A DNA stretch of 64,000 nucleotides from Chrysoperla carnea. Its lineage: Eukaryota; Arthropoda; Insecta; Neuroptera; Chrysopidae. Below, piece after piece: positions 1 to 64,000 of this stretch. The position numbers and the translations under genes are program-made. Positions within the stretch are counted from its first letter, which is position 1; each line of letters starts with the position of its first letter. The DNA is taken from NCBI RefSeq assembly GCF_905475395.1, contig NC_058338.1:98255435-98319434 (forward strand), in the 5' to 3' direction. The notes beneath the pieces are model-generated. The model did not search any database. It saw only the letters and a program-made list of their open reading frames with translations, and was not told where the DNA came from.

Positions 1-495
1 ATATGTGGGATTGAATATCGATCGGGTATTGTTTTGGCATTCAATGCTCGGTAGTCGCCGGTAGGTCTCCAAGTTCCATCCTTTTTCTGGACCATATGAA
101 GTGCGCTAGTCCACCGTATGTCTGTTCGCCGTATGTGTTGATTGTTGTTCCATTTGCTGCGTATAGCTTGAATTCGGCTGGAGCATTGTAGACTTTGTTT
201 TTGGCTGGTAGCACGCTGCTGTCTGCTCCTGTGTCAATCAGGAAATTGTACGCGGTTGATCGGTCGAAAATAAATAGGCGACGCTAAGGTTTGAGGCCTG
301 GGTCACTGGTCGCCTCTAGTGACTGGCCTTCTCGTTTTCCGATTGCTGTACTTGACCCGTAAAGCGACATGGTGATTGGCATTTTCGGGCTTTGCTTCTG
401 AAGCGTCTGTGGTAGTAGCATATATCGGGCGATGGTGATCGGTGGCGTGACTGATAGTTATTGCGTGAACGAGATCGTGAACGACTTCGATTGAA
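1..495 (-). pseudogene. Ty3/Gypsy zinc knuckle, protease and start of reverse transcriptase, internally deleted
   Basis: Read on the minus strand: a zinc-knuckle-like CYYHRRFRSKARKCQSPC at about 372-425, then a stop; an aspartic protease with [14 protein letters not shown] at about 200-240; then, in another frame, the RT opening [20 protein letters not shown] followed by the IPDRY-type motif to the window edge. The protease jumps straight into RT at about 105-135 without the usual linker, so I infer an internal deletion plus frameshifts. The element continues past position 1. It is an old, non-coding copy; no intact polyprotein exists. Confidence 0.8.
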
Positions 496-1164
496 TTATA
501 ACCGTCGAATCTCAGCTGTCAACTCGTGTATTTGCTGTCGTAAATCGCCTGTGACCTCTGAGCTGCTTGTAGTTGGACTGTTAGTAACGGGCGTTAGCGA
601 ATGGTTGACTGGTGCAGCGTCGAGTAGTTTGTCCGCCCTTTCGGCGATCTTATTTAGGCTGTCTGAGCTGATGGATAGAATTTTTTTAGTTGAACTTGGA
701 AGTCTGTCGTGGAACATTGGTTTGAGGAATTCGTCACTGATGTTGGCACCTGCTAGGGCACGCATTCGTCGTAGGAGTACTGTGGGTTTTTGATCACCCA
801 GCTCCAGTTCAGTAAGAAGCGTTCTCACCCGTTTGTTGTCTGAATCCGAAAACTCATTGATCAATCTTTGCTTGAGGGTTTCGTATTTGTTTGTCAGTGG
901 TTCGTTGTCGAAAAAATCCTGTATGCGCTCGAAAACCGATCCGATGGCGGCGACGATGTAGTTGAACTTGGTCAAGTCGGTTGTAACGCCAGCCGTGAAA
1001 AAAGTTGCCTCTACTTGCCTGAACCAGATTTTGAGGTTTTTGTCCCAAAACATTGGAATTTTGACGAAGGTTTTGGCCAGGACGTTCGGTTCTGTTTCGT
1101 TATGTTGTGGCAAATTTGCTGACGCATTATTTAACTCAGCCTGATTGTTTTCGTCGTCGGGCAT
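496..1164 (-). pseudogene. Ty3/Gypsy-type retrotransposon gag (N-terminal and capsid part)
   Basis: A 222-residue open frame starting MPDDENNQ. Around residues 35-50 it has the motif series V-K-I-P-x-F-W followed by I-W-F-x-Q-V-E-A-x-F, which is typical of insect Ty3/Gypsy gag capsid domains; the helical stretch to about residue 180 fits a capsid. It ends in a Ser/Thr-rich linker and an Arg-rich end where the frame stops. The zinc knuckle and protease follow on the same strand in other frames (1-495), so the polyprotein is broken here. The start codon lies about 70 bases inside the element from a probable primer binding site, as expected. Gag would package element RNA in the cytoplasm; this copy looks dead. 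Confidence 0.85.
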
Positions 1165-1220
1165 TGTTGTCGTTATTCGATTCGGATTGTTGCAGCTTTA
1201 ATTGTTGCGCTTGTAGTAGT

Positions 1221-1290
1221 CGGGATCACCAATTTGTAGTGAACAATTTATATCACAAAAAAAACTATTTGTTTTATTGACGTTTAAAAT
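1221..1290 (-). repeat. Primer binding site and truncated LTR of the Gypsy fragment
   Basis: On the minus strand, TTGGTGATCCCGAC (1221-1234) lies just upstream of gag and resembles primer binding sites of insect LTR elements. It is preceded by ACTACA(A), a plausible LTR 3' end at 1235. The LTR cannot be followed beyond about 1290, where sequence of repeat A begins, so the LTR is truncated. The tRNA primer is not identified. Confidence 0.45.
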
Positions 1291-1299
1291 ATTTCACTG

Positions 1300-1812
1300 G
1301 TTTATTCATCTTGTAAACCGCTAGAGATAGAACAAAAGTTATTCCTTATAAAAAAATTAACAAATATTATTTGAATCATTCTTTTGTAAACATCACTGTC
1401 TACTCGTAAGGGCGCAAATATTGGTGATATTCTCCAAAACTATAAAAAAAATGTGTTAATTTTTTTAAGGTAAACTTCAACTAGTGGTTTTGTGAAAAAT
1501 TCCAGAAAATACTTTCGAAATTTTTGAAGGTATGTTTAGAAAAATATATTTCAAAAAAAAGTTGTTTATTTTTTATAAGAAATAACTTTTAAAATTCACA
1601 TAATGGACAACAAAGTTTTGTACTAGTTTGCGCCCTCACAAGTAAATAACAATGTTAACGAAAAAATGTTTCAATCAAAAGTTGATTATTTTGCTTTCGG
1701 AGGAAATGCAACTTAAAAATGTCATTATTGCATTTTGTCAAAAGAAAAACGACTACGGAAAAATGCTTTAGCCAAAAGTTATGAAGGGAAATAAAGGAAA
1801 TTCATCTGTGTT
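1300..1812. repeat. Mixed repeat: fragments of repeat A in both orientations and of repeat J
   Basis: 1305-1440 matches part of repeat A (AGAGATAGAACAAAAG and the 'ggg cgc aaa' block). 1615-1690 carries the same block in the opposite orientation, making a short inverted repeat. 1690-1812 matches 6895-7010 and part of 8860-8950 (called repeat J, with CGACTACGGAAAAATGCTTT). No coding signal is seen. Confidence 0.6.
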
Positions 1813-2160
1813 CAGGCGCGGATTAAAGGGGGGGTCACATGGATTCATGCCCCCTCCCCCCAAACAGCCCGCATTTCAAAAAATAAAACAAAATCAAGCG
1901 TCCAAAATTTACTCACTTTTTTGCACTTCTGGAAAAATTGAATTTAAAAATGACTGAATCAACAAAATTCACTGATTTTCTGACACAATACTATTTTTTT
2001 TATTATTTGCTCTATATTTGGATTGTAGCTATACTTTATATACTAACATTTGTTTACAACTTTTAAGTGAAAGCATCATTTATAACACAAAATTTTGTTA
2101 TTTTTGATTTTTTTTTTATCTTGTGACCCAATCCGGAAAAAAATTCTAGAACCGCGCCTG
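1813..2160. mobile_element. hAT-like MITE, 348 bp, inserted in repeat J
   Basis: Ends are CAGGCGCGGATT and, inverted, CAGGCGCGGTTC. The 8 bases on each side (TCTGTGTT and CCTGTGTC) match at 6 of 8, fitting an aged 8-bp hAT duplication. The related repeat J copy at 6895-7080 has no insert at the matching point (near 7005-7016), which supports insertion. There is no open frame, so it is non-autonomous. Confidence 0.75.
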
Positions 2161-2536
2161 CCTGTGTCCATGACTTTTACCTAAAACTATCAATAAACTT
2201 TAAACATATTTTCTTTTGATAAAATACAATAATAACATATTTTTAAGTCGTATCTCTTCCGAAAGCTAACGTTTTTTAAAAAATATTTTAAACAAAAATA
2301 GTTAGTTTTTTATGAGAATTAACATTCTAATTTAAATTGTAATTTGAAGAAAGAATAAGTCTTAGTAAATCTTAAAAACTCTTCAAAGTTGTAGAAACTC
2401 TGACAAACTCTTAGGAATTCTGAATAACTCTGAATTTCTAAACATTTCTCTATAGACTGAATAAGTTTGAATAACGTTTAGAAATTATTATTTTTAATAA
2501 TTATTAATAATAATAATAATTATTATTATTAATTAC
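2161..2536. repeat. Rest of repeat J, degenerate CCCTGG-MITE-like sequence, ATT/TAA microsatellite
   Basis: 2161-2230 continues repeat J. 2335-2480 has the repeated 'aagtcttag / aactctgaa' texture of the CCCTGG MITE family but no recognisable ends. 2488-2533 is an imperfect AAT/ATT microsatellite. Confidence 0.5.
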
Positions 2537-3040
2537 TAGCTGTGAACTACCCGCTTTGCTGGGCAACATCCCCACTTGCACCCCCCCCCTCCACATTTCC
2601 TTGCGTGGGATAACAGTTTTGTAATGTACACGTCATGCTCTTTTATTTGATACCCCACTTAGGTATATTTGTAAATATTCGATAATTCCTTCCCACTTTC
2701 TCGCTACACCTTTCTACCCTCCGAAGGTTAAAAGTAGATAAAAACAATAGATCTTTGAAGCTGGTTGTATATCGTGTCAATATTTGAGCTTAATCGATGC
2801 ACAACTTTTTTAGTTTTTGAAGCATATCCCTTTCAACCCCTATTTCAACCCCTTACTCTACTATAATATGGATGTATTATACACAAAAACCTTCCTCTTG
2901 AATCACTCTATCTATTAAAAAAAAACCGCATCGAAATCCGTTGCGTAGTTTCAAAGATTTAAGCGTACATAGGGACAGAAAAAGCGACTTTGTTTTATAA
3001 TATGTAGTGATTATTATTATTATTATTATTATTATTAACA
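2537..3040 (+). repeat. Conserved insect interspersed repeat (CTAGCTGTgAACTACCCGC type)
   Basis: The stretch from CTAGCTGTGAACTACCCGC to CATAGGGACAGAAAAAGCG recurs in part at 36697-36895 and, inverted, at 47690-48172. The block AATCCGTTGCGTAGTTTCAA is one I associate with repeats shared by many arthropods, often in LINE- or SINE-like tails. It ends in an ATT microsatellite (3010-3037). No frame is kept. Confidence 0.6.
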
Positions 3041-3274
3041 TTATTCAGTTCCTAATGACTTTCAGAGTTATTTTTTCCACCCGGAATGATGTCCCCAATC
3101 AAACTCTGCAACTTTTGTTTTAGTTATTTTTTGATTGGTTAACTACCAAACGAGATATTTAGGTATACAGATTAAAATAGCCCACCCCGTATGTTAAGAT
3201 ATTGAAAAATGTCTATTTGGACCGACGAATTGAGGGTATTTTAACAATGTATCTCTTCAATCTTATTTTTATAG

Positions 3275-3623
3275 TGTTGAATATAACGAGAATGATAAAC
3301 GGCTGGGTCAACATCGATTCTATGATGATGAAGATGTTGATGAAGACTCAGATGAAGAATGTTGCCAAAGTGAAAGTGATTCGAATGACCAAAGTTGCGA
3401 CGAAGCGGAAATCGAATACCCTGACGCTTGCTGCGAAGAACCACCTTGTTGTGAAGAAGAACCTTGTTGTGAAGAAGAATCTGAATGTTGTTCAGAAGAT
3501 TCAGATGAATGTGAAGCTAACGATGAGGACGGAGAAGGTGATGCAGATAGCGAATTTTATGGTAATCATGCTGAAAATGTACGCGACAATGATGATGCCA
3601 ACAATGATACATTGCCCGATAAT
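3275..3623 (+). CDS. G1, first visible exon: acidic, Cys-pair-rich protein
   Basis: Internal exon of gene G1, which I do not recognise. Acceptor TTTTTATAG at 3266-3274; the first base completes a codon (phase 2), then 116 codons run open to donor AAT|GTAATT at 3624. The peptide is highly acidic with a tandem Cys-pair block (about 3429-3507) of the form CC-x4-CC-x4-CC-x5-CC, encoded by a 15-bp direct repeat. Such pairs could bind metal; that is inference. The longer open frame overlapping here in another phase (3202-3627) is Met/Lys-rich, lacks splice fit and is rejected. By analogy with G2, whose equivalent intron is also phase 2, the 5' exons probably lie left of the window or were lost. The exon call rests on splice sites and composition. 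Confidence 0.65.
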
Positions 3624-5141
3624 GTAATTTTATTCACATTTTTATCCTCCCGAACAGTTTGCCATCGAAAATTTTCGCTATTATTTTCTTCCCAAACACG
3701 TAATATTGGGGAACTCACATATTCGATAAACAACTTGTTGTTCACAACATTAATACTTTTCTTACACTTACGTGGTATACCTACATTATGATTCGAAAAA
3801 CAAAATTTTCAATTTTTTTTTCTTCCAATTAATGAAAATTGTGTTGAATTAAAAATTAGAAAAAATAATTATTTGATATTAATTAATAAAAGTTTTCTAT
3901 AGGCCTCTTCATTGATTTGTCAAAAAGCTTACATTTCAATTACGATTCATTATTGTTTCGGACAGATTGTAATAAGTTGGACAAAGATACAAAATATTTG
4001 TTATTCGTTTTATCACATTAGTTTTCTAACAAACTGTCTGAAACAAAATATAATCATCTTTTTAAAATGAATAAGTCTATTTATTCAATCTAAGAAAATC
4101 GAATATATTTTATGTTCATCAAACAGCGTTTTTTAATTATAATAGAAGATATGGGATATGCAAAAATTATAACGAAAAGCCCTGTTTTTAACCCCCGAAC
4201 TAAAAAAAGGGGGTTTTATAAGTTTGACCGCTATGTGTGTGTGTGTGTGTGTGTCTGTCTGTAGAATCGTAGCGCCTAAATAAATGAACTGATTTTGACT
4301 TTTTTAGATTCGTTCGATAGGTAATTTAATCGAGTGTTCTTAGCTATGTTTAGCGTTCCGTATCCGAAAAATTTTTCGGGATATTTTTTAAATTTTTTAA
4401 ATTTCATTATTTATAAACATTTATTTATTATTATTGTTATTTTGTTACTATTTATTGTTATTTTGTTTATTTCCAAATGATACTAATGCCAAAATTATTA
4501 ATAATGTTTTTAATTGATAATTACGCCAGTCAAATCCTATATATATTAAAATCACGAAAGAGCGATTTAAAGCTACTTTTTTGGTATGTTGTTAGGACCC
4601 CTTAGAGGAGTGTGAAACCACGCTTTGCAAGCAAAAAAAAGTTGGCCTGCAAAATTATCCGATTTTTTTCAGTTTTTTTGAAGTATTTTTCTTGAAAACT
4701 AATTTGATTTTTTTCATATTTTTTCATAAATTCGCAAGTTGAAGCTACCTACAAATTTTCAAATGTCTATCTTTTATATTTCTGGAGAACACCAAAATTT
4801 TGCCCTAATTTGCCCCTGCAGGAGAAAACAATGATGTTTACGAAAATTTTTTAAATTGTTTATTTTGGTATAAGTAAAATTTTTTATATTTAAACTTTTG
4901 CTATATTTCTAACCGTTGAACATAAGCATAACTCAAAATTTTAGCATTTCTGAAATTTTTCAAGCATCATATCTCAAAAACTATTGAACATACGGAACTG
5001 TGGGTCGGCTTAAATTGTTCCAAATTTGTTTATTTTCCAAATGATACTAATGCCAAAAGCTAACGTGGTTTTACATTCCCCTAAGGGGTCCGAATAAAAT
5101 ATCAAAAATGTAGCTTTACATCGCGTTTTGTGATTTTAGCT

Positions 5142-5186
<45 letters not shown>

Positions 5187-5852
5187 TAAGATTTAATGGC
5201 GTTTATGGTGTTAAAAATATATTTTGACAAAAAAGCTAGGTACTATTTGACCTTAAATGAAATGAATTTGATAAAAATGATTTACTTGGCCTGGTGCAAA
5301 AAACTTGGCAAACAAAAACTGATATATCTTCGATAAAACAGCGTTGATATTTGTGACATTATGGAACTGAAATCTTAATTAACTCAATTTGATGTGGTAA
5401 ATGCTCGTGCTGGAAGACGTGCGTCGAGATTTTAATACCAGTCGTGGAAACATTGCAAAACAATGAGCAAATAAGTAGCGATGAACGTATCTGCTGCTTG
5501 ACCACCTACCTGCAATCAAAGGGTAGATAAACGACACCAATGTTTTGTCATTAATCAGGAATTTCCACAAGATTCCTCGCTATCTATCTCTCTCGACGTA
5601 GCCATCTCTCCCAGATATTGCCCTTATAAATCTCTAACCATGTTATGGATTCTATGAAATTCGCATCAGTCTACATTCCCAGGCCAGTTTCTACACTCTT
5701 TTTATAAGTGATGATTGATAGGCGGACATTTATTATTTAGCTTCGTTATGGCGAACCTAAAATATTTTTTATTTTAAAGATTCTGGGTAATAAGAAGCTT
5801 AAAAATTTTGGCCTTCTATTTTTCTTTCTTCTAACACGAATATTCTTTACAG
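3624..5852. other. G1 intron: AT-rich with repeat fragments
   Basis: 3624-4184 shows nothing recognisable beyond AT-rich sequence. 4185-4340 has a repeat with GGGGGTTTTATAAG and a GT microsatellite, related in inverted form to 13200-13345. 4547-5136 is a TIR element (separate entry), 5143-5185 a run of 43 T. I see no feature in 5186-5852 apart from the acceptor. Confidence 0.5.
4547..5136. mobile_element. TIR element of about 590 bp with 75-bp imperfect inverted ends
   Basis: The left end (AAAATCACGAAAGAGCGATT, then AGGACCCCTTAG) pairs with the right end read inverted (AAAATCACAAAACGCGATGT, then CGGACCCCTTAG). No open frame and no clear target duplication. Some internal sequence recurs near 45440-45560. 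A 43-base T run follows immediately. Confidence 0.6.
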
Positions 5853-6401
5853 AAAGAAAATAATGATCTAAAACATGCTCATAAGTGTTGTGGAGAAAGA
5901 ACTAATGGAAGAGATGATAGTATAGCCAATGAAAAAAATAGATTTAACAAGAACGATAAACTTAGCCGAGAAGATAGATGTAGGAAAAGAGGCATAAAAC
6001 AGCCCAGATGCAAAAAACCACCTGAAATGAATTGTGAACCCACACAACCATGCTGCCCAAAACAACCGAATAATCCATGTCCTCCACGTAACCCAAAAAG
6101 TCCATGTGAACCAAAGCAACCATGTGGTCCATGCTCACCTTACCCACCAAAAAATCCTAAAAATCCAAGAGAACCAGAATGTCCAAACGAACCTGATCCA
6201 CCAACCCGTTGTGTCTGTTGCCCACGTCCAAATAAATGTCAATCAAAATGCTGTCGTGATGAACCTGAACATTTTGGGTCACATAAAGATGAGCATTTTG
6301 ATGAAAACGAATCGGATGATTTTGATAATAGTATTAAGTCGTATGAAGTTGATGATTTTAAAGGCCAGTATACAGATTTTAATTTAATTTTACATACCCT
6401 G
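5853..6401 (+). CDS. G1 exon: Cys- and Pro-rich region
   Basis: Acceptor TTCTTTACAG at 5843-5852, phase 0, matching the phase-0 donor of the previous exon. It encodes 183 residues: a basic/polar part with CC pairs, then a Pro-Cys-rich tract from about 6030 to 6230 with repeated P-x-x-P and CC motifs (for example CCPRPNKCQSKCC), then an acidic stretch rich in Asp and Phe. The exon runs into a CCCTGG MITE; read through, the frame ends at TAG 6471-6473. Using GT at 6402 inside the MITE as donor and AG at 6545-6546 as acceptor keeps the frame. A Pro-rich block followed by an acidic block is also the order in G2 exon 3, so the genes may be related. Confidence 0.7.
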
Positions 6402-6547
6402 GTGAAAAAAATATTTGACGAAAGAAGACCTAAGACCTTTTCCGAGTTCCTAAGAACTTTTCCGAGTTCCTAGACTTTTTCCGAGTTCCTAAGACCTTTT
6501 CCGAGTTCCTAAGACCTTGTCTTTCTTCAAATATTTTTCTCACAAGG
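6396..6547. mobile_element. CCCTGG MITE copy 1, inserted in a G1 coding exon and apparently spliced out (introner-like)
   Basis: Ends are ACCCTGGTGAAAAAAATATT and ATATTTTTCTCACAAGG, flanked by AT on both sides (6394-6395 and 6548-6549). The inside is a 4- to 5-unit array of about 20 bp (TTCCGAGTTCCTAAGACC type). Sequence on both sides is coding in character. Intron 6402-6546 (145 nt, CTG|GTGAAA ... CTCACAAG|GAT) joins ACC CTG to GAT TCC. Extra bases left in the mRNA, counting the duplication, are ACCCTGGAT, exactly three codons. 145 is not a multiple of 3, so the fit with the downstream phase is informative. Confidence 0.75.
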
Positions 6548-6589
6548 ATTCCTTTGAAAAATTTGACTTTGAAACATTCATATTAACTC
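6547..6589 (+). CDS. G1 short exon downstream of the MITE
   Basis: Forty-three bases: 14 codons (DSFEKFDFETFILT) plus one base, ending at a good donor ACTC|GTAAGATT. Its acidic, Phe-rich residues continue the style of the end of the previous exon, as expected if one ancestral exon (5853-6589) was cut by the MITE. Phase 1 at the end matches the next exon at 13781. Confidence 0.65.
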
Positions 6590-7317
6590 GTAAGATTAGG
6601 TTTAACTTTTTAATTAGTGATATTCGATGTATGAAAGATTCTTAACCTTCTGCTAGCTTTAGAGTCGATTAGCAGTAATTTTTTGAATCTTGGTGGGCCA
6701 TTTTAATCTATGCACCAGAGGCGCCACTTATTAAAAAATGACTTCAACAAAAATTGTAGAGTTTGATTAAGGACATCATGTTCTGGCATCGGATTTTACC
6801 TTTATCACTTCGGATTTCTTTAATAGCCATTTTAGATCCTAAACGGTAAGAAAGAAAAAAAAACTATATCTAAATCATTTTTTCGAAAATCGTCAGCCTT
6901 CGAAGGAACTGTGACTTAAAAATATGTCAATATTGCATTTAATCAAAAGAAAACACGCCAACTACGGAAAAATGCTTTATCCAAGACTTGTCAAGAGGAC
7001 ATTCACATATGTCCATGATTTTTACCTACAATTATTGATAATCTTTAAGCGTATTTTCTTTCGATTAACTGTAATTAATTAAAAGTTCGACAAATTTTGA
7101 GATAAAATAAAAAAACTTAGTCATACACCAATAATAAAATTATTTTTTATTATTTACACCTTTTTCATGAAAAATTGAAATGCTTTTTGTTAATTTTTTA
7201 TGAAAATATAGGTCGAGTAGAACCTGTAACTCGAAAATTACGCATTTTGAACAATAAAAACACCATGAATACAATTTTTAAAAGTCACGATATTTGAAAT
7301 AATTTAAAACGATTTTG
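6590..7317. repeat. G1 intron start with a repeat J copy
   Basis: 6690-6890 resembles 3050-3185 and 12960-13035 (blocks near 'gccaccc' and 'atttttaa'), a degraded repeat. 6895-7080 is repeat J without the hAT-like insert found at 1813. Nothing coding is seen. Confidence 0.5.
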
Positions 7318-8690
7318 ATTGGCTATAGTTAGATGTGATGTCAATTAGTAACAATTACATATTTTCAAACACTGTTTTTACATAGTTTGCATTTTCGTTT
7401 ATTGAATAACTTGTTTATTTTCAATTTTACACGAAAAATGGCCATTACCAAAGTTATTTGAAATTAAATTTCCTACAATTTTGGTGAATAATAAATTTTT
7501 TCTAGGATCGATATTTTTCGATTTAGACCTAATAAAAGATGGTCATGAATTCTTGTTTGTTGCATAACTGGTTTAATATTAATTTTACACGAAAAATGGT
7601 AATTTTCCAAGTTATTTGAAATTAAATTTCGTACAATTTTAGTTCTTATCAATTATTTCCTAGGATCGATATTTTTCAGTTTAGACCTAAAAAGAGGTGG
7701 TCATTAATTTTTTTTTTTGCATTATTCGTTTATTTTTAAGTTCATGTTAAAACTGATTATCACCGAAGTTTTTAAGAATTAAATTTCCTACAATTTTAGC
7801 CCTCATCAATTTATTCCTAGGATCGATATTTTTTTTCGGACCAAGTGTCAGAATAATTTGAATTTTGAATTCTTTTCAAAAAGGAATTCTTTTCATTGTA
7901 AATGTTATTTCATTTACATCCTTAAAGTTATTGCAATCTCAATTTTCAAATGATTAGTTTATCATCGTTTATACGAAAAAAAATCAATAAGAAAGAACAT
8001 ATCAGAATAATCGATCCTAGGCAAAAATTGATGAGGACCAAAATTGTAAGAAATTTAATTCCTAACAACTTTAGTAATAGCTATTTTTAGCTTAAAATTA
8101 AAAATAAACGAGCTATGCAACAAACAAGAATTCATTATCACCTTTTTTCGGGTCTAAATCGAAAAATATCGATCCTAGGAAAAAATTGATAAAAAACTAA
8201 ACTGTACGAAATTTAATTACAAATAACTTGAGTCATTACCATTGTTCGTGAAAACAAAAACTAAACGAGTTATGCAAGAAACAAGAATTCACGACCACAT
8301 TTTTTCGGGTCTAAATCGAAAAATATCGATCCTAGGAAAAAATTTATAAGAACTAAAATTTTACGAAATTTAATTTCAAATAACTTGGAAAATTACCATT
8401 TTTCGTGTAAAATAAATAATAAACGAGTTATGCAACAAACAAGAATTCATGACCACCTTTTATTAGGTCTAAATCGAAAAATATCGACTCTACGATGAAT
8501 TGATATTAACCAAAATTGTAGGAAATTTAATTTCAAACAACTTTGGTAATGACCATTTTTCGTGCAAAATTGAAAATAAGCGAGTTATTCAATAAACAAA
8601 AATGCAAACTATGCCAAAACAATATTTGAAAATATATAATTCTTACTAATTGACGTCACAGCCGCCATTCGTATAGCCTCGTGAATTTCC
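7318..8690. mobile_element. Foldback element with 157-bp tandem subrepeats in both arms
   Basis: The left arm (from about 7318) and the right arm (to about 8690) are inverted copies; for example GATGTCAATTAGTAA at 7338 pairs with TTACTAATTGACGTC at 8643. Each arm holds tandem units of about 157 bp marked by TAGGATCGATATTTTT: at about 7502, 7660 and 7816 on the left and, inverted, about 8010, 8168, 8324 and 8483 on the right. The centre is about 7860-7990. Drosophila FB elements have this design. No open frame. Confidence 0.8.
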
Positions 8691-8798
8691 GGATCGTTTT
8701 CGCCAATTTGAATTTTCTATGATTTTCATTGTTTGTTTTCTCGGCTCAAAAAAAAATCGGGGAAAAAAATTTGCCCATTAATCAAGACATTTACTTTC

Positions 8799-8835
<37 letters not shown>

Positions 8836-9310
8836 TGAAAAAGGTCTATTCGAAAATTGTTAATTTTTGGAGGAAATGCGACTCAAAAATAGGCCATTAT
8901 TGTATTTAATCGAAAGAAAATTATCCAAAACATCAAAAATTATCCAAATTTATATTTACTACGCAGTATATCGCTTGAAAACTATTTTGAATAATGTTTT
9001 TTAGATATCGAAATTTATATGATTGATTTACCACATGCACAGTTTTCGGTTACTACTGGTAAAATGGAAATATTTACATTAACCAATCTATCAATTTAAC
9101 CAATCTAGTTCGCTCAAATTTTGCATTTCTCGCACTATTTTTCCTTCGATCTTTTTTCTCTGTTCCAAATTCTAGACTTTTTGATTTTCTTTCAATTATT
9201 TTTAAAACCTAATATTTCATTCCTAGCAATGAAAATGAAAATTTTTTAGAAATTTATATATAAAATGACAGGTAACAAATAGGGAACGCAAAAATATTAA
9301 TTATGGAAAC
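8691..9310. other. Intronic AT-rich sequence with A(32) run
   Basis: 8802-8833 is a run of 32 A. 8860-8950 matches repeat J. I see nothing else in this stretch. Confidence 0.5.
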
Positions 9311-9484
9311 CAGGGGCGTAGTTACCCTGGTAAAAAAAATTATATATAATTAGATATTATTATATATAATATCATATATAATTAATTATATATAGAAAAT
9401 GGCCTTATATAATTATATATGAATCATATAAAGCTATATATAATTATATATAATTAAAAAAAATAAATAAAATTAAAAAAAATT

Positions 9485-9557
9485 TCTCCCCGACGGGGAA
9501 TCGAACCCCAATCTCTCGCGTGATAGGCGGGGATACTGATTACTATACTACAGTAGA
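9485..9557 (-). pseudogene. tRNA-Asp-like pseudogene
   Basis: Read on the minus strand, the B box GGTTCGATTCC is intact, and the anticodon region CCCCGCCTATCACGCG matches tRNA-Asp except that the anticodon GTC reads ATC. The D-arm is close to tRNA-Asp, but the 5' acceptor strand (TCTACTG) does not pair with CGGGGAG, so it should not be functional. It may be a SINE head or a captured tRNA within the hAT-like element. Confidence 0.7.
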
Positions 9558-9821
9558 CTTGATTAGAATACAAAAATAATAAAATAAGTATTAACGTGTT
9601 ATTAATACTTTACAAATATTTGAAATTTTTTAATCGATTTGAATAACAGAATAAGTTGTTTAATATTTAGCAACATTTTGATTAGGAATTTAATTTTATG
9701 AAGTATTAAATGCAAATTATGAAGTATTTTTTAGAAATTAAATATAAAACAATAGATTTTTGAAGTGCAACAACTATTTAAATCTTAAAACTATTTCAAA
9801 TTATCAGAGTCTTATTCTTAA

Positions 9822-10375
9822 GGTAGTTCCTCCGCGACCGTCCAGTCAAAAAGTTTTGGACTAATACTATCATTCAGTGCATTAACTGTGCTATGACTAT
9901 TATACATATACCATATATTATTTTCAAAAGACTGTAGTTCCTCACTACTGTTTCTAGTATACATATAAGCACACACACTATGACATATGCCTTTAACATT
10001 AGTCTTCATATCTTTTCCACAAAAATCATCGCTAAAACGAGTTATTTATTTAAGTTTTTTATCGAAACTATATGGTAAATAATTTTTATTTTTATTTATA
10101 TATTTTCTAAATATAGTATTCTACATTATATTAGTTTTTCATAGAGATGGTGGACGTCATTCATTGGTAAATAAATATAATATTTGTAAATTTGTGTATT
10201 TTTATACACTTCTCCCATGTACACGTACAAATTGCGTCACTTTTAATTGCTAATATCTCATGTATGGCATGGTAAATCATCTTCTAATTTTAACAGCAAG
10301 TGTATTATGAATTAAATATTTTATATTCTGAGTTTTGAGAAATTCTTGGAATATCACTTTCGTGTAGGTACTACC
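9822..10375. mobile_element. TTAA-target element, GGTAGTT family, 554 bp
   Basis: Flanked by TTAA on both sides (9818-9821 and 10376-10379), with ends GGTAGTTCCTC and, inverted, GGTAGTACCTAC. Relatives: 17988-18200, 27336-27835 and 48398-48908. TTAA targets are known for piggyBac and Kolobok; the GG start speaks against typical piggyBac. No transposase frame. Confidence 0.75.
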
Positions 10376-10659
10376 TTAAAGTACTAATATTGAATTTTAG
10401 ATAAATGGAATGTGTACTACATCTGTACATTCCTAGATAAGATTTCTTCAAGATTCAAATTATTATTTTGTTATCTTATTAAAAATATCTTCTTCTTAGT
10501 ATATAAAAGAAAGTCGAGTTAGTTACACACCGTTTAAAACTCAAGAACGGCTGGACCGATTTTAATGATTTCTGAACTATTAAAATAACACCCCCCCCCT
10601 CCCACGGAAAAAAAATTATATATTATCATATATAATTATATAAAATTATATATAGTTTA

Positions 10660-10781
10660 CATATAATTATATATAGACGCTCGAGAAATTAATGTATCGT
10701 TATATCTAATTATATATAGTTATATATAATTAGATATAACGATACATTAATTTCTCGAGCGTCTATATATAATTATATATG
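10660..10781. repeat. Near-perfect palindrome of about 120 bp inside the hAT-like element
   Basis: The arm containing GACGCTCGAGAAATTAATG (from 10676) is followed after a 2-base centre (GT, about 10719-10720) by its exact inverse ending CTCGAGCGTC (10763). AT-rich flanks extend the match to about 60 bases per arm. In single strand it would form a long hairpin. Near-identity of the arms suggests youth or repair between arms. Confidence 0.85.
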
Positions 10782-11929
10782 AGTATATCTAATTATATGT
10801 AATTTATATATAATTATATATAAACTATATATAATTTTATATAATTATATATATGATTATATATAAACAATATATAATTTTATATAATTATATATATGAT
10901 TATATATAATTTTTTTTACCCGGGTACCGCCGTATCAGCCGTATCAATGATACGGGGCCCCCGAGCTACAGAGGCCCCTTACGTATGCAAGCAAAAATTA
11001 GTAAAATGTTATCCACAATGTCACTTACGAGGTCATTCATTGATTTCGTAAGCATTTTAGAAAAACTGCAATCGTCTACAGCTATACATGATTTAATGAA
11101 TCAATTTGCCGAAAAAAGGCAAGAAAAGTGTATATTTAATTTGAATTTTTTGGCTAGCTCAATTTCTAGGAAGAAGTGAAAATTTATAATCAATAAATAT
11201 TTATTTTAATGCAAGCAAATTGTTTCTTTTGTGAGAAATCTTCACTCTTCATTTGGGCCCCCCAAATAATTTTGATACGGGGCCCCTCTAAGGCGAGCTA
11301 CGCCAGTGATGGAAACGTTTTTAATGTTTAATGGTATAATTATCATAGGCATTATACATTAAAAATGTATACATGAAAAAATTGAATTTTAGTTTTTGGC
11401 GATTTCAACAATGTTTTTCCATTGCAATGATACGTTTTTATTTTTTTAAATTAAAATATACATCCTTACGAAGAAAATGAGCACATGTTCAACTCTGTAC
11501 GATGAAAAAAAATAGATTGTTCATAATCAAGAAAGGGATGGTTTTTAAAAAATTGAATATCTCAAAAACTATTCAACTTTTTTAAAAAAAGCGAAATTCC
11601 ACTTATTGTTAATAAAAAAACGAACGTTTCCTGAAAATTTCAAAATTTTCCGATTTTTTTTCTAAAATAGAGAAGCTAAAAACAAAAAAATTATTTTTTT
11701 ATATTTTACTCGTTAAATTTGAGGTTATGTAAAAAAATGGTAAATACAAAAGTTATAGATTTTTTTATTACCAAGAACTTTTCAATTTAACTTTTTTCTC
11801 TAAAATAAATACTTTAGCCACAAATCCCTGCAAACCATTTGTTAGCCCTTTTCATCCCGGCGCACCCCTTTCCGGCTAAATTCAGCTGTTTTAAGTTTGT
11901 TTCCTGAGTTATACATATTATGTCCTATA

Positions 11930-12860
11930 CAAAAAAACGGGTCCGATCCTGCAACTAATTTTTTCCAAATTTAACCAAATTTAACTAATATCAGAAGTAT
12001 TTAGATTGGTGTATTATGTGTGCTACATAACATGTATATACCATATGCCTATCTCAACTAGAGTAACACTATCTCGTTCTACTATGTTACAAACTTTGTG
12101 TATTATTCGCGAAGTTAGTTTTATGAAATTTAGGGTATATAATCATGTCTTTACCAGCAAAAGGATTGCTTAGGATTTTCGGATGTATAGCCAAAATCGA
12201 ACCCTACATTTTGGATGAATCGTTCGGATTCAATCAAAATGCACCATTCTAATTGAATCTGGACGATTCTAAAAATAAATTAATTTAAAATTTATCTAAA
12301 AGAGGAATTGAAGAGATCTATCCATTCCATATCGTCGACATTTTTTAACATCGTCCGTTGAGAATTAACTAATTAATCCAGCATTAAATTAATTTTGCAC
12401 ACGGGGAATGTAATCCGCAATAAATATTACCATAGATTATAGTATTCCAAATTAACTCTTTTCTCAGCTGCACTTTTCAACAGGAAATTTTAATTTAAGT
12501 TAAAAAAAAAAAACTCTAAATAACTCTCTTTTAAATGGATTAAATTTTTATATCTTCTTATACTAACTCTTTATACAGTCACAAAAATTTAAAAAAAAAT
12601 ACTTTTAAAGTTTTAACAAGTGTTACTAACTCTTACTAATATTTTAGTAAGTTTTATTAACTCTGAATAACTATTCTGGCAGAGTCTCAAAAAATGGAAT
12701 TATTCCGACTTTTTACGTCTAATTAAATCTCTACGTCTTATTAAGACTATTTCAGAGTTTTTAAGAAAAAGTAATACTTTAAGAACTGTTATTCAGACTA
12801 ACAGTTTCGTTTTTCCACAAGGGGAACAACAACTTTTCTCATTAAAAGTGTTATTCTATC
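11930..12860. repeat. Repeat G copy
   Basis: Sequence from about 12000 to 12520 (containing GAGTAACACTATCTCGTTCT and ATCTATCCATTCCATATCGT) matches 26370-27220, where two other elements are nested in it. The tail 12540-12830 has the degenerate 'aactctgaataact' texture also seen at 27240-27940. An end portion recurs inverted at 36235-36420. No coding signal. Confidence 0.7.
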
Positions 12861-13780
12861 TCTTACCGTCTAGAATCTAAATTGACTATGAAAGAAACCC
12901 GCAAACTAGGTCAAATTTTGAATATCAGAATATTATACCCCCCCCCCCCCCCCCTTAATTTTTTTTTTAGATCATTTTTTAATAGGTGGCGGCTCCGGCA
13001 AGATATTCAGATCCATAGATTTAAATGGCTCACTCTGTATATATAAAACCGAGTACTACTATACAATCTTTAAGATTTTCGAAACTTTGATGTTGAATTA
13101 TTTAAAAGTGAAATTAACAGAATTACTTAAATGTGAAATTAACCAAATTTTAAAAATTCCCCGACAAAAGTTTTGTGTATGAAATTCTTTACTTGCACTT
13201 GAAACATAGCTAAAACACTCTACATTAAATTATCTTTCAATCAAACATAAAATCAAAATCGGTTCAGCCGTTTGGGAGCTACGATGCCACAGATAATCAG
13301 ACACACATAGCGGGCAAACTGATAAAACAGGTCTTTTTGATTCGGAAGTTAAAAGTTGCCAGTCAGTACTGTTTACCAATATTGGTTTGACAAAAAACAT
13401 GTCCAAACAAGTCAGTGGAAATGTGTTTCATAAATGACTGAATTTATAGGACTATATTATTATTTCAAATCAGTGGCGGATTAAGGAAAAACGGCAAAAT
13501 ATATGTATTCTCCTAGTGGGAAAAATCTATAAAATACGGTCCATTTTTTAATCTTCGTAATATTCTCTTCGTTAACTTGAGGTTCCCCCTTGTGGTACCC
13601 TTTCGTACAAAAAGTGTGCATGTCTCCTACTTTTTTAGTCTTTGTTACTGAACTTGGTGCCTCTCTTATGGTGCAAAAAAATTTCAAAAAATACGTAGAA
13701 GAAATTATTTTCAATTTTCAATTATCCATTACACAGTTTTATGAGACGCAGTAACGTTTGGAACTGCATTGCTTTTGCAG
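12861..13780. other. G1 intron with repeat fragments
   Basis: 12938-12954 is a C run. 13200-13345 is the inverse of the 4185-4340 repeat type. CAGTGGCGGATTAAGG at 13471 looks like a hAT-type end, but I find no partner end. The acceptor TTTTGCAG precedes 13781. Confidence 0.45.
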
Positions 13781-14038
13781 GTGACTTCAAAGAAAATAAT
13801 CAAAATCAAAATGAACTAGAACAAATTGGAAATATTTCATACGGTCCTTCGTGTGGTCCATCTTGTGGTGGTGGTGGTTGTAACGATGAAATACTTGGTA
13901 AAAAACGACGACAATCAGACGCCAATGACAATGACCATGATTCGAAATCCACAAAACGACATCGAACTTCAATACCAAATGATAAATTTAATATATCGTC
14001 AATAACAATTACGCATGATCCTATAAAAGAAATCAATC
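13781..14038 (+). CDS. G1 exon: Gly/Cys and basic region
   Basis: Acceptor CTTTTGCAG at 13772-13780, entering in phase 1 as required by the donor at 6590; donor AATC|GTACGTATG at 14039, phase 1. Encodes about 86 residues: an Asn/Glu-rich start, GPSCGPSCGGGGC, then a basic stretch GKKRRQSD...KSTKRHR that could act as a nuclear localisation signal (inference), then a polar end. G2 also ends in a basic, Gly/Asn-rich part with a C-x-x-C. Confidence 0.75.
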
Positions 14039-15014
14039 GTACGTATGTAACATTTCTATGTTCGCAAAATTGTATTATATTGAATAAGATACTCTCTTGC
14101 TTCTCCTCATAGATCTTTTTAACAATTTTTTATGTCCTACAACTAAATCTGACTGACTACTGTCGTCTGAAATGCTAGGGAAACGGTTATGATTAGGAAG
14201 ACGTTTTGTAGTTTATAAAAATTTCATAATTCCTTCTTGCTTTGGTGTTGAGGTTGTTTTTCTTTCCCTTTTTCGTTTTTTGTACTTTTCTTGTACAGTT
14301 TAGAACTAAATCAATATCCTTAAAAGCGCTAATTATAATTTTTGCAATGTAGCACTATCGTCTAAATATGATCTTAAACTTGACACAATTTTAGAACTTA
14401 CAAAACCCTTCTGCCTAAGCACAATGAAGTCATTACATTTTCAAAATACTGAAATGGCAAAAGGTACTTCTATGGGATTTGTGTGACAATGAGAATCACT
14501 TTCTTGTCTAATGAGGAGGCATGTGGTAGTATATTCGATATTCTTTGACTAGATTTATGGTACAATAATGGAAGTGAGTTTTTCTGAAAGGTATCAGCAA
14601 AACTAATATTAGTTGGGTAAATCTACCGGAATTTGATAGTCAATTCGGAAAATATGGAAAATTTTTCGGTTTTGGGACAATATATGTCTACTCCTGTTGG
14701 AAATATTTTCTACCAATGGTCTAATTTAGTCTTGCAGTGTTCTGAAAAACAATTCTAGACTAACGAGTAAGTCTAAACAATTTTGAAACCTTCTGAAAAA
14801 GTATGAAAAGATCTATTATATAAAACTTATTAAGCAGTTTGAAGACTGCATTTTTACAAGTTTTTGGACTTGAAGAAGACTTTTTCAGAATTAATCAAAT
14901 TTTATCACTATTTAAGTCATTATTAGTAAATTAGAGTAAAATTTAATTCATATCAGATTTTCAAAAAGCTAATTACTGTAGAGGTTTAATCATATTTAAG
15001 AAAAACCAAAGAGG
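14039..15014. other. G1 intron, nothing recognised
   Basis: AT-rich. 14750-14950 has the degenerate texture of the CCCTGG MITE family, without ends. No exon with fitting splice sites is seen. Confidence 0.4.
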
Positions 15015-15030
15015 TTATATATAACGTAGA

Positions 15031-15282
15031 CCGTTCGTCTGTCTAGACTTAGGTTGCGGGTTCGAATCCAGGCAGCGGCAGTGTGACAATTATAATTAAT
15101 GGCAGTGCAGAATTGATCACATTGTCGTCGCTTGGATAAGAACGTAGTAACCGAATCCACCCACATCAAAATGTAATTGTAAATATGTATGAAATTAAAA
15201 TAAATAAAGGTTAACAAATAATGATGTGGGTGGCCTCTGTTATAGGCGTATATGTCAGAGAAACGGAGGTTAAACCCCATTA
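15031..15282 (+). mobile_element. tRNA-derived SINE, 252 bp, with 16-bp target duplication
   Basis: The same 16 bases TTATATATAACGTAGA occur at 15015-15030 and 15283-15298. Near the 5' end is an RNA polymerase III B box, GGTTCGAATCC (15057-15067), in the frame AGGTTGCGGGTTCGAATCC that is common in tRNA-derived SINEs. The 3' end is GGAGGTTAAACCCCATTA. The perfect duplication indicates a fairly recent insertion. Confidence 0.85.
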
Positions 15283-15619
15283 TTATATATAACGTAGATG
15301 CTTAAAAGCATAGGAAACGCAATAAGTGAATTATTGACCGTTAAAAAAGAGAACGAAAAAAGAACCGTCTTTCTTCTTTGTCTCCCAGTCTGACAAAGTG
15401 CTATATTAATATTTTGAATTATTGTATAAACACGTGCATATCTGTGTATTTCATAAAGGTAAATAAGACAGACGAAGGCAGCGATACGCGTACTTTTTTT
15501 ATTTTTAGGTCTCTCTGTCTCTATAACGATCAACTGTTTGGATGGCCACATTACAGTTCTATGTTATTACTTCTATGAGAAAAACTTGTCAGGAAGATTA
15601 TTTAGAGGCTTTCTGACTT

Positions 15620-15922
15620 ATTTATTCGCTCTGAAGAGAAACCATAGACATTACAAAACTGTTTCTACATACAATACACATGACGTCGACATACCTACAT
15701 CTTGTGCGAATAACCACAGAAAAAACCATGTATTTAATATAAACGAATTATTAAGTACATTTAGGACCATAATTTCGAAAATGTACTCAAGCTAAACTTT
15801 TTTGCTACAATTGAAGCATAGAGTATCGAAATTATGGTTCTTAATGTATTAAATACTTCGTTTATATTAAATATTCGCACAAAAGGTATTTCGACATCAT
15901 GTGTTCTTCAGAACGAATAAAT
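15620..15922. mobile_element. Short foldback element
   Basis: The left arm (TTATTCGCTCTGAAGAG, CACATGACGTCGACATACC, TTAATATAAACGAATTATT, ACCATAATTTCGAAAA) is mirrored on the right (ATTATGGTTC, TTCGTTTATATTAA, TTCGACATCATGTG, TTCAGAACGAATAA). A gap in pairing near 15645-15670 suggests an indel in one arm. No open frame. Confidence 0.65.
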
Positions 15923-17226
15923 AATGGACTAAGAGCCAGCCAGACATACGTTAAAGTATAAAAGCTGAAATTTTTTTTGCGTACTCTCTCTGGTGTAGGG
16001 AACAATTTTTGGGGGTTACAAACTTTGACTAACGGGGCCTTCGGTAGGTATTATGAAGTCTTCACTAGAACCTTCTTCTGGAAGATAAATTGACGCGCAA
16101 ATAATAAATCCAACTTCAAAGTTTACGGCACAGTCTTCCTTGTCCCATTAATTACTTGAATAATTAATAACCAACGGAAAGATGTGTCCGTTACAGTATC
16201 AGGTAATCAGGGGCGCAGTACCCGTCTCTCACGTTAAAGTATAAAAGCTGAAATTTACACAGAGTGTTCAAATGACCATTTTAAGTCAATATTGAAAAAG
16301 ACAGACCAATCCGAAGAGGCTAACACTCCCCCAGACGCGGTAGAAGATCAAATGCACAAAATACACAATCTACATTTTCTTCCATGATTATGAACTTATT
16401 TCACTGCAAGAGTTATTTTATTATTTAAATATGTTCAATATCATGTACTGAATGTAAATGCACAAAATCCTTACAAAGATAGGCGGGGGAAGTGCCTCCA
16501 TTTTAAGGAAAACCGTTTTAACATCTCCATAATCGTGCGCTTTAGACCAAAAATGGTAATAACTTTTATTGTAGATAATTAAATTATCTACCTTTTTTGT
16601 AAACTAATTTTTTTATCACTAACCGTTTATGACTTATACAACTATGACGATTTACTTTTTGACTATTTGACCGATATGTCAAAATTCTAATGTTAGTTTA
16701 AACAAGAAAATTAATATTTATGAAGTTATAAGGCCTTTAACTTAAATTTCAATTTAATTCCTTCATTTTTCGAAAAGTTATCAGAGAAAGTTGAAAATAT
16801 GAGGTTACTGTGGTTTTCTTGAAATTTTGAGGATATTTTGCTTTTCTCATTGTTCGATAGCATTCAAGTTCGATGCAGAAGTTCATAACAAATAGAAGTG
16901 CAGAAGATCGTGCGGATCTTTGTGGAACCGGAAAACTCATTTTCTGTATTACAATTCTGTAATTGTGTATTATATACAACGAAAGAAACCTATTAAACAT
17001 AAATTATCCTTCTCCCAAAATTTTCCGAATTGATTATCAAAATCCGATAGATTTACCCCACTATAAGTATGTTACCATTCTCAAAATATATTTTTTTTAT
17101 ATTATTCAATGGAGTTTTTCTCCCTAACAACTCAATTTTAGTCCTGACAACACCCCAATTTTGTATTGTTCATGATAATACTAGATTGACTCAAAATGTT
17201 TTATCATAATTGGATTTTATTATTAG
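15923..17226. other. G1 intron with a 25-bp direct repeat
   Basis: ACGTTAAAGTATAAAAGCTG occurs at about 15949 and 16233 in the same orientation, bounding about 280 bases; CAGGGGCGCAGTACCCG at 16208 resembles a hAT end but has no visible partner. 16320-17215 shows nothing recognisable before the acceptor at 17225-17226. Confidence 0.4.
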
Positions 17227-17453
17227 CCACTGAGAGAGAGTCTAATACAGTCCATGAAATCATGAATGATGAATTTTTTTTGTATATGTTAACAGTAGTG
17301 GATACGACGGATGAGTACGTAAATGGCGAGGAATATGATTCTCAAATTAAAACAACTAACATAGATTCCAGTTTAAATGCTCCAATGGATTATAATCCTG
17401 ACGGAATGGAACTTCCCGTGAAGAATTCCGAATTTCCATATAGTAATGCATAA
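17227..17453 (+). CDS. G1 last exon
   Basis: Acceptor TTATTATTAG at 17217-17226; two bases complete the phase-1 codon, then the frame runs to TAA 17451-17453. The 75-residue end is polar and acidic (ATERESNTVHE... to ...FPYSNA), rich in Asp, Asn and Tyr. Visible exons of G1 sum to 1426 bases, one carried base plus 475 codons, with all five phases consistent. No AATAAA is obvious soon after; AATATAAA-like sequences (from 17520) might serve for polyadenylation. Confidence 0.65.
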
Positions 17454-17720
17454 AATGTCCAAAAAAAAAAATTTTTTTTAAGTTCAAACTTGTATTTTTT
17501 CACCATTTGTGCGTAGGTTTAATATAAAAATTTGTAATTGTTTTAAATAGTTTTTTGTAATTATCATTTATATTCATTTCACTATTTTTGTGTATTTTTA
17601 TGTAAAAATATTTGGTTTTTAATATACAATTAAAACTTTTTTATTTTAACCAATGCTACTAAATAAGTCTACGGAAATTTTTATATTTGGGACTTCACTT
17701 TAGTCAGGTAGCTTGGCCAT

Positions 17721-17919
17721 CCCTGGTGGAAAAAATATTTGAAGAAAGAATAAGAAATTCTGAAAAAGTCTTAGGAACTTTCAATTTCTAAACGTTTTCG
17801 GACTAGTCTAATTCAGAGTTATTAAGAGTTAATACTTTTTTACAGTTTCTAAGACTTTTTCAGAGTTTCCTAAGACTTATTAAGACTTCTTCTTTTTTCA
17901 AATATTTTTTTCACCGGGG
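17721..17919. mobile_element. CCCTGG MITE copy 2
   Basis: Starts CCCTGGTGGAAAAAATATTT and ends AATATTTTTTTCACCGGGG, 199 bp, flanked by AT on each side. Same orientation as copy 3 and opposite to copy 4. It lies just after the last G1 exon, perhaps in its 3' untranslated region. Confidence 0.85.
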
Positions 17920-17987
17920 ATATTATTAATTTCTGATAACCAGATGAGACGAGACATATTTTTTATGAAAGTTTTATTGATTTTTAA

Positions 17988-18200
17988 GGTAGTTCGGGTG
18001 ATTGAGCAAGTACTGCAGTGAATGATTTTTTTTTCGGTAAATAAGTCCCTTGATCACAATGAACACAGTTTTGAGGCCTCTTGCGGGACAAAATTTTAAA
18101 TTATTTCATTTTAAAATTGTGATTTTTTAACACAGTACAGTATGGAAGAACTCACAATAATGTTAATTGTATTTGGCTAGTCACGTGACGGCCGGACTAC
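17988..18200. mobile_element. TTAA-target element, GGTAGTT family, short 213-bp form
   Basis: TTAA at 17984-17987 and 18201-18204; ends GGTAGTTCGGGTG and, inverted, GTAGTCCGGCCGTC. Probably an internally deleted or separate subfamily of the 500-550-bp members. Confidence 0.65.
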
Positions 18201-18469
18201 TTAAAACACTCTTATCATAGTTTTTCTGCCGAAAAGTGTTCATGGATATTTTTTATTAAATTAATTTTAATAAAATTTTTCCATAGACGGTTTTTTACCT
18301 ATATTATTAATTTCGATATTCAATTATATTTCTTCTGATACCAATTTCGATTGGTTAACAGATCATTGTAGTTTTCTATATTGACTTATTTGTTCATATG
18401 GTATGAACAGATTTACATTGGTTTTTCAACAATCTTTTTGAACACTTTTCAATAGAAAAACCATGAGAG

Positions 18470-18673
18470 CCCTGGTGGAAAAAATATTTGAAGAAAGAAT
18501 AAGAAATTCTGAAAAAGTCTTAGGAACTTTGAATTTCTCAACGTTTTCGGACTAGTCTAATTCAGAGTTATTCAGAGTTCTTAATACTTTTTTAAAGTTT
18601 CTAAGACTTTTTCAGAGTTTCCTAAGACTTATTAAGACTTAAATTATTTTTTCAAATATTTTTTCCACCAGGG
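18470..18673. mobile_element. CCCTGG MITE copy 3 (best preserved ends)
   Basis: 204 bp, ends CCCTGGTGGAAAAAATATTT and AATATTTTTTCCACCAGGG, a near-perfect terminal inverted repeat; flanked by AG on both sides. In the canonical ends, CCCTG|GTGGAA offers a donor and CCACCAG|GG an acceptor. Confidence 0.9.
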
Positions 18674-18937
18674 AGGAGTGTTTCAAAACCAATAAAATTG
18701 CATAAAAAATATTTTATATTTTTCATCTGGCTATCACATGGGTGATCGACTTTATATCGTCTCTTGTACTATTAATTTTCATTCCCGAGGATGAAAACTT
18801 GAAATTGATGAGGATCATCATATAAAACTTCGGGAGGGACAAATTCTGAAAATGGATTATTTAATATTTAAAATGTTACCGCCATAGAGATATGAATACG
18901 TATAGCAAGCCAAGTGCCAAAACTTACGATATGTGTC

Positions 18938-19085
18938 GCGAGAGAGAAGACTGCCATTGAGTTCTTTGTGTCCTTGCCTAATACATATATTTATACGTAA
19001 TATAATGACTATCGTGTATAATAATGATGTATGGACATATGTTTATTACAAGGACACAGGGGAACACACTGGCAGTCTTCTCCGT
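18938..19085. repeat. Short inverted-repeat element
   Basis: GAGAAGACTGCCA and GTGTCCTTG on the left pair with CAAGGACAC and TGGCAGTCTTCTC on the right, about 148 bp in all. The open frame over 18933-19283 is produced by this palindrome and neighbouring sequence and is not credible. Confidence 0.6.
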
Positions 19086-19819
19086 CGCTGCACGTATCAT
19101 ATCCACTTACAGGCTAGTAGACCACTAGCATATTTTTCATATGTAATATCGCTACGGTCTCCACAAATGCTTCAATCGGGAACTTATAAATCTTGGAAAA
19201 AATCAAACAAATCTTGGATGGATCATATTTTAATGAGTGATTCTTATATTATAAATCTTGTAAGACAAAAGGCGTTACAATGACATGGAGATCCCAGTAT
19301 TTAAATTTTAAAATTTCTGGCCTATGCTTGTAACTGTTAATTGGCAGACTGCCAAAATTTTTTGTGTATTGAAATAATCTTGGCTTTTATTCAAATGAAT
19401 GTGGCAGGCAGACTTCTCTCTGTTTTACAAACATGTTAATTTTTAACTATGCATTACTCCAATAAACGAGGAGAGAAAAGAGGAAATCTCTAAATTTTGA
19501 TCTATAGCACTGATTTCGTTGAAAATTTGGGATTAAGCTTTGTTTTTTCTCTAGAGCATAAGTTATATGATCCCTATTGGTGCTTTTGCAAATGGGTTGG
19601 TAAACATCTCTTCTGGGTGTGAGAAAATATATATTGAAAGTGGCAACGGTTATCGATAGAGCGATGAAACCTTAATAAAAAGTGTCATTTAATTATATTT
19701 CGAAAAGTCAATACTTTCCGAGTCATTGGCGATTGAAATTGGAAGTATTAAACGTTAAATAACTGAAAAATGGGACGTTTTTTGAAAAAAGTATTTTAAA
19801 CGCTTTTTAAAATACTATA
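19086..19819. other. Intergenic, nothing recognised
   Basis: AT-rich sequence between G1 and G2. No exon, RNA gene or clear element end found. Confidence 0.4.
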
Positions 19820-21080
19820 AAAAACCTTAAAAATGAAAAAAGACATTTGTACAAAAACTAACGAAGTTATAATGAAAATATAGTTTTTCGTACTTCTGTT
19901 TCTGTTTTATTCAGTACAAAAATTGATGAAAATTACTACGGGAACTAAAATTAATGCTTACCACTTTCCAATTTACTTTATTTAGGTACTGAAAAAATGC
20001 TCAAAAAGTTATATACCAAGAGCCAGTGACCAATTTAAGGTTGTCATTTCAAAAGTCACGAAACTTTTCATAAAAAAAAACCTCAATACCTACAAATACT
20101 GAAAAGCCACTTCTGGCGGCTCAGTAGAAATACCCTAACTTTATAAAGAGGGTAAGAAATAAGGCTCATTTTTGTTCAAGTATAAGTCATAAAATTTTAG
20201 GAAATTACTTTCGACAATATTTTTACTTCATACAATTTTTGCCAGAACATTTACATCCCTCCTAATTGTTGCCAGAACGCTATAAATATTTATTAAAATA
20301 AATCCAATGTTGTCATTTCATCAGTCTTGAAATTTTAACAGAATAAAGAAAATATATTCATAATTCATAATATTTAATGCCAGAACGAACTTCCATCACC
20401 AACAGTTTGCCAGAGCGAAAAACGTATCCGTGCGAATGAAAGCAATGTATATGGAAACCTATGAGTTAGAGTGAGAGCGCATATTTATTCATTGTTATAT
20501 ACGATTCAACATTTCAGTAGTTGTTTACATTCTTTAAAAAATTAGGGTATTTCAACCCGGCCACACTGAGCTGTCAGAAGTGGCTTTTCAGTATTTGTAG
20601 GTATTGAGGTTTTTTTATGAAAAGTTTCGTGACTTTTGAAATGACAACCTTAAATTGGTCACTGGGTCTCCGTATATTATGTCAGTTTCGGATATATATT
20701 ATTTGAAATATTATAATTTAAATGAAAAAAAGTTTTCCGAAAAAAATGTCTCTAAACTTTTTTTGTGACTTTATTATTTTTCGAATAATTTTACGATAAA
20801 GACAATGTTTTTGTTTTTTCCTGAAAATTTTTTTTGCATTTAATTTGCAATATTTTGAAAACTATAAATCCGAAACTGTTTGAACTTTTTGAGCATGTTG
20901 TCAGTACCTGAATAAAGTAAGTAAGCTGCAAGCATTAATTTTAGTTTCCGTGGTAAATTCATCAGTTTTTTTTTGGTGTTGAATAAAACATAAAAAAGCT
21001 AAGAGAAATTTTCTTTTTTTATTATAGCTTTGTTAATTTTTGTGTAAATGACTTGAAACTTTTTTCATTTTCAAGGTTTC
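19820..21080. mobile_element. Foldback element of about 1.26 kb
   Basis: The inner arms 20023-20150 and 20537-20665 are nearly identical when inverted (CCAGTGACCAATTTAAGG against CCTTAAATTGGTCACTGG; AGCCACTTCTGGCG against GTCAGAAGTGGCT). Looser pairing continues outward (TTTATTCAGTAC / GTGTTGAATAAAAC; AACTAAAATTAATGC / GCATTAATTTTAG). The loop is 20151-20536. No coding frame. Confidence 0.7.
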
Positions 21081-22344
21081 TTATACAGGACAAACTCAGC
21101 GGGAAATGGGTGGATAAAGGGGTTACAAAATTGGGTTAAAAATCCAACAGCTATATGTTTGCCGGAGAAGAGGTGTGGCGGTTTAAAGGGGTGACAAATG
21201 GTTTTTTGTCATTTGCTTAAATACTCGTCCTATCAACAAAAGTTAAATATAATTGTTCCCGACAATAAAAAAATCTAAAAGTTTTATTCTTATCATTTTT
21301 TAACATAAACTCAAAATTTTTGAGTAAAACGCAAAAAACCATATTTTTGGTTTTTAATTTGTTATTCGGCGAAGAAATGCTATCGTTATGTAATTTGGTA
21401 TAATTGAGTCTATTTATCTTATTTACTGGTATTTTTTTGTTTTTTCTAAGTTAAGTAATTTCTGAGATATTGGTAAAAGTAGTTTCTGAGATATTGGTAA
21501 AAAAGACCTCTTTTTAAAGTCGTTCAAAAAGGTTTTTTTTTTAACGAAAGGCAATTTCTCCGTTGGTCATTTTCTTCGTAAAGACGTCATATTTCATATA
21601 AAAAAATTAAAATATGTTACTGTATGCAAAAAACGTTCTTAAAATTGCAAAAAAACTGTAAAATTGCATAATAATCAAATTTCATATGCATTCCCATTTT
21701 CTAATTTTTTACGCAATACAAATTACATATTTGATATATTTGTAAAAAACCGTTTGAAATTTTTTTTCCTATAAATAAAATCTAGGATCAAAAAATTGGA
21801 TATCTTCAGCAATTTCTCGAAAATCGGGAAAAACGACCAAATATATATATTTATATGCTAATTAATAATATCTTCATTTGATTTATTTTTGGACAAACAA
21901 GCGACGGAAAAAACTATAGCTGTGAGAATGTCAAACTTCTTATATTCGAATTTCAGACACACCATTATACCGTTATTTTATCATATCATTAAAAATTACA
22001 CTTTCGTCGCTTCTTACGATATCGAAAGTGTTTCCTGAAAAAAATAGCCTGTATTTGAGATCCTTGCAATGTAACAAAAATCGAAGGTACCTATAGAAAC
22101 TAATCTTTTGTTTAAATGTTTGTTAGCCTACCCAATTTTATTATAAAAAAGTTATTTTTGACATTATCAATCAAAATTTTTGCATAGTTCATTTACAAGA
22201 TAAAAACCTTTGTGTAATAACAATTGAAGTGTATTCTGGGTGCCAAAATTATTTAGTAGTGTTTGCAAAGTGAATATTGACTGATTGAAAAATTTAGTGT
22301 TAATTTAATTTTTTTTTAATTATAATTTGTTGAAAAATCGAAAC
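21081..22344. other. Upstream region of G2
   Basis: A 25-bp tandem duplication (TTTCTGAGATATTGGTAAAA) lies at about 21450-21505. 22200-22344 would hold the G2 5' untranslated region; no TATA box or initiator is convincing. The rest is AT-rich with scraps shared with 22830-23020 and 24930-26020. Confidence 0.35.
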
Positions 22345-22522
22345 ATGTCAACCACCGGCACTGTGATAAATTATGTGTTTAACGCAATCAATCAATATGG
22401 CGAACAAGATGGAGCACCATTACATAATATTGTTGATGTTGTGTCACACAATTTGGCCAATGATAATGTGGTTCCAAGGCCTAGGAATATTTTAACACAT
22501 ACACGACGTGCAATCGACTATG
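22345..22522 (+). CDS. G2 exon 1: start of a winged-helix-like domain
   Basis: ATG at 22345 has an A at -3 (GAAACATGTC). Fifty-nine codons plus one base reach a strong donor TATG|GTAAGTG at 22523. With the start of exon 2 the first 75 or so residues read as helix (VINYVFNAINQYG), helix (HNIVDVVSHNL), a third helix (ILTHTRRAIDYG|LKNGLI) and a short wing (LQLRPDMYKLN). This is the pattern of H15/linker-histone-like or DUF4777-like insect winged helices; the family is my judgement by eye. Such domains bind DNA, so the protein may be a chromatin or DNA-binding factor. The full gene is 1245 coding bases, 414 aa. Confidence 0.8.
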
Positions 22523-23023
22523 GTAAGTGACACCAAATCTTTATGGCACGTATTTTTTGATGTGCAGATCAATTTTTCAATGTTCTGTGTTTTGTGGTGT
22601 CGAAATTTGGCTTGAGGAAAAAATATTTATGTCCGATTAAACAAAAAACACCTTTTGAATTGACCATTTACAAGTTAATTTCAGTTTGTTTAAAAAAACA
22701 TTAGTTTTTGTTTTCAGAAAATAATTTTTAAAGACTTCCGAATATTGAAAATTCTTAGTAAAATTCTGAAGAGTACCGACTAATAAATTAAAATCCCTCT
22801 GGAAAACCTTGACATGGGTATAACAATGGGTAATTTTTATAATTATTATGTAAAAAAACGATTTTTGGCCAATATCTCGGAAACCATCAACTTCATGAAA
22901 AATAGTTTCTAAACAAATATTGTCGAAAATATATTGTTCCCTAAACAAAATGTAGTATCACAAATTTTTATAACTTCAGCCATTTTTTCGAAAATTAAGA
23001 AAAACGGCATAGACTGGTCAATC

Positions 23024-24925
23024 TAAATTTTTCGAGCCATAGTCAAGATACAGCAAACCAATACATGTAAAAAGTCGTAAATTTTCCGTAGAATTCAATG
23101 CACTATTTTTTTACATTTTTAAATTACGGGATGACATATAAAATGGCTGCCAAAGTTTCTCGAAAACAGTTTTTTTTTTTAAAATACGCTTTGTATAAAA
23201 AAAAGTTTCGAACTTTTAATTTTGAATCGATCTAGCCCAGTTAGATGTCAAAAAATTAAAAAATAAAAAATTTATTGAAAAAAAAATGTTAAAAATTGCA
23301 TTTTTTTGAAACGCCCATATCTCTTTGAAAAAAAATATATATTTTTAAACGACCCTTAGTGCAAAGTTTGTCCTTAATATGCCCAAGAAGATCGTTTTTG
23401 CCAATTTTGAAAAATATTGAAAAGTTTGGGCAAAAATCTCTTTTATCGACCAAAATCCATGTTTCTTTAAATTCCAATAGCTCATATACGCGTGCTTTTT
23501 TATAAACTTTTCTCTGCTTAAAATTTTCCTTAATAGTTGCCTGAATATGTGCGGATATTGCGCGCTTGATTAATTGATCGATAACATGCGAAATATCGGT
23601 CGAAAAATCAGTTGTGAAACATTTTGAAACACTATATTAATTATTTTTTCAATTTTTTTATATAATATAATTGCTTCTAGTTGATATTTTATACTATTAG
23701 TGAGGTCTTAGTTATGGATGGAGGTTTTTTTCTTCACAAATTTGTTTGGGCGTCTCGTAAAACTGTGCTAGAAGTTTTAAAATTGTTTCCAAACTGCGAG
23801 CAAAATCGTTTTTTTAACGGTCATCCGGATGATGCTAGAGTACTAAGTCAGTAGAACGTATGCATTGACAATTGAAACAAACTCGCTCTTAAAACAGAAT
23901 TTGACTGATAATAATACGCCAAATAAAAAAAATTTTTTTTGATGAAAAACATATTTATTGCAAAAAGTACTATATGAGTGATGAACTGCAGCACCTTCAG
24001 TAGGTGGAAGATTCGCTAAGTTAAGTAACCACCTATATATTGAACTTTTAAACTTTTCAAATCACTCCGTACCAAAATCACGACTCAGTACCGATGCATT
24101 TTTCATTACAAAAAATTTTTCTTTTGGGTTTATTATTATCAGTCAAATTCTGTTTTAACTACTGACTTAGTACTCTAGCATCATCTGGATGACCGTTAAA
24201 AAAACGATTTTGCTCGCAGTTTGGAAACAATTTTAAAACTTCTAGCACAGTTTTACGAGATGCCCAAACAAATTTGTGAAGAAAAAAACCTCCATCCATA
24301 ACTAAGACCTCACTATTAATATAAAATATCAACTAGAAGCAATTATATTATATAAAAAAATTGAAAAAATAATTAATATAGTGTTTCAAGATGTTTCACA
24401 ACTGATTTTTCGACCGATATTTCTCATGTTATCGATCAATTAATCAAGCGCGCAATATCCGCACATATTCAGGCAACTATTAAGGAAAATTTTAAGCAGA
24501 GAAAAGTTTATAAAAAAGCACGCGTATATGAGCTATTGGAATTTAAAGAAACATGGCTTTTGGTCGATAAAAGAGATTTTTGCCCAAACTTTTCATATTT
24601 TTCAAATTTGCAAAAACGATCTTCTTGGGCATATTAAGGACAAACTTTGCACTAAGGGTCGTTTAAAAATATATTTTTTTTTCAAAGAGATATGGGCGTT
24701 TCAAAAAAATGCAATTTTTAACATTTTTTTTTCAATAAATTTTTTATTTTTTTATTTTTTGACATCTAACTGGGCTAGATCGTTTTCGACCAACTTTGGC
24801 AGCCATTTTGAATGTCATCCCGTAATTTAAAAGTGTAAAAAAATATTGCATTCAATTCTACGAAAAATTTACGACTTTTTACATGTATTGGTTTGCTGTA
24901 TCTCGGTTACTAAAATTTAACATAG
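23024..24925. mobile_element. Large foldback element, about 1.9 kb, arms about 0.9 kb
   Basis: The left arm 23024-23945 and right arm 24100-24925 are inverted copies at high identity, for example GCGCGCTTGATTAATTGATC at 23558 and GATCAATTAATCAAGCGCGC at 24433. The loop is about 23950-24095. Both arms contain the same open stretch (LVDKRDFC...GHIKDKLCTKGRLKIY), but neither has a plausible start or domain. Cruciform or hairpin formation would be expected. Confidence 0.85.
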
Positions 24926-26705
24926 TGCTCAAAGTAGATAGACTAGACTACAAATATATATATTTATATGCTAATTAACAATGTCTTGAAACTAATTATT
25001 TTTATAAAAAAAATTTCAAACGAAAATTTTTGGAAAATTGTTTTTCTAAAGAAAATGTATAGTGAACAATTTCGATAATTTTAGCCGTTTTCAAAACGAT
25101 CAATTTTATATATATTTCTCGTAAATTATCCAAACATTATCCTCGAGTTATGTGTAAAAAGTCCTGAATTTGGTTACTCGGGGCTTTTTTGGTTCCTGAT
25201 AGCGAATATGAAGATAAAAAAGATCCAGAGCGCACCTGGAGGTTGGTACGCGCTGATAACGACGTCATCTATATTAATTACTACCCGATCTTTGGCAGGT
25301 GTAAACATTTAGAAAAAAAATTAAAAAATTAAAATAAAAAAAATAAAAAATTAAAATTTAAAATTTATAATTTATTATTTTCCTTTCTGGCAACACAAAT
25401 AGGTGCGCTCTGAATCTGAATTTTTTTATCGTCATATTCGCAAAAACCCCTTAGAAACAAAATTTAGGACTTTTTACATATCAATTTTCGTTTGAAATTT
25501 TTTTTTTTATAAAATCGATTAGTTTCAAGACACAAATTTTATCACTAATAGAAGACCGTTTTAAATGTCTCCACACAAATACCAATTTGAATCATTAACT
25601 ACGATATACACCAATAGATGTCAGGAAGAGTTATAATTTGCATTGTATTTCATTAACTACGATATACACCAATAGATGCCAGGAAGAGTTATAATTTGCA
25701 TTGCCGGTTTCAGTTTTTCATGAAAAAACGAATAAAACGACGTTTTTTTTTTTAAATGAAACCTTGTTAGATCGACTTATCGCCCCAAAAAACCCCTACA
25801 TACTCATTTTCATGAAGATCGTTGGAGCCATTTCCAAGATCGTAAATATATACATACAAGAATTGCTCGTTTAAATATATAAGATAAGATTTAGCTGATT
25901 TTTCCCAATTTTGGGAAAAATTTTTGATATATTTTTTTTATGGAACAAAATTTCCGACAATTTTTGTTTGAAATTATTTTTCATAAAGTGAATGGTTTCC
26001 GAGATATTGGCCAAAAATCGTTAATCACATCAAAAATTATCCAAATTTATATTTACTACAGTTTATCGCTTGAAAACTATTTTGATTAATTTTAATGATT
26101 TTTTCACGTAAAATTGAATCGACAATTATTAAAAATATACATTAAACTAATTTAAATAAGACTATTTTTTAAATTTTAAGTTCATTCTTACAAATATTTT
26201 TTAAATAAATGATTATTTCTACATTAGAATTAATTTTTTGATTCTATGGCATTGGGTCTTTACTCGAAGCAGAGAGTGTCTCGTTTTAACTTTTTTTATT
26301 ATATTAAACTATCTTTTTCTAACGATGTCTTATGTGTTATATTTAAGTGTTTTTTGTATATGTATATATATATGCCTATCTCAAATAGAGTAACACTATC
26401 TCGTTCTACTATGTTACAAACTTTGTGTTTTATTCGCGGAGTTAGTTTTTTGAAATTTAGGGTATATAATCATGTTCCTTACCAAAAGAAAGGATTGATT
26501 TGATTTGGATTCTCGGCGGCAAGCTAGAATCGAATTCTACTATTTGGATGAATCAGTCTGATTCAATCAGATTGCACCATTCTTATTGAATCTGACTGAT
26601 TCTACAAACAATTTAATTTAAAATGTATCTAAAAGAGGAATTGAAGAGATCTATCCATTCCATATCGTCGACATTTTTTATCATCGTCCGTTGAGAATTA
26701 ACTAA

Positions 26706-27068
26706 TTAGCCTTTTTCCTGAGATGATTAAAAATAAATCCTCTAGATGGCAGGATATATTTGTACCCCCCCCCCCCTAGTGTCGACATCTAGCGGATCTT
26801 TTGTTAATCTTCAGAGAAAAAAGGCCTGGAATTATTAATTATTGTATGTCCGGATTTAATGGTAATATGATGATAATGTTTATAATTTGCCTTATGTAGT
26901 GAGTTAATAATTTTTATTAGTATTATTTAAAAAATATAATGCTTTAATTAGCCTTTTTCCTGGGAAGATTAAAACAAGATCCGCTAGATGGCAACACTAG
27001 GGGGTTACAAATATATCCTGCCATCCATCTAGAGGATCTTTTTTTAATCTTCCCAGGAAAAAGGCTAA
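26706..27068. mobile_element. Pair of palindromic AGCCTTTTTCCTG mini-elements
   Basis: 26947-27068 is a nearly perfect palindrome: AATTAGCCTTTTTCCTGGGA ... TCCCAGGAAAAAGGCTAAT, with GATCCGCTAGATGGCA near the middle. 26706-26822 is a second, more diverged copy with a C run. The matching site at 12360-12385 has neither, so both arrived together or in succession at one site. Confidence 0.75.
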
Positions 27069-27335
27069 TAAAGTATCCAGCATTAACTTAATTTTGCACA
27101 CGGGGAAATGTAATCCGCAAGAAATTTAATTTAATTTAATTAATATTACCATAGATTAGAATTCCCAATTAACTCTTTTCTCAACTACAAAATTTTCAAC
27201 AGGAAGTTTTAATAAGTTAAAAAAACTCTAAATAACTATTTATGCAGCCGCATATATTTTTAAAAGAAACTTTTTTAAATGATAAGTCTTACTAACTCTT
27301 TATACAGTCACAAAAATTTAAAAAAAAATACTTAA

Positions 27336-27835
27336 CGTAGTTCCAGCATGGTATTTGCAGTTTCTATGTTAAAGCAATGGTACAATTTTTTTTTCGACAG
27401 AATTTAACGAAAAATTAAATTTAAGAATTTAATAATGCTTACTATTAATTCCCAAAGTTTCAGAAATTTTGACCGTTTAAAATGGGAAATAATTATGCCA
27501 ACATCCCAATTTCGATCAATTTACGTCAAAATTAATATCTCGAAAGTGAAAATTAATTTCTAAATTTTTTTTTTAGAATTGTATTGTATAAACATTTTTT
27601 TCTACTTTTTCTTCAATATATAATAATATCATAAAAAATAGTTGGAGAGACCGGACATTTTACATGCTTTAAATGGGACATGACCCTCAAAATCGCGAAC
27701 TTTGTCTTTAAATATCTCGCGATCTAAACGGTCAAAAATTATGAAATTTTAGGAATTCATAAATAAAGCTATTATAAACCCGAGAAAAAAAATTCGGCCA
27801 AATCTGTCGAAAAGTGATTTCATGCTGGTACTACC
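27336..27835. mobile_element. TTAA-target element, GTAGTTCCAGCATG subtype, 500 bp
   Basis: TTAA at 27332-27335 and 27836-27839; ends CGTAGTTCCAGCATGG and, inverted, GGTAGTACCAGCATG. The surrounding repeat G resumes after it, in line with 12600-12640, so the insertion is clear. Confidence 0.85.
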
Positions 27836-27962
27836 TTAAGTAAAAAAATAATAAATTTTAAGAAGTCTTACTAACTCTTACTAACATTTTAGTAAGTTTT
27901 ATTAAATCTGAATAACTCTTTATGACTTTAGATTAAGAATAAAAAGTTTTTGATTCCACTAG

Positions 27963-28122
27963 GTCTAAAAAACGGTTTAATATTACAATTAAGACCAGAT
28001 ATGTATAAGTTGAATACAATACCAGAATATGGAAGCAGAGACGATGGTGATAATCAGCCAATGGAAGACGATTACGAGGACAATGATGGAAATTCATACG
28101 AAAGTGACGATGATTTGAACAG
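27963..28122 (+). CDS. G2 exon 2: end of the winged helix, acidic linker
   Basis: Acceptor TTCCACTAG at 27954-27962; GT completes the Gly codon begun in exon 1. Encodes LKNGLILQLRPDMYKLN, the likely third-helix end and wing, then an acidic linker (DDGDNQPMEDDYEDND...). Donor AACAG|GTGGGT at 28123, phase 2. Confidence 0.8.
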
Positions 28123-29879
28123 GTGGGTCAAAAACTAAACTAGCAAAAATTTGTTTAAAAATGTCAGGATTGTAAGAAACGTGCAATTTTTTGTCTCTCA
28201 AAGATGACGCATTAACTTTATAGGAAAGTGGCTCTTCGATAAATTGTCTGAATTTTTAATATGTTGTTCCGAATTCCGAATAAATATCTCAGTAAGCAAA
28301 ACAAAAAATAATGAACAGCTTCGGAGTTCTTAAGCATTTTCTCCAATGATAAGGGTAATATTACATTCCCATTTCACGTAAAGAAGGAAGTAAATGATAT
28401 TGAAGGATCTTATTCCTACGTTATTACAGTCAAAGATGTTGCAGATTAAGGAAATTGAAATAAACCGCTTACTTTTTGCTAAAACCTGGTGGAATGTTTC
28501 TCAGGTGACAAATATAATTCGTAAACCATGTGTGTTAGTCACGCAAATGCTTCTAAATATTAATAAAAAATAAATTGTTAATTAAATAACCGGCCCATGT
28601 ATAAGTTTATTTAAAAAAATTATTGATAGGCAACTTGTATTGCATATAAAAATCAGTCACATATACGTAATACAAGTTGCCTATTTATTAATTTTTTAAG
28701 TCAACTTTTACATGGATTGTTTCATTTAATTCAAAATTTGTGGTTTATTAACGAATAGTAAGAATGATATTTATGAATGATATTTGAGACCTAAAAAATA
28801 CATTCCATAAAGTTTTAGCAAAAATTGATCGGTTTATTACATTTGTCATAATTAGCCAATTTTATTGACCTCTTTTAATGTACTGCATATAAAGATGAGG
28901 AGCTGAAATACGAAAAAAAAAAACAAAACAAAACAAATTAAAGAATTTATTCCGCAATATTGGGGTACTAACATAAGTGTTCCTTATTAGCAATATTTAT
29001 TGACAAATCAAAGTCACATTACCTCGCTTGGGCAAAAATAAAAGTGTGGAAAAGAACTAATATTCTAGGAAGTAGTACGTAAAAAAATCCATGAACCCCT
29101 AACTTTTTGCCGCGTGGTAAATAAACTCTTGAGTCTATGTGGAGTATTTTCTCTCATAGGACACATGTATAGCAGATCGGCCATTTTCGAGAGAAGGGGT
29201 GTAGTAATCTGGGGAAAAAAGTGGACCCTAACCGCCTGGACGCAATGGTCAAGACAAAGCATTCATTTTTTATAAACCGGGAAAAATAAGGCTGACGCCG
29301 CAGACTGGCAGTATGACGGTAATTTGAAATCAAGCGTTGAAGAAGTTCCGAAAACTGCTATAAAAGAAAGTAAGTTTAAAGTGAAAAACATTTCTGCCAC
29401 TTACCAAATAACATCGGAGATATCCTGATATATAATCCAGTTTTTCCCGGGCTTTTTATTATTTTTCATTGTGGTCATATACTTATTTATTTAGAATGAT
29501 ATCTAACTACATTATATCAAAAAATTTTAACAATTTATCTGGGAGCCATTTCCCAAAAGCTTCGTGCGTGATCATTTAAGAATAAAAAAAATTTCTAAAT
29601 AAGCTGAATCCCTACCCGTCTCTTCCCAAAATATAGATATTTAACAAAATACATTTTCAATTGATAGCGTATGTTGGCAAAAATTTCAATGACCTCACTA
29701 AAAGGCATGAAGCAAAGGTCCGTAAAAACATTACAATTTTAAAAAGATATTTGAAAAATTGTTTTCTTTGACATTCAAATTGATTTCAAAAAAATATCCC
29801 TATTCGAAGAACTTCGAACTGTCTGGAATTAGAATCGAAAATTAGAATCTAGGAATGAAAATTCATCTTAATATTCTAG
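28123..29879. other. G2 intron 2
   Basis: A hairpin element lies at 28617-28700 (GGCAACTTGTATTGCATAT ... ATACAAGTTGCC within AATTATT flanks). 29060-29260 is less AT-rich than its surroundings, but I do not recognise it. Nothing else is seen. Confidence 0.45.
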
Positions 29880-30375
29880 GCGAATGGATTATCCTAGACA
29901 GCCATATTACTACAGAGGAAACCAAGATTATCATCAAGAACACACAGAAAATCCATATTATAAAGATCGGGTCTTAAACACGGATAAGAAAAACCAGAAA
30001 CGAAGTAAAGGAGGCTTTTTACCTGCTCAAATTCCAGCATGCCCTGTCGGACCAACCGATCCACAAGAACCAACTAGCCCCGGTGAACCACGACCGCCAT
30101 TAGATCCTCCACCGTACACTGGCAGAATTGAGAAATCTAGTCGTCATTCAAAACAAAAACCTGATATAATGAACAAGATTTCCCATGGTTCTCCCGACAA
30201 TGAAAAAATGAATGACGATGATCACGATTGTGATTTCGAAGGAGACTCGGAAGACTTTGATAATGACATTTGCTCTGAAGATTTCAATGATTTTGAGGAT
30301 GATGCTGCCGAAAATGACGATGACGGTCAAGAGGCTGGTGATGAACATGGTGACGATGACGAAGATGCGGAACAG
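29880..30375 (+). CDS. G2 exon 3: Pro-rich and very acidic region
   Basis: Acceptor ATATTCTAG at 29871-29879; G completes the Arg codon split across intron 2. About 165 residues: a Tyr-rich start (PRQPYYYRGNQDYHQEH), a basic patch, a Pro-rich tract (CPVGPTDPQEPTSPGEPRPP, about 30040-30110), then a long Asp/Glu-rich tail (30205-30370) that would be disordered. Donor GAACAG|GTATTA at 30376, phase 0. The Pro-rich then acidic order matches G1 exons 5853-6589, so G1 and G2 may be diverged tandem duplicates. Confidence 0.8.
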
Positions 30376-32159
30376 GTATTATAAAGGTTCAAGCCTGAAA
30401 AGCTTGTAGACCCGATAATTGGGTCGGGATTCTGATCTGAACGCAACTCCCAGTTGTTCGAAATCTACCAAAAAACATTACTAACTAGCTCCGATATTTC
30501 CCATTCACGTTTACTTCGAAATGTAACAAACAATTAAAAATTTTGCTGTCGTTTATCTATTAAAAAAACAGTTGTTAAATTTTCGTACTAGGTAAAAATA
30601 ACTGAGAATATTAAGAATTCTAAAAAAGGATTTGAGTGGCGTCCAATCAGAATCAGAATTGATAATAAAAAAGTTAATAGTGACCCGAGTCAAGTAAAAA
30701 GAGTTTCTAGATTTTCATGCTTTTCGGTCATTTTTTTAACCGGAATATTTATTTAAAAAAATCCACTTCGACAGTTGCCAATTTTCTCCAAATTTTTATG
30801 TAATATGTTGAAGTAATAGGGGGAAAATCTTCGGGAAACATGATAATTAAAAAACTCGATTTAACACTCGTTTCTACCTCGAGTTTTAACGCATTCATGA
30901 CATGGCTTAAAGCTCTAGTTTTTCTTCAATACTAAACTTTTATTAATAATCCAAAAGAAGCTTTCAGAAAGAAGTTAAGGTTGTTGAGGCGCTACAGAAA
31001 CAAAAGCACCATTAAAAACTAAAAGTTTAATTATTGAAATTTTGAGAAATTGTTCTTAAATATGTTAAGAATATATGTAAGTCAGAATTAACTTTTTAAA
31101 ATGATTGTCTGAAAATTGTGCAAGTTTTTCAAAAATAAGTTATCGTAAATTAATATTAGTTCTCATAATACAGTAACCTTGTCGCAACTTCGTTAAAAAT
31201 CGAAAAAATACACAATTATAACCATAAAACGGGTAGTTTTAGAATTACCTTTTCAATATGTTTTTAAAGTAGACTAGATCAATTTGCAACAATATGAGAA
31301 TTGTTTCTGTAGACACAATAGTTCCTGAGATAAATCCTTTCAAAGGTTATCATTTTTACTATAACTTTGCAGTTACGGTAAGTTTTACAAAAAAATTGTT
31401 TAAATAAAAGTTGAAGCTAATTTTGAGTCAAACAACTTTTTCATTTACACTTTTACAAAAAAATCATTTTTTCTTAATGAAAACCGTGGAAAACCCTTTT
31501 TTTGACGCCACCTACTTTTTGTAATTTAACTCGTATGACGTTGCTCTAATGACATAAAATGTAGCTGACAGTGTCTTCTACATTTTTTATTTGAAAAACT
31601 TTTCCCTTAAATCAATAGATTCCGAGAAAAACTCATTCCAAATTATTTTTTTCCATTTTTTTTGGATTTTCTCAAAAACAGCGGAACGAAAAATTCTCTT
31701 AATTTTTTTAAAGTTATTTACATGCCCCCCTAACGATCTATAACCTCAGATCCACCATTGTAATTTTTTCCAGTCAAAATGCCAGATTTACTGTACCAAA
31801 AGAAGTCTAGACGAAGAGATTAACGGCTCTACCATAATCCCTCGATCAAGAGGGAAAGTTTTTACGAAAGATGTTTTTTTTCGAAAAAAATGCGATATTT
31901 CGAAAAACTTTCAAAATGTTACTGAAGATTTTTGAACCTACTACTGTTAACTTCACCAAATATAAATTTCAAAATCGAAAAAGACAAAAAGTTATACACA
32001 AATAAAAAAAACGACTATTTTCGCTCATTGTTTCAAGTTTTCTCGGCAACTACGCAACAAAATTGGATTTTCCAGATGTCAATCGATAGGCTTTTTTGAG
32101 ATCTAGAACTTTCCCGTTTTATTTTTTTGCATTGGATAAATTTAATATTGAGCCTCCGT

Positions 32160-32900
32160 AGATTAATTGTATTATACAAGGTATACTATGTTTAGTCCCT
32201 AGATTGTAACGCTAAAAATATTGATACTGCGAACAAAAATTTGGTATAGGTGTTCATAAAATCACCTAAATCAGTCTATTTTCGGTTGTATGTCCGTCTG
32301 TCTTTCGAAACGATAGCTCCAAACGAAAAAAACGAAAAGATATCAAGCTGGAATTTTATAACGTGTTCTTGGGTCTGTAGAACCCATCTTGTAAATCGTT
32401 AGAGATAGAACAACCCTGGTGGAAAAAATATTTGAAAAAAGAATAAGTCTTAATAAGTCTTAGGAAACTCTGAAAAAGTCTTAGAAACTTTATAAAAGTA
32501 TTAAGAACTCGACTGAATAACTCTGAATTAGACTAGTCCGAAAACGTTGAGAAATTCAAAGTTCCTAAGACTTTTTCAGAATTTCTTATTCTTTCTTCAA
32601 AGGGAAATAAGTTTAAATGTAAAAAATCTTCCTTATAAAAAAAAATTAACAAATTAACAAATTTTTTTTCGAAAACTGCACTTACTGCTTACCCGTGAGG
32701 GCGCAAATTAGGACATAATTTGTTCGAAAATCGACAATCAAAACTAAATGCCATAAATGTGTTTATTTTTTAGAAGTCCAATTTATTAAAAATAATGAAA
32801 AGCGTGACATTCAACACTTTTTATACAGGGTATTTCCAACAATTAATTCAGTCAATTGTTTTCGCTTGTTAAAAATTCAATTGTGGCTTCTTAACATGTT
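32160..32900 (+). repeat. Repeat A copy interrupted by a MITE
   Basis: Contains the marks of repeat A: TAGGTGTTCATAAAATCACC, GTCCGTCTGTC, CCCATCTTGTAAATCGTTAG, the 'gtgagggcgcaaatta' block and AATTCAGTCAATTGTTTTC. The CCCTGG MITE (32414-32604) sits at the AGAACAA|AAGTTTAAAT point known uninterrupted in other copies. Confidence 0.75.
32414..32604. mobile_element. CCCTGG MITE copy 4, reversed, right end trimmed
   Basis: Starts CCCTGGTGGAAAAAATATTT; its inside is the reverse of copies 2 and 3. The right end reads TTCTTCAAAGGG, lacking the 16 or so bases TATTTTTTCCACCA. Flanked by AA on both sides. The uninterrupted site is visible in repeat A copies near 41453, 44716 and 46149. Confidence 0.85.
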
Positions 32901-33195
32901 TATGAATAATTTTTCAAAATTTTAAGTTAATGGTGTCTTTTTCTGTAGCGCCGCCTTAGCAACCTAAACGAAATAATTTTCCATTAATTTTGAATTTTTT
33001 TTTTTTAATGTTTTCGGAAAAATTGAAAATGAATAAAAGAACACGAGAAATCTTTATTTATTATGTAAGAAATTTGCGTGTACTTTTAATTGTTTAAAAA
33101 AATATTCCTTTTTCCAAGACGAGTTTTATTTTTTATTTTACGAGTTTAGACCAACGGAATATCCTTTTTACTAACAAAATATTTTTTTAATTCAG

Positions 33196-33606
33196 GATAT
33201 TGATTATGAAAACAGTCCTGAAATTTATGATGAAGCTAGAGACCAAGTGCAAATGATGCGGCAAGCAAAGTTTAAAAGACCTAGTTATGATAAAAAGGGA
33301 TCACATCGTGGAGGAAATAAAAATAATAAACAAAGCAAAAAGTTGAAGAAAAATGATTCGTGTAGCACATGTGGTGATTTTCATTCAGATGGTTATTCAG
33401 ATGGGGCTTTGCAACGAAAACGTCCGTCGTCAAGACTGAATGAACCAAGAGATGCTATTAAGAAAGGTCGTTTTAATAATAGATATCATACAATGGCCGT
33501 TGGACTTCCATCACACAAAATTTTGAAGCGACATGATAGAAGTTCTTTAAAAAAACGTAATAAAATTTCGTGTATTTTCCAAAATTTTCTTTTGGGTAAA
33601 GATTGA
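33196..33606 (+). CDS. G2 exon 4: basic C-terminus
   Basis: Phase-0 acceptor at 33194-33195, open to TGA 33604-33606; 136 residues. Starts acidic (DIDYENSPEIYDEARDQ), becomes strongly basic (KRPSYDKKGSHRGGNKNNK, KKLKKND), has one C-x-x-C (CSTCGD) and ends Lys/Arg-rich. The basic tail after an acidic block could contact DNA or RNA, or balance charge within the protein (inference). AATAAA-type signals occur at about 33751 and 33763. Confidence 0.8.
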   Translation, partial: DIDYENSPEIYDEARDQVQMMRQAKFKRPSYDKKGSHRGGNKNNKQSKKLKKNDSCSTCGDFHSDGYSDGALQRKRPSSRLNEPRDAIKKGRFNNRYHTMAVGLPSHKILKRHDRSSLKKRNKISCIFQNFLLGKD

Positions 33607-33784
33607 ATAAATTCATACAAGTCTGTAGAAAACCTGAATACACTGACGCAAATTTGCTGGTATCCGAATCCGAAATTTTACGTGATCGTAGATGTTACAT
33701 AATGCAGGGAGATGAAAAATAGATCACGTTATAAACTGAGCTTTTAGAAATAAATTCTTGTTTAAATAAAAAATAAAGAAACTA

Positions 33785-33850
33785 AATTTATTCGAGCTCA
33801 CGACCTTCTACGCGAGGCGCAGGCACCATCACCACTACATCATCTGACCG
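33785..33850 (-). repeat. tRNA-like / SINE-like fragment
   Basis: Read on the minus strand: GATGTAGTGGTGATGGTGCC resembles a pol III A box and AAGGTCGTGAGCTCGAATAA a B box, about 30 bases apart with a CG-rich stem between. The B box is imperfect and no folded tRNA with paired acceptor ends is seen. Confidence 0.4.
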
Positions 33851-35310
33851 TTGAGAAAAGACAACATAATACTATCCATCTTATCTTTCATCTTTTCTTG
33901 CTGATCCTGGTCAAGATACTAGGATAAAGTCGAAAAATAATTGTATTGTCGTAAGAATGCAAATTTTAAGTTAATCAGATTTCTTATAGTTGAAGAAAAT
34001 TACGATGAAAGATTTCGCTACATTCATACATACATACAGGTCAAGCTGGAAAAGCTAGTTAAAAATAGAGGCAAATTTATTAATTAGAAACGTTAACATT
34101 ATAAACGAAAAGTTTTTGGTCGAAACATTTTTCCGTAAACTCGGAAAATCGGTGAAAATCCTTCTAATTTTTTAAGTTTTATATAAGAGCTGGTAAAGTT
34201 ACGAATAAAGTTGATTTAATCGGCTGGATGATAGATATTTATTTTTTTACTGAAATTAGGGGTTAAATGCATTATTCGTATGTATTCCCGAAAAAAAGCT
34301 GCGAAAAATGTTGATTTTAAAATCATTTGAAGACAATTTCATTTTCTTTTGTTTATTTCAATATACATTATAATCGCCAGGAAATTTTGCCGTTGCCAAA
34401 ACCGCAACAAATAATTTTAATAATTTAATAAAAACGTATTCAAATCATTTTAGCAAGGCTGTAATTTGTACTTACATGATTTTCAAATAACGAAAGTTAA
34501 AATAAACTATCGAAAACAATGCCAGCTTTTCCGTACACTACGAAAAAATGTTTGGAACCAAAATTTTTTGTTCCTTTATTATACTCTTGCAAATTTCGCA
34601 TTCTGAATCAAAAACTATTATCTTTATTTTCAGTATTCAAAAGGGCAGACTCTATATTCATCCATTTCATTATTTCTGTTAAAATCGCTCGATTTATTTC
34701 ACAATATTTCGATCTGTTTGTTTTAAAATTAAAATTTTCTTTGTTTAGGACTACAACTTGCTGCAGGTAGATTAAGTCAGCCCCACTAAAGATTGTTGAA
34801 AATATTCCGATATGTAAATAATTCAAAATAAGGCCAATATTAATTTAATAATAAAAACGTCATCCGTTATTTTAAAAAAATATAAAAAATGGAGATGAAT
34901 TTTACACAAAGATTTCATGAAAAACAAAAATTTCAATTATATAAAAAAATAAAACCATTTGTCGAAAATTCATATTTTTCATCATTAATAGTTAATTTTT
35001 TAATCACTAAATTGTATTTCTTTAATTATTGTCAGTTGTATTTTTGTTTTGTTTTATTGTATTGTCTTTGAATTGATTGTAGTTTGTCTTTTTTAAATAA
35101 AATAATTTTTTACTTTTTTAGGATGTTTTCAGTTCTAGCACAGTTCATAAATTTCAATATAAGACATCCTTATTAGTCGCCGCCTTACATCACCTTTTCA
35201 AAATTGCTGGAAATTTATTGTAACCGGAGACTGCCCTTGTTAAAAAACGAAATTGTTAATAAGTGTGAATAACAGTTCTTATTTTAAAAACTCTGAAAAC
35301 GTCTTAAGGG
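33851..35310. other. Intergenic, nothing recognised
   Basis: AT-rich with no exon or element end that I can defend; the short frames at 34519-35071 have no support. 35225-35310 resembles the MITE-family texture. Confidence 0.4.
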
Positions 35311-36234
35311 GCTGCCATTAATTACGTGAGGTATTTAGCGGGGGGGAAGGGGTCGAGCCGAATTTTACTAAATCTAACTTCTGGGAGAGGGGGGGGGATC
35401 TTGGCAAATATCCCGTAATTTTTTTTAGCAGAAAATAATCACTTGGATATGTTGGTTCTAATAATCACTCTTGAGACCGTGCACGAGTCTCCATGAACTC
35501 AATTAGAATAAATATTTTATTAAATTTCATTTAACAATTTACTATTAAATTTATTTGAAATGTCTATTTTAAAATGGTCTGTCTATGTCTATGGTTTACT
35601 TTTCATTCAACCGCTTAAAATCCTGAAAAACCGAAAAAACGATTTTTCTTCTGTAAGCACGATTACTCCAAAACGAAAATGTAATTTTCACCCTCACGGT
35701 ATTATCATTGTAAAGGAGAAAATTGAAACTTGATTTTATTTTTTATTTAAATTAATTTTTGATGATTATTAATGTTAAAATAACTTTTACTATTAAAAGA
35801 ATTTAAAAAAATAACAATTCTATTAACTTCATTAATTTAATAACGATAATATTTATAACACCAGTGATTTATTGTCATTAGTATTCCGCAATATGTTATG
35901 ATTTTTTTTATAATTAATTAAAAATTTAAAATTTTTATTTTTCAATCAAATTTTATATGATAATACCCCGGAATTATGTACTTTCATTCCCGGAATCAGG
36001 TTCAAAGCCAAATTTTATCACGGAATTAGAGACAAATTCCAGAAAGTCCAGAAAATTAACGTTTAATGCTATAAATTAAAGACTTTGGGGTGAAAAAATG
36101 ATCGAAATAATTCTCAATAAATCATTTTATACGACAAACCAATTTTTATAGTGGAAATATTTATATTTACTTCAATAATCAGCTTCATAGTGCATTATGC
36201 CTAAACATCCCGTAATATGGTACATTTACCTTAA
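35311..36234. other. Probable MITE end (GGGGCTGCCATTAATTACGTG) then unclassified AT-rich sequence
   Basis: GGGGCTGCCATTAATTACGT at about 35313, with G-rich tracts to 35398, resembles a widespread insect MITE opening ('ggg gcc ... att acg tga'). The partner end is not found. The rest is unclassified. Confidence 0.3.
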
Positions 36235-37130
36235 ATAGTGATACTCTAGTTGAGATAGGCATATATAAACATACACAAGAATATGTAGCACATATAAAAA
36301 ACGCTTTAATATAACGCATATAAAACATCGTTAGAAAAAAATAGTTTAATATAATAAAAAAAGTTAAAACGAGACACTTTCTGCTCCGAGGAAGGTTACC
36401 CTATGCCATCAAATCAAAAAATTATAGTGTAGAAATGATCATTTTCTTCAAAATTGGTAAAAATGCTCTTAAAAATTAAAAAATAGCGTTCTTTAAATTA
36501 GTTTAATAAATTTTACATTTTTCATCACTTTTCTACAAATTATATATATATACTTTTATACATATACTTTTATGGTATATGGACTCTTTTATGCTAATGC
36601 AGGATTATATGTACAAGCTCTACTTGTGCGGAATTCCGCTTCCGTGGCTACCGTAACCCATGGCTACCCTGCACTCCTCCATATTTATATATATATACTA
36701 GCTGTTACCCGCCCGCTTTGCTGGGCAACATCCCCACTTGCACCCCTCTCTCCACATTTCCTTGCGTTGGATAACATTTTTGTAATGTACACGTCATGCT
36801 CTTTTATTTGATACCCCACTTAGGTATATTTGTAAATATTCGATATTTCCTTCCCACTTTCTCGCTACACCTTTCTACCCTCCGGAGGTTAAAAAAATTT
36901 CTAAATGTAATTTAAAACATTCTGACCAAGTTTTGAACTATTAAAAGCCATAATTGAAAAATATGAATTTTTTATTCATGAACACCCCCGCAACCCCCCT
37001 TGTGGGTGGAATTTCGTAAAATCCGTTCTTAGCTGACCTCTACTTGGCAAAAGGAATATTCCTGCCAAATTTCAAGTCTCTAGGTCTTATAGTTCCAGAG
37101 ATATCGTGATGAGTGACTATCTATCTATAT
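36235..37130. repeat. Repeat G fragment (inverted) and conserved insect interspersed repeat
   Basis: 36235-36420 is the inverse of 26246-26400. 36697-36895 (CTAGCTGTTACCCGCCCGCT ...) matches 2537-2735. 36895-37130 continues with a different tail (ATCGTGATGAGTGACTA) that is also familiar from arthropod repeats. Confidence 0.6.
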
Positions 37131-37162
37131 AGATCTATAGAAAGTCTCCTATATATTTATAG

Positions 37163-37164
<2 letters not shown>

Positions 37165-37230
<66 letters not shown>
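37165..37230. repeat. (TA)n microsatellite
   Basis: An almost pure TA run of more than 50 bases with interruptions at its left end. Confidence 0.95.
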
Positions 37231-37232
<2 letters not shown>

Positions 37233-37374
37233 CTCACAAGTAGAGAAAAAATTAGTTGCAAAACCGGACCCGTTTTTTAGTATAGGACAAAATATATAGA
37301 ACTCTTGAATATCGGTTATTAGGATACATAAATAACTACTCGATTATGAATTTAATTGAATACTAGTATATTTT

Positions 37375-37745
37375 AATGTAAACAAGTGAAAACAAACAAT
37401 TGACTGAGTTAATTGTTGAAATACCATGCATAGTCAGTGTTGAATTCTTTATCACATTACACATACAAACATGTGACACATACATAACTGATAATCAAGT
37501 GTAGTACATATTTCCGCCTAATTGGAACCGCCTTTTTGATAAGGAACATTTTTTACATTTAAACTTTTGTTCTATCTCTAACGGACGGACGGACGAACAA
37601 CCGGAAATGGACTAATTAGGTGATTTTATGAACACCTATGACAAAATTTTTTTCCTAGCATCATTATTTTTAAGCGTTACAAACTTTGGACTAAACTTAA
37701 TATACTATGTACATTTCATATATACATGGTATAAACATTCGTTTA
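37375..37745 (-). repeat. Repeat A copy, internally deleted
   Basis: Starts AACAAGTGAAAACAAACAAT and ends with CATATATACATGGTATAA like the fuller copies at 44466 and 49326. The middle is shortened, jumping from the AGATAGAACA region (37570) to GACGGACGGAC. Confidence 0.8.
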
Positions 37746-37904
37746 AAATACAGAGACACGTTTTTAGAAAAAATAAACAATGACAACTAACTTCACGTCA
37801 GATTATTATAATAGTACTACCAACATAGTAACAACACAATACCGTAGTGTGCAGGACAAAAATAAATCGATTTTTCAACAAGAACTCAGGTAAAATAATT
37901 AAAA

Positions 37905-38255
37905 TAGCTGAATTTAGTCAATCCAGGGTGAAACCAGCTTAGCCTGAGAGCTGCACCTGCTGCGCATTTCTCTCCAAAGAAGTCAGTTGGCAGGAAGTGC
38001 AGAATTACCTCAAGTGCTTTTAATGGAGTTGTCCGTAGGCACCCCGAGATTAGCATGGATGCTAACCGTTGGACTTTACCTAGTACCTTTTGGTGGATTC
38101 TTTTTTCTAGTGCTCTCTACCATACTAGCGACTCATAGAATAGTATGGGTCTAATGACCGCAATGTATAGCCAATGACCCATTTTCGGGTTTTAGCCCCA
38201 ATATTTCCCCATGGCCTTTTTGCAGGTGTATAGTGCCACAGTTGCCTTGAAAAAA
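37905..38255 (-). pseudogene. Jockey-type non-LTR retrotransposon RT C-terminal fragment
   Basis: On the minus strand a broken frame reads AVIRPILFYESLVW, stop, RALEKRIHQKVLGKVQRLA, SMLISGCLRTTPLKALEVI. In the jockey-like RT family this is the region after the catalytic palm (AVIRPIL..GSLVWW...QR). One in-frame stop and an upstream frame change show it is dead. About 115 codons remain; nothing of the endonuclease is seen. Confidence 0.8.
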
Positions 38256-38759
38256 CCCGAAGAAAAAAGAAGAAAATTAAAGGCGAAAAAATAATTAAAT
38301 GAGTTACTTAAATTTGTATAATATTAAAAATATATAACTAAGTTCTAAGCTTTTAAATTTTGCTTTCAATTATTAGTCTAGTTAACATCTACGATTTTTT
38401 CTAACTTTTTAATTATATAAAATTTGAAAAAATTATTTTTATGTAGCTTTTAACTTCATTTTTTTTCATTTTTTTTTCATTTATTTGACATATTAATCAA
38501 TTTTACAAATTTTTTTGACATTGCAAGCCAAGTTATCAAAATAATACAAAATAGTTACAATATAATTACAAAAGAAAAAAAATTGAAAGTAATTCTCTAA
38601 ATAAATGAATTCATCCATCAAAAAAAATACAATTCTTAAATAATTATAATATTTAGTATAATAGTAAATTATAATATCTGCCTCTTCTAGATTTTCTTTC
38701 CACACTTTTAAATTATTTAATTTTCACCATCCCAGGACCTCGTATTTACTAACCCAATA

Positions 38760-38950
38760 AAACTAAATTTTTTTTTTTTTTTTTAAATATAACCATCTCA
38801 ATCTAGCGAATCCCTCGATTTAACCAATTCTTCGTGATCCACTTGAATTGTCCATAAGAGTCAATGTAAGATATACCTTTACATTCCGAACAGCTTATTT
38901 TTATTACAAAGCTTCTTTTTGATGCCTTCTATGTTCCAAAAAACTATATT
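38760..38950 (-). pseudogene. LINE ORF2 remnant: endonuclease start joined to a 3' end with poly-A
   Basis: Directly after ORF1 on the minus strand a frame reads IVFWNIEGIKKKLC, the usual opening of an APE-type endonuclease, but stops after about 20 residues. It leads to a poly-A tract (16 A, the T run at 38769-38784). I infer that almost all of ORF2 has been deleted. Confidence 0.6.
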
Positions 38951-39624
38951 TAAATCTTTAAGTTTTTTTTACCAGAAGTGTTGGTGCTATTGATTTTTTT
39001 ACATTCTTGAACAATTCTATTCACTTCATCCCCTTCCTCCGATGATTGAGGTATGGGTCGTTTAGGTCTTTGGGTATTAAATTTTTCGTTATAATTTTCT
39101 TGCCGCTTCCTTCTGTTCTCAGCTTCCCTTGCTCTTAATATCTTGGGCAAATCATCATTAATAAAAATTTTCGTACCCTTTAATTTAGTTCGTTCTCTTA
39201 TAATTTGAGTTTTAATCTTATTATTATTTAAATGAATACGAATAGGCCTGGGCTTTAATGCTGTGACACATTTTCCTAATCTATACGATTTTTGAATATC
39301 TTCGCTTTTCACATTCAATTGTAGTTTTGAGTTAATCATTTTTAAAACGCTTTCTTCAACATCTTCCTCAACATCGGGACTCTCGCTTAACCCATAAATA
39401 ATCAAATTATTGTCATTTAATTTTTTTTCCATTTGCAATATTGTTTCATTTTGTGACTCAACTACTCTTTCCAGTTCAGAACATCTAGACTGTAGCTGTT
39501 GGTTCATTTGTTTCAATTCCTTCATCTCGTTCATTATTTTATTTTCGTTTAATTCCAATCTTTCGTTAAAAAATGTAGAAATGGCTTGAAACAAATTTTT
39601 ATTATCTTCAGTTAATGAATCCAT
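38950..39624 (-). CDS. Non-LTR retrotransposon ORF1 protein (coiled coil plus RRM-like), intact frame
   Basis: 224 residues. Residues 20-75 form a coiled coil (MNEMKELKQMNQQLQSRCSE and on), followed by NNLIIYGLSES, the start of an L1-ORF1-like RNA-binding domain, then SYRLGK...KPRPIRIHL and LKGTKIFINDDLP, then a basic end. These motifs recur in ORF1 of many insect LINEs and in L1 transposase-22-type proteins. ORF1p binds element RNA as a trimer. The frame is open although ORF2 next to it is nearly all gone, so it cannot move on its own. A 26-base T run (A on the coding strand) lies immediately before the start codon. Confidence 0.8.
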   Translation of the reverse strand: MDSLTEDNKNLFQAISTFFNERLELNENKIMNEMKELKQMNQQLQSRCSELERVVESQNETILQMEKKLNDNNLIIYGLSESPDVEEDVEESVLKMINSKLQLNVKSEDIQKSYRLGKCVTALKPRPIRIHLNNNKIKTQIIRERTKLKGTKIFINDDLPKILRAREAENRRKRQENYNEKFNTQRPKRPIPQSSEEGDEVNRIVQECKKINSTNTSGKKNLKI

Positions 39625-39705
39625 TATTGTTTTTTTTTTTTTTTTTTTTTTTTTTTCTTATATATATAGATAAACAAAGTTATTTAAAAATAAAAAATTT
39701 TATTG

Positions 39706-39800
39706 CTTTTCACAAGATTCGAACCCAACGCACCTCAAGTTAACTTTTTCAGAGTCGTACAACAAATACACACAGCTATGGTGACACAAGATATATTGTT
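39706..39800 (-). repeat. tRNA-like sequence upstream of LINE ORF1
   Basis: On the minus strand GGGTTCGAATCTTGTG is a B-box-like motif, about 55 bases after CACCATAGCTGTGTGT, a weak A-box candidate. It may be a pol III head of a SINE or part of the LINE 5' region. Folding is not convincing. Confidence 0.35.
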
Positions 39801-40236
39801 AATAATTTAATACAGTATATTATTGAATGTTTACAATTTTTGACGAAAATTGTATTCTAATTAATTCAGTTTATGGTTTTAGTCTAAAAGAAAAGGATAT
39901 TTTTTAACACAATTTTATACTGTTTCACCTTTAAAACTATATTTTACAGTGTCAATGATTTAATTAATGTTTAGTATGAAGTAAATGTAGTTCCTTTTTT
40001 AGGTTATTGATAATTTGAATGACAACTTGATTTTAGCAATTTTAACTTTTATTATATATTTTTATTTTTAAGCACTAAAATTTCAAACTTTCAATAAATT
40101 TCACTTATTAAACCGTAAACTATTACTTTTACACTTAGATTCAAATATTTGGCTGCAAATTCTTCTTAAATTTTCTAATTTTTTCTCAGTACTTTATGTC
40201 CTGATTCATTCATTCCGCTCAACCGATACACCGATA

Positions 40237-41005
40237 ACTTTTAACTATAAAAAATTAAAACAATTAAAAAATTTAAAAAAAATTAATTTTTCATTAGTTT
40301 TTTTCATTTGTTAATTTTCAAATGTTAATAACAAATTGAAAAATCAAAATTTTAAAATTTAAAAAACGGTAATTTATTTGTAAGCCTAATAAGAATAACT
40401 TCAAGGAGGGAAAAAAATTCTGGGGTTTTAATTTAATAATTATCGGAGATTTTATATTAACATTCTGTATAGAAAGAATTGTTAATTAACATTACATAAC
40501 TAATGGAAAAATTGGGAAAAAAATTTTTAAACCACGGATTATTGTTTATTCATGTATCTCAAAACTACATTAATTTTATTATTTATCAATATTCATATTT
40601 TATATGTTTAAATAATTTTTTTTGTTAGTAGGTCTCGGAGACAGAACGCGCGCGAGAGCCAAACTTGACGTATTTTGCGCTATTTTCAAGGCTCTATAAA
40701 AATTATAAATATAGAGATACAATTTCGGCAGTTAGAAACTTTATTTTAGGAAACTTCTTCATCTTTTTGGATCTTTTTTCAGATTTTGAAAATTTTCAAT
40801 ATTTTTTGAGTTATTCAAAAAAAAAACTGAGCCCCCTATTTTATTTTTCACTTAATTGTTTATAACTTTTGCAATTTTTTTCAGCGCCATTTCGGATTTT
40901 TCAGTAAACTTTCTACATAAAATTACGAATCGAATGACACCTGTTTCGTAATTTTCGGAGAATATACAAGAAAGTTAGAAAAAATCGTAGATGTTAACTA
41001 GACTA
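40237..41005. repeat. Repeat H copy 1
   Basis: Matches 43695-44455 over about 760 bases, including GTAAGCCTAATAAGAATAAC, GGTCTCGGAGACAGAACGCG and CGAATGACACCTGTTTCG. No coding frame is shared. One copy lies outside and one inside the 18.6-kb element. Confidence 0.8.
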
Positions 41006-41134
41006 TATTTTTAAAATCTAATATTTCATTCCTAGCAATGATAATGAAAATTTTTTTAAATATTTATATAGAAAATTACAGGTAACAAATAGGGAAAGAA
41101 AAATTATTAATTATGAAAACGTTTTTAATTTTGT

Positions 41135-41673
41135 GTTTTTTTTTTTTTTTTTTATACCATGTATATATGAAATATACATAGTATATTAAGTTTAGTCCCA
41201 AGTTTGTAACGCTTAAAAATAATGATGCTAGGAAAAAAATTTTGTCATAGGTGTTCATAAAATCACTTAATTAGTCCATTTCTGGTTGTCCGTCCGTCCG
41301 TCTATGGACACGATAACTCAAAAACGAAAAAAGATATTGAGCTGAAATTTTTACAGCGTACTCAGGACGTAAAAAGTGAGGTCAAATGAGCATCATAGGT
41401 CAATTGGGTCTTGGGTCCGTAGGACCCATCTTGTAAAACGTTAGAGATAGAACAAAAGTTTAAATTTAAAAAAAGTTCCTTATCAAAAATTAAACAACTT
41501 TTGTTTGAAACATTTTTTCGTAAACATCACTATTTACCCGTGAGGGGTCCAATTAGGCGGAAATTTTATAATATGTACTATACTTGATTATCAGTTATGT
41601 ATGTGTCACATGTTTGTATGTGTAATGTGATAAAGAAATCAACACTGACTATGCATGGTATTTCAACAATTAA

Positions 41674-41676
<3 letters not shown>
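41135..41676 (+). repeat. Repeat A copy, split by a LINE
   Basis: Runs from TATACCATGTATATATGAAA to CAACAATTAACTC, where a (TA)n tract and the LINE 3' end interrupt it; other copies continue AGTCAATTGTTTG. Read in reverse it encodes the short hydrophobic frame MNTYDKIFFLASLFLSVTNL..., also open at 37629-37740 and 45741-45941. Confidence 0.75.

Positions 41677-41745
<69 letters not shown>
41677..41745. repeat. (TA)n tract at LINE 3' end
   Basis: An almost pure TA repeat between repeat A and the LINE's 3' end; probably the LINE tail or an expansion of it. Confidence 0.8.
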
Positions 41746-41749
<4 letters not shown>

Positions 41750-42227
41750 TCTTGAGATTAAACTGTATGTTAAAGGTTAAAGTTTGTAGTTTATGTGTTA
41801 AACATAGGAGTTAAATAGTTAAATAGAGTTATACACTTTGATTTTTTTTAAAGAACTTAATCACACTGGTATTATTTGATTCACTGTCACTTAATATATT
41901 TTTTAGATTGTTTGCATTTAGATTTAGTTCGATTCTCAACTTTGAGTAAATTTTGCAAGTAAGTAGTAGGTGTTTTATGGTTAAGGGAGTATTGCATGTT
42001 TGACACATTGGTTGAGGGGATTTTGTAAGCAGATACTTATATTATGGGTTAGTTTTGAGTGTCCCATTCTCAGTCTCGTTATTATCACTTGGTCTTTTCT
42101 GTTGGTGTTTAGTGAGGTCTGCCATATTTGTTTGTCATCTTTTATTTCTTTGAGTTTGTTATGATGTACCTTTTGCAATTCGTCAGTGCGTTTCTGTATA
42201 AATAATTCATTTATATGGCTTAGAATG
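41746..42227 (-). pseudogene. I-type LINE, 3' part of ORF2 and 3' untranslated region
   Basis: On the minus strand from 42227: INELFIQKRTDELQKVHHNK then TNRKDQVIITRLRMGHSKLT, the conserved region after RNase H in I/R1/jockey-group ORF2 (pattern RR..V.LTRLR.GH..LTH). The frame continues from the LINE part that ends at 60808, so this is one copy split by the 18.6-kb element. It stops at 41981. Confidence 0.85.
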
Positions 42228-43140
42228 ATGCTGAAGTTGGCCGCTAAAAAAAAATAGTCGAGAAAATAAAGGATAAAAAAAAAACATTAATTGTGACTTA
42301 GAATGGAATAATTCATAACACTATATTATAAGATCAACTCCCAGGATCATTCAGCTACCCATAAAAAGTGAAATTAATAAGAAAATCTTGGGAAAATCAT
42401 CCTCTTTGTATTATTATGACCAACAAATTTATTTTGCTTACGTTAGTTTTAAGCTACGTTTAACAATGAGTAATGAATATAAGATATTCAAAAAAAAAAA
42501 TATGGAAAATTTCGGAAAATATGTAAGAAAATTTTCTTATGGAAAAAACTTTTTTTTGGAAAATTTTCTTGAATGTTGAAAGACATTTGAAGGCTATTGA
42601 AACATTTTAGCTAGAATTGATCACTGTTTGAAAACTATTGAGTGAATTTTAGTTGAATTTTAAAATAGGTATATGTGTTATAGAATAATCATCTTTGGAA
42701 AAGCGTCATAATTTTCTTCAGCAAAATAACTTTTTCATTTAAGAAAATTTTCTCGTTAAATGAAAGGCTATTGAAACAATTTAGGTAGAATTGGTGACTG
42801 TTTGGCCACCATTTTCAATGATTATCCTATTTTAAATGAAAGGTAATATGTACATTGTTTAATTGTTAGCGGGTGTTTTTTGGAAAATTGACAATAATTT
42901 TTTTCTGCAAATTAAATTTTTTTTTTTTAAATAATTTTTTGGAATAACGAATGCATTTCGAAACAATCTATCCAGAATTGATCACTGTTTGAAAACTATT
43001 GAGTGAATTTTAGTTGAATTTTAAAATAGGTATATGTGTTATAGAATAATCATCTTTGGAAAAGCGTCATAATTTTCTTCAGCAAAATAAATTTTTCGTT
43101 TAAGAAAATTTTCTGGTTAAATGAAAGGCTATTGAAACAA
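42228..43140. repeat. Left terminal inverted repeat of the 18.6-kb element
   Basis: The outer 360 or so bases match the right end closely (CATTAATTGTGAC, CTACCCATAAAAAGTGAAAT, GGGAAAATCATCCTCTTTGT). Then follow three units of 174-186 bp, marked by AATTGATCACTGTTTGAAAA at about 42614, (variant) 42788 and 42974. Confidence 0.9.
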
Positions 43141-45020
43141 TTACATTACACATAAACAAATACATTGTTTATGAGTAAATTGAAATTTTTGTTATGTAGC
43201 TTTTATCTATATATTATTATTTTTATGCTTTTAACTATAAAAAATTAAAACAATTAAAAAATTTAAAAAAAAAGTCCTGATGCGTAATTGTCGTATCTGG
43301 AATAGTTATTGTAATAATAAAAGCCACAGATCGAATGAAAAAGGCAAGTTTGATGGAATATTAATATTAAAAATTCCAAAAAAAATAGTAAAAATTTTTT
43401 TTTTGTAAAAAATAACGCATGTCTATTTTTATTATAAAATAGAGTATATAAAAAAAATTGTTTATAACAAATTATTTATTTAATAAATAAATGAAAACTT
43501 TTTTTTTATATAATCCGGAAGCAAAATAAAATTTATGATTTTTAGATTTTAAACGGTTTCTTAATATTAATAATTAGTAGCTAAAAAGATTGTTAATTAA
43601 CAAACGCATTTTTAAGCAACAAATAAATTTTTTTAAGAAACCGTTTTTTTATTTTAAATAAAAATTTTCGATTTACTCATAAACAATGTATTTTTATGTA
43701 GCTTTTAACTATAAAAAATTAAAACAATTAAAAAATAAAAAATAATTTTTTCATTACTTTTTTTCATTTGTTAATTTTCAAATGTTAATAACAAGTTGAA
43801 AAATCAAAATTTAAAAACGGTAGTTTATTTGTAAGCCTAATAAGAATAACTTCACGGAGGGAAAAAAATTCTGGGGTTTTAATTTAATAATTATCGGAGA
43901 TTTTACGTTATCATTCTGAATAGAAAAAATTGTTAGTTAACAATTACATAACTAATGGAAAAATTTCGAAAAAAAATTGTAAACCACGGATTATTGTTTA
44001 TTCATGTATCTCAAAACTACATTAATTTTTTTATTTATTAATATTCATATTTTATATGTTTAAATAATTTTTTTTGTTAGTAGGTCTCAGAGACAGAACG
44101 CGCGAGAGAGCCAGACTTGCTGTATTTTGCGCTATTGTCAAGGCTCTGCAAAAATTATAAATATTAGAGATACAATTTCGGCAGTCGGAACTTTATTTTA
44201 GGAAATTTCTTCATCTTTTTGGATCTTTTTTCAGATTTCGAAAATTTTCAATGTTTTTGGAGTTATTCAAAAAAAAAACTGAGCCCCCTGTTTTATTTTT
44301 CACTTAACTGTTTATAACTTTTGCAATTTTTTTCAGCGCCATTTCGGATTTTTCAGTAAACTTTCTACATAAAATTACGAATCGAATGACACCTGTTTCG
44401 TAATTTTCGGAGAATATATAAAAAAGTTCGAAAAAATCGTACATGTTAACCAGACTTTTATTAAAAAACAAGTGAAAACAAACAATTGACTGAGTTAATT
44501 GTTGAAATACCATGCATAGTCAGTGTTGATTTCTTTATCACATTACACATACAAACATGTGACACATACATTACTGATAATCAAGTATAGTACATATTAG
44601 AAAATTTCCGCCTAATTGGCGCCCTCACGGGTAAACAATGATGTTTACGAAAAAATGTTTTAAACAAAAGTTGTTTAATTTTTGATAAGGAACATTTTTT
44701 ACATTTAAACTTTTGTTCTATCTCTAACGGTTTAAGGGATGGGTCCTACGGACCCAAGACCCAATTGACCTATGGTGCTCATTTACGAACTTGACCTCAC
44801 TTTTTACGTCCTGAGTACGTTGTAAAAATTCAGCTCGATATCTTTTTTCGTTCTTGAGTTATCGTGTCCACAGACGGACGGACAACCGGAAATGGACTAA
44901 TTAGGTGATTTTATGAACACCTTTGACAAAATTTTTTTTCCTACCATCATTATTTTTAAGCGTTATAAACTTGGGCCTAAACTTAATATACTATGTATAT
45001 TTCATATATACATGGTATAA
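43141..45020. repeat. Interior repeats: repeat H copy 2 and repeat A copy
   Basis: 43222-43272 is a scrap of the start of repeat H; 43695-44455 a full repeat H copy; 44466-45020 a repeat A copy on the minus strand beginning AACAAGTGAAAACAAACAAT. 43273-43690 is AT-rich without recognised features. Confidence 0.75.
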
Positions 45021-45834
45021 TAAATAACTTTTGTTTGAGGCATTTTTTCGTAAAAATCATTGTTTTCCCGTATGGAAGCAATTTTAAACAATACTTTGGT
45101 TTCCATTTTAGTATCCAACATAAAAGATAGAGAGATGACAATTTGTAGATACCTTCAAGTAGAGAGCCTTATGGAAAAATTTTGTACAAAACGAAAGTGT
45201 TTGCTAAAAAATACTTCGTAAAATTTTCGAAAACTGGGACAATGGCGACCAGAAGAACTCAATTTGCCTAGTCAATTGTTTTTTCACATAATGCACACAA
45301 TTTCATGTTAGGTAAAGTTCATTTTTTAAAACTTGTGTGATTGCAATTTTTGTTTTTTACGAATACAAGAGGTTGAAATGAGCAAGAACTTAATTCCTCA
45401 TGAATCTCTAAGCATGAGCGCTTATGCCGATAATCGATTGAAAACATAAGCAGAACTAAAAATTTTAACATTTCTGAAACTCAAATTAATTTTTCACGCA
45501 TCATATCTTAAAAACTATTAGACATAAGGGCTATGGAGTGCCTTCAATTGTTAAAAATTTAATTTAACATGGCACAGATCGGTAAATGAATAATAGTTTA
45601 AAAATACTAAAAAACATGCTTTTGTAACTAGCTGAATTAAAAGCTATAGAATAATTTCTTTAAATACAAAAAAAATCATTTTATCGTAAAACAGCGCAGG
45701 GTGCTAAATTTGAATTTCAAGCGTGGTTTTTATCACAAATTTATTCAAAAAAATTCAATATAAATATGGTGGGAGCGCAAATAAATGTATATATTTTTAA
45801 ATGTCCGAATCGTGAATCCTCAAAAGATCCTTTT
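45021..45834. other. Interior AT-rich sequence
   Basis: Partly similar to 4790-5060 (AAAATTTTAGCATTTCTGAA against AAAATTTTAACATTTCTGAA), so a decayed repeat. No gene seen. Confidence 0.4.
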
Positions 45835-47470
45835 TTATACCATGTATATATGAAATATACATAGTATATTAAGTTTCGTCCCAAGTTTGTAACGCTTAAA
45901 AATATTGATGCTACGAAAAAAATTTTGGTATAGGTGTTCATAGAATCACCTAATTAATCCATTTCCGGTTGTCCGTCCGTCCGTCAGTCCGTCTGTGGAC
46001 ACGATAACTCAAAAACGAAAAAAGATATCGAGCTGATTTTTACAGCGTACTCAGGACGTAAAAAGTGAGGTCAAGTTCGTAAATGAGCATCATAGGCCAA
46101 TTGGGTCTTGGGTCCGTAGGACCCATCTTGTAAACCGTTAGAGATAGAACAAAAGTTTAAATATAAAAAATGTTCCTTATCAAAAATTAAAAAACTTTTG
46201 TTTGAAACATTTTTTTGTAAACATCACTGTTTACCCACGAGGGCGTTAATTAGGTGCAAATTTTATAGTATGTATTAATATAGGAATATCAGTTGTATGT
46301 GTGTGTGTGTATTTAAAAGTGAATATCTTTTGTTATTTACGTGACGTCAAAAAAACAAACGATTGCGCATCAACACTATGTATTATAGTACCTATGTATT
46401 AATATGGGATTATCAGTTATATATGTGTAACATGTATGTTTGTGTAATGTGACAGAGTAATCAACACTGTCTATACATGGTATTTCAACAATTAACTCAG
46501 TCAATTGTTTGTTTTCACTTGTTTTAATTTTAACTTTAATATTTTCTGAAAAATCCACATGTACAATTTTACGTGTTTTTTGTGATAAAGAAAGAAAATT
46601 GTACGCCCGATTACTTTGGACAAGACTATTTTTTCTCATAAATGTAAAGCTTTCCAGTAAATTACAAATTGTTTTCAATGTTGGAAAACCGTTAATTTTT
46701 CTGAAATGTTGCTTTTTTTCTGTACATATGAAAATTATTATTATATAAATAGAAAAGCTTAAACTGAGGCATAGGCATTGCTGCCTCCAGAACTTCAGTA
46801 AATCATATGAAATTGCATCTAATTTCATGGGAATACAATGATAGCATCATGTACACTGCAGAAAACCTAACCTCTCTACACTAATATGATATACCACATA
46901 CAGATGATGGAACATAGCGTATAAAAATTATATTAAGTTCAGTCCCAAATTTGTCACGCTTAAAAATATGCTATAAAAAAAATTTGGTATAGGTGTTCAT
47001 AAAATCACCTACTTAGTCCATTCCCGGTTGCCCGTCTTTCCCTCTGTCAATGGAAAGTGATATCAACATTATATTTTATAGCGTGCTCAGTCCGCAAAGA
47101 GTAACTTTGAATTCGAAATGAGTAACCTAAGTCAATGGGGCCTTGTAACGTTAGAGATAAAACAACCTCTATTTGAAACATTGTTTCGTAAACATCTCTG
47201 TGTAACCGTAGGACAAAAAAAATTAAAATATACAGGTAGCTTCAGCACATTTAGAACATTCACGAAAAAAAAAAATAATTAAAAGGCTTTCGAAAATTTT
47301 CCAAACCAATTTAATGGAGGTCGAAAGACAGCTCTAATATTGTGTTGGTTTTGTTAACTCTTCTAATTTATTAAAAATAATGCAAGTAGTGACATTCATC
47401 ACTTTCTATATAAGGTATTTCAACAATTAACTTAGTCAATTGTTTGTTTTCAGTTGTTTTTATTTAATTT
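45835..47470 (+). repeat. Two repeat A copies in the same orientation
   Basis: 45835-46525 is a nearly full copy ending TGTTTGTTTTCACTTGTTTT. 46925-47462 is a diverged second copy (CAATTGTTTGTTTTCAGTTG at its end). The longer frames here, at 46376-46828 and 46509-46748, are chance readings of repeat sequence. Confidence 0.75.
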
Positions 47471-47679
47471 AAAAACCAACCAAATAATATAATCGCATTC
47501 TTTTATCTAATTAGTATGAACGACTTCGATGTTTTCTTGAAAAATCCATTTTTATTAAAAATAATAATAATTTTAAATTATATGAACAAACTTATTCTTA
47601 AGTATATTAACTTTTGTAGACTTTAAAGAACATTAAGGACATTAGAATATATTATATCGATTACTAAAATCAATACTTG

Positions 47680-48175
47680 AGCATCCTGTATCACTACATA
47701 GTACCTATAAAACAAAGTCGCTTTCTCTGCCCCTATGTCCCTTTGTATGCTTAAATCTTTGAAACTACGCAACGGATTTTGATACGGTTTTTTTTTAATA
47801 GATAGAGTGATTCAAGAGGATGGTTTATATGTATAATAACATCCATTAAATAGTGGAGAAGTACTGCTATTTTTGTGGTTTCTAATGTGATGTCGTAAAT
47901 AATTACATTTTTTCCGCATACATTGCAAACAGCAGGAAATCTTCATGGTATAGGGAAAGGGGGATTGTTTTACTCCAAATTTAACGCGTGCGGGCCACGG
48001 GCAGTAATGAATAAATCAAAACTACTGGATCGATTTTAATCACATAGGCTATATATTTTATACCCGTGCGAAGCCAGAGCGGGCCGCTATGTTTTTATAT
48101 ACAACGTTCGCAGTTTTTCTGAAGTGTATTTAGTATCAGCATTGCACCCGTGCGAAGCCGGGGCGGGTCGCTAGT
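47680..48175 (-). repeat. Conserved insect interspersed repeat, inverted
   Basis: CAAAGTCGCTTTCTCTGCCC and GAAACTACGCAACGGATTTT are the inverse of 2900-3000; the far end CGTGCGAAGCCGGGGCGGGT is the familiar 'gtg cga agc cgg ggc' opening of many arthropod repeats. Confidence 0.65.
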
Positions 48176-48397
48176 TATGTATAAGAATAAAAAGTTGGTT
48201 TTTCCAATATTAAAAATAAATGTTCAGCAATGATCATGTTTACCATATGTTTATTGTTCAAAGTATAATATACCGCCTAATTTATTTTTAATCCTGTATT
48301 ATATATATAAAAATAAAAAGTGTTTTTTTTCTAATATTAAAGTGTTTACCACCGATACCGACACATTATACCGATATACCTGCTTATTTATTTTTAA

Positions 48398-48908
48398 GGT
48401 AGTTGAGTTGTTTTATAAAAAATGTTAAGAAATCTTCAAAACTTTTAATATAATTAATTAAGAGCCTAATACACACGCTGTTAGTTAAAGACAATTTATC
48501 GCGCTGCTTACATGAGATAATTACAGTTAAAAATGACATTTTTTTACACACGTAGTATAGGAGAAGCGTATGAAAATGGCAATCTTCTTAATTTTTTTCA
48601 GTAAAGGAGAGTTACTGTTTGGACAAAAACTAATATTTAGAACAATTAAAAATAAAACATAAAATTATTCATCGTTTACTTTTCCTAAAATATTAAATTA
48701 AATATTACATTTAGAGAATAATTTTTAATGGAGGGGTTTATGTGTTTATTAATTGTATTGTCTTTGAATGTATTGTATTTGATTGTCGTACTACTGTAAT
48801 CAGTAAAACAACATAGTTATTTGCAGTGTATTTGGATAGGTATGTATATACGTATAGAATGAGTAATGAGGTAATAATTTGATACTAGATTATAGCGAAA
48901 GAACTACC
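48398..48908. mobile_element. TTAA-target element, GGTAGTT family, 511 bp
   Basis: TTAA at 48394-48397 and 48909-48912; ends GGTAGTTGAGTTG and, inverted, GGTAGTTCTTTCG. Non-coding. Nested inside the 18.6-kb element. Confidence 0.8.
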
Positions 48909-49325
48909 TTAAACTAATGTACTTATTTGAAGTGATATATCATTGTTATTAATGCAAATTCTATCAAGAAAACAAACTATTTTGGTCAATTTTACTAAGT
49001 AACCATCGTATGTTGTACACAGGGTGTCATCCCAGTCACAAAATATCTTTTATTTAAAAACTTTTTTTTTTTTTTAATATTGTAAATTTATTAGCCTGTT
49101 TTTCATAGTTTTTATGATTTTAAATATGAATTATAATAATATTCGATTTTTTAAATATTACAATTTTTTGTGAAAAGAATTTTTTTAACGATCCAAAGAT
49201 TATTAATTTACTGAAAAAAAATATTTATGTCACTCCTCAGTAACATAAATATTTTTCTGCCCCAGCTACAGATACATCCAATTTATGTAGACCCGAAGGT
49301 TGCGTGTGAACTCTATTTTTTAAAA

Positions 49326-49985
49326 GAGAACAAGTGAAAACAAACAATTGACTGAGTTAATTGTTGAAATACCATGTATAGGCAGTGTTGATAACTCTGT
49401 CACATTTCACATACATACATATCTGACATATTTAACTCATATTCTCATATAATGCGCAAGTGTTGATGCGCAATCGTTTGTTTTTTTTGACGTCATGTAA
49501 ATAACAAAAGATATTCACTTTGATATTCCTATATTAATACATACTATAAAATTTGTACCTAATTAACGCCCTCGTGGGTAAACAGTGATGTTTACAAAAA
49601 AATGTTTCAAACAAAAGTTGTTTATTTTTTTGTAAGGAACATTTTTTACATTTAAACTTTTATTCTATCTCTAACGGTTTACAAGATGGGTACTACGGAC
49701 CCATGACCCAATTGACCCATGTTGCTCATTTACGAACTTGACCTCACTTTTTACGTCCTAAGCACGCTGTAAAAATTTCAGCTTGATATCTCTTTTCGTT
49801 TTTGAGTAATCGTGACCACAGACGGACGGACGGCCGGACGGACGGACAACCGGAAATGGATTAATTAGGTGATTTTATGAACACCTATACCAATTTTTTT
49901 TTTGTAGCATAAATATTTTTAGGCGTTACAAACTTGGGACTAAACTTATAATACTATGTATATTTCATATATACATGGTATAATT
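49326..49985 (-). repeat. Repeat A copy, nearly full length
   Basis: From AACAAGTGAAAACAAACAAT to ATATACATGGTATAAT, about 660 bases, with all the marker blocks in order. The short hydrophobic frame is broken here by an indel after ATGAACACCTATACC. Confidence 0.85.
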
Positions 49986-50090
49986 ACTAAGCCAGCTTAT
50001 TAACTTTGGTTTTAAAAAAGCGTGTACCCGTATACTTTGAATCTTAAAAAAAGATGACAAATATGATTTATGTATGAAAAATGAATTTAA

Positions 50091-50729
50091 GGATGTATGA
50101 GCATGGTAGTGGGGGCACAAATTTAAAAATAGATATTTTCAATTTTGATGATAAATTTATATTATTACTTGACGATATAAGACCAAAAGTAAGAATAAAA
50201 TTTTTCGATATCTGGCTTAATTTTCAAAATATCGAAAATTGAAAATTTTGTTTAATTATGTAGCTTTCGATATTTCGAAAACCAAGACACATATCAAAAA
50301 ATTTTATTCTTATTTTTCGTCTACATTCATGAAGTTATAACAAAATTCATCATCAAAATTGAAAATAAGATAAAAATAATTTCAACTCTTAATCTACCCT
50401 GCTCTTACATCCCTTATATGGACGGTGACACTTAGTTTTTTTCTTTTCTAATTCATTGCTAATATGTTTACTTTCTATTAAAAAGTTTTTTTTAAATTTG
50501 TTTTCATTCATTCCAAATGAAAATTATCAAAAGCTTCCAAAATATGTTGTTTTTTGAGATTCCTCCATAAGAGCCAATGTATTTTATATCGATTTTTAAT
50601 GACTTTTTTCTTAAAAATTTGCACGGTTACCTAAGCTGAAATTTTAACCACATATTCTTTGAGTAAAAGACTACCTACAAACAAATTTTGAGCCTTTAAA
50701 GCAAACATTGTTGTCATGCTCATACATCC
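50091..50729. mobile_element. TTAA-target element, GGATGTATGAGC family, copy 1 (639 bp)
   Basis: TTAA at 50087-50090 and 50730-50733; ends GGATGTATGAGCATG and its inverse CATGCTCATACATCC. Very similar to the copy at 51314-51952, which has the same length. No open frame. Confidence 0.9.
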
Positions 50730-51313
50730 TTAACAAAGGTGTCCCACAAATCAAGATCGCATTGAGTTTTTTTCCATTCTTAAAACAAATGTGTCGCGTA
50801 TTATATGTAAAACGATATAATAATATTATCGTATTATTTTTTTTAATATATGATTAATATTAACGCTTTTGATATTTTCTTGAAAGACTTCATTTTCATT
50901 AAAAATAATTAAAATTTTTAATGAATTGAACGAACTTAGCCTTTAGTAATGGTATTGAACTGCATCTGATACTACAAATACTTACAAGAAATACTTATGT
51001 TGCCACCCTGTATAATATAAAAAATAAAATATTGGAATTTCCATAAATTTAACTAAAGTGTAAGTAGGTACATAATTATGTATAGTTTATGATTAAAAAT
51101 ATAAAAATTAGGATACCAGACTAGGAAATAATTTTATTTTTATTTTTTTATTACCAGGATAGATACAATAAAATGGATTATGTATGTATGTACCTACGTA
51201 TTGAATACATACATACATACCGCGTAGTATGCCCGATAAAGAGGAAAATAATCATCTGTGTAAGGAATCGTAATGTATCTATTCTATATTTTTTTTCATT
51301 CATATATTTTTAA

Positions 51314-51952
51314 GAATGTATGAGCGAGAGCGTGGGGGTAAAAATTTAAAAATAGATTTTTTCAATTTTGATGACAAATTTATATTATTACTTGACGATA
51401 TAAGACGAAAAGTAAGAATAAAATTTTTCGATATCTGGCTTAATTTTCAAAATATCGAAAATTGAAAATTTTGTTTAATTATGTAGCTTTCGATATTTCG
51501 AAAACCAAGACACATATCGAAAAATTTTATTTTTATTTTTCGTCTACATTCATGTAGTTATAACAAAATTCATCATCAAAGTTGAAAATAAGATAAAAAT
51601 AATTTTAACCCTTAATCTACCCTGCTCTTACATCCCTTATATGAACGGTGACACTTAGTTTTTTTCTTTTCTAATTCATTGCTAATATGTTTACTTTCTA
51701 TTAAAAGATTTTATTTTAATTTGTTTTCATTCATTCCAAATGAAAATTATCAAAAACTTCCAAAATATGTCGTTTTTTGAGATTCCTCCATAAGAGCCAA
51801 TGTATTTTATATCGATTTTTAATGACTTTTTTCTTAAAAATTTGCCCGGTTACCTATGCTGAAACTTTAACCACATATTCTTTGAGTAAAAGACTACCTA
51901 CAAACAAATTTTGAGCCTTTAAATCAAACATTGTTGTCATGCTCATACATCC
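51314..51952. mobile_element. TTAA-target element, GGATGTATGAGC family, copy 2 (639 bp)
   Basis: TTAA at 51310-51313 and 51953-51956; left end GAATGTATGAGCGAG, right end CATGCTCATACATCC. Same orientation as copy 1, 585 bases away. Confidence 0.9.
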
Positions 51953-52724
51953 TTAAGTGATAACCTTTGTAAATATTCTATCCATCATATACAGACTGTT
52001 CACGAAAATTTACATTTTTTTATGTAGAAACTCTTCTTTTTTCTTTTTATATTGTACATTGGCCCAATCTGTTTTTAAATATTTTTTATGACTTTAAATA
52101 CTAATTATAATAATATTCGATTTTCTATAAATTAAAATGAACTACAGTTTCTTCAAATGATAAGCTAATAAAAATTTTTATATGATTTTAACAATTTTAT
52201 TAATGGTCCAAAACAATTTTAACAAATTTAATAATGGTCCAAAAGTAATAATTAATAAAAAAATTTAAAAAAAAATGCCATAGGGAGCATGATTTCAAGG
52301 AGTATCCACATTTAATTTTAGTAAATCCGAAGGTTACATGTGAACCCTATATTTTAAGGGAGAGTTATTAAGCCAATTTATTAGTTTTGGCTATAGAAAT
52401 AGCGTGTATTCGAAGCCTTTAAATCTTTACCAAAGATAAAAAATATGATATATGCATTTAACATATATGTATTCACATTGACTTATTCCCATTCTTAAAA
52501 AAATGATGTTGATATTTTCTTAAAAGACTTCATTTTAATTACAAAGATTTAAAATTTTTAATTATCTTAACCAAGTTAGCCTTTGGCATATTAACGGCAT
52601 CGAACTATACTTGAGTAAGCCTCGATAAAACAACTCAAGTATAGATCTGAAGACTTTTAATAACGAATAGTAATATAATTCATCCTGTATATAAAATAGT
52701 TTTGGGGTTTTTAAAAAAAATATA

Positions 52725-53328
52725 CAGTGTGTTCATTTTAAAAGTATTCACCCTTAATAACTTAAGTGTTGACATAATGTGATTATTGTTTTTAATGAAA
52801 ACACGTCGATTTAGATGTATATCGAGGGGGAAGTTCGAAAATGGTAGCTAGGGAATTGTAAGTTTCATTTTTTCAACCTTAGCTACCCCAACTTTGAAAT
52901 TTCAAATGGCACCCCGTGATACCTCATTTGAAAAGGCATAAAATTCTCGCCTCAACCATGACAAAAAAATAAAATAAAATAAACAAAATGAATCGATTGT
53001 TTCTATAGATAGACTACACAGAAAATGGAATTCGTACCTAACTTCTTCTGAGAAGTCTATCTTAAGAACCAATAGATCGATTTAATTTTTGTTGTCATAG
53101 TTGAATACCGAATTTTACACCTTTCAAATAATGTGAAGACAAGGTAGAAGTTACCATTCTAAATTTTAAAGATGAAGTAGATAGGGGTGAAGGAATAAAA
53201 CCTATAATTCTCTAGCTATCATTTTTTAATTTCCCTCTGGCTATCAAATCGACGTGTTTTCATTCAAAAACGTAATAACATCAAATCAATAGCTATTAAG
53301 GGTTGATACATTTGAAATAAACACACTG
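52725..53328. mobile_element. Mariner/Tc1-like MITE, about 604 bp
   Basis: TA-flanked ends CAGTGTGTTCATTTTAAAAG and, inverted, CAGTGTGTTTATTTCAAATG, continuing with ACCCTTAATA on both sides. TA targets and CAGTGTG-type ends fit Tc1/mariner. No transposase frame. Confidence 0.75.
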
Positions 53329-53439
53329 TATATTTAGCAATTCAAAAAAACATCCTTTATCCCTTTTTAATTGTAAAAAATATTTTTTTTTCTATTTATT
53401 TTTGACACTGATCACAGGTAGTTTTATCAGTATTTAAAT

Positions 53440-53572
53440 CTCAGCATTTATCTTAGATATATCATTAAGTACTCAAGATTAGATTAGTACACTTGTATTG
53501 AATTTATTTTGTAAAAGTGAATAATTGATTTTAGTTAAAGTGAAAGTGAATTTATTAAAATTTAAGAATCAA
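53440..53572 (+). other. G3 non-coding first exon (start approximate)
   Basis: A strong donor ATCAA|GTAAGTAAT at 53573 follows a stretch without repeats (GTGAAAGTGAATTTATT). The next acceptor, 55626-55627, falls one base before the G3 start codon, so this is most simply a 5' untranslated exon. Joined, the start context becomes CAAAATGG, a good one. The transcription start is a guess; TCAGTATTT at 53425 is a possible initiator. Confidence 0.5.
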
Positions 53573-53721
53573 GTAAGTAATATTCCTTTAAATGTAATTC
53601 ATATAATAATATTTTTTAAGAAACAGTACTAATTGTTTTGACTAAACGATTTACTAAAAATTTATTTTTTCGTGATATTAATATTTTATAATTTTGATAA
53701 ATATTTTAAAATATATAATCC

Positions 53722-55026
53722 AGGAGGAATCGGCGCATGAGTACCGAAAACTATTCCACCTCAATTTTTTTTATGCGATCCTCTTCAGCCTTCCTAATGA
53801 TATAAATGCATGTTGCCATGGCGCAACCCGGTGCCATATTGTTTAAACCGAAATTGTTTAAACAAGTGCAAGGAATTGTTATTTTCCAACCGGACAATTT
53901 TTTTTATATTCTTTATTGAAATACCAATAAAAAAGGTCCTACTTAATATTTTTAATATTTTTAAAGATATGAATTTTTAAAGGTTCGAAAAATCTCAAAA
54001 TTGGGTACTTTCGACCCATGAAAAATATATTTTAAAAAAAACATAATGTCTAAATAATATTTTTTTTAAATTCTCTATAAAATAGTTAATAATATGGTTA
54101 ATAGAGATTTAAAAAAATTTCATTGTTTATATCTTTTTTTTTAATTGTTAATTTCGCGCGCTCACAAGGAATTTTAACAATAACTTTTGAAATATAAATT
54201 TTAAGATAATTGGTTTTTTGAGAAAATTTTATTGGCCTAATAACTAGGCCAGTGTCAATAACTGGGTCTTTTACTTTAATTTCCGTTTTAATAACAAAAA
54301 AGTAATATAAACTGATAAAAAAGTAATTTTAATAACATGTTCCAATTTATGCTTAAATAACTTTTGAAAAATTGATTTCAGAAAAAAATTTATTAAAAAC
54401 AAATTGTAGACAATTTAATTATTAATAACATTGCTCTCCTTAACAATCTTGATAAAGTTGATAGTTTTTAAGATAAATGATAAATAATGATTCAAGACAC
54501 AGAGAGGTCGATGCAACGCATAAGTCAGAGAGAGAAAGCGATACTTAAAGGTACGCGACGCATACTTGTTAGCGCGCGAAATTAACAATAAAAAAAATAA
54601 TATAAACAATGAAATTTTTTTAAATCTCTATTAACAATATTAATAACTATCGTATAGAGAATTAAAAAAAAAAAATATTACTTAGACATTATGTTTTTTT
54701 TAAATATATTTTTCATGGGTCGAAAGTACCCAAATTTGAGATTTTTCGACCCTTTAAAAATTAATATCTTTAAAAATATTAACTTTATCGTGAAAAGTCA
54801 TAGGACCTTTTTTACTGGTATTTCAATAAAGAATATAAAAAAAATTTGTCCGGTTGAAAAATAACAATTCCTTGCAATTGTTTAAACAATTTCGGTTTAA
54901 ACAATATTGCGCCGGGTTGCGCCATGGCAACATGCATTTATATCATTAGGAGGGCAATTTGAAGAGGATCGCATAAAAAAAATTGAGGTGGAATAATTTT
55001 CGGTACTCATGCGCCGATTCCTCCTG
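53722..55026. mobile_element. Foldback element of 1.3 kb in G3 intron 1
   Basis: Ends CCAGGAGGAATCGGCGCATG and, inverted, CCAGGAGGAATCGGCGCATG, identical over at least 20 bases. The arms of about 440 bp are 53722-54165 and 54570-55026. The loop 54166-54569 contains the region around GTTAGCGCGCG. Non-coding. Confidence 0.85.
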
Positions 55027-55628
55027 GACTAATACCTAAAATTTTAATGAAACGGGTTCTCAGTATATATTTGTAATATTATCAGAAATAAAAGTGCGTA
55101 TTAACGATATTTTTATTTTGGCTATGTTATAATAACGGTAGAATATGATAATTTCAAAATTCCCTTACAGTCGGGTTTCTTGGTACAGGGTTTTGAAATT
55201 TTATAAAAAAAGGATATTTTTGTGAATTGTGTCATAACGCTCATTGAAAAAAATTATAAATTTTTTTTTGAAATTAAAAAATTTTTTTTTTATTGAGTTA
55301 AGATAAATTACGAAAAAGGGCGATAAGTTTGCAATATTTTAAAGTAAATGGCAATATTTCTAATAAAATCCTTTCTACAACTCCATGTACCTAGATTAAA
55401 ACGCTTCCCCGTCTAAAACTGTTTTGAGAAATTGTCATTATTTTGACTTAATGGAACAAATAATGGAGTTCTGCTGAATTATAGCCTAGATCATAGTGGA
55501 CGTTCAAAATACCAGAATACAAAGGCATATTTTTATATTCCATTTTAACTTTTTTTTTTCGATACTAAAAAATTAAATGTCCATATGCAGAATAGTCTTT
55601 AAAATACGTCAATTTTTTTTTTTTTAGA

Positions 55629-55749
55629 ATGGACAGTGAAATGAATCAAGTGGAAAAAGTTCCCACTGTATTTGCGACAACATTACGAGCAAGTGCGGAG
55701 CTGTTTGAGTCAAAAGTATTCAACTTTGTGCCGCCACAAAATGTGGAGT
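55629..55749 (+). CDS. G3 coding exon 1
   Basis: The ATG sits one base after the acceptor TTTTTTAG. Forty codons plus one base (MDSEMNQVEKVPTVF...FVPPQNVE) end at donor GGAGT|GTGAGTA, phase 1. This N-terminus shows no motif I recognise. The whole G3 protein is 154 aa (121 + 84 + 260 coding bases), and all intron phases agree. Confidence 0.8.
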
Positions 55750-57828
55750 GTGAGTATTTTTTTAAATATATGAACAAACTTAGATGCAAAGTAATTATTC
55801 AAGGAAAATTTTTTTAATACAAAATTTATCATATTTTCAAACAGTCGTGTCTCTGCGTAAAACCATCGTATTTCGAATCGCAATAGCACCTTTGAGAACT
55901 TGTACTTTCTAGTTTCGGAATCTATTGCTCCAAAATATATGTCCCTTGCCTCTTTGCACGAAAGGTTGAATGGATGACAAATGTTATCCCTAAATTTTGT
56001 ATATAGTTTAGAAGAGTACCAAAATTTAAAACATTATTTTACTACAAATTTGTTTAGTCCACTCGAAAGCTTGTTTATTTTTGATTAAAATGAGGAACAA
56101 AAAATTTTCGTACGACCTTTGGGACTAAATATTAACTTTCTAAGCAAAATTTGCACTTCTGGGTTTAAAATCCTGTAGCTTTTAATCATCGTTCTGAAAT
56201 TTTTTAAATATAGTTCGTAAGCAGAAACTACCTACTTTAAAACTCTGGTAAATGATTTGTAAAAAAAATGATGATTTATAACAAATTTTATCACTCTAGC
56301 ATTTTTCGTTTTTAAAACATGCCAAAAAACGGAATATTTTCATACTTATATGCGTTTTTTCACCTGGTCACCATTTTATAAAAAAAGGCTTTATTTAAAA
56401 TCTTATTATGTTTGTTATTATGTAGAAATGCAAAAAAACTTTTATCACCCTTTGCCGCTTTTTTTCGGAGGATTTTAAAGGGCAAAAATTGTAAATGCAT
56501 AACAAATTTTAAAATTTCTTTTAAAAAAAAATTTGTTAAGACTGAAAAGTTAGTTTATTTTTCTTAAAAGTGAATTATTAAACAATGCCATCCGATTTAT
56601 TTGTATCAAGATATTCACATTCCAAGCTTCGAACGTAATAATTTTTTTTATTAAAATTTTGAATAAACTTACCAGCATATTTTTTGTATGGTTGGAGTGT
56701 TTCTGTGTATTAACAATGTTGTGTTTAAAATATGAAAAAATTCTATTAGTGGCATGTTTTAAAAAAGAAAAAAATTTTAATGCTATGATTATTTCAAAAG
56801 ATTCAGAATTGAAACACAAAAGTGTCCGTTTTGCTTAAAAATCGAATATCTTGGTCCAAAAAGCTCGTACAGATTTTGTATACTTCATTAAAAAAAAATC
56901 TTTCGAGTGGACTTAACAAATTTGTTGTAAAATAATTTTTAATAATTAAATTTGTTGTAAAGTAATTTTGGTACGTTTCTAATCTTTATATAAAATTTAG
57001 GGATAACATTTCTCAACTTTTCAATAATCTTTTTAATATATTCCAAAACCATTACTTAACGTTAACGTTTTTTTATAAAATTATGGTAAAACATGGGTTA
57101 AAAATTTAGGTTCTGTATATTAATATTTATAACAGATTTTCGATAACTCGAACTTCGTAAAGTCGAAATCGTCAAAAAGACGATTTATTGAGAAAAATAG
57201 GTAACATTAAAAAAGCTAGGTATATAGTAATTTGGTTAAAAATGAGTGTAAATTTATTCATTACGATACAGCGATTATGAACGATTAGTATTTATGAGTG
57301 AGAATAGTATTTATTATTTCACGAGGGTTGTTAAATTCAATTTTCTGTTAATACAAATCTTGTATAGAACTCGAACGTAACCACATATGTTATTTCATGC
57401 ACTCCTCTTAGACTGATGCCGTTACTTTTTTGGGATTAACTTATTTTAAACAGGCAAGGGCCGGTGCAAAAATTTAGTTTTCTTCAATCTTAAATTTTGA
57501 AGATATTAAAATTTGACATAAGCACACATTTTTTGGTGGACAAACCGTTGCCTAACGAATGGCATTTTCATTTTGTATAAATTTCACATTTGGGGGTACT
57601 GAAGAAAGTTATTATTTCCTCATAACTTAAAATCGAACGGTGAGGAAATAAAAATTTTTTTGTGTACAGACGTGAGCAAATAATTTTCTAACGAATGACA
57701 TCTGCATTTAAAAAAATTGGCATTTTTTGGTGCTCATGTAAAAATTTTTATTTGTGTCAAAAGGGTGGGTAAACGAAAACTTTGGGTGGAGATTAATAAT
57801 ATTACTTAAAAATATTTTATTTTTACAG
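55750..57828. other. G3 intron 2 with a decayed foldback
   Basis: 55965-56110 and 56880-57020 are loosely inverted copies (ATGTTATCCCTAAATTTTGT against AAAATTTAGGGATAACATTT; GTCCACTCGAAAG against CTTTCGAGTGGAC), so an element of about 1.05 kb lies in this intron. 57020-57828 shows nothing else. Confidence 0.6.
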
Positions 57829-57912
57829 CACAAAAACAAACAGAGACTGTGCCTGCGAACGAAAAAAACAACTCCCAGGACAGTATCGAAGAGCTCAAAG
57901 AAAAACTAAAAG
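57829..57912 (+). CDS. G3 coding exon 2: coiled-coil segment
   Basis: Acceptor TTTTTACAG at 57820-57828; CA completes Ser. Encodes a polar linker then SIEELKEKLK, which joins DLENQLARRN of the next exon into a heptad-like Leu pattern, a short coiled coil for dimerisation. Donor AAAAG|GTGAGAA at 57913, phase 1. Confidence 0.85.
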
Positions 57913-57987
57913 GTGAGAATTATTTTTATTAATTGTCTGACTTATGATAAATTCCATTGACTAATTACAATAAATTTAATTTTCCAG

Positions 57988-58247
57988 ATCTGGAAAATCA
58001 ATTGGCGCGAAGAAATACTTCACGCGGTCGTGGTAGAAGAAATGGCCGAAAGCGTAGACGGGTTAATAACGGAGTCCGCGGTGAGCGTGGTGGCCAAGAA
58101 GGGCGCGGTGGCAACAGAGGCCACGGTGGCAACAGAGGCCGCGGTGGCAACAGAGGTCGCGGTGGACATGGTGGGCATGATGGCTATGAAGGCTATGGTG
58201 GGCATCCGTACGTTGTCATGTACGGACCTAGATTCTTCTTTAAATAA
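57988..58247 (+). CDS. G3 last exon: Arg-Gly-rich (RGG-type) tail
   Basis: Acceptor TTTTCCAG at 57980-57987. After DLENQLARRN comes a basic SRGRGRRNGRKRRR stretch, then four or five tandem units of GGNRGRG/GGNRGHG type (58105-58165, an 18-bp minisatellite), then GHGGHDGYEGYGGH and the end MYGPRFFFK. RGG tails bind RNA and are arginine-methylation targets in proteins such as fibrillarin and Gar1; G3 has no such catalytic domain. The stop TAA (58245-58247) overlaps an AATAAA signal, so the 3' untranslated region may be very short. G3 lies wholly within the 18.6-kb element and is its only recognisable gene. Confidence 0.85.
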
Positions 58248-59448
58248 AAAAATATAAAAACAAATTTTGTGTATTATTTGAACAACTTTAATATCAAAAG
58301 TTGATACTACTTTACCCTCTAAAAAATTAAAAAAAAAAAATCCGTTTATAGAATGTATTCCACCGTTATATATATTTAGTCCTTAGGTTCAAAAATGGGG
58401 CAGTTTTACATAAATGCATGTAAAATTCAAAATTGAACTTTTATACATAGTTTATGATGAGATCTTCGTTTACTGTAATGGTGTCCTATTTTTGAACGGA
58501 AGGACTAAAAACTTCAAAACGCAACCAACTCCTCAATACTCGACAAACTCGTAATTACAACAACACATGGTTATCAAAATTAAGAAACATTCAAGGTAAA
58601 TAAGTGAAATAGATTTTAAAAAATGCAATAGAGCTACATTTGATCATATATTATTAAAAAAACATTGATAACTGCTGCTGGATTCGAACTAATTAATCAT
58701 TAAAATAGTAAACAATGATATGGACGCCTTACGAAACGCCGATGTCTTCCGTCCAAAGCATGCCTAAATAATTATTAGTTTTAATAGCGACTTTTTAATA
58801 AAGTTAATCATAAATTCATGAATTAAAATTAAACACTAATTAAATTAATCCAATACAATCTATAAAAATTGAAATAAGTTTTATATCTAATTTGTGTTAA
58901 ATATTATGAAAACAGGTATATTGTGTACTTAAATACTCTACCCTATGAAAGATAAAAAACATGCGCGCTCGTAAGCACGCAGTTTTATTGCTCTAATTAA
59001 GTTTTTTCCCTTTACAATTTTTTTCTTACTTTTAAGTAAATGTTTTAACAATAAGTCTTTTTTTAACAACATTTTTGTGAACGATACTCAATTATTAAAT
59101 AAATAAATAAAAACTACACAATAATCAAATTAATCGAATACAATCAATAAAAATAGTAAAAAAGTTTAATCTATAACTTGTGTTGAATATAATACATATT
59201 TGAAAAACATGAACAGGTGTTGTAGTGTGTTATGTACTACGGATACTTACCCGAAGTTGGATAAAAGGTGTGTGCGTTAATTATACGCACGTTGATTTCT
59301 TTTAATTTCGATACGCTATCTATATCTTTCTAAAGTAATTATATATACTATGAAAAATATCCGTCAATGGTGAAACCTATAAATGGAAAAACTGTAAAAT
59401 TTGTGAAAAAAAAAAACAGAGAAAACCGTTATATCTTGTAAATGTGTA
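58248..59448. repeat. Interior AT-rich region with a small inverted-repeat element and a 300-bp direct duplication
   Basis: 58376-58508: TTTAGTCCTTAGGTTCAAAA pairs with TTTTTGAACGGAAGGACTAA, a 130-bp palindromic element. 58790-58925 and 59090-59225 are diverged direct copies (TAATCCAATACAATC / TAATCGAATACAATC). Nothing coding. Confidence 0.55.
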
Positions 59449-60807
59449 TGAAAATTTTCTTAGATGAAAAAATTATTTTGCTGAAAAAAATTATAACGAT
59501 TTACCAAATATTCTATAAGACATATACCTATTTTAAAATTCAACTAAAATTCACTCAATAGTTTTCAAACAGTGATCAATTCTAGCTAAAATGTTTCAAT
59601 AGCCTTTCATTTATCGAGAAAATTTTCTTAAATGAAAAAGTTGTTTTGCTGAAGAAAATTATAACGATTTACCAAATATTCTATAAGACATATACCTATT
59701 TTAAAATTCAACTAAAATTCACTCAATAGTTTTCAAACAGTGATCAATTCTAGCTAAAATGTTTCAATAGCCTTTCATTTATCGAGAAAATTTTCTTAAA
59801 CGAAAAAGTTGTTTTGCTGAAGAAAATTATGACGCCTTTCCAAAGATGATTATTCTATAACACATATACCTATTTTAAAATTCAACTAAAATTCACTCAA
59901 TAGTTTTCAAACAGTGATCAATTCTGGAAAGATTGTTTCGAAATGCATTCGTTATTCCAAAAAATTATCTTAAAAAAAATTTTAATTTGCAGAAAAAAAT
60001 TATTGTCAATTTTCCAAAAAACACCCGCTAACTATTAAACAATGTACATATTACCTTTCATTTAAAATAGGATAATCATTGAAAATGGTGGCCAAACAGT
60101 GACCAATTCTACCTAAATTGTTTCAATAGCCTTTCATTTAACGAGAAAATTTTTTTAAATGAAAAAGTTATTTTGCTGTAGAAAATTATGACGCTTTTCC
60201 AAAGATGATTATTCTATAAGACATATACCTATTTTAAAATCCAACTAAAATTCACTCAATAGTTTTCAAACAGTGATCAATTCTGGATAGATTGTTTCGA
60301 AATGCATTCGTTATTCCAAAAAATTATCTTAAAAATAAATTTTAATTTGCAGAAAAAAATTATTGTCAATTTTCCAAAAAACACCCACAACGTAAAAAAA
60401 ACACTCAGAAAATTTGCGATCACAAAAAATTTATACTCACACACATTCGCATGTCTTTCAACATTCAAGAAAATTTTCAAAAAAAAAATTTTTTTCATAA
60501 GAAAATTTTCTTACATATTTTCCGAAATTTTCCATATTTTTGTTGTTGAATATCTTATTTTCATTACTCATTGTTAAACGTAGCTTAAAACTAACGTAAG
60601 CAAAATAAATTTGTTGGTCATAATAATACAAAGAGGATGATTTTCCCAAGATTTTCTTATTAATTTCACTTTTTATGGGTAGCTTAATGATACTGGGAGT
60701 TGATCTTATAATATAGCGTTCTAAATTATTCCATTCTGAGTCACAATTAATGTTTTTTTTTTATTCTTTATTTTCTCGACTATTTTTTAGCGGCCAACTT
60801 CAGCTTC
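59449..60807. repeat. Right terminal inverted repeat of the 18.6-kb element
   Basis: Five units of about 168-186 bp, marked by TTTTCAAACAGTGATCAATT (about 59563, 59732, 59905, variant 60090, 60262), lie inside a 360-bp outer part that mirrors the left end. The left arm has three such units, so the arms differ by unit number and by patchy indels. Confidence 0.9.
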
Positions 60808-61500
60808 ATGGTTTAGAATGTCATTTTTAGTACTTTTGTGGTACTCTTGTCCAGTAGTGTGAGCTTCTTCAGCTGCTTTATCTGCCAGTTCGTTACCCTC
60901 TATATTTGCTTGTCCAGGTACCCATAGGAATGTTATTTTGATATTTTTGTCGAGAAGTTCATAGACACACCTTATACTCCACAGATAGTGGAGCTAATTT
61001 GTTTGTTTTCGAGTGCCCTTAAAACACTTAGAAGTCTGTGATGATTACGAATTGGTTGTTATTTATTGAGTTTATATATTTTATTGATTTATAAATGGCA
61101 GTTGCTTCGGCTGTAAAACTGGATGCGTGTGGATTTAGTTTGTATCTTTGGATATTATTTTCATGGACAAATGCACAGGCTGTGGATGTGTCATTCCTCG
61201 ATCCGTCTGTGTATATTTTAGTATGATGTTGATATTTTTGTATTAATTGTTTAAATTTATTTTTATGTATTTTTATCGGGATCTGATGTTTTGGTATGAG
61301 ATTTAGTTTTGTATTTACATTTATTTTGTAATTAATCCAGGGTGGGTCGAATTCGGTGGTGTTTAGCTTGTGAATCTGTGCTATTTGTTGTTTATCTATT
61401 TCTAATGATCGCAAGATGTCATCTAGTTTTTCTGATAAAGGGTGTGGTAAAGATTTTTTCAGAATGTATTTTTGTTCAGGAATGTTTTGTTTCGTTGTAT
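60808..61500 (-). pseudogene. I-type LINE ORF2: RNase H region
   Basis: A frame with YTDGSRND (first catalytic Asp), FTAEATAIYKSI (Glu) and VIITDF (second Asp; the usual next residue is Ser, and a stop follows), then in shifted frame WVPGQANIEGNELADKAAEE, the end of RNase H. This follows endonuclease sequence with no RT between, so about 1.5-2 kb of RT has been deleted. It ends at the boundary of the 18.6-kb element and resumes at 42227. Confidence 0.85.
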
Positions 61501-62161
61501 TGTTTGACGAAATAATAATCGGGTAATGATCACTGGATCATAAGTCTGGGTGAGTGTCCCAGTTCACTTTAGTGATGAGTGAGGATGTGCATAATGTAAT
61601 GTCGATGCAGGAGAATGTGCCCGATGTTGTCGAGAAATGCGTGTTTCTACCGTTATTTAGTATTACTAATTCTTCGTTATCTTGTGTGATGTTTTCTATG
61701 ATTTTTCCTCTTCGACATGTGTTGGTACTTCCGATTAAGTTTGAGTAGGTATTAGTATCTCCTAAGACCAGAAAGGGGCTCTCAAGCTGGTCTATGATTT
61801 GTTGTATTTGATTTTTCGTGAAGGATTCTCTTGGTGGAATGTAAATATTACATATTGTTATGTTATTGTGATTTGTTAAATGTATTTTTGTTGTCACGGT
61901 TTGTAGATTGCTTTGAGTATCTATTTTTTCTGCATAAATGTCGTTTCGTATAAATGTCGCTACTCCTCCAGAGACAATATTTCCGTCCAGGAAATCGAAT
62001 CTGTAGGGGAAGTATCCAGTTATGTGGCTTGTGTTTTTTGTTAAGAGATGAGTTTCCTGTAGGTATATAATTTCTGGATGGTATTTTTGTATGAGCAGCT
62101 GGAGTTCTGGTAGTCGGAGGAAAAAACTATTAACATTCCATTGTATAATTGTAAAATCCAT
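61501..62161 (-). pseudogene. I-type LINE ORF2: APE-like endonuclease
   Basis: Starts MDFTIIQWNVNSF. Catalytic landmarks are visible: WNVN, LQETHL (Glu), GDTNTYSNL (Asp, Asn) and SDHYPI (Asp-His), the last just after an in-frame TGA at 61538-61540. The family nicks target DNA to prime reverse transcription. The domain is nearly complete, but the stop, the RT deletion and the RNase H lesions make the copy inactive. Confidence 0.9.
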
Positions 62162-63490
62162 TGCAAATTAAAAGTTCTATGGATGTTTTTATACTAATTT
62201 AATAGAGTGAGGTAGTGGTTATTTGTTCGAGTCTTCTTTCGTGGAGACTTCTGGATTTTTGATTCTGATTGGTCGCTTGTGATGAGTATTAGTAATTAGT
62301 TTTTTCATCTGGTAATTGCCGATTTAATGGGCTTTTTGGAGTGTATATTGGATATTTTGTGTAGGTTATCGAGTTGTGTCATTATTACCTCGGGGTCAGC
62401 ATTGTATTTTTTAATTATGTGTTCAATGTTGGGTTGGCCATGTGTTTCAGTGATAAAGTCTTTAAACGTGTTGAAATTGAATATGAAATTATCAGGATCA
62501 TCTTCTAGGGTTTTGCGGAATAGTTCAATATTTTCTAATATTATGTTTTTTGTTGTTTTATGTGGGAGTTTTTTTATTTTTGGTTCGGGGGTTTCCTGGT
62601 GAGATGTGCTTTGTGAGTCTTTGTGTGAGATACTATCCTCCTCGATTCGCTGTTTTAGTTTTTTGATAGATAGATTTGAACTCTGTCCCCGATTCGGACT
62701 CTTAGAGTGAACACGTTTTTTTATTTCTTTTTCTAATGTTAAGGGATCTTGTGGAATGGTTTGTGCTATGTTTTGGGTGATTATGGTTTGTTGTTGATTT
62801 CCTGGAAGATTTTTTTGGGAGGATATTTGTTTCAGTGTGTGGTGGTAATTATTGAATGTTAGTTAATTGTGTTTGGTTTTCTGGAGGGTTTTGTGGGAGA
62901 ATATTTGTTTCAGTGTGTTGTGTTTGTATTTCTGTTGGTGTCGATGTGTTGATAGGAGTGTTTGTGTTAGTTTTATCGGATGTGGCTTGAGGTGTATGGG
63001 TTGAGGATCTGCAAGTATCCTCTGAATGTCCGAATCTTTGACAAAGATTGCATTTTACTTCGTTTATGGATATGCGCATTCGATACGTCTTGCAATCAAA
63101 AGCTACGTCTAGGGTTTCTGGTATAGCCGGGTGATCCGCATCTACAAACACATATCTTCGGAAACTGCGGATATGTTTAAGGTTTTGATCGAGTCGTGCT
63201 GACATGAAGAAGATATCTGATGAGGGTTTAGCTCCAAGTTTTTTCAATTCGTTTAGCAATAATTCGTTTGGTACTGTTGGGAAAACCCAGAGAATTATTC
63301 TGTGTGATGGTGTGATGTATTTTTTGATTGGTACATCTACATTGTTTACTTTAATAGTTTTATATTTATTTGTGAGATTTTTTGCATCCTCTATTGATTT
63401 TAGATATACGCAGATACGGCCGTTGGAGATTCGAGAATGGTTTTACTGTAATTTGTATTTAACATGGCGATTTATTGTTATTGATTTTTA
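62162..63490 (-). pseudogene. I-type LINE ORF1 (gag-like, CCHC knuckle)
   Basis: On the minus strand a frame runs from near 63440 (NGRICVYLKSIEDAKNL) through LNELKKLGAKPSSD, SFRRYVFVDADHPAIPETL to CNLCQRFGHSEDTC, a zinc knuckle (C-x2-C-x4-H-x4-C), then a Thr/Pro/Asn-rich tail with a duplicated 60-bp stretch (ETNILPQNP / ETNILPKKS). It is stopped at 62849 and continues in another frame. A stop just upstream of 63440 blocks the natural start. It would bind element RNA. Confidence 0.8.
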
Positions 63491-64000
63491 AATATTATAT
63501 TAAATTGTTTTGATAAATGTTTTGTAAAAATTATTGGATATATATAATGTTGTTTGTGTACTCACCATTACCAGTGAGTACATGGTATATACTGGTTGTT
63601 TAATTTACATCTTGGTATAGTACATCTCCCACGAGCATGAGAGTACGTATATATGTGTTAAGCAATTCGTACAAGAAAGAAGTGTCGTAGCATGTGTTCT
63701 TGCTATGAGTTGAATAGCTAGTAGCATTGAAATGCGTTGAGTTTCATACAGCACTCACAGCAGCGGTAGAACTATCTACACGCATTACTCAACGCATGTA
63801 CTCCTATAACAAGTCTTTCTTACACGCATTACTCAACGCATGTACTATGTCTTACTCGTGTAAAAAGCCTATGCCAAGATGTAAATTAAACGCATGGTAT
63901 ATACACAACACTGTGAAGCTATTTATTATACCTGTTCACTGTTTTGAAACAATTTTAGAATTTGATTGTTAGATAATATTATTTTATTTATAGCAAAATT
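63491..64000. repeat. Probable LINE 5' region with short direct repeats
   Basis: Lies upstream of ORF1 on the minus strand. CGCATTACTCAACGCATGTA occurs twice (about 63781 and 63825), with ATGCGTTGAGT inverted at 63732, and GTGAGTACATGG / CTCACCATTACCAGTGAG form a small palindrome near 63561. The edge of the LINE is not reached. Confidence 0.4.

Follow-up and report, generated by a model that had tools for sequence, protein, structure and literature searches.

The 18,585-bp unit at positions 42225-60809 of the window (the whole 64,000-nucleotide stretch analysed here, located on C2 of the 559-Mb Chrysoperla carnea genome) is very probably a non-autonomous foldback-type DNA transposon, belonging to a family of which a subclass carries the three-exon gene G3. 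We propose that a trans-acting transposase, most likely of the Mutator type, moved it, and that G3 travels with it as a passenger or an accessory gene. The initial annotation had interpreted the unit as an FB-like mobile element that carries a cargo gene but shows no transposase. This reading holds up: the same termini recur with 8-9-bp duplications of their own, exact in 9 of 13 two-ended copies, and G3 or what remains of it is enclosed by both ends at two unrelated sites and stands next to a single end at a third. Among the papers listed in literature searches, none describes this foldback family.

The unit and its host site

The inverted ends of the unit are long and built of subrepeats with periods of approximately 168 and 360 bp, as is characteristic of foldback-type elements. 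The ends of 0.9 and 1.4 kb originally claimed correspond to the two arms in Table 1, whose outer 370 nt are 95.1% identical to each other. The LINE copy was indeed found to be split by the 18.6-kb unit: seven close paralogues (87-93% amino-acid identity; best 150 of 448 candidates) run unbroken through the join, whereas the LINE of the window is in two pieces. The reading frame is open once the flanks are joined, in agreement with the earlier observation that LINE protein sequence resumes in frame across the unit. An origin of the halves from different copies was also checked, and both pieces fit a single copy. This copy is damaged: an EEP endonuclease is present, RNase H scores weakly (18.1 bits against a cut-off of 25.8), and no reverse transcriptase was found between the two regions. 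The fit of the halves supports one insertion at this site; the 18.6 kb attributed to that insertion, however, includes nested inserts, and the unit may therefore have been smaller when it jumped.

Outside the ends, 12 of 13 letters match between 42215-42227 and 60808-60820, so that the 13-bp direct repeat with one mismatch noted before is present as such, but an 8-bp duplication (GGYTTAGA, with one mismatch) is the best reading. Alignment with other family copies places the start of the terminal inverted repeat (TIR) at ATGAWGCTGAAG, leaving the remaining five letters outside the duplication; a 13-bp duplication was rejected on comparison with the 12 other two-ended copies.

Table 1. Features of the unit and its flanks (positions in the window)
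Feature	Position	Strand	Remarks
3' part of split LINE	41829..42224	-	End of RNase H region and C-terminal frames
Left target-site duplication	42217..42224	.	GGCTTAGA; 8 bp, one mismatch vs 60810-60817
Left terminal inverted repeat	42225..43142	+	Outer end, then subrepeats
Region shared in pieces with C1:128.08-Mb copy	47482..53490	.	~95-98%; without counterpart in C6:13.84-Mb copy
Core middle domain	53491..59443	+	Shared with C1:128.08-Mb copy and, up to 59240, C6:13.84-Mb copy (minus 53716-55031)
Nested inverted-repeat (MITE-like) element	53716..55031	.	Empty site in both relatives
G3 coding exon 1	55629..55749	+	
Dispersed repeat in G3 intron 1	55793..57025	.	Many genomic matches; in all three G3 copies
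G3 coding exon 2	57829..57912	+	
G3 coding exon 3	57988..58247	+	RGG-rich; stop 58245-58247
AATAAA polyadenylation signal	58243..58248	+	Overlaps G3 stop codon
Right terminal inverted repeat	59450..60809	-	More subrepeat units
Right target-site duplication	60810..60817	.	GGTTTAGA; 8 bp, one mismatch vs 42217-42224
5' part of split LINE	60810..63442	-	ORF1-like frames, EEP endonuclease, first RNase H part

A Pfam scan of 11 of the 35 stop-to-stop frames of at least 60 aa in 43100-59500, together with spliced G3, gave no match above the curated cut-off; searching the window with Rfam at its gathering threshold, and for tRNAs, likewise yielded nothing. Size and long TIRs had raised a Polinton/Maverick element as a candidate. 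Such elements are marked by capsid and DNA-polymerase genes and 6-bp duplications; the candidate was dropped, as no capsid or DNA-polymerase family exceeded the cut-off in the scanned ORFs and there are no 6-bp duplications.

The family and its proposed mobilisation

The family terminus reads ATGAAGCTGAAGTTGGCCGC. The search for further outer ends suggested by the initial annotation revealed the family end pattern at 33 places in the genome (21 nt, at most two mismatches; 31 exact), with no match for a reversed control. Some of these ends are unpaired, for example those at C3:32.86, C6:27.80 and C5:8.13 Mb. Among the 13 two-ended copies, which include the window, exact duplications measure 8 bp in five and 9 bp in four, three copies have none, and the window has its mismatched 8 bp. 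None of 156 mispaired end controls exceeded 3 bp exact, and a single one reached 8 bp when one mismatch was allowed. As in foldback elements, duplications thus occur at multiple independent sites and the middle between the arms varies: the G3 core is found at three loci (the window, C6:13.84 Mb and C1:128.08 Mb), while in six giant copies of 15.6-23.3 kb the subrepeat arms flank a non-coding 3.7-kb middle unlike that core. The subrepeat array of one arm reaches approximately 7.9 kb in one family copy. The C6:13.84-Mb copy has two ends at an unrelated site, a perfect 9-bp duplication and a broken G3; for the C1:128.08-Mb copy the right end was found, and no left end within 30 kb upstream. A partial core copy without G3 lies at C6:10.687 Mb. 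The C6:13.84-Mb copy also contains a reverse transcriptase (RVT_1, above cut-off), presumably resembling that of a Penelope-like element, which was rejected as an element gene; it is an insertion in G3 intron 1 flanked by 6-bp repeats, and the corresponding site in the window is empty. Since both outer 370-nt ends are identical within the copy in 8 of 12 copies, the family seems young and recently active.

Mutator superfamily duplications measure 8-11 bp and those of P elements 8 bp. The duplications of 8 or 9 bp observed here fit the Mutator (MULE) size and suggest a Mutator-type transposase acting in trans. According to the mechanism that we propose, such an enzyme would bind the termini, and perhaps the subrepeats too, and move the element by cut-and-paste. 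The ends do flank an 8-bp repeat (one mismatch) within one LINE copy in the window and exact 8-9-bp repeats of their own in other copies. G3 would be carried along as a passenger or as an accessory gene, and its window and C1 copies may still be functional. Against this explanation stand the failure to find a transposase, the three two-ended copies without a duplication and the mismatch in that of the window. With one profile per superfamily, the MULE transposase (PF10551) gave 14 matches, the nearest 10.2 Mb from any of 38 ends, and the P-like transposase (PF21787) 65 matches, the nearest at 67 kb; three partial end matches were left out of this distance test.

Membership of the P superfamily, with a P-type transposase acting in trans as for Galileo, appears unlikely. 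The P-like matches are abundant, four of the 65 lying in open frames of more than 600 aa, and Galileo, with its long, internally repeated TIRs, was first classed as foldback-like and its P transposase found later (PMC3573991). However, none of these matches comes closer than 67 kb to an entered end, and four of the nine exact duplications are 9 bp long, outside the 7-8 bp of the P superfamily. Galileo copies themselves are bounded by 7-bp duplications in the same account (PMC3573991), whereas Tetris and Tm1 have duplications of 8-10 bp and are assigned to Mutator (PMC4079207, PMC3169594). It is very improbable that two independent foldback insertions invaded a host gene, G3, so that the inverted ends do not belong to one mobile unit. 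Much other repeat sequence does lie inside, and between 43143-47482 and the other G3 loci the matches are confined to short dispersed repeats; yet one duplication pair spans the unit, one LINE is split by it, and the G3 remnant at C6:13.84 Mb lies between two ends with their own perfect duplication at another site. Nor was G3 found away from element ends: a protein search returned five matches, all in the window or C1 copy, also missing the diverged C6 copy, and in DNA searches (best 40 of 1088 and best 40 of 923 candidates) the exons were covered only by the window, C1 and C6. An assembly artefact, with arms from misjoined haplotigs or collapsed repeats, is scarcely credible, even though assemblers struggle with long, nearly identical palindromes and the outer ends are identical in 8 of 12 copies, because the window arms differ by 5%, the junctions bear independent signals (duplication, LINE frame), and exact 8-9-bp repeats in nine copies are not expected from join errors. 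We retain a foldback-type transposon moved in trans as the preferred reading.

G3 and its divergence

The gene with three coding exons and a polyadenylation signal that had been placed inside the unit is corroborated by a second locus. The exons at C1:128.08 Mb have the same structure and, when spliced, reproduce the public protein P0001 without a single difference; the window G3, with its AATAAA, encodes 154 aa with a basic RGG-rich tail and was itself not among the known proteins returned. GT..AG splice junctions are retained in all three copies, and the window and C1 also keep the reading frame and a stop; the C6:13.84-Mb copy is thrown out of frame by 20 bp inserted into exon 1.

Between copies, exons 2 and 3 differ by 14-23% and introns by 1-5%. 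Block-wise alignment gave 19.3% for exon 2 and 22.6% for exon 3; it replaced a global exon alignment (30% and 34%) in which gaps had inflated divergence, and left out the C1-C6 downstream row (23%, an artefact) and the repetitive end of exon 3. Between window and C1, 11 of 57 exon 2 sites differ, as against 141 of 3541 in non-coding sequence (Fisher's test, p 2e-5; with the upstream flank as the sole reference, p 0.003). For exon 1, a first test with four non-coding blocks and without the upstream flank gave p 0.017; with the flank added, p rose to 0.15 and exon 1 no longer differed, while exons 2 and 3 still did. Exon 1 and its flank diverge by 6.8% each, and exon 1 is not clearly the faster of the two on these alignments. 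A simple dN/dS above 1 was rejected, with dN 0.25 and dS 0.49 over 133 codons (NG86; dN/dS = 0.17/0.22 for residues 1-77). In exons 1 and 2 and the initial part of exon 3, all six indels between window and C1, counted by eye, are multiples of 3 in length, against 12 of 36 in non-coding sequence; the alignment of the last part of exon 3 has 1- and 4-nt gaps.

Such a pattern could arise if G3 were a functionless, decaying fragment whose exons differ through fast mutation of short GC-rich repeats, which we regard as possible but doubtful. Synonymous sites are as diverged as others, exon 3 is repetitive (18-bp units), exon 1 is not faster than its flank, the C6 copy is frameshifted, and the window G3 is missing from the returned proteins; by contrast, exon 2 is no RGG repeat and yet differs strongly, and frame, splice junctions and stop are kept in the window and C1. 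A speculative reading, distinctly less probable, is that G3 was not captured from the host but encodes a fast-evolving accessory protein of the family itself. This protein, basic and RGG-rich, would probably bind nucleic acids and be engaged in an arms race with either the host or the trans-acting transposase. Exons 2 and 3 would then be renewed approximately 5 to 9 times faster than the surrounding non-coding DNA, at synonymous sites as well, and templated exon replacement (cDNA-mediated conversion) may contribute to this alongside selection. If true, G3 would offer, on a transposon, a parallel to the exon-restricted change reported for venom genes. Fast exons 2 and 3 beside slow introns pose a testable question of selection, repeat slippage or templated exon replacement.

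Comparison with known systems

Drosophila FB/NOF elements have subrepeated inverted ends between which gene-bearing DNA is moved. The lacewing unit resembles them in its subrepeated ends and gene-bearing interior. Ising's gene-bearing TE is described as DNA between foldback transposons (PMC6431247), whereas the lacewing unit has one end per side. DNA transposition is said to lose efficiency above approximately 6 kb (PMC6431247), a size exceeded by the giant family copies with intact duplications. The apparent youth of the family makes presence or absence among individuals directly testable.

Galileo (P superfamily, Drosophila) shares long TIRs with internal tandem repeats of approximately 210 bp, the longest TIRs occurring in copies that lack transposase, and differs in its 7-bp duplications and P-type transposase (PMC3573991). 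The closest precedents are Tetris, Tm1 and Ssk-FB4. Tetris of Drosophila virilis shares arms that start with a flanking domain and continue into tandem repeats of approximately 220 bp, a middle that varies, duplications of 8-10 bp and long arrays of repeats lying between two end domains, and it too has no autonomous partner found (PMC4079207). Its middle has no apparent protein-coding content and its TIRs reach 1.7 kb (PMC4079207), compared with a one-arm array of up to ~7.9 kb in the lacewing family. Tm1 of Meloidogyne likewise has foldback-like composite TIRs, mostly 9-bp (8-10) duplications and, in one copy, the transcribed gene Cg-1. Its subrepeats measure 13-15 bp, its described copies approximately 1-3 kb, Cg-1-type copies are without obvious protein-coding potential, and a transposase-encoding copy like Phantom MULEs is known (PMC3169594).

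Ssk-FB4 of Drosophila melanogaster (Pack-TIR / Pack-MULE) is a foldback with TIRs of approximately 700 bp, 9-10-bp duplications and no known transposase (PMC8277862). It has carried a near-complete intron-bearing gene to several loci, each with its own, differing duplication, and positive selection appears to have acted on the gene family (PMC8277862). Ssk-FB4 has a known parent gene (PMC8277862), whereas no parent of G3 was found in the scored candidates; the lacewing unit is also set apart by its 18.6 kb and by the divergence of G3 exons 2 and 3, at synonymous sites as well, far above that of the introns. Beside Ssk-FB4, the lacewing family would provide an insect case, in Neuroptera, of foldback elements spreading a spliced gene.

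Insertion of the unit into a LINE copy

A search with the outer end of about 360 bp, as the initial annotation had suggested, revealed other copies of the family. The window lies at C2:98255435-98319434 of the genome searched (559.5 Mb, 337 contigs); its left end, 361 bp long, served as query, and 40 of 42 candidate places were scored. The outer 370 nt of the unit's two arms are 95.1% identical, and further inwards the arms are built from subrepeats (about 168 and 360 bp), whose number differs between the arms. A 21-nt terminal pattern occurs at 33 places (31 exact; none for the reversed control), of which 24 pair up in convergent orientation at distances of about 9-23 kb, with one such pair nested within another, and 9 are unpaired.

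Guided by the family terminus ATGAAGCTGAAGTTGGCCGC, we compared 13 two-ended copies, including that of the window. Exact duplications measure 8 bp in five copies and 9 bp in four; at three (C2:43.099, C5:59.37 and C6:29.13 Mb) no duplication was found. Of the 13-bp direct repeat reported initially, this comparison retains 8 bp with one mismatch as the window's duplication (GGCTTAGA/GGTTTAGA), the other five adjoining letters matching by chance. In 156 mispaired controls the longest exact match is at most 3 bp; if one mismatch is tolerated, 12 controls reach 6-8 bp. Because one of these attains 8 bp, the window's repeat is modest evidence by itself, and becomes strong only in combination with the family-wide and LINE evidence. 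A diverged family member at C6:7377000-7386999 has an exact 8-bp duplication (CTTTAAAC); its middle differs and contains two open frames (198 and 190 aa), with no Pfam family above cut-off.

When the window flanks are joined with a single copy of the duplication, an open frame results. A 108-aa query over this junction gave 152 genome matches (150 of 448 candidates scored), and among those scored, seven at 87-93% identity run uninterrupted through 105-107 of the 108 residues with no stop, while the window's own copy matches as two pieces. These observations fit the original reading that both halves belong to one LINE copy, into which the element inserted. A reverse transcriptase (RT) was sought in this split copy and none was found.

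Features of the unit and of the surrounding window
Position	Feature	Remarks
42225-43142	left arm (terminal inverted repeat) of the unit	
59450-60809	right arm (terminal inverted repeat) of the unit	
53716-55031	nested element with inverted ends	site uninterrupted in both relatives (C1:128.08, C6:13.84)
55793-57025	dispersed repeat in G3 intron 1	in all three G3 copies
50086-50733 / 51309-51956	direct repeat inside the unit, 648 bp, 95.7%	one such unit, in opposite orientation, in the C1:128.08-Mb copy
57519-57792, 58375-58717	dispersed repeats bracketing G3 exons 2 and 3	hold most other matches in one G3 half-gene DNA search (40 of 923 scored)
3181-3788, 5835-6470, 13699-14109, 29872-30381, 33175-33603 (+)	open frames with marked compositional bias (Cys/Glu-rich, Pro/Cys-rich, acidic, Lys/Arg-rich)	possibly a group of rapidly evolving, low-complexity genes adjoining the element
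7334-8660	inverted repeat, 86%, of ~157-bp subrepeats	perhaps a second foldback-like element; target duplication looked for, no clear one
23046-24903	inverted repeat, arms ~0.8 kb, 92-93% alike, short centre	possible further long-TIR element; target duplication looked for, no clear one
499-1197 (-)	DUF7041 frame	gag-like by inspection
38953-39657 (-)	235-aa frame	non-LTR ORF1-like by inspection

Giant and G3-bearing copies

On the basis of their interiors, two subclasses of copies can be told apart, giant and G3-bearing. The interior reading took in six giant copies of 15.6-23.3 kb (C2:46.63, C2:84.65, C1:105.04, C2:59.09, C1:101.75 and C1:102.99) and left out C5:59.37, C6:29.13 and C2:43.09. 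All six share a 3.7-kb middle, 95-99% alike with the C2:46.63 copy as reference, which lies in inverted order at C1:101.75 and has inverted flanks of 1.2 kb (89%). In the three giant copies checked for tandem repeats, the arms are arrays with units of 173, 348 or 352 bp and multiples thereof. No ORF of 130 aa or more was found in the 14 stretches of giant copies examined.

The G3-bearing subclass comprises the window copy, a compact, reversed copy at C6:13.84 Mb (L041) and a copy at C1:128.08 Mb (L045, L054). The core at 53491-59443 is common to all three (up to 59240 in the C6 copy), and 47482-53491 is shared in pieces by the window and C1 copies; at C6:10.687 Mb only parts upstream of G3 are present, with an array of subrepeats and an end of the element beside them. 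The right terminus of the C1 copy is exact, and its left end was not found within 30 kb. As a perfect 9-bp duplication (CTGCCTCAT) brackets the C6:13.84-Mb copy, its G3 was either brought in by the element or acquired by it afterwards at that site; the former is far likelier, since the core is common to unrelated sites. Intron 1 of the C6 G3 contains an RT-bearing element bounded by 6-bp repeats, and with such nested inserts present, the length at the time of the jump was not necessarily the present 18.6 kb.

The G3 gene and its exon divergence

The window G3 encodes 154 aa, starting with MDSEMNQV and including a basic RGG-rich tail and, by inspection, a charged, possibly coiled stretch; a Pfam scan returned no family. 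The spliced protein retrieved the C. carnea nucleolin-like protein P0001 (E 1e-31, 59% identity over 78%); the exons of the C1:128.08-Mb copy, once spliced, encode exactly that protein. Searching the genome with the protein gave five matches, all within the window or the C1 copy. The two halves of the gene were also searched as DNA, with 40 candidates scored out of 1088 for one half and 40 out of 923 for the other. Among these, exons were covered only by the window, C1 and C6 copies; all other matches listed fell on dispersed repeats of the introns and flanks or on the incomplete copy at C6:10.687 Mb. No parent gene outside elements is among these protein matches and scored DNA candidates. A diverged parent could also have escaped, because the protein search missed the C6 copy, in which a 20-bp insertion in exon 1 shifts the frame.

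The G3 copies were aligned block by block, excluding the repetitive end of exon 3 with its 1- and 4-nt alignment gaps. Between the window and C1 copies, differences number 8/118 in exon 1, 11/57 in exon 2 and 24/106 in the first part of exon 3 (3a), compared with 4/200 and 7/305 at the ends of intron 1, 2/75 in intron 2, 13/466 downstream, 40/592 in the upstream flank and 141/3541 in all aligned non-coding DNA including that flank, a control that consists partly of dispersed repeats. Exons 2 and 3a together (35/163) differ from all non-coding DNA (Fisher p 5e-15) and from the upstream flank alone (p 4e-7). Exon 1 is not set apart from either control (p 0.15 and 1.0, respectively), so the accelerated change suggested by these alignments is no longer claimed for it and concerns exons 2 and 3. 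In the window-C6 and C1-C6 pairs, too, exons (10.7-20.8%) differ more than introns (1.3-5.0%).

The dN/dS ratio lies below 1, with synonymous sites likewise strongly diverged, a combination that diversifying selection by itself does not predict; this and the uncertain alignment across in-frame gaps speak against a simple reading. The pattern resembles that described for venom three-finger toxin genes, with exon-confined segment changes and similar introns (PMC2711939). We consider selection with repeat slippage the likelier cause, ranked over templated exon replacement, which is the bolder proposal.

Proposed mobilisation and precedents

We propose that a trans-acting transposase would recognise the termini, and perhaps also the subrepeats, and cut with an 8-9-bp stagger, G3 riding along with the element as a possible helper or passenger. 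By analogy with Tetris and Tm1 (8-10-bp duplications), whose Mutator assignment derives from duplication size or transposase (PMC4079207, PMC3169594), we infer a Mutator-type class. Neither MULE nor P-like transposases, the two families searched in the genome, gave a match near any of the 38 element ends entered. Of the 14 MULE-domain matches in the genome, 12 are clustered at C1:138.28-139.76 Mb, within the last 1.7 Mb of that contig, in open frames that range from 194 to 736 aa.

The nearest precedent is Ssk-FB4 of Drosophila, a foldback that has taken an almost complete spliced gene to several loci, each with its own 9-10-bp duplication, and for which positive selection is indicated (PMC8277862). 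A foldback dispersing a spliced gene is thus already known; in contrast to Ssk-FB4, the lacewing G3 has no parent gene in the searches so far and shows exon divergence, and its family includes giant sister copies.
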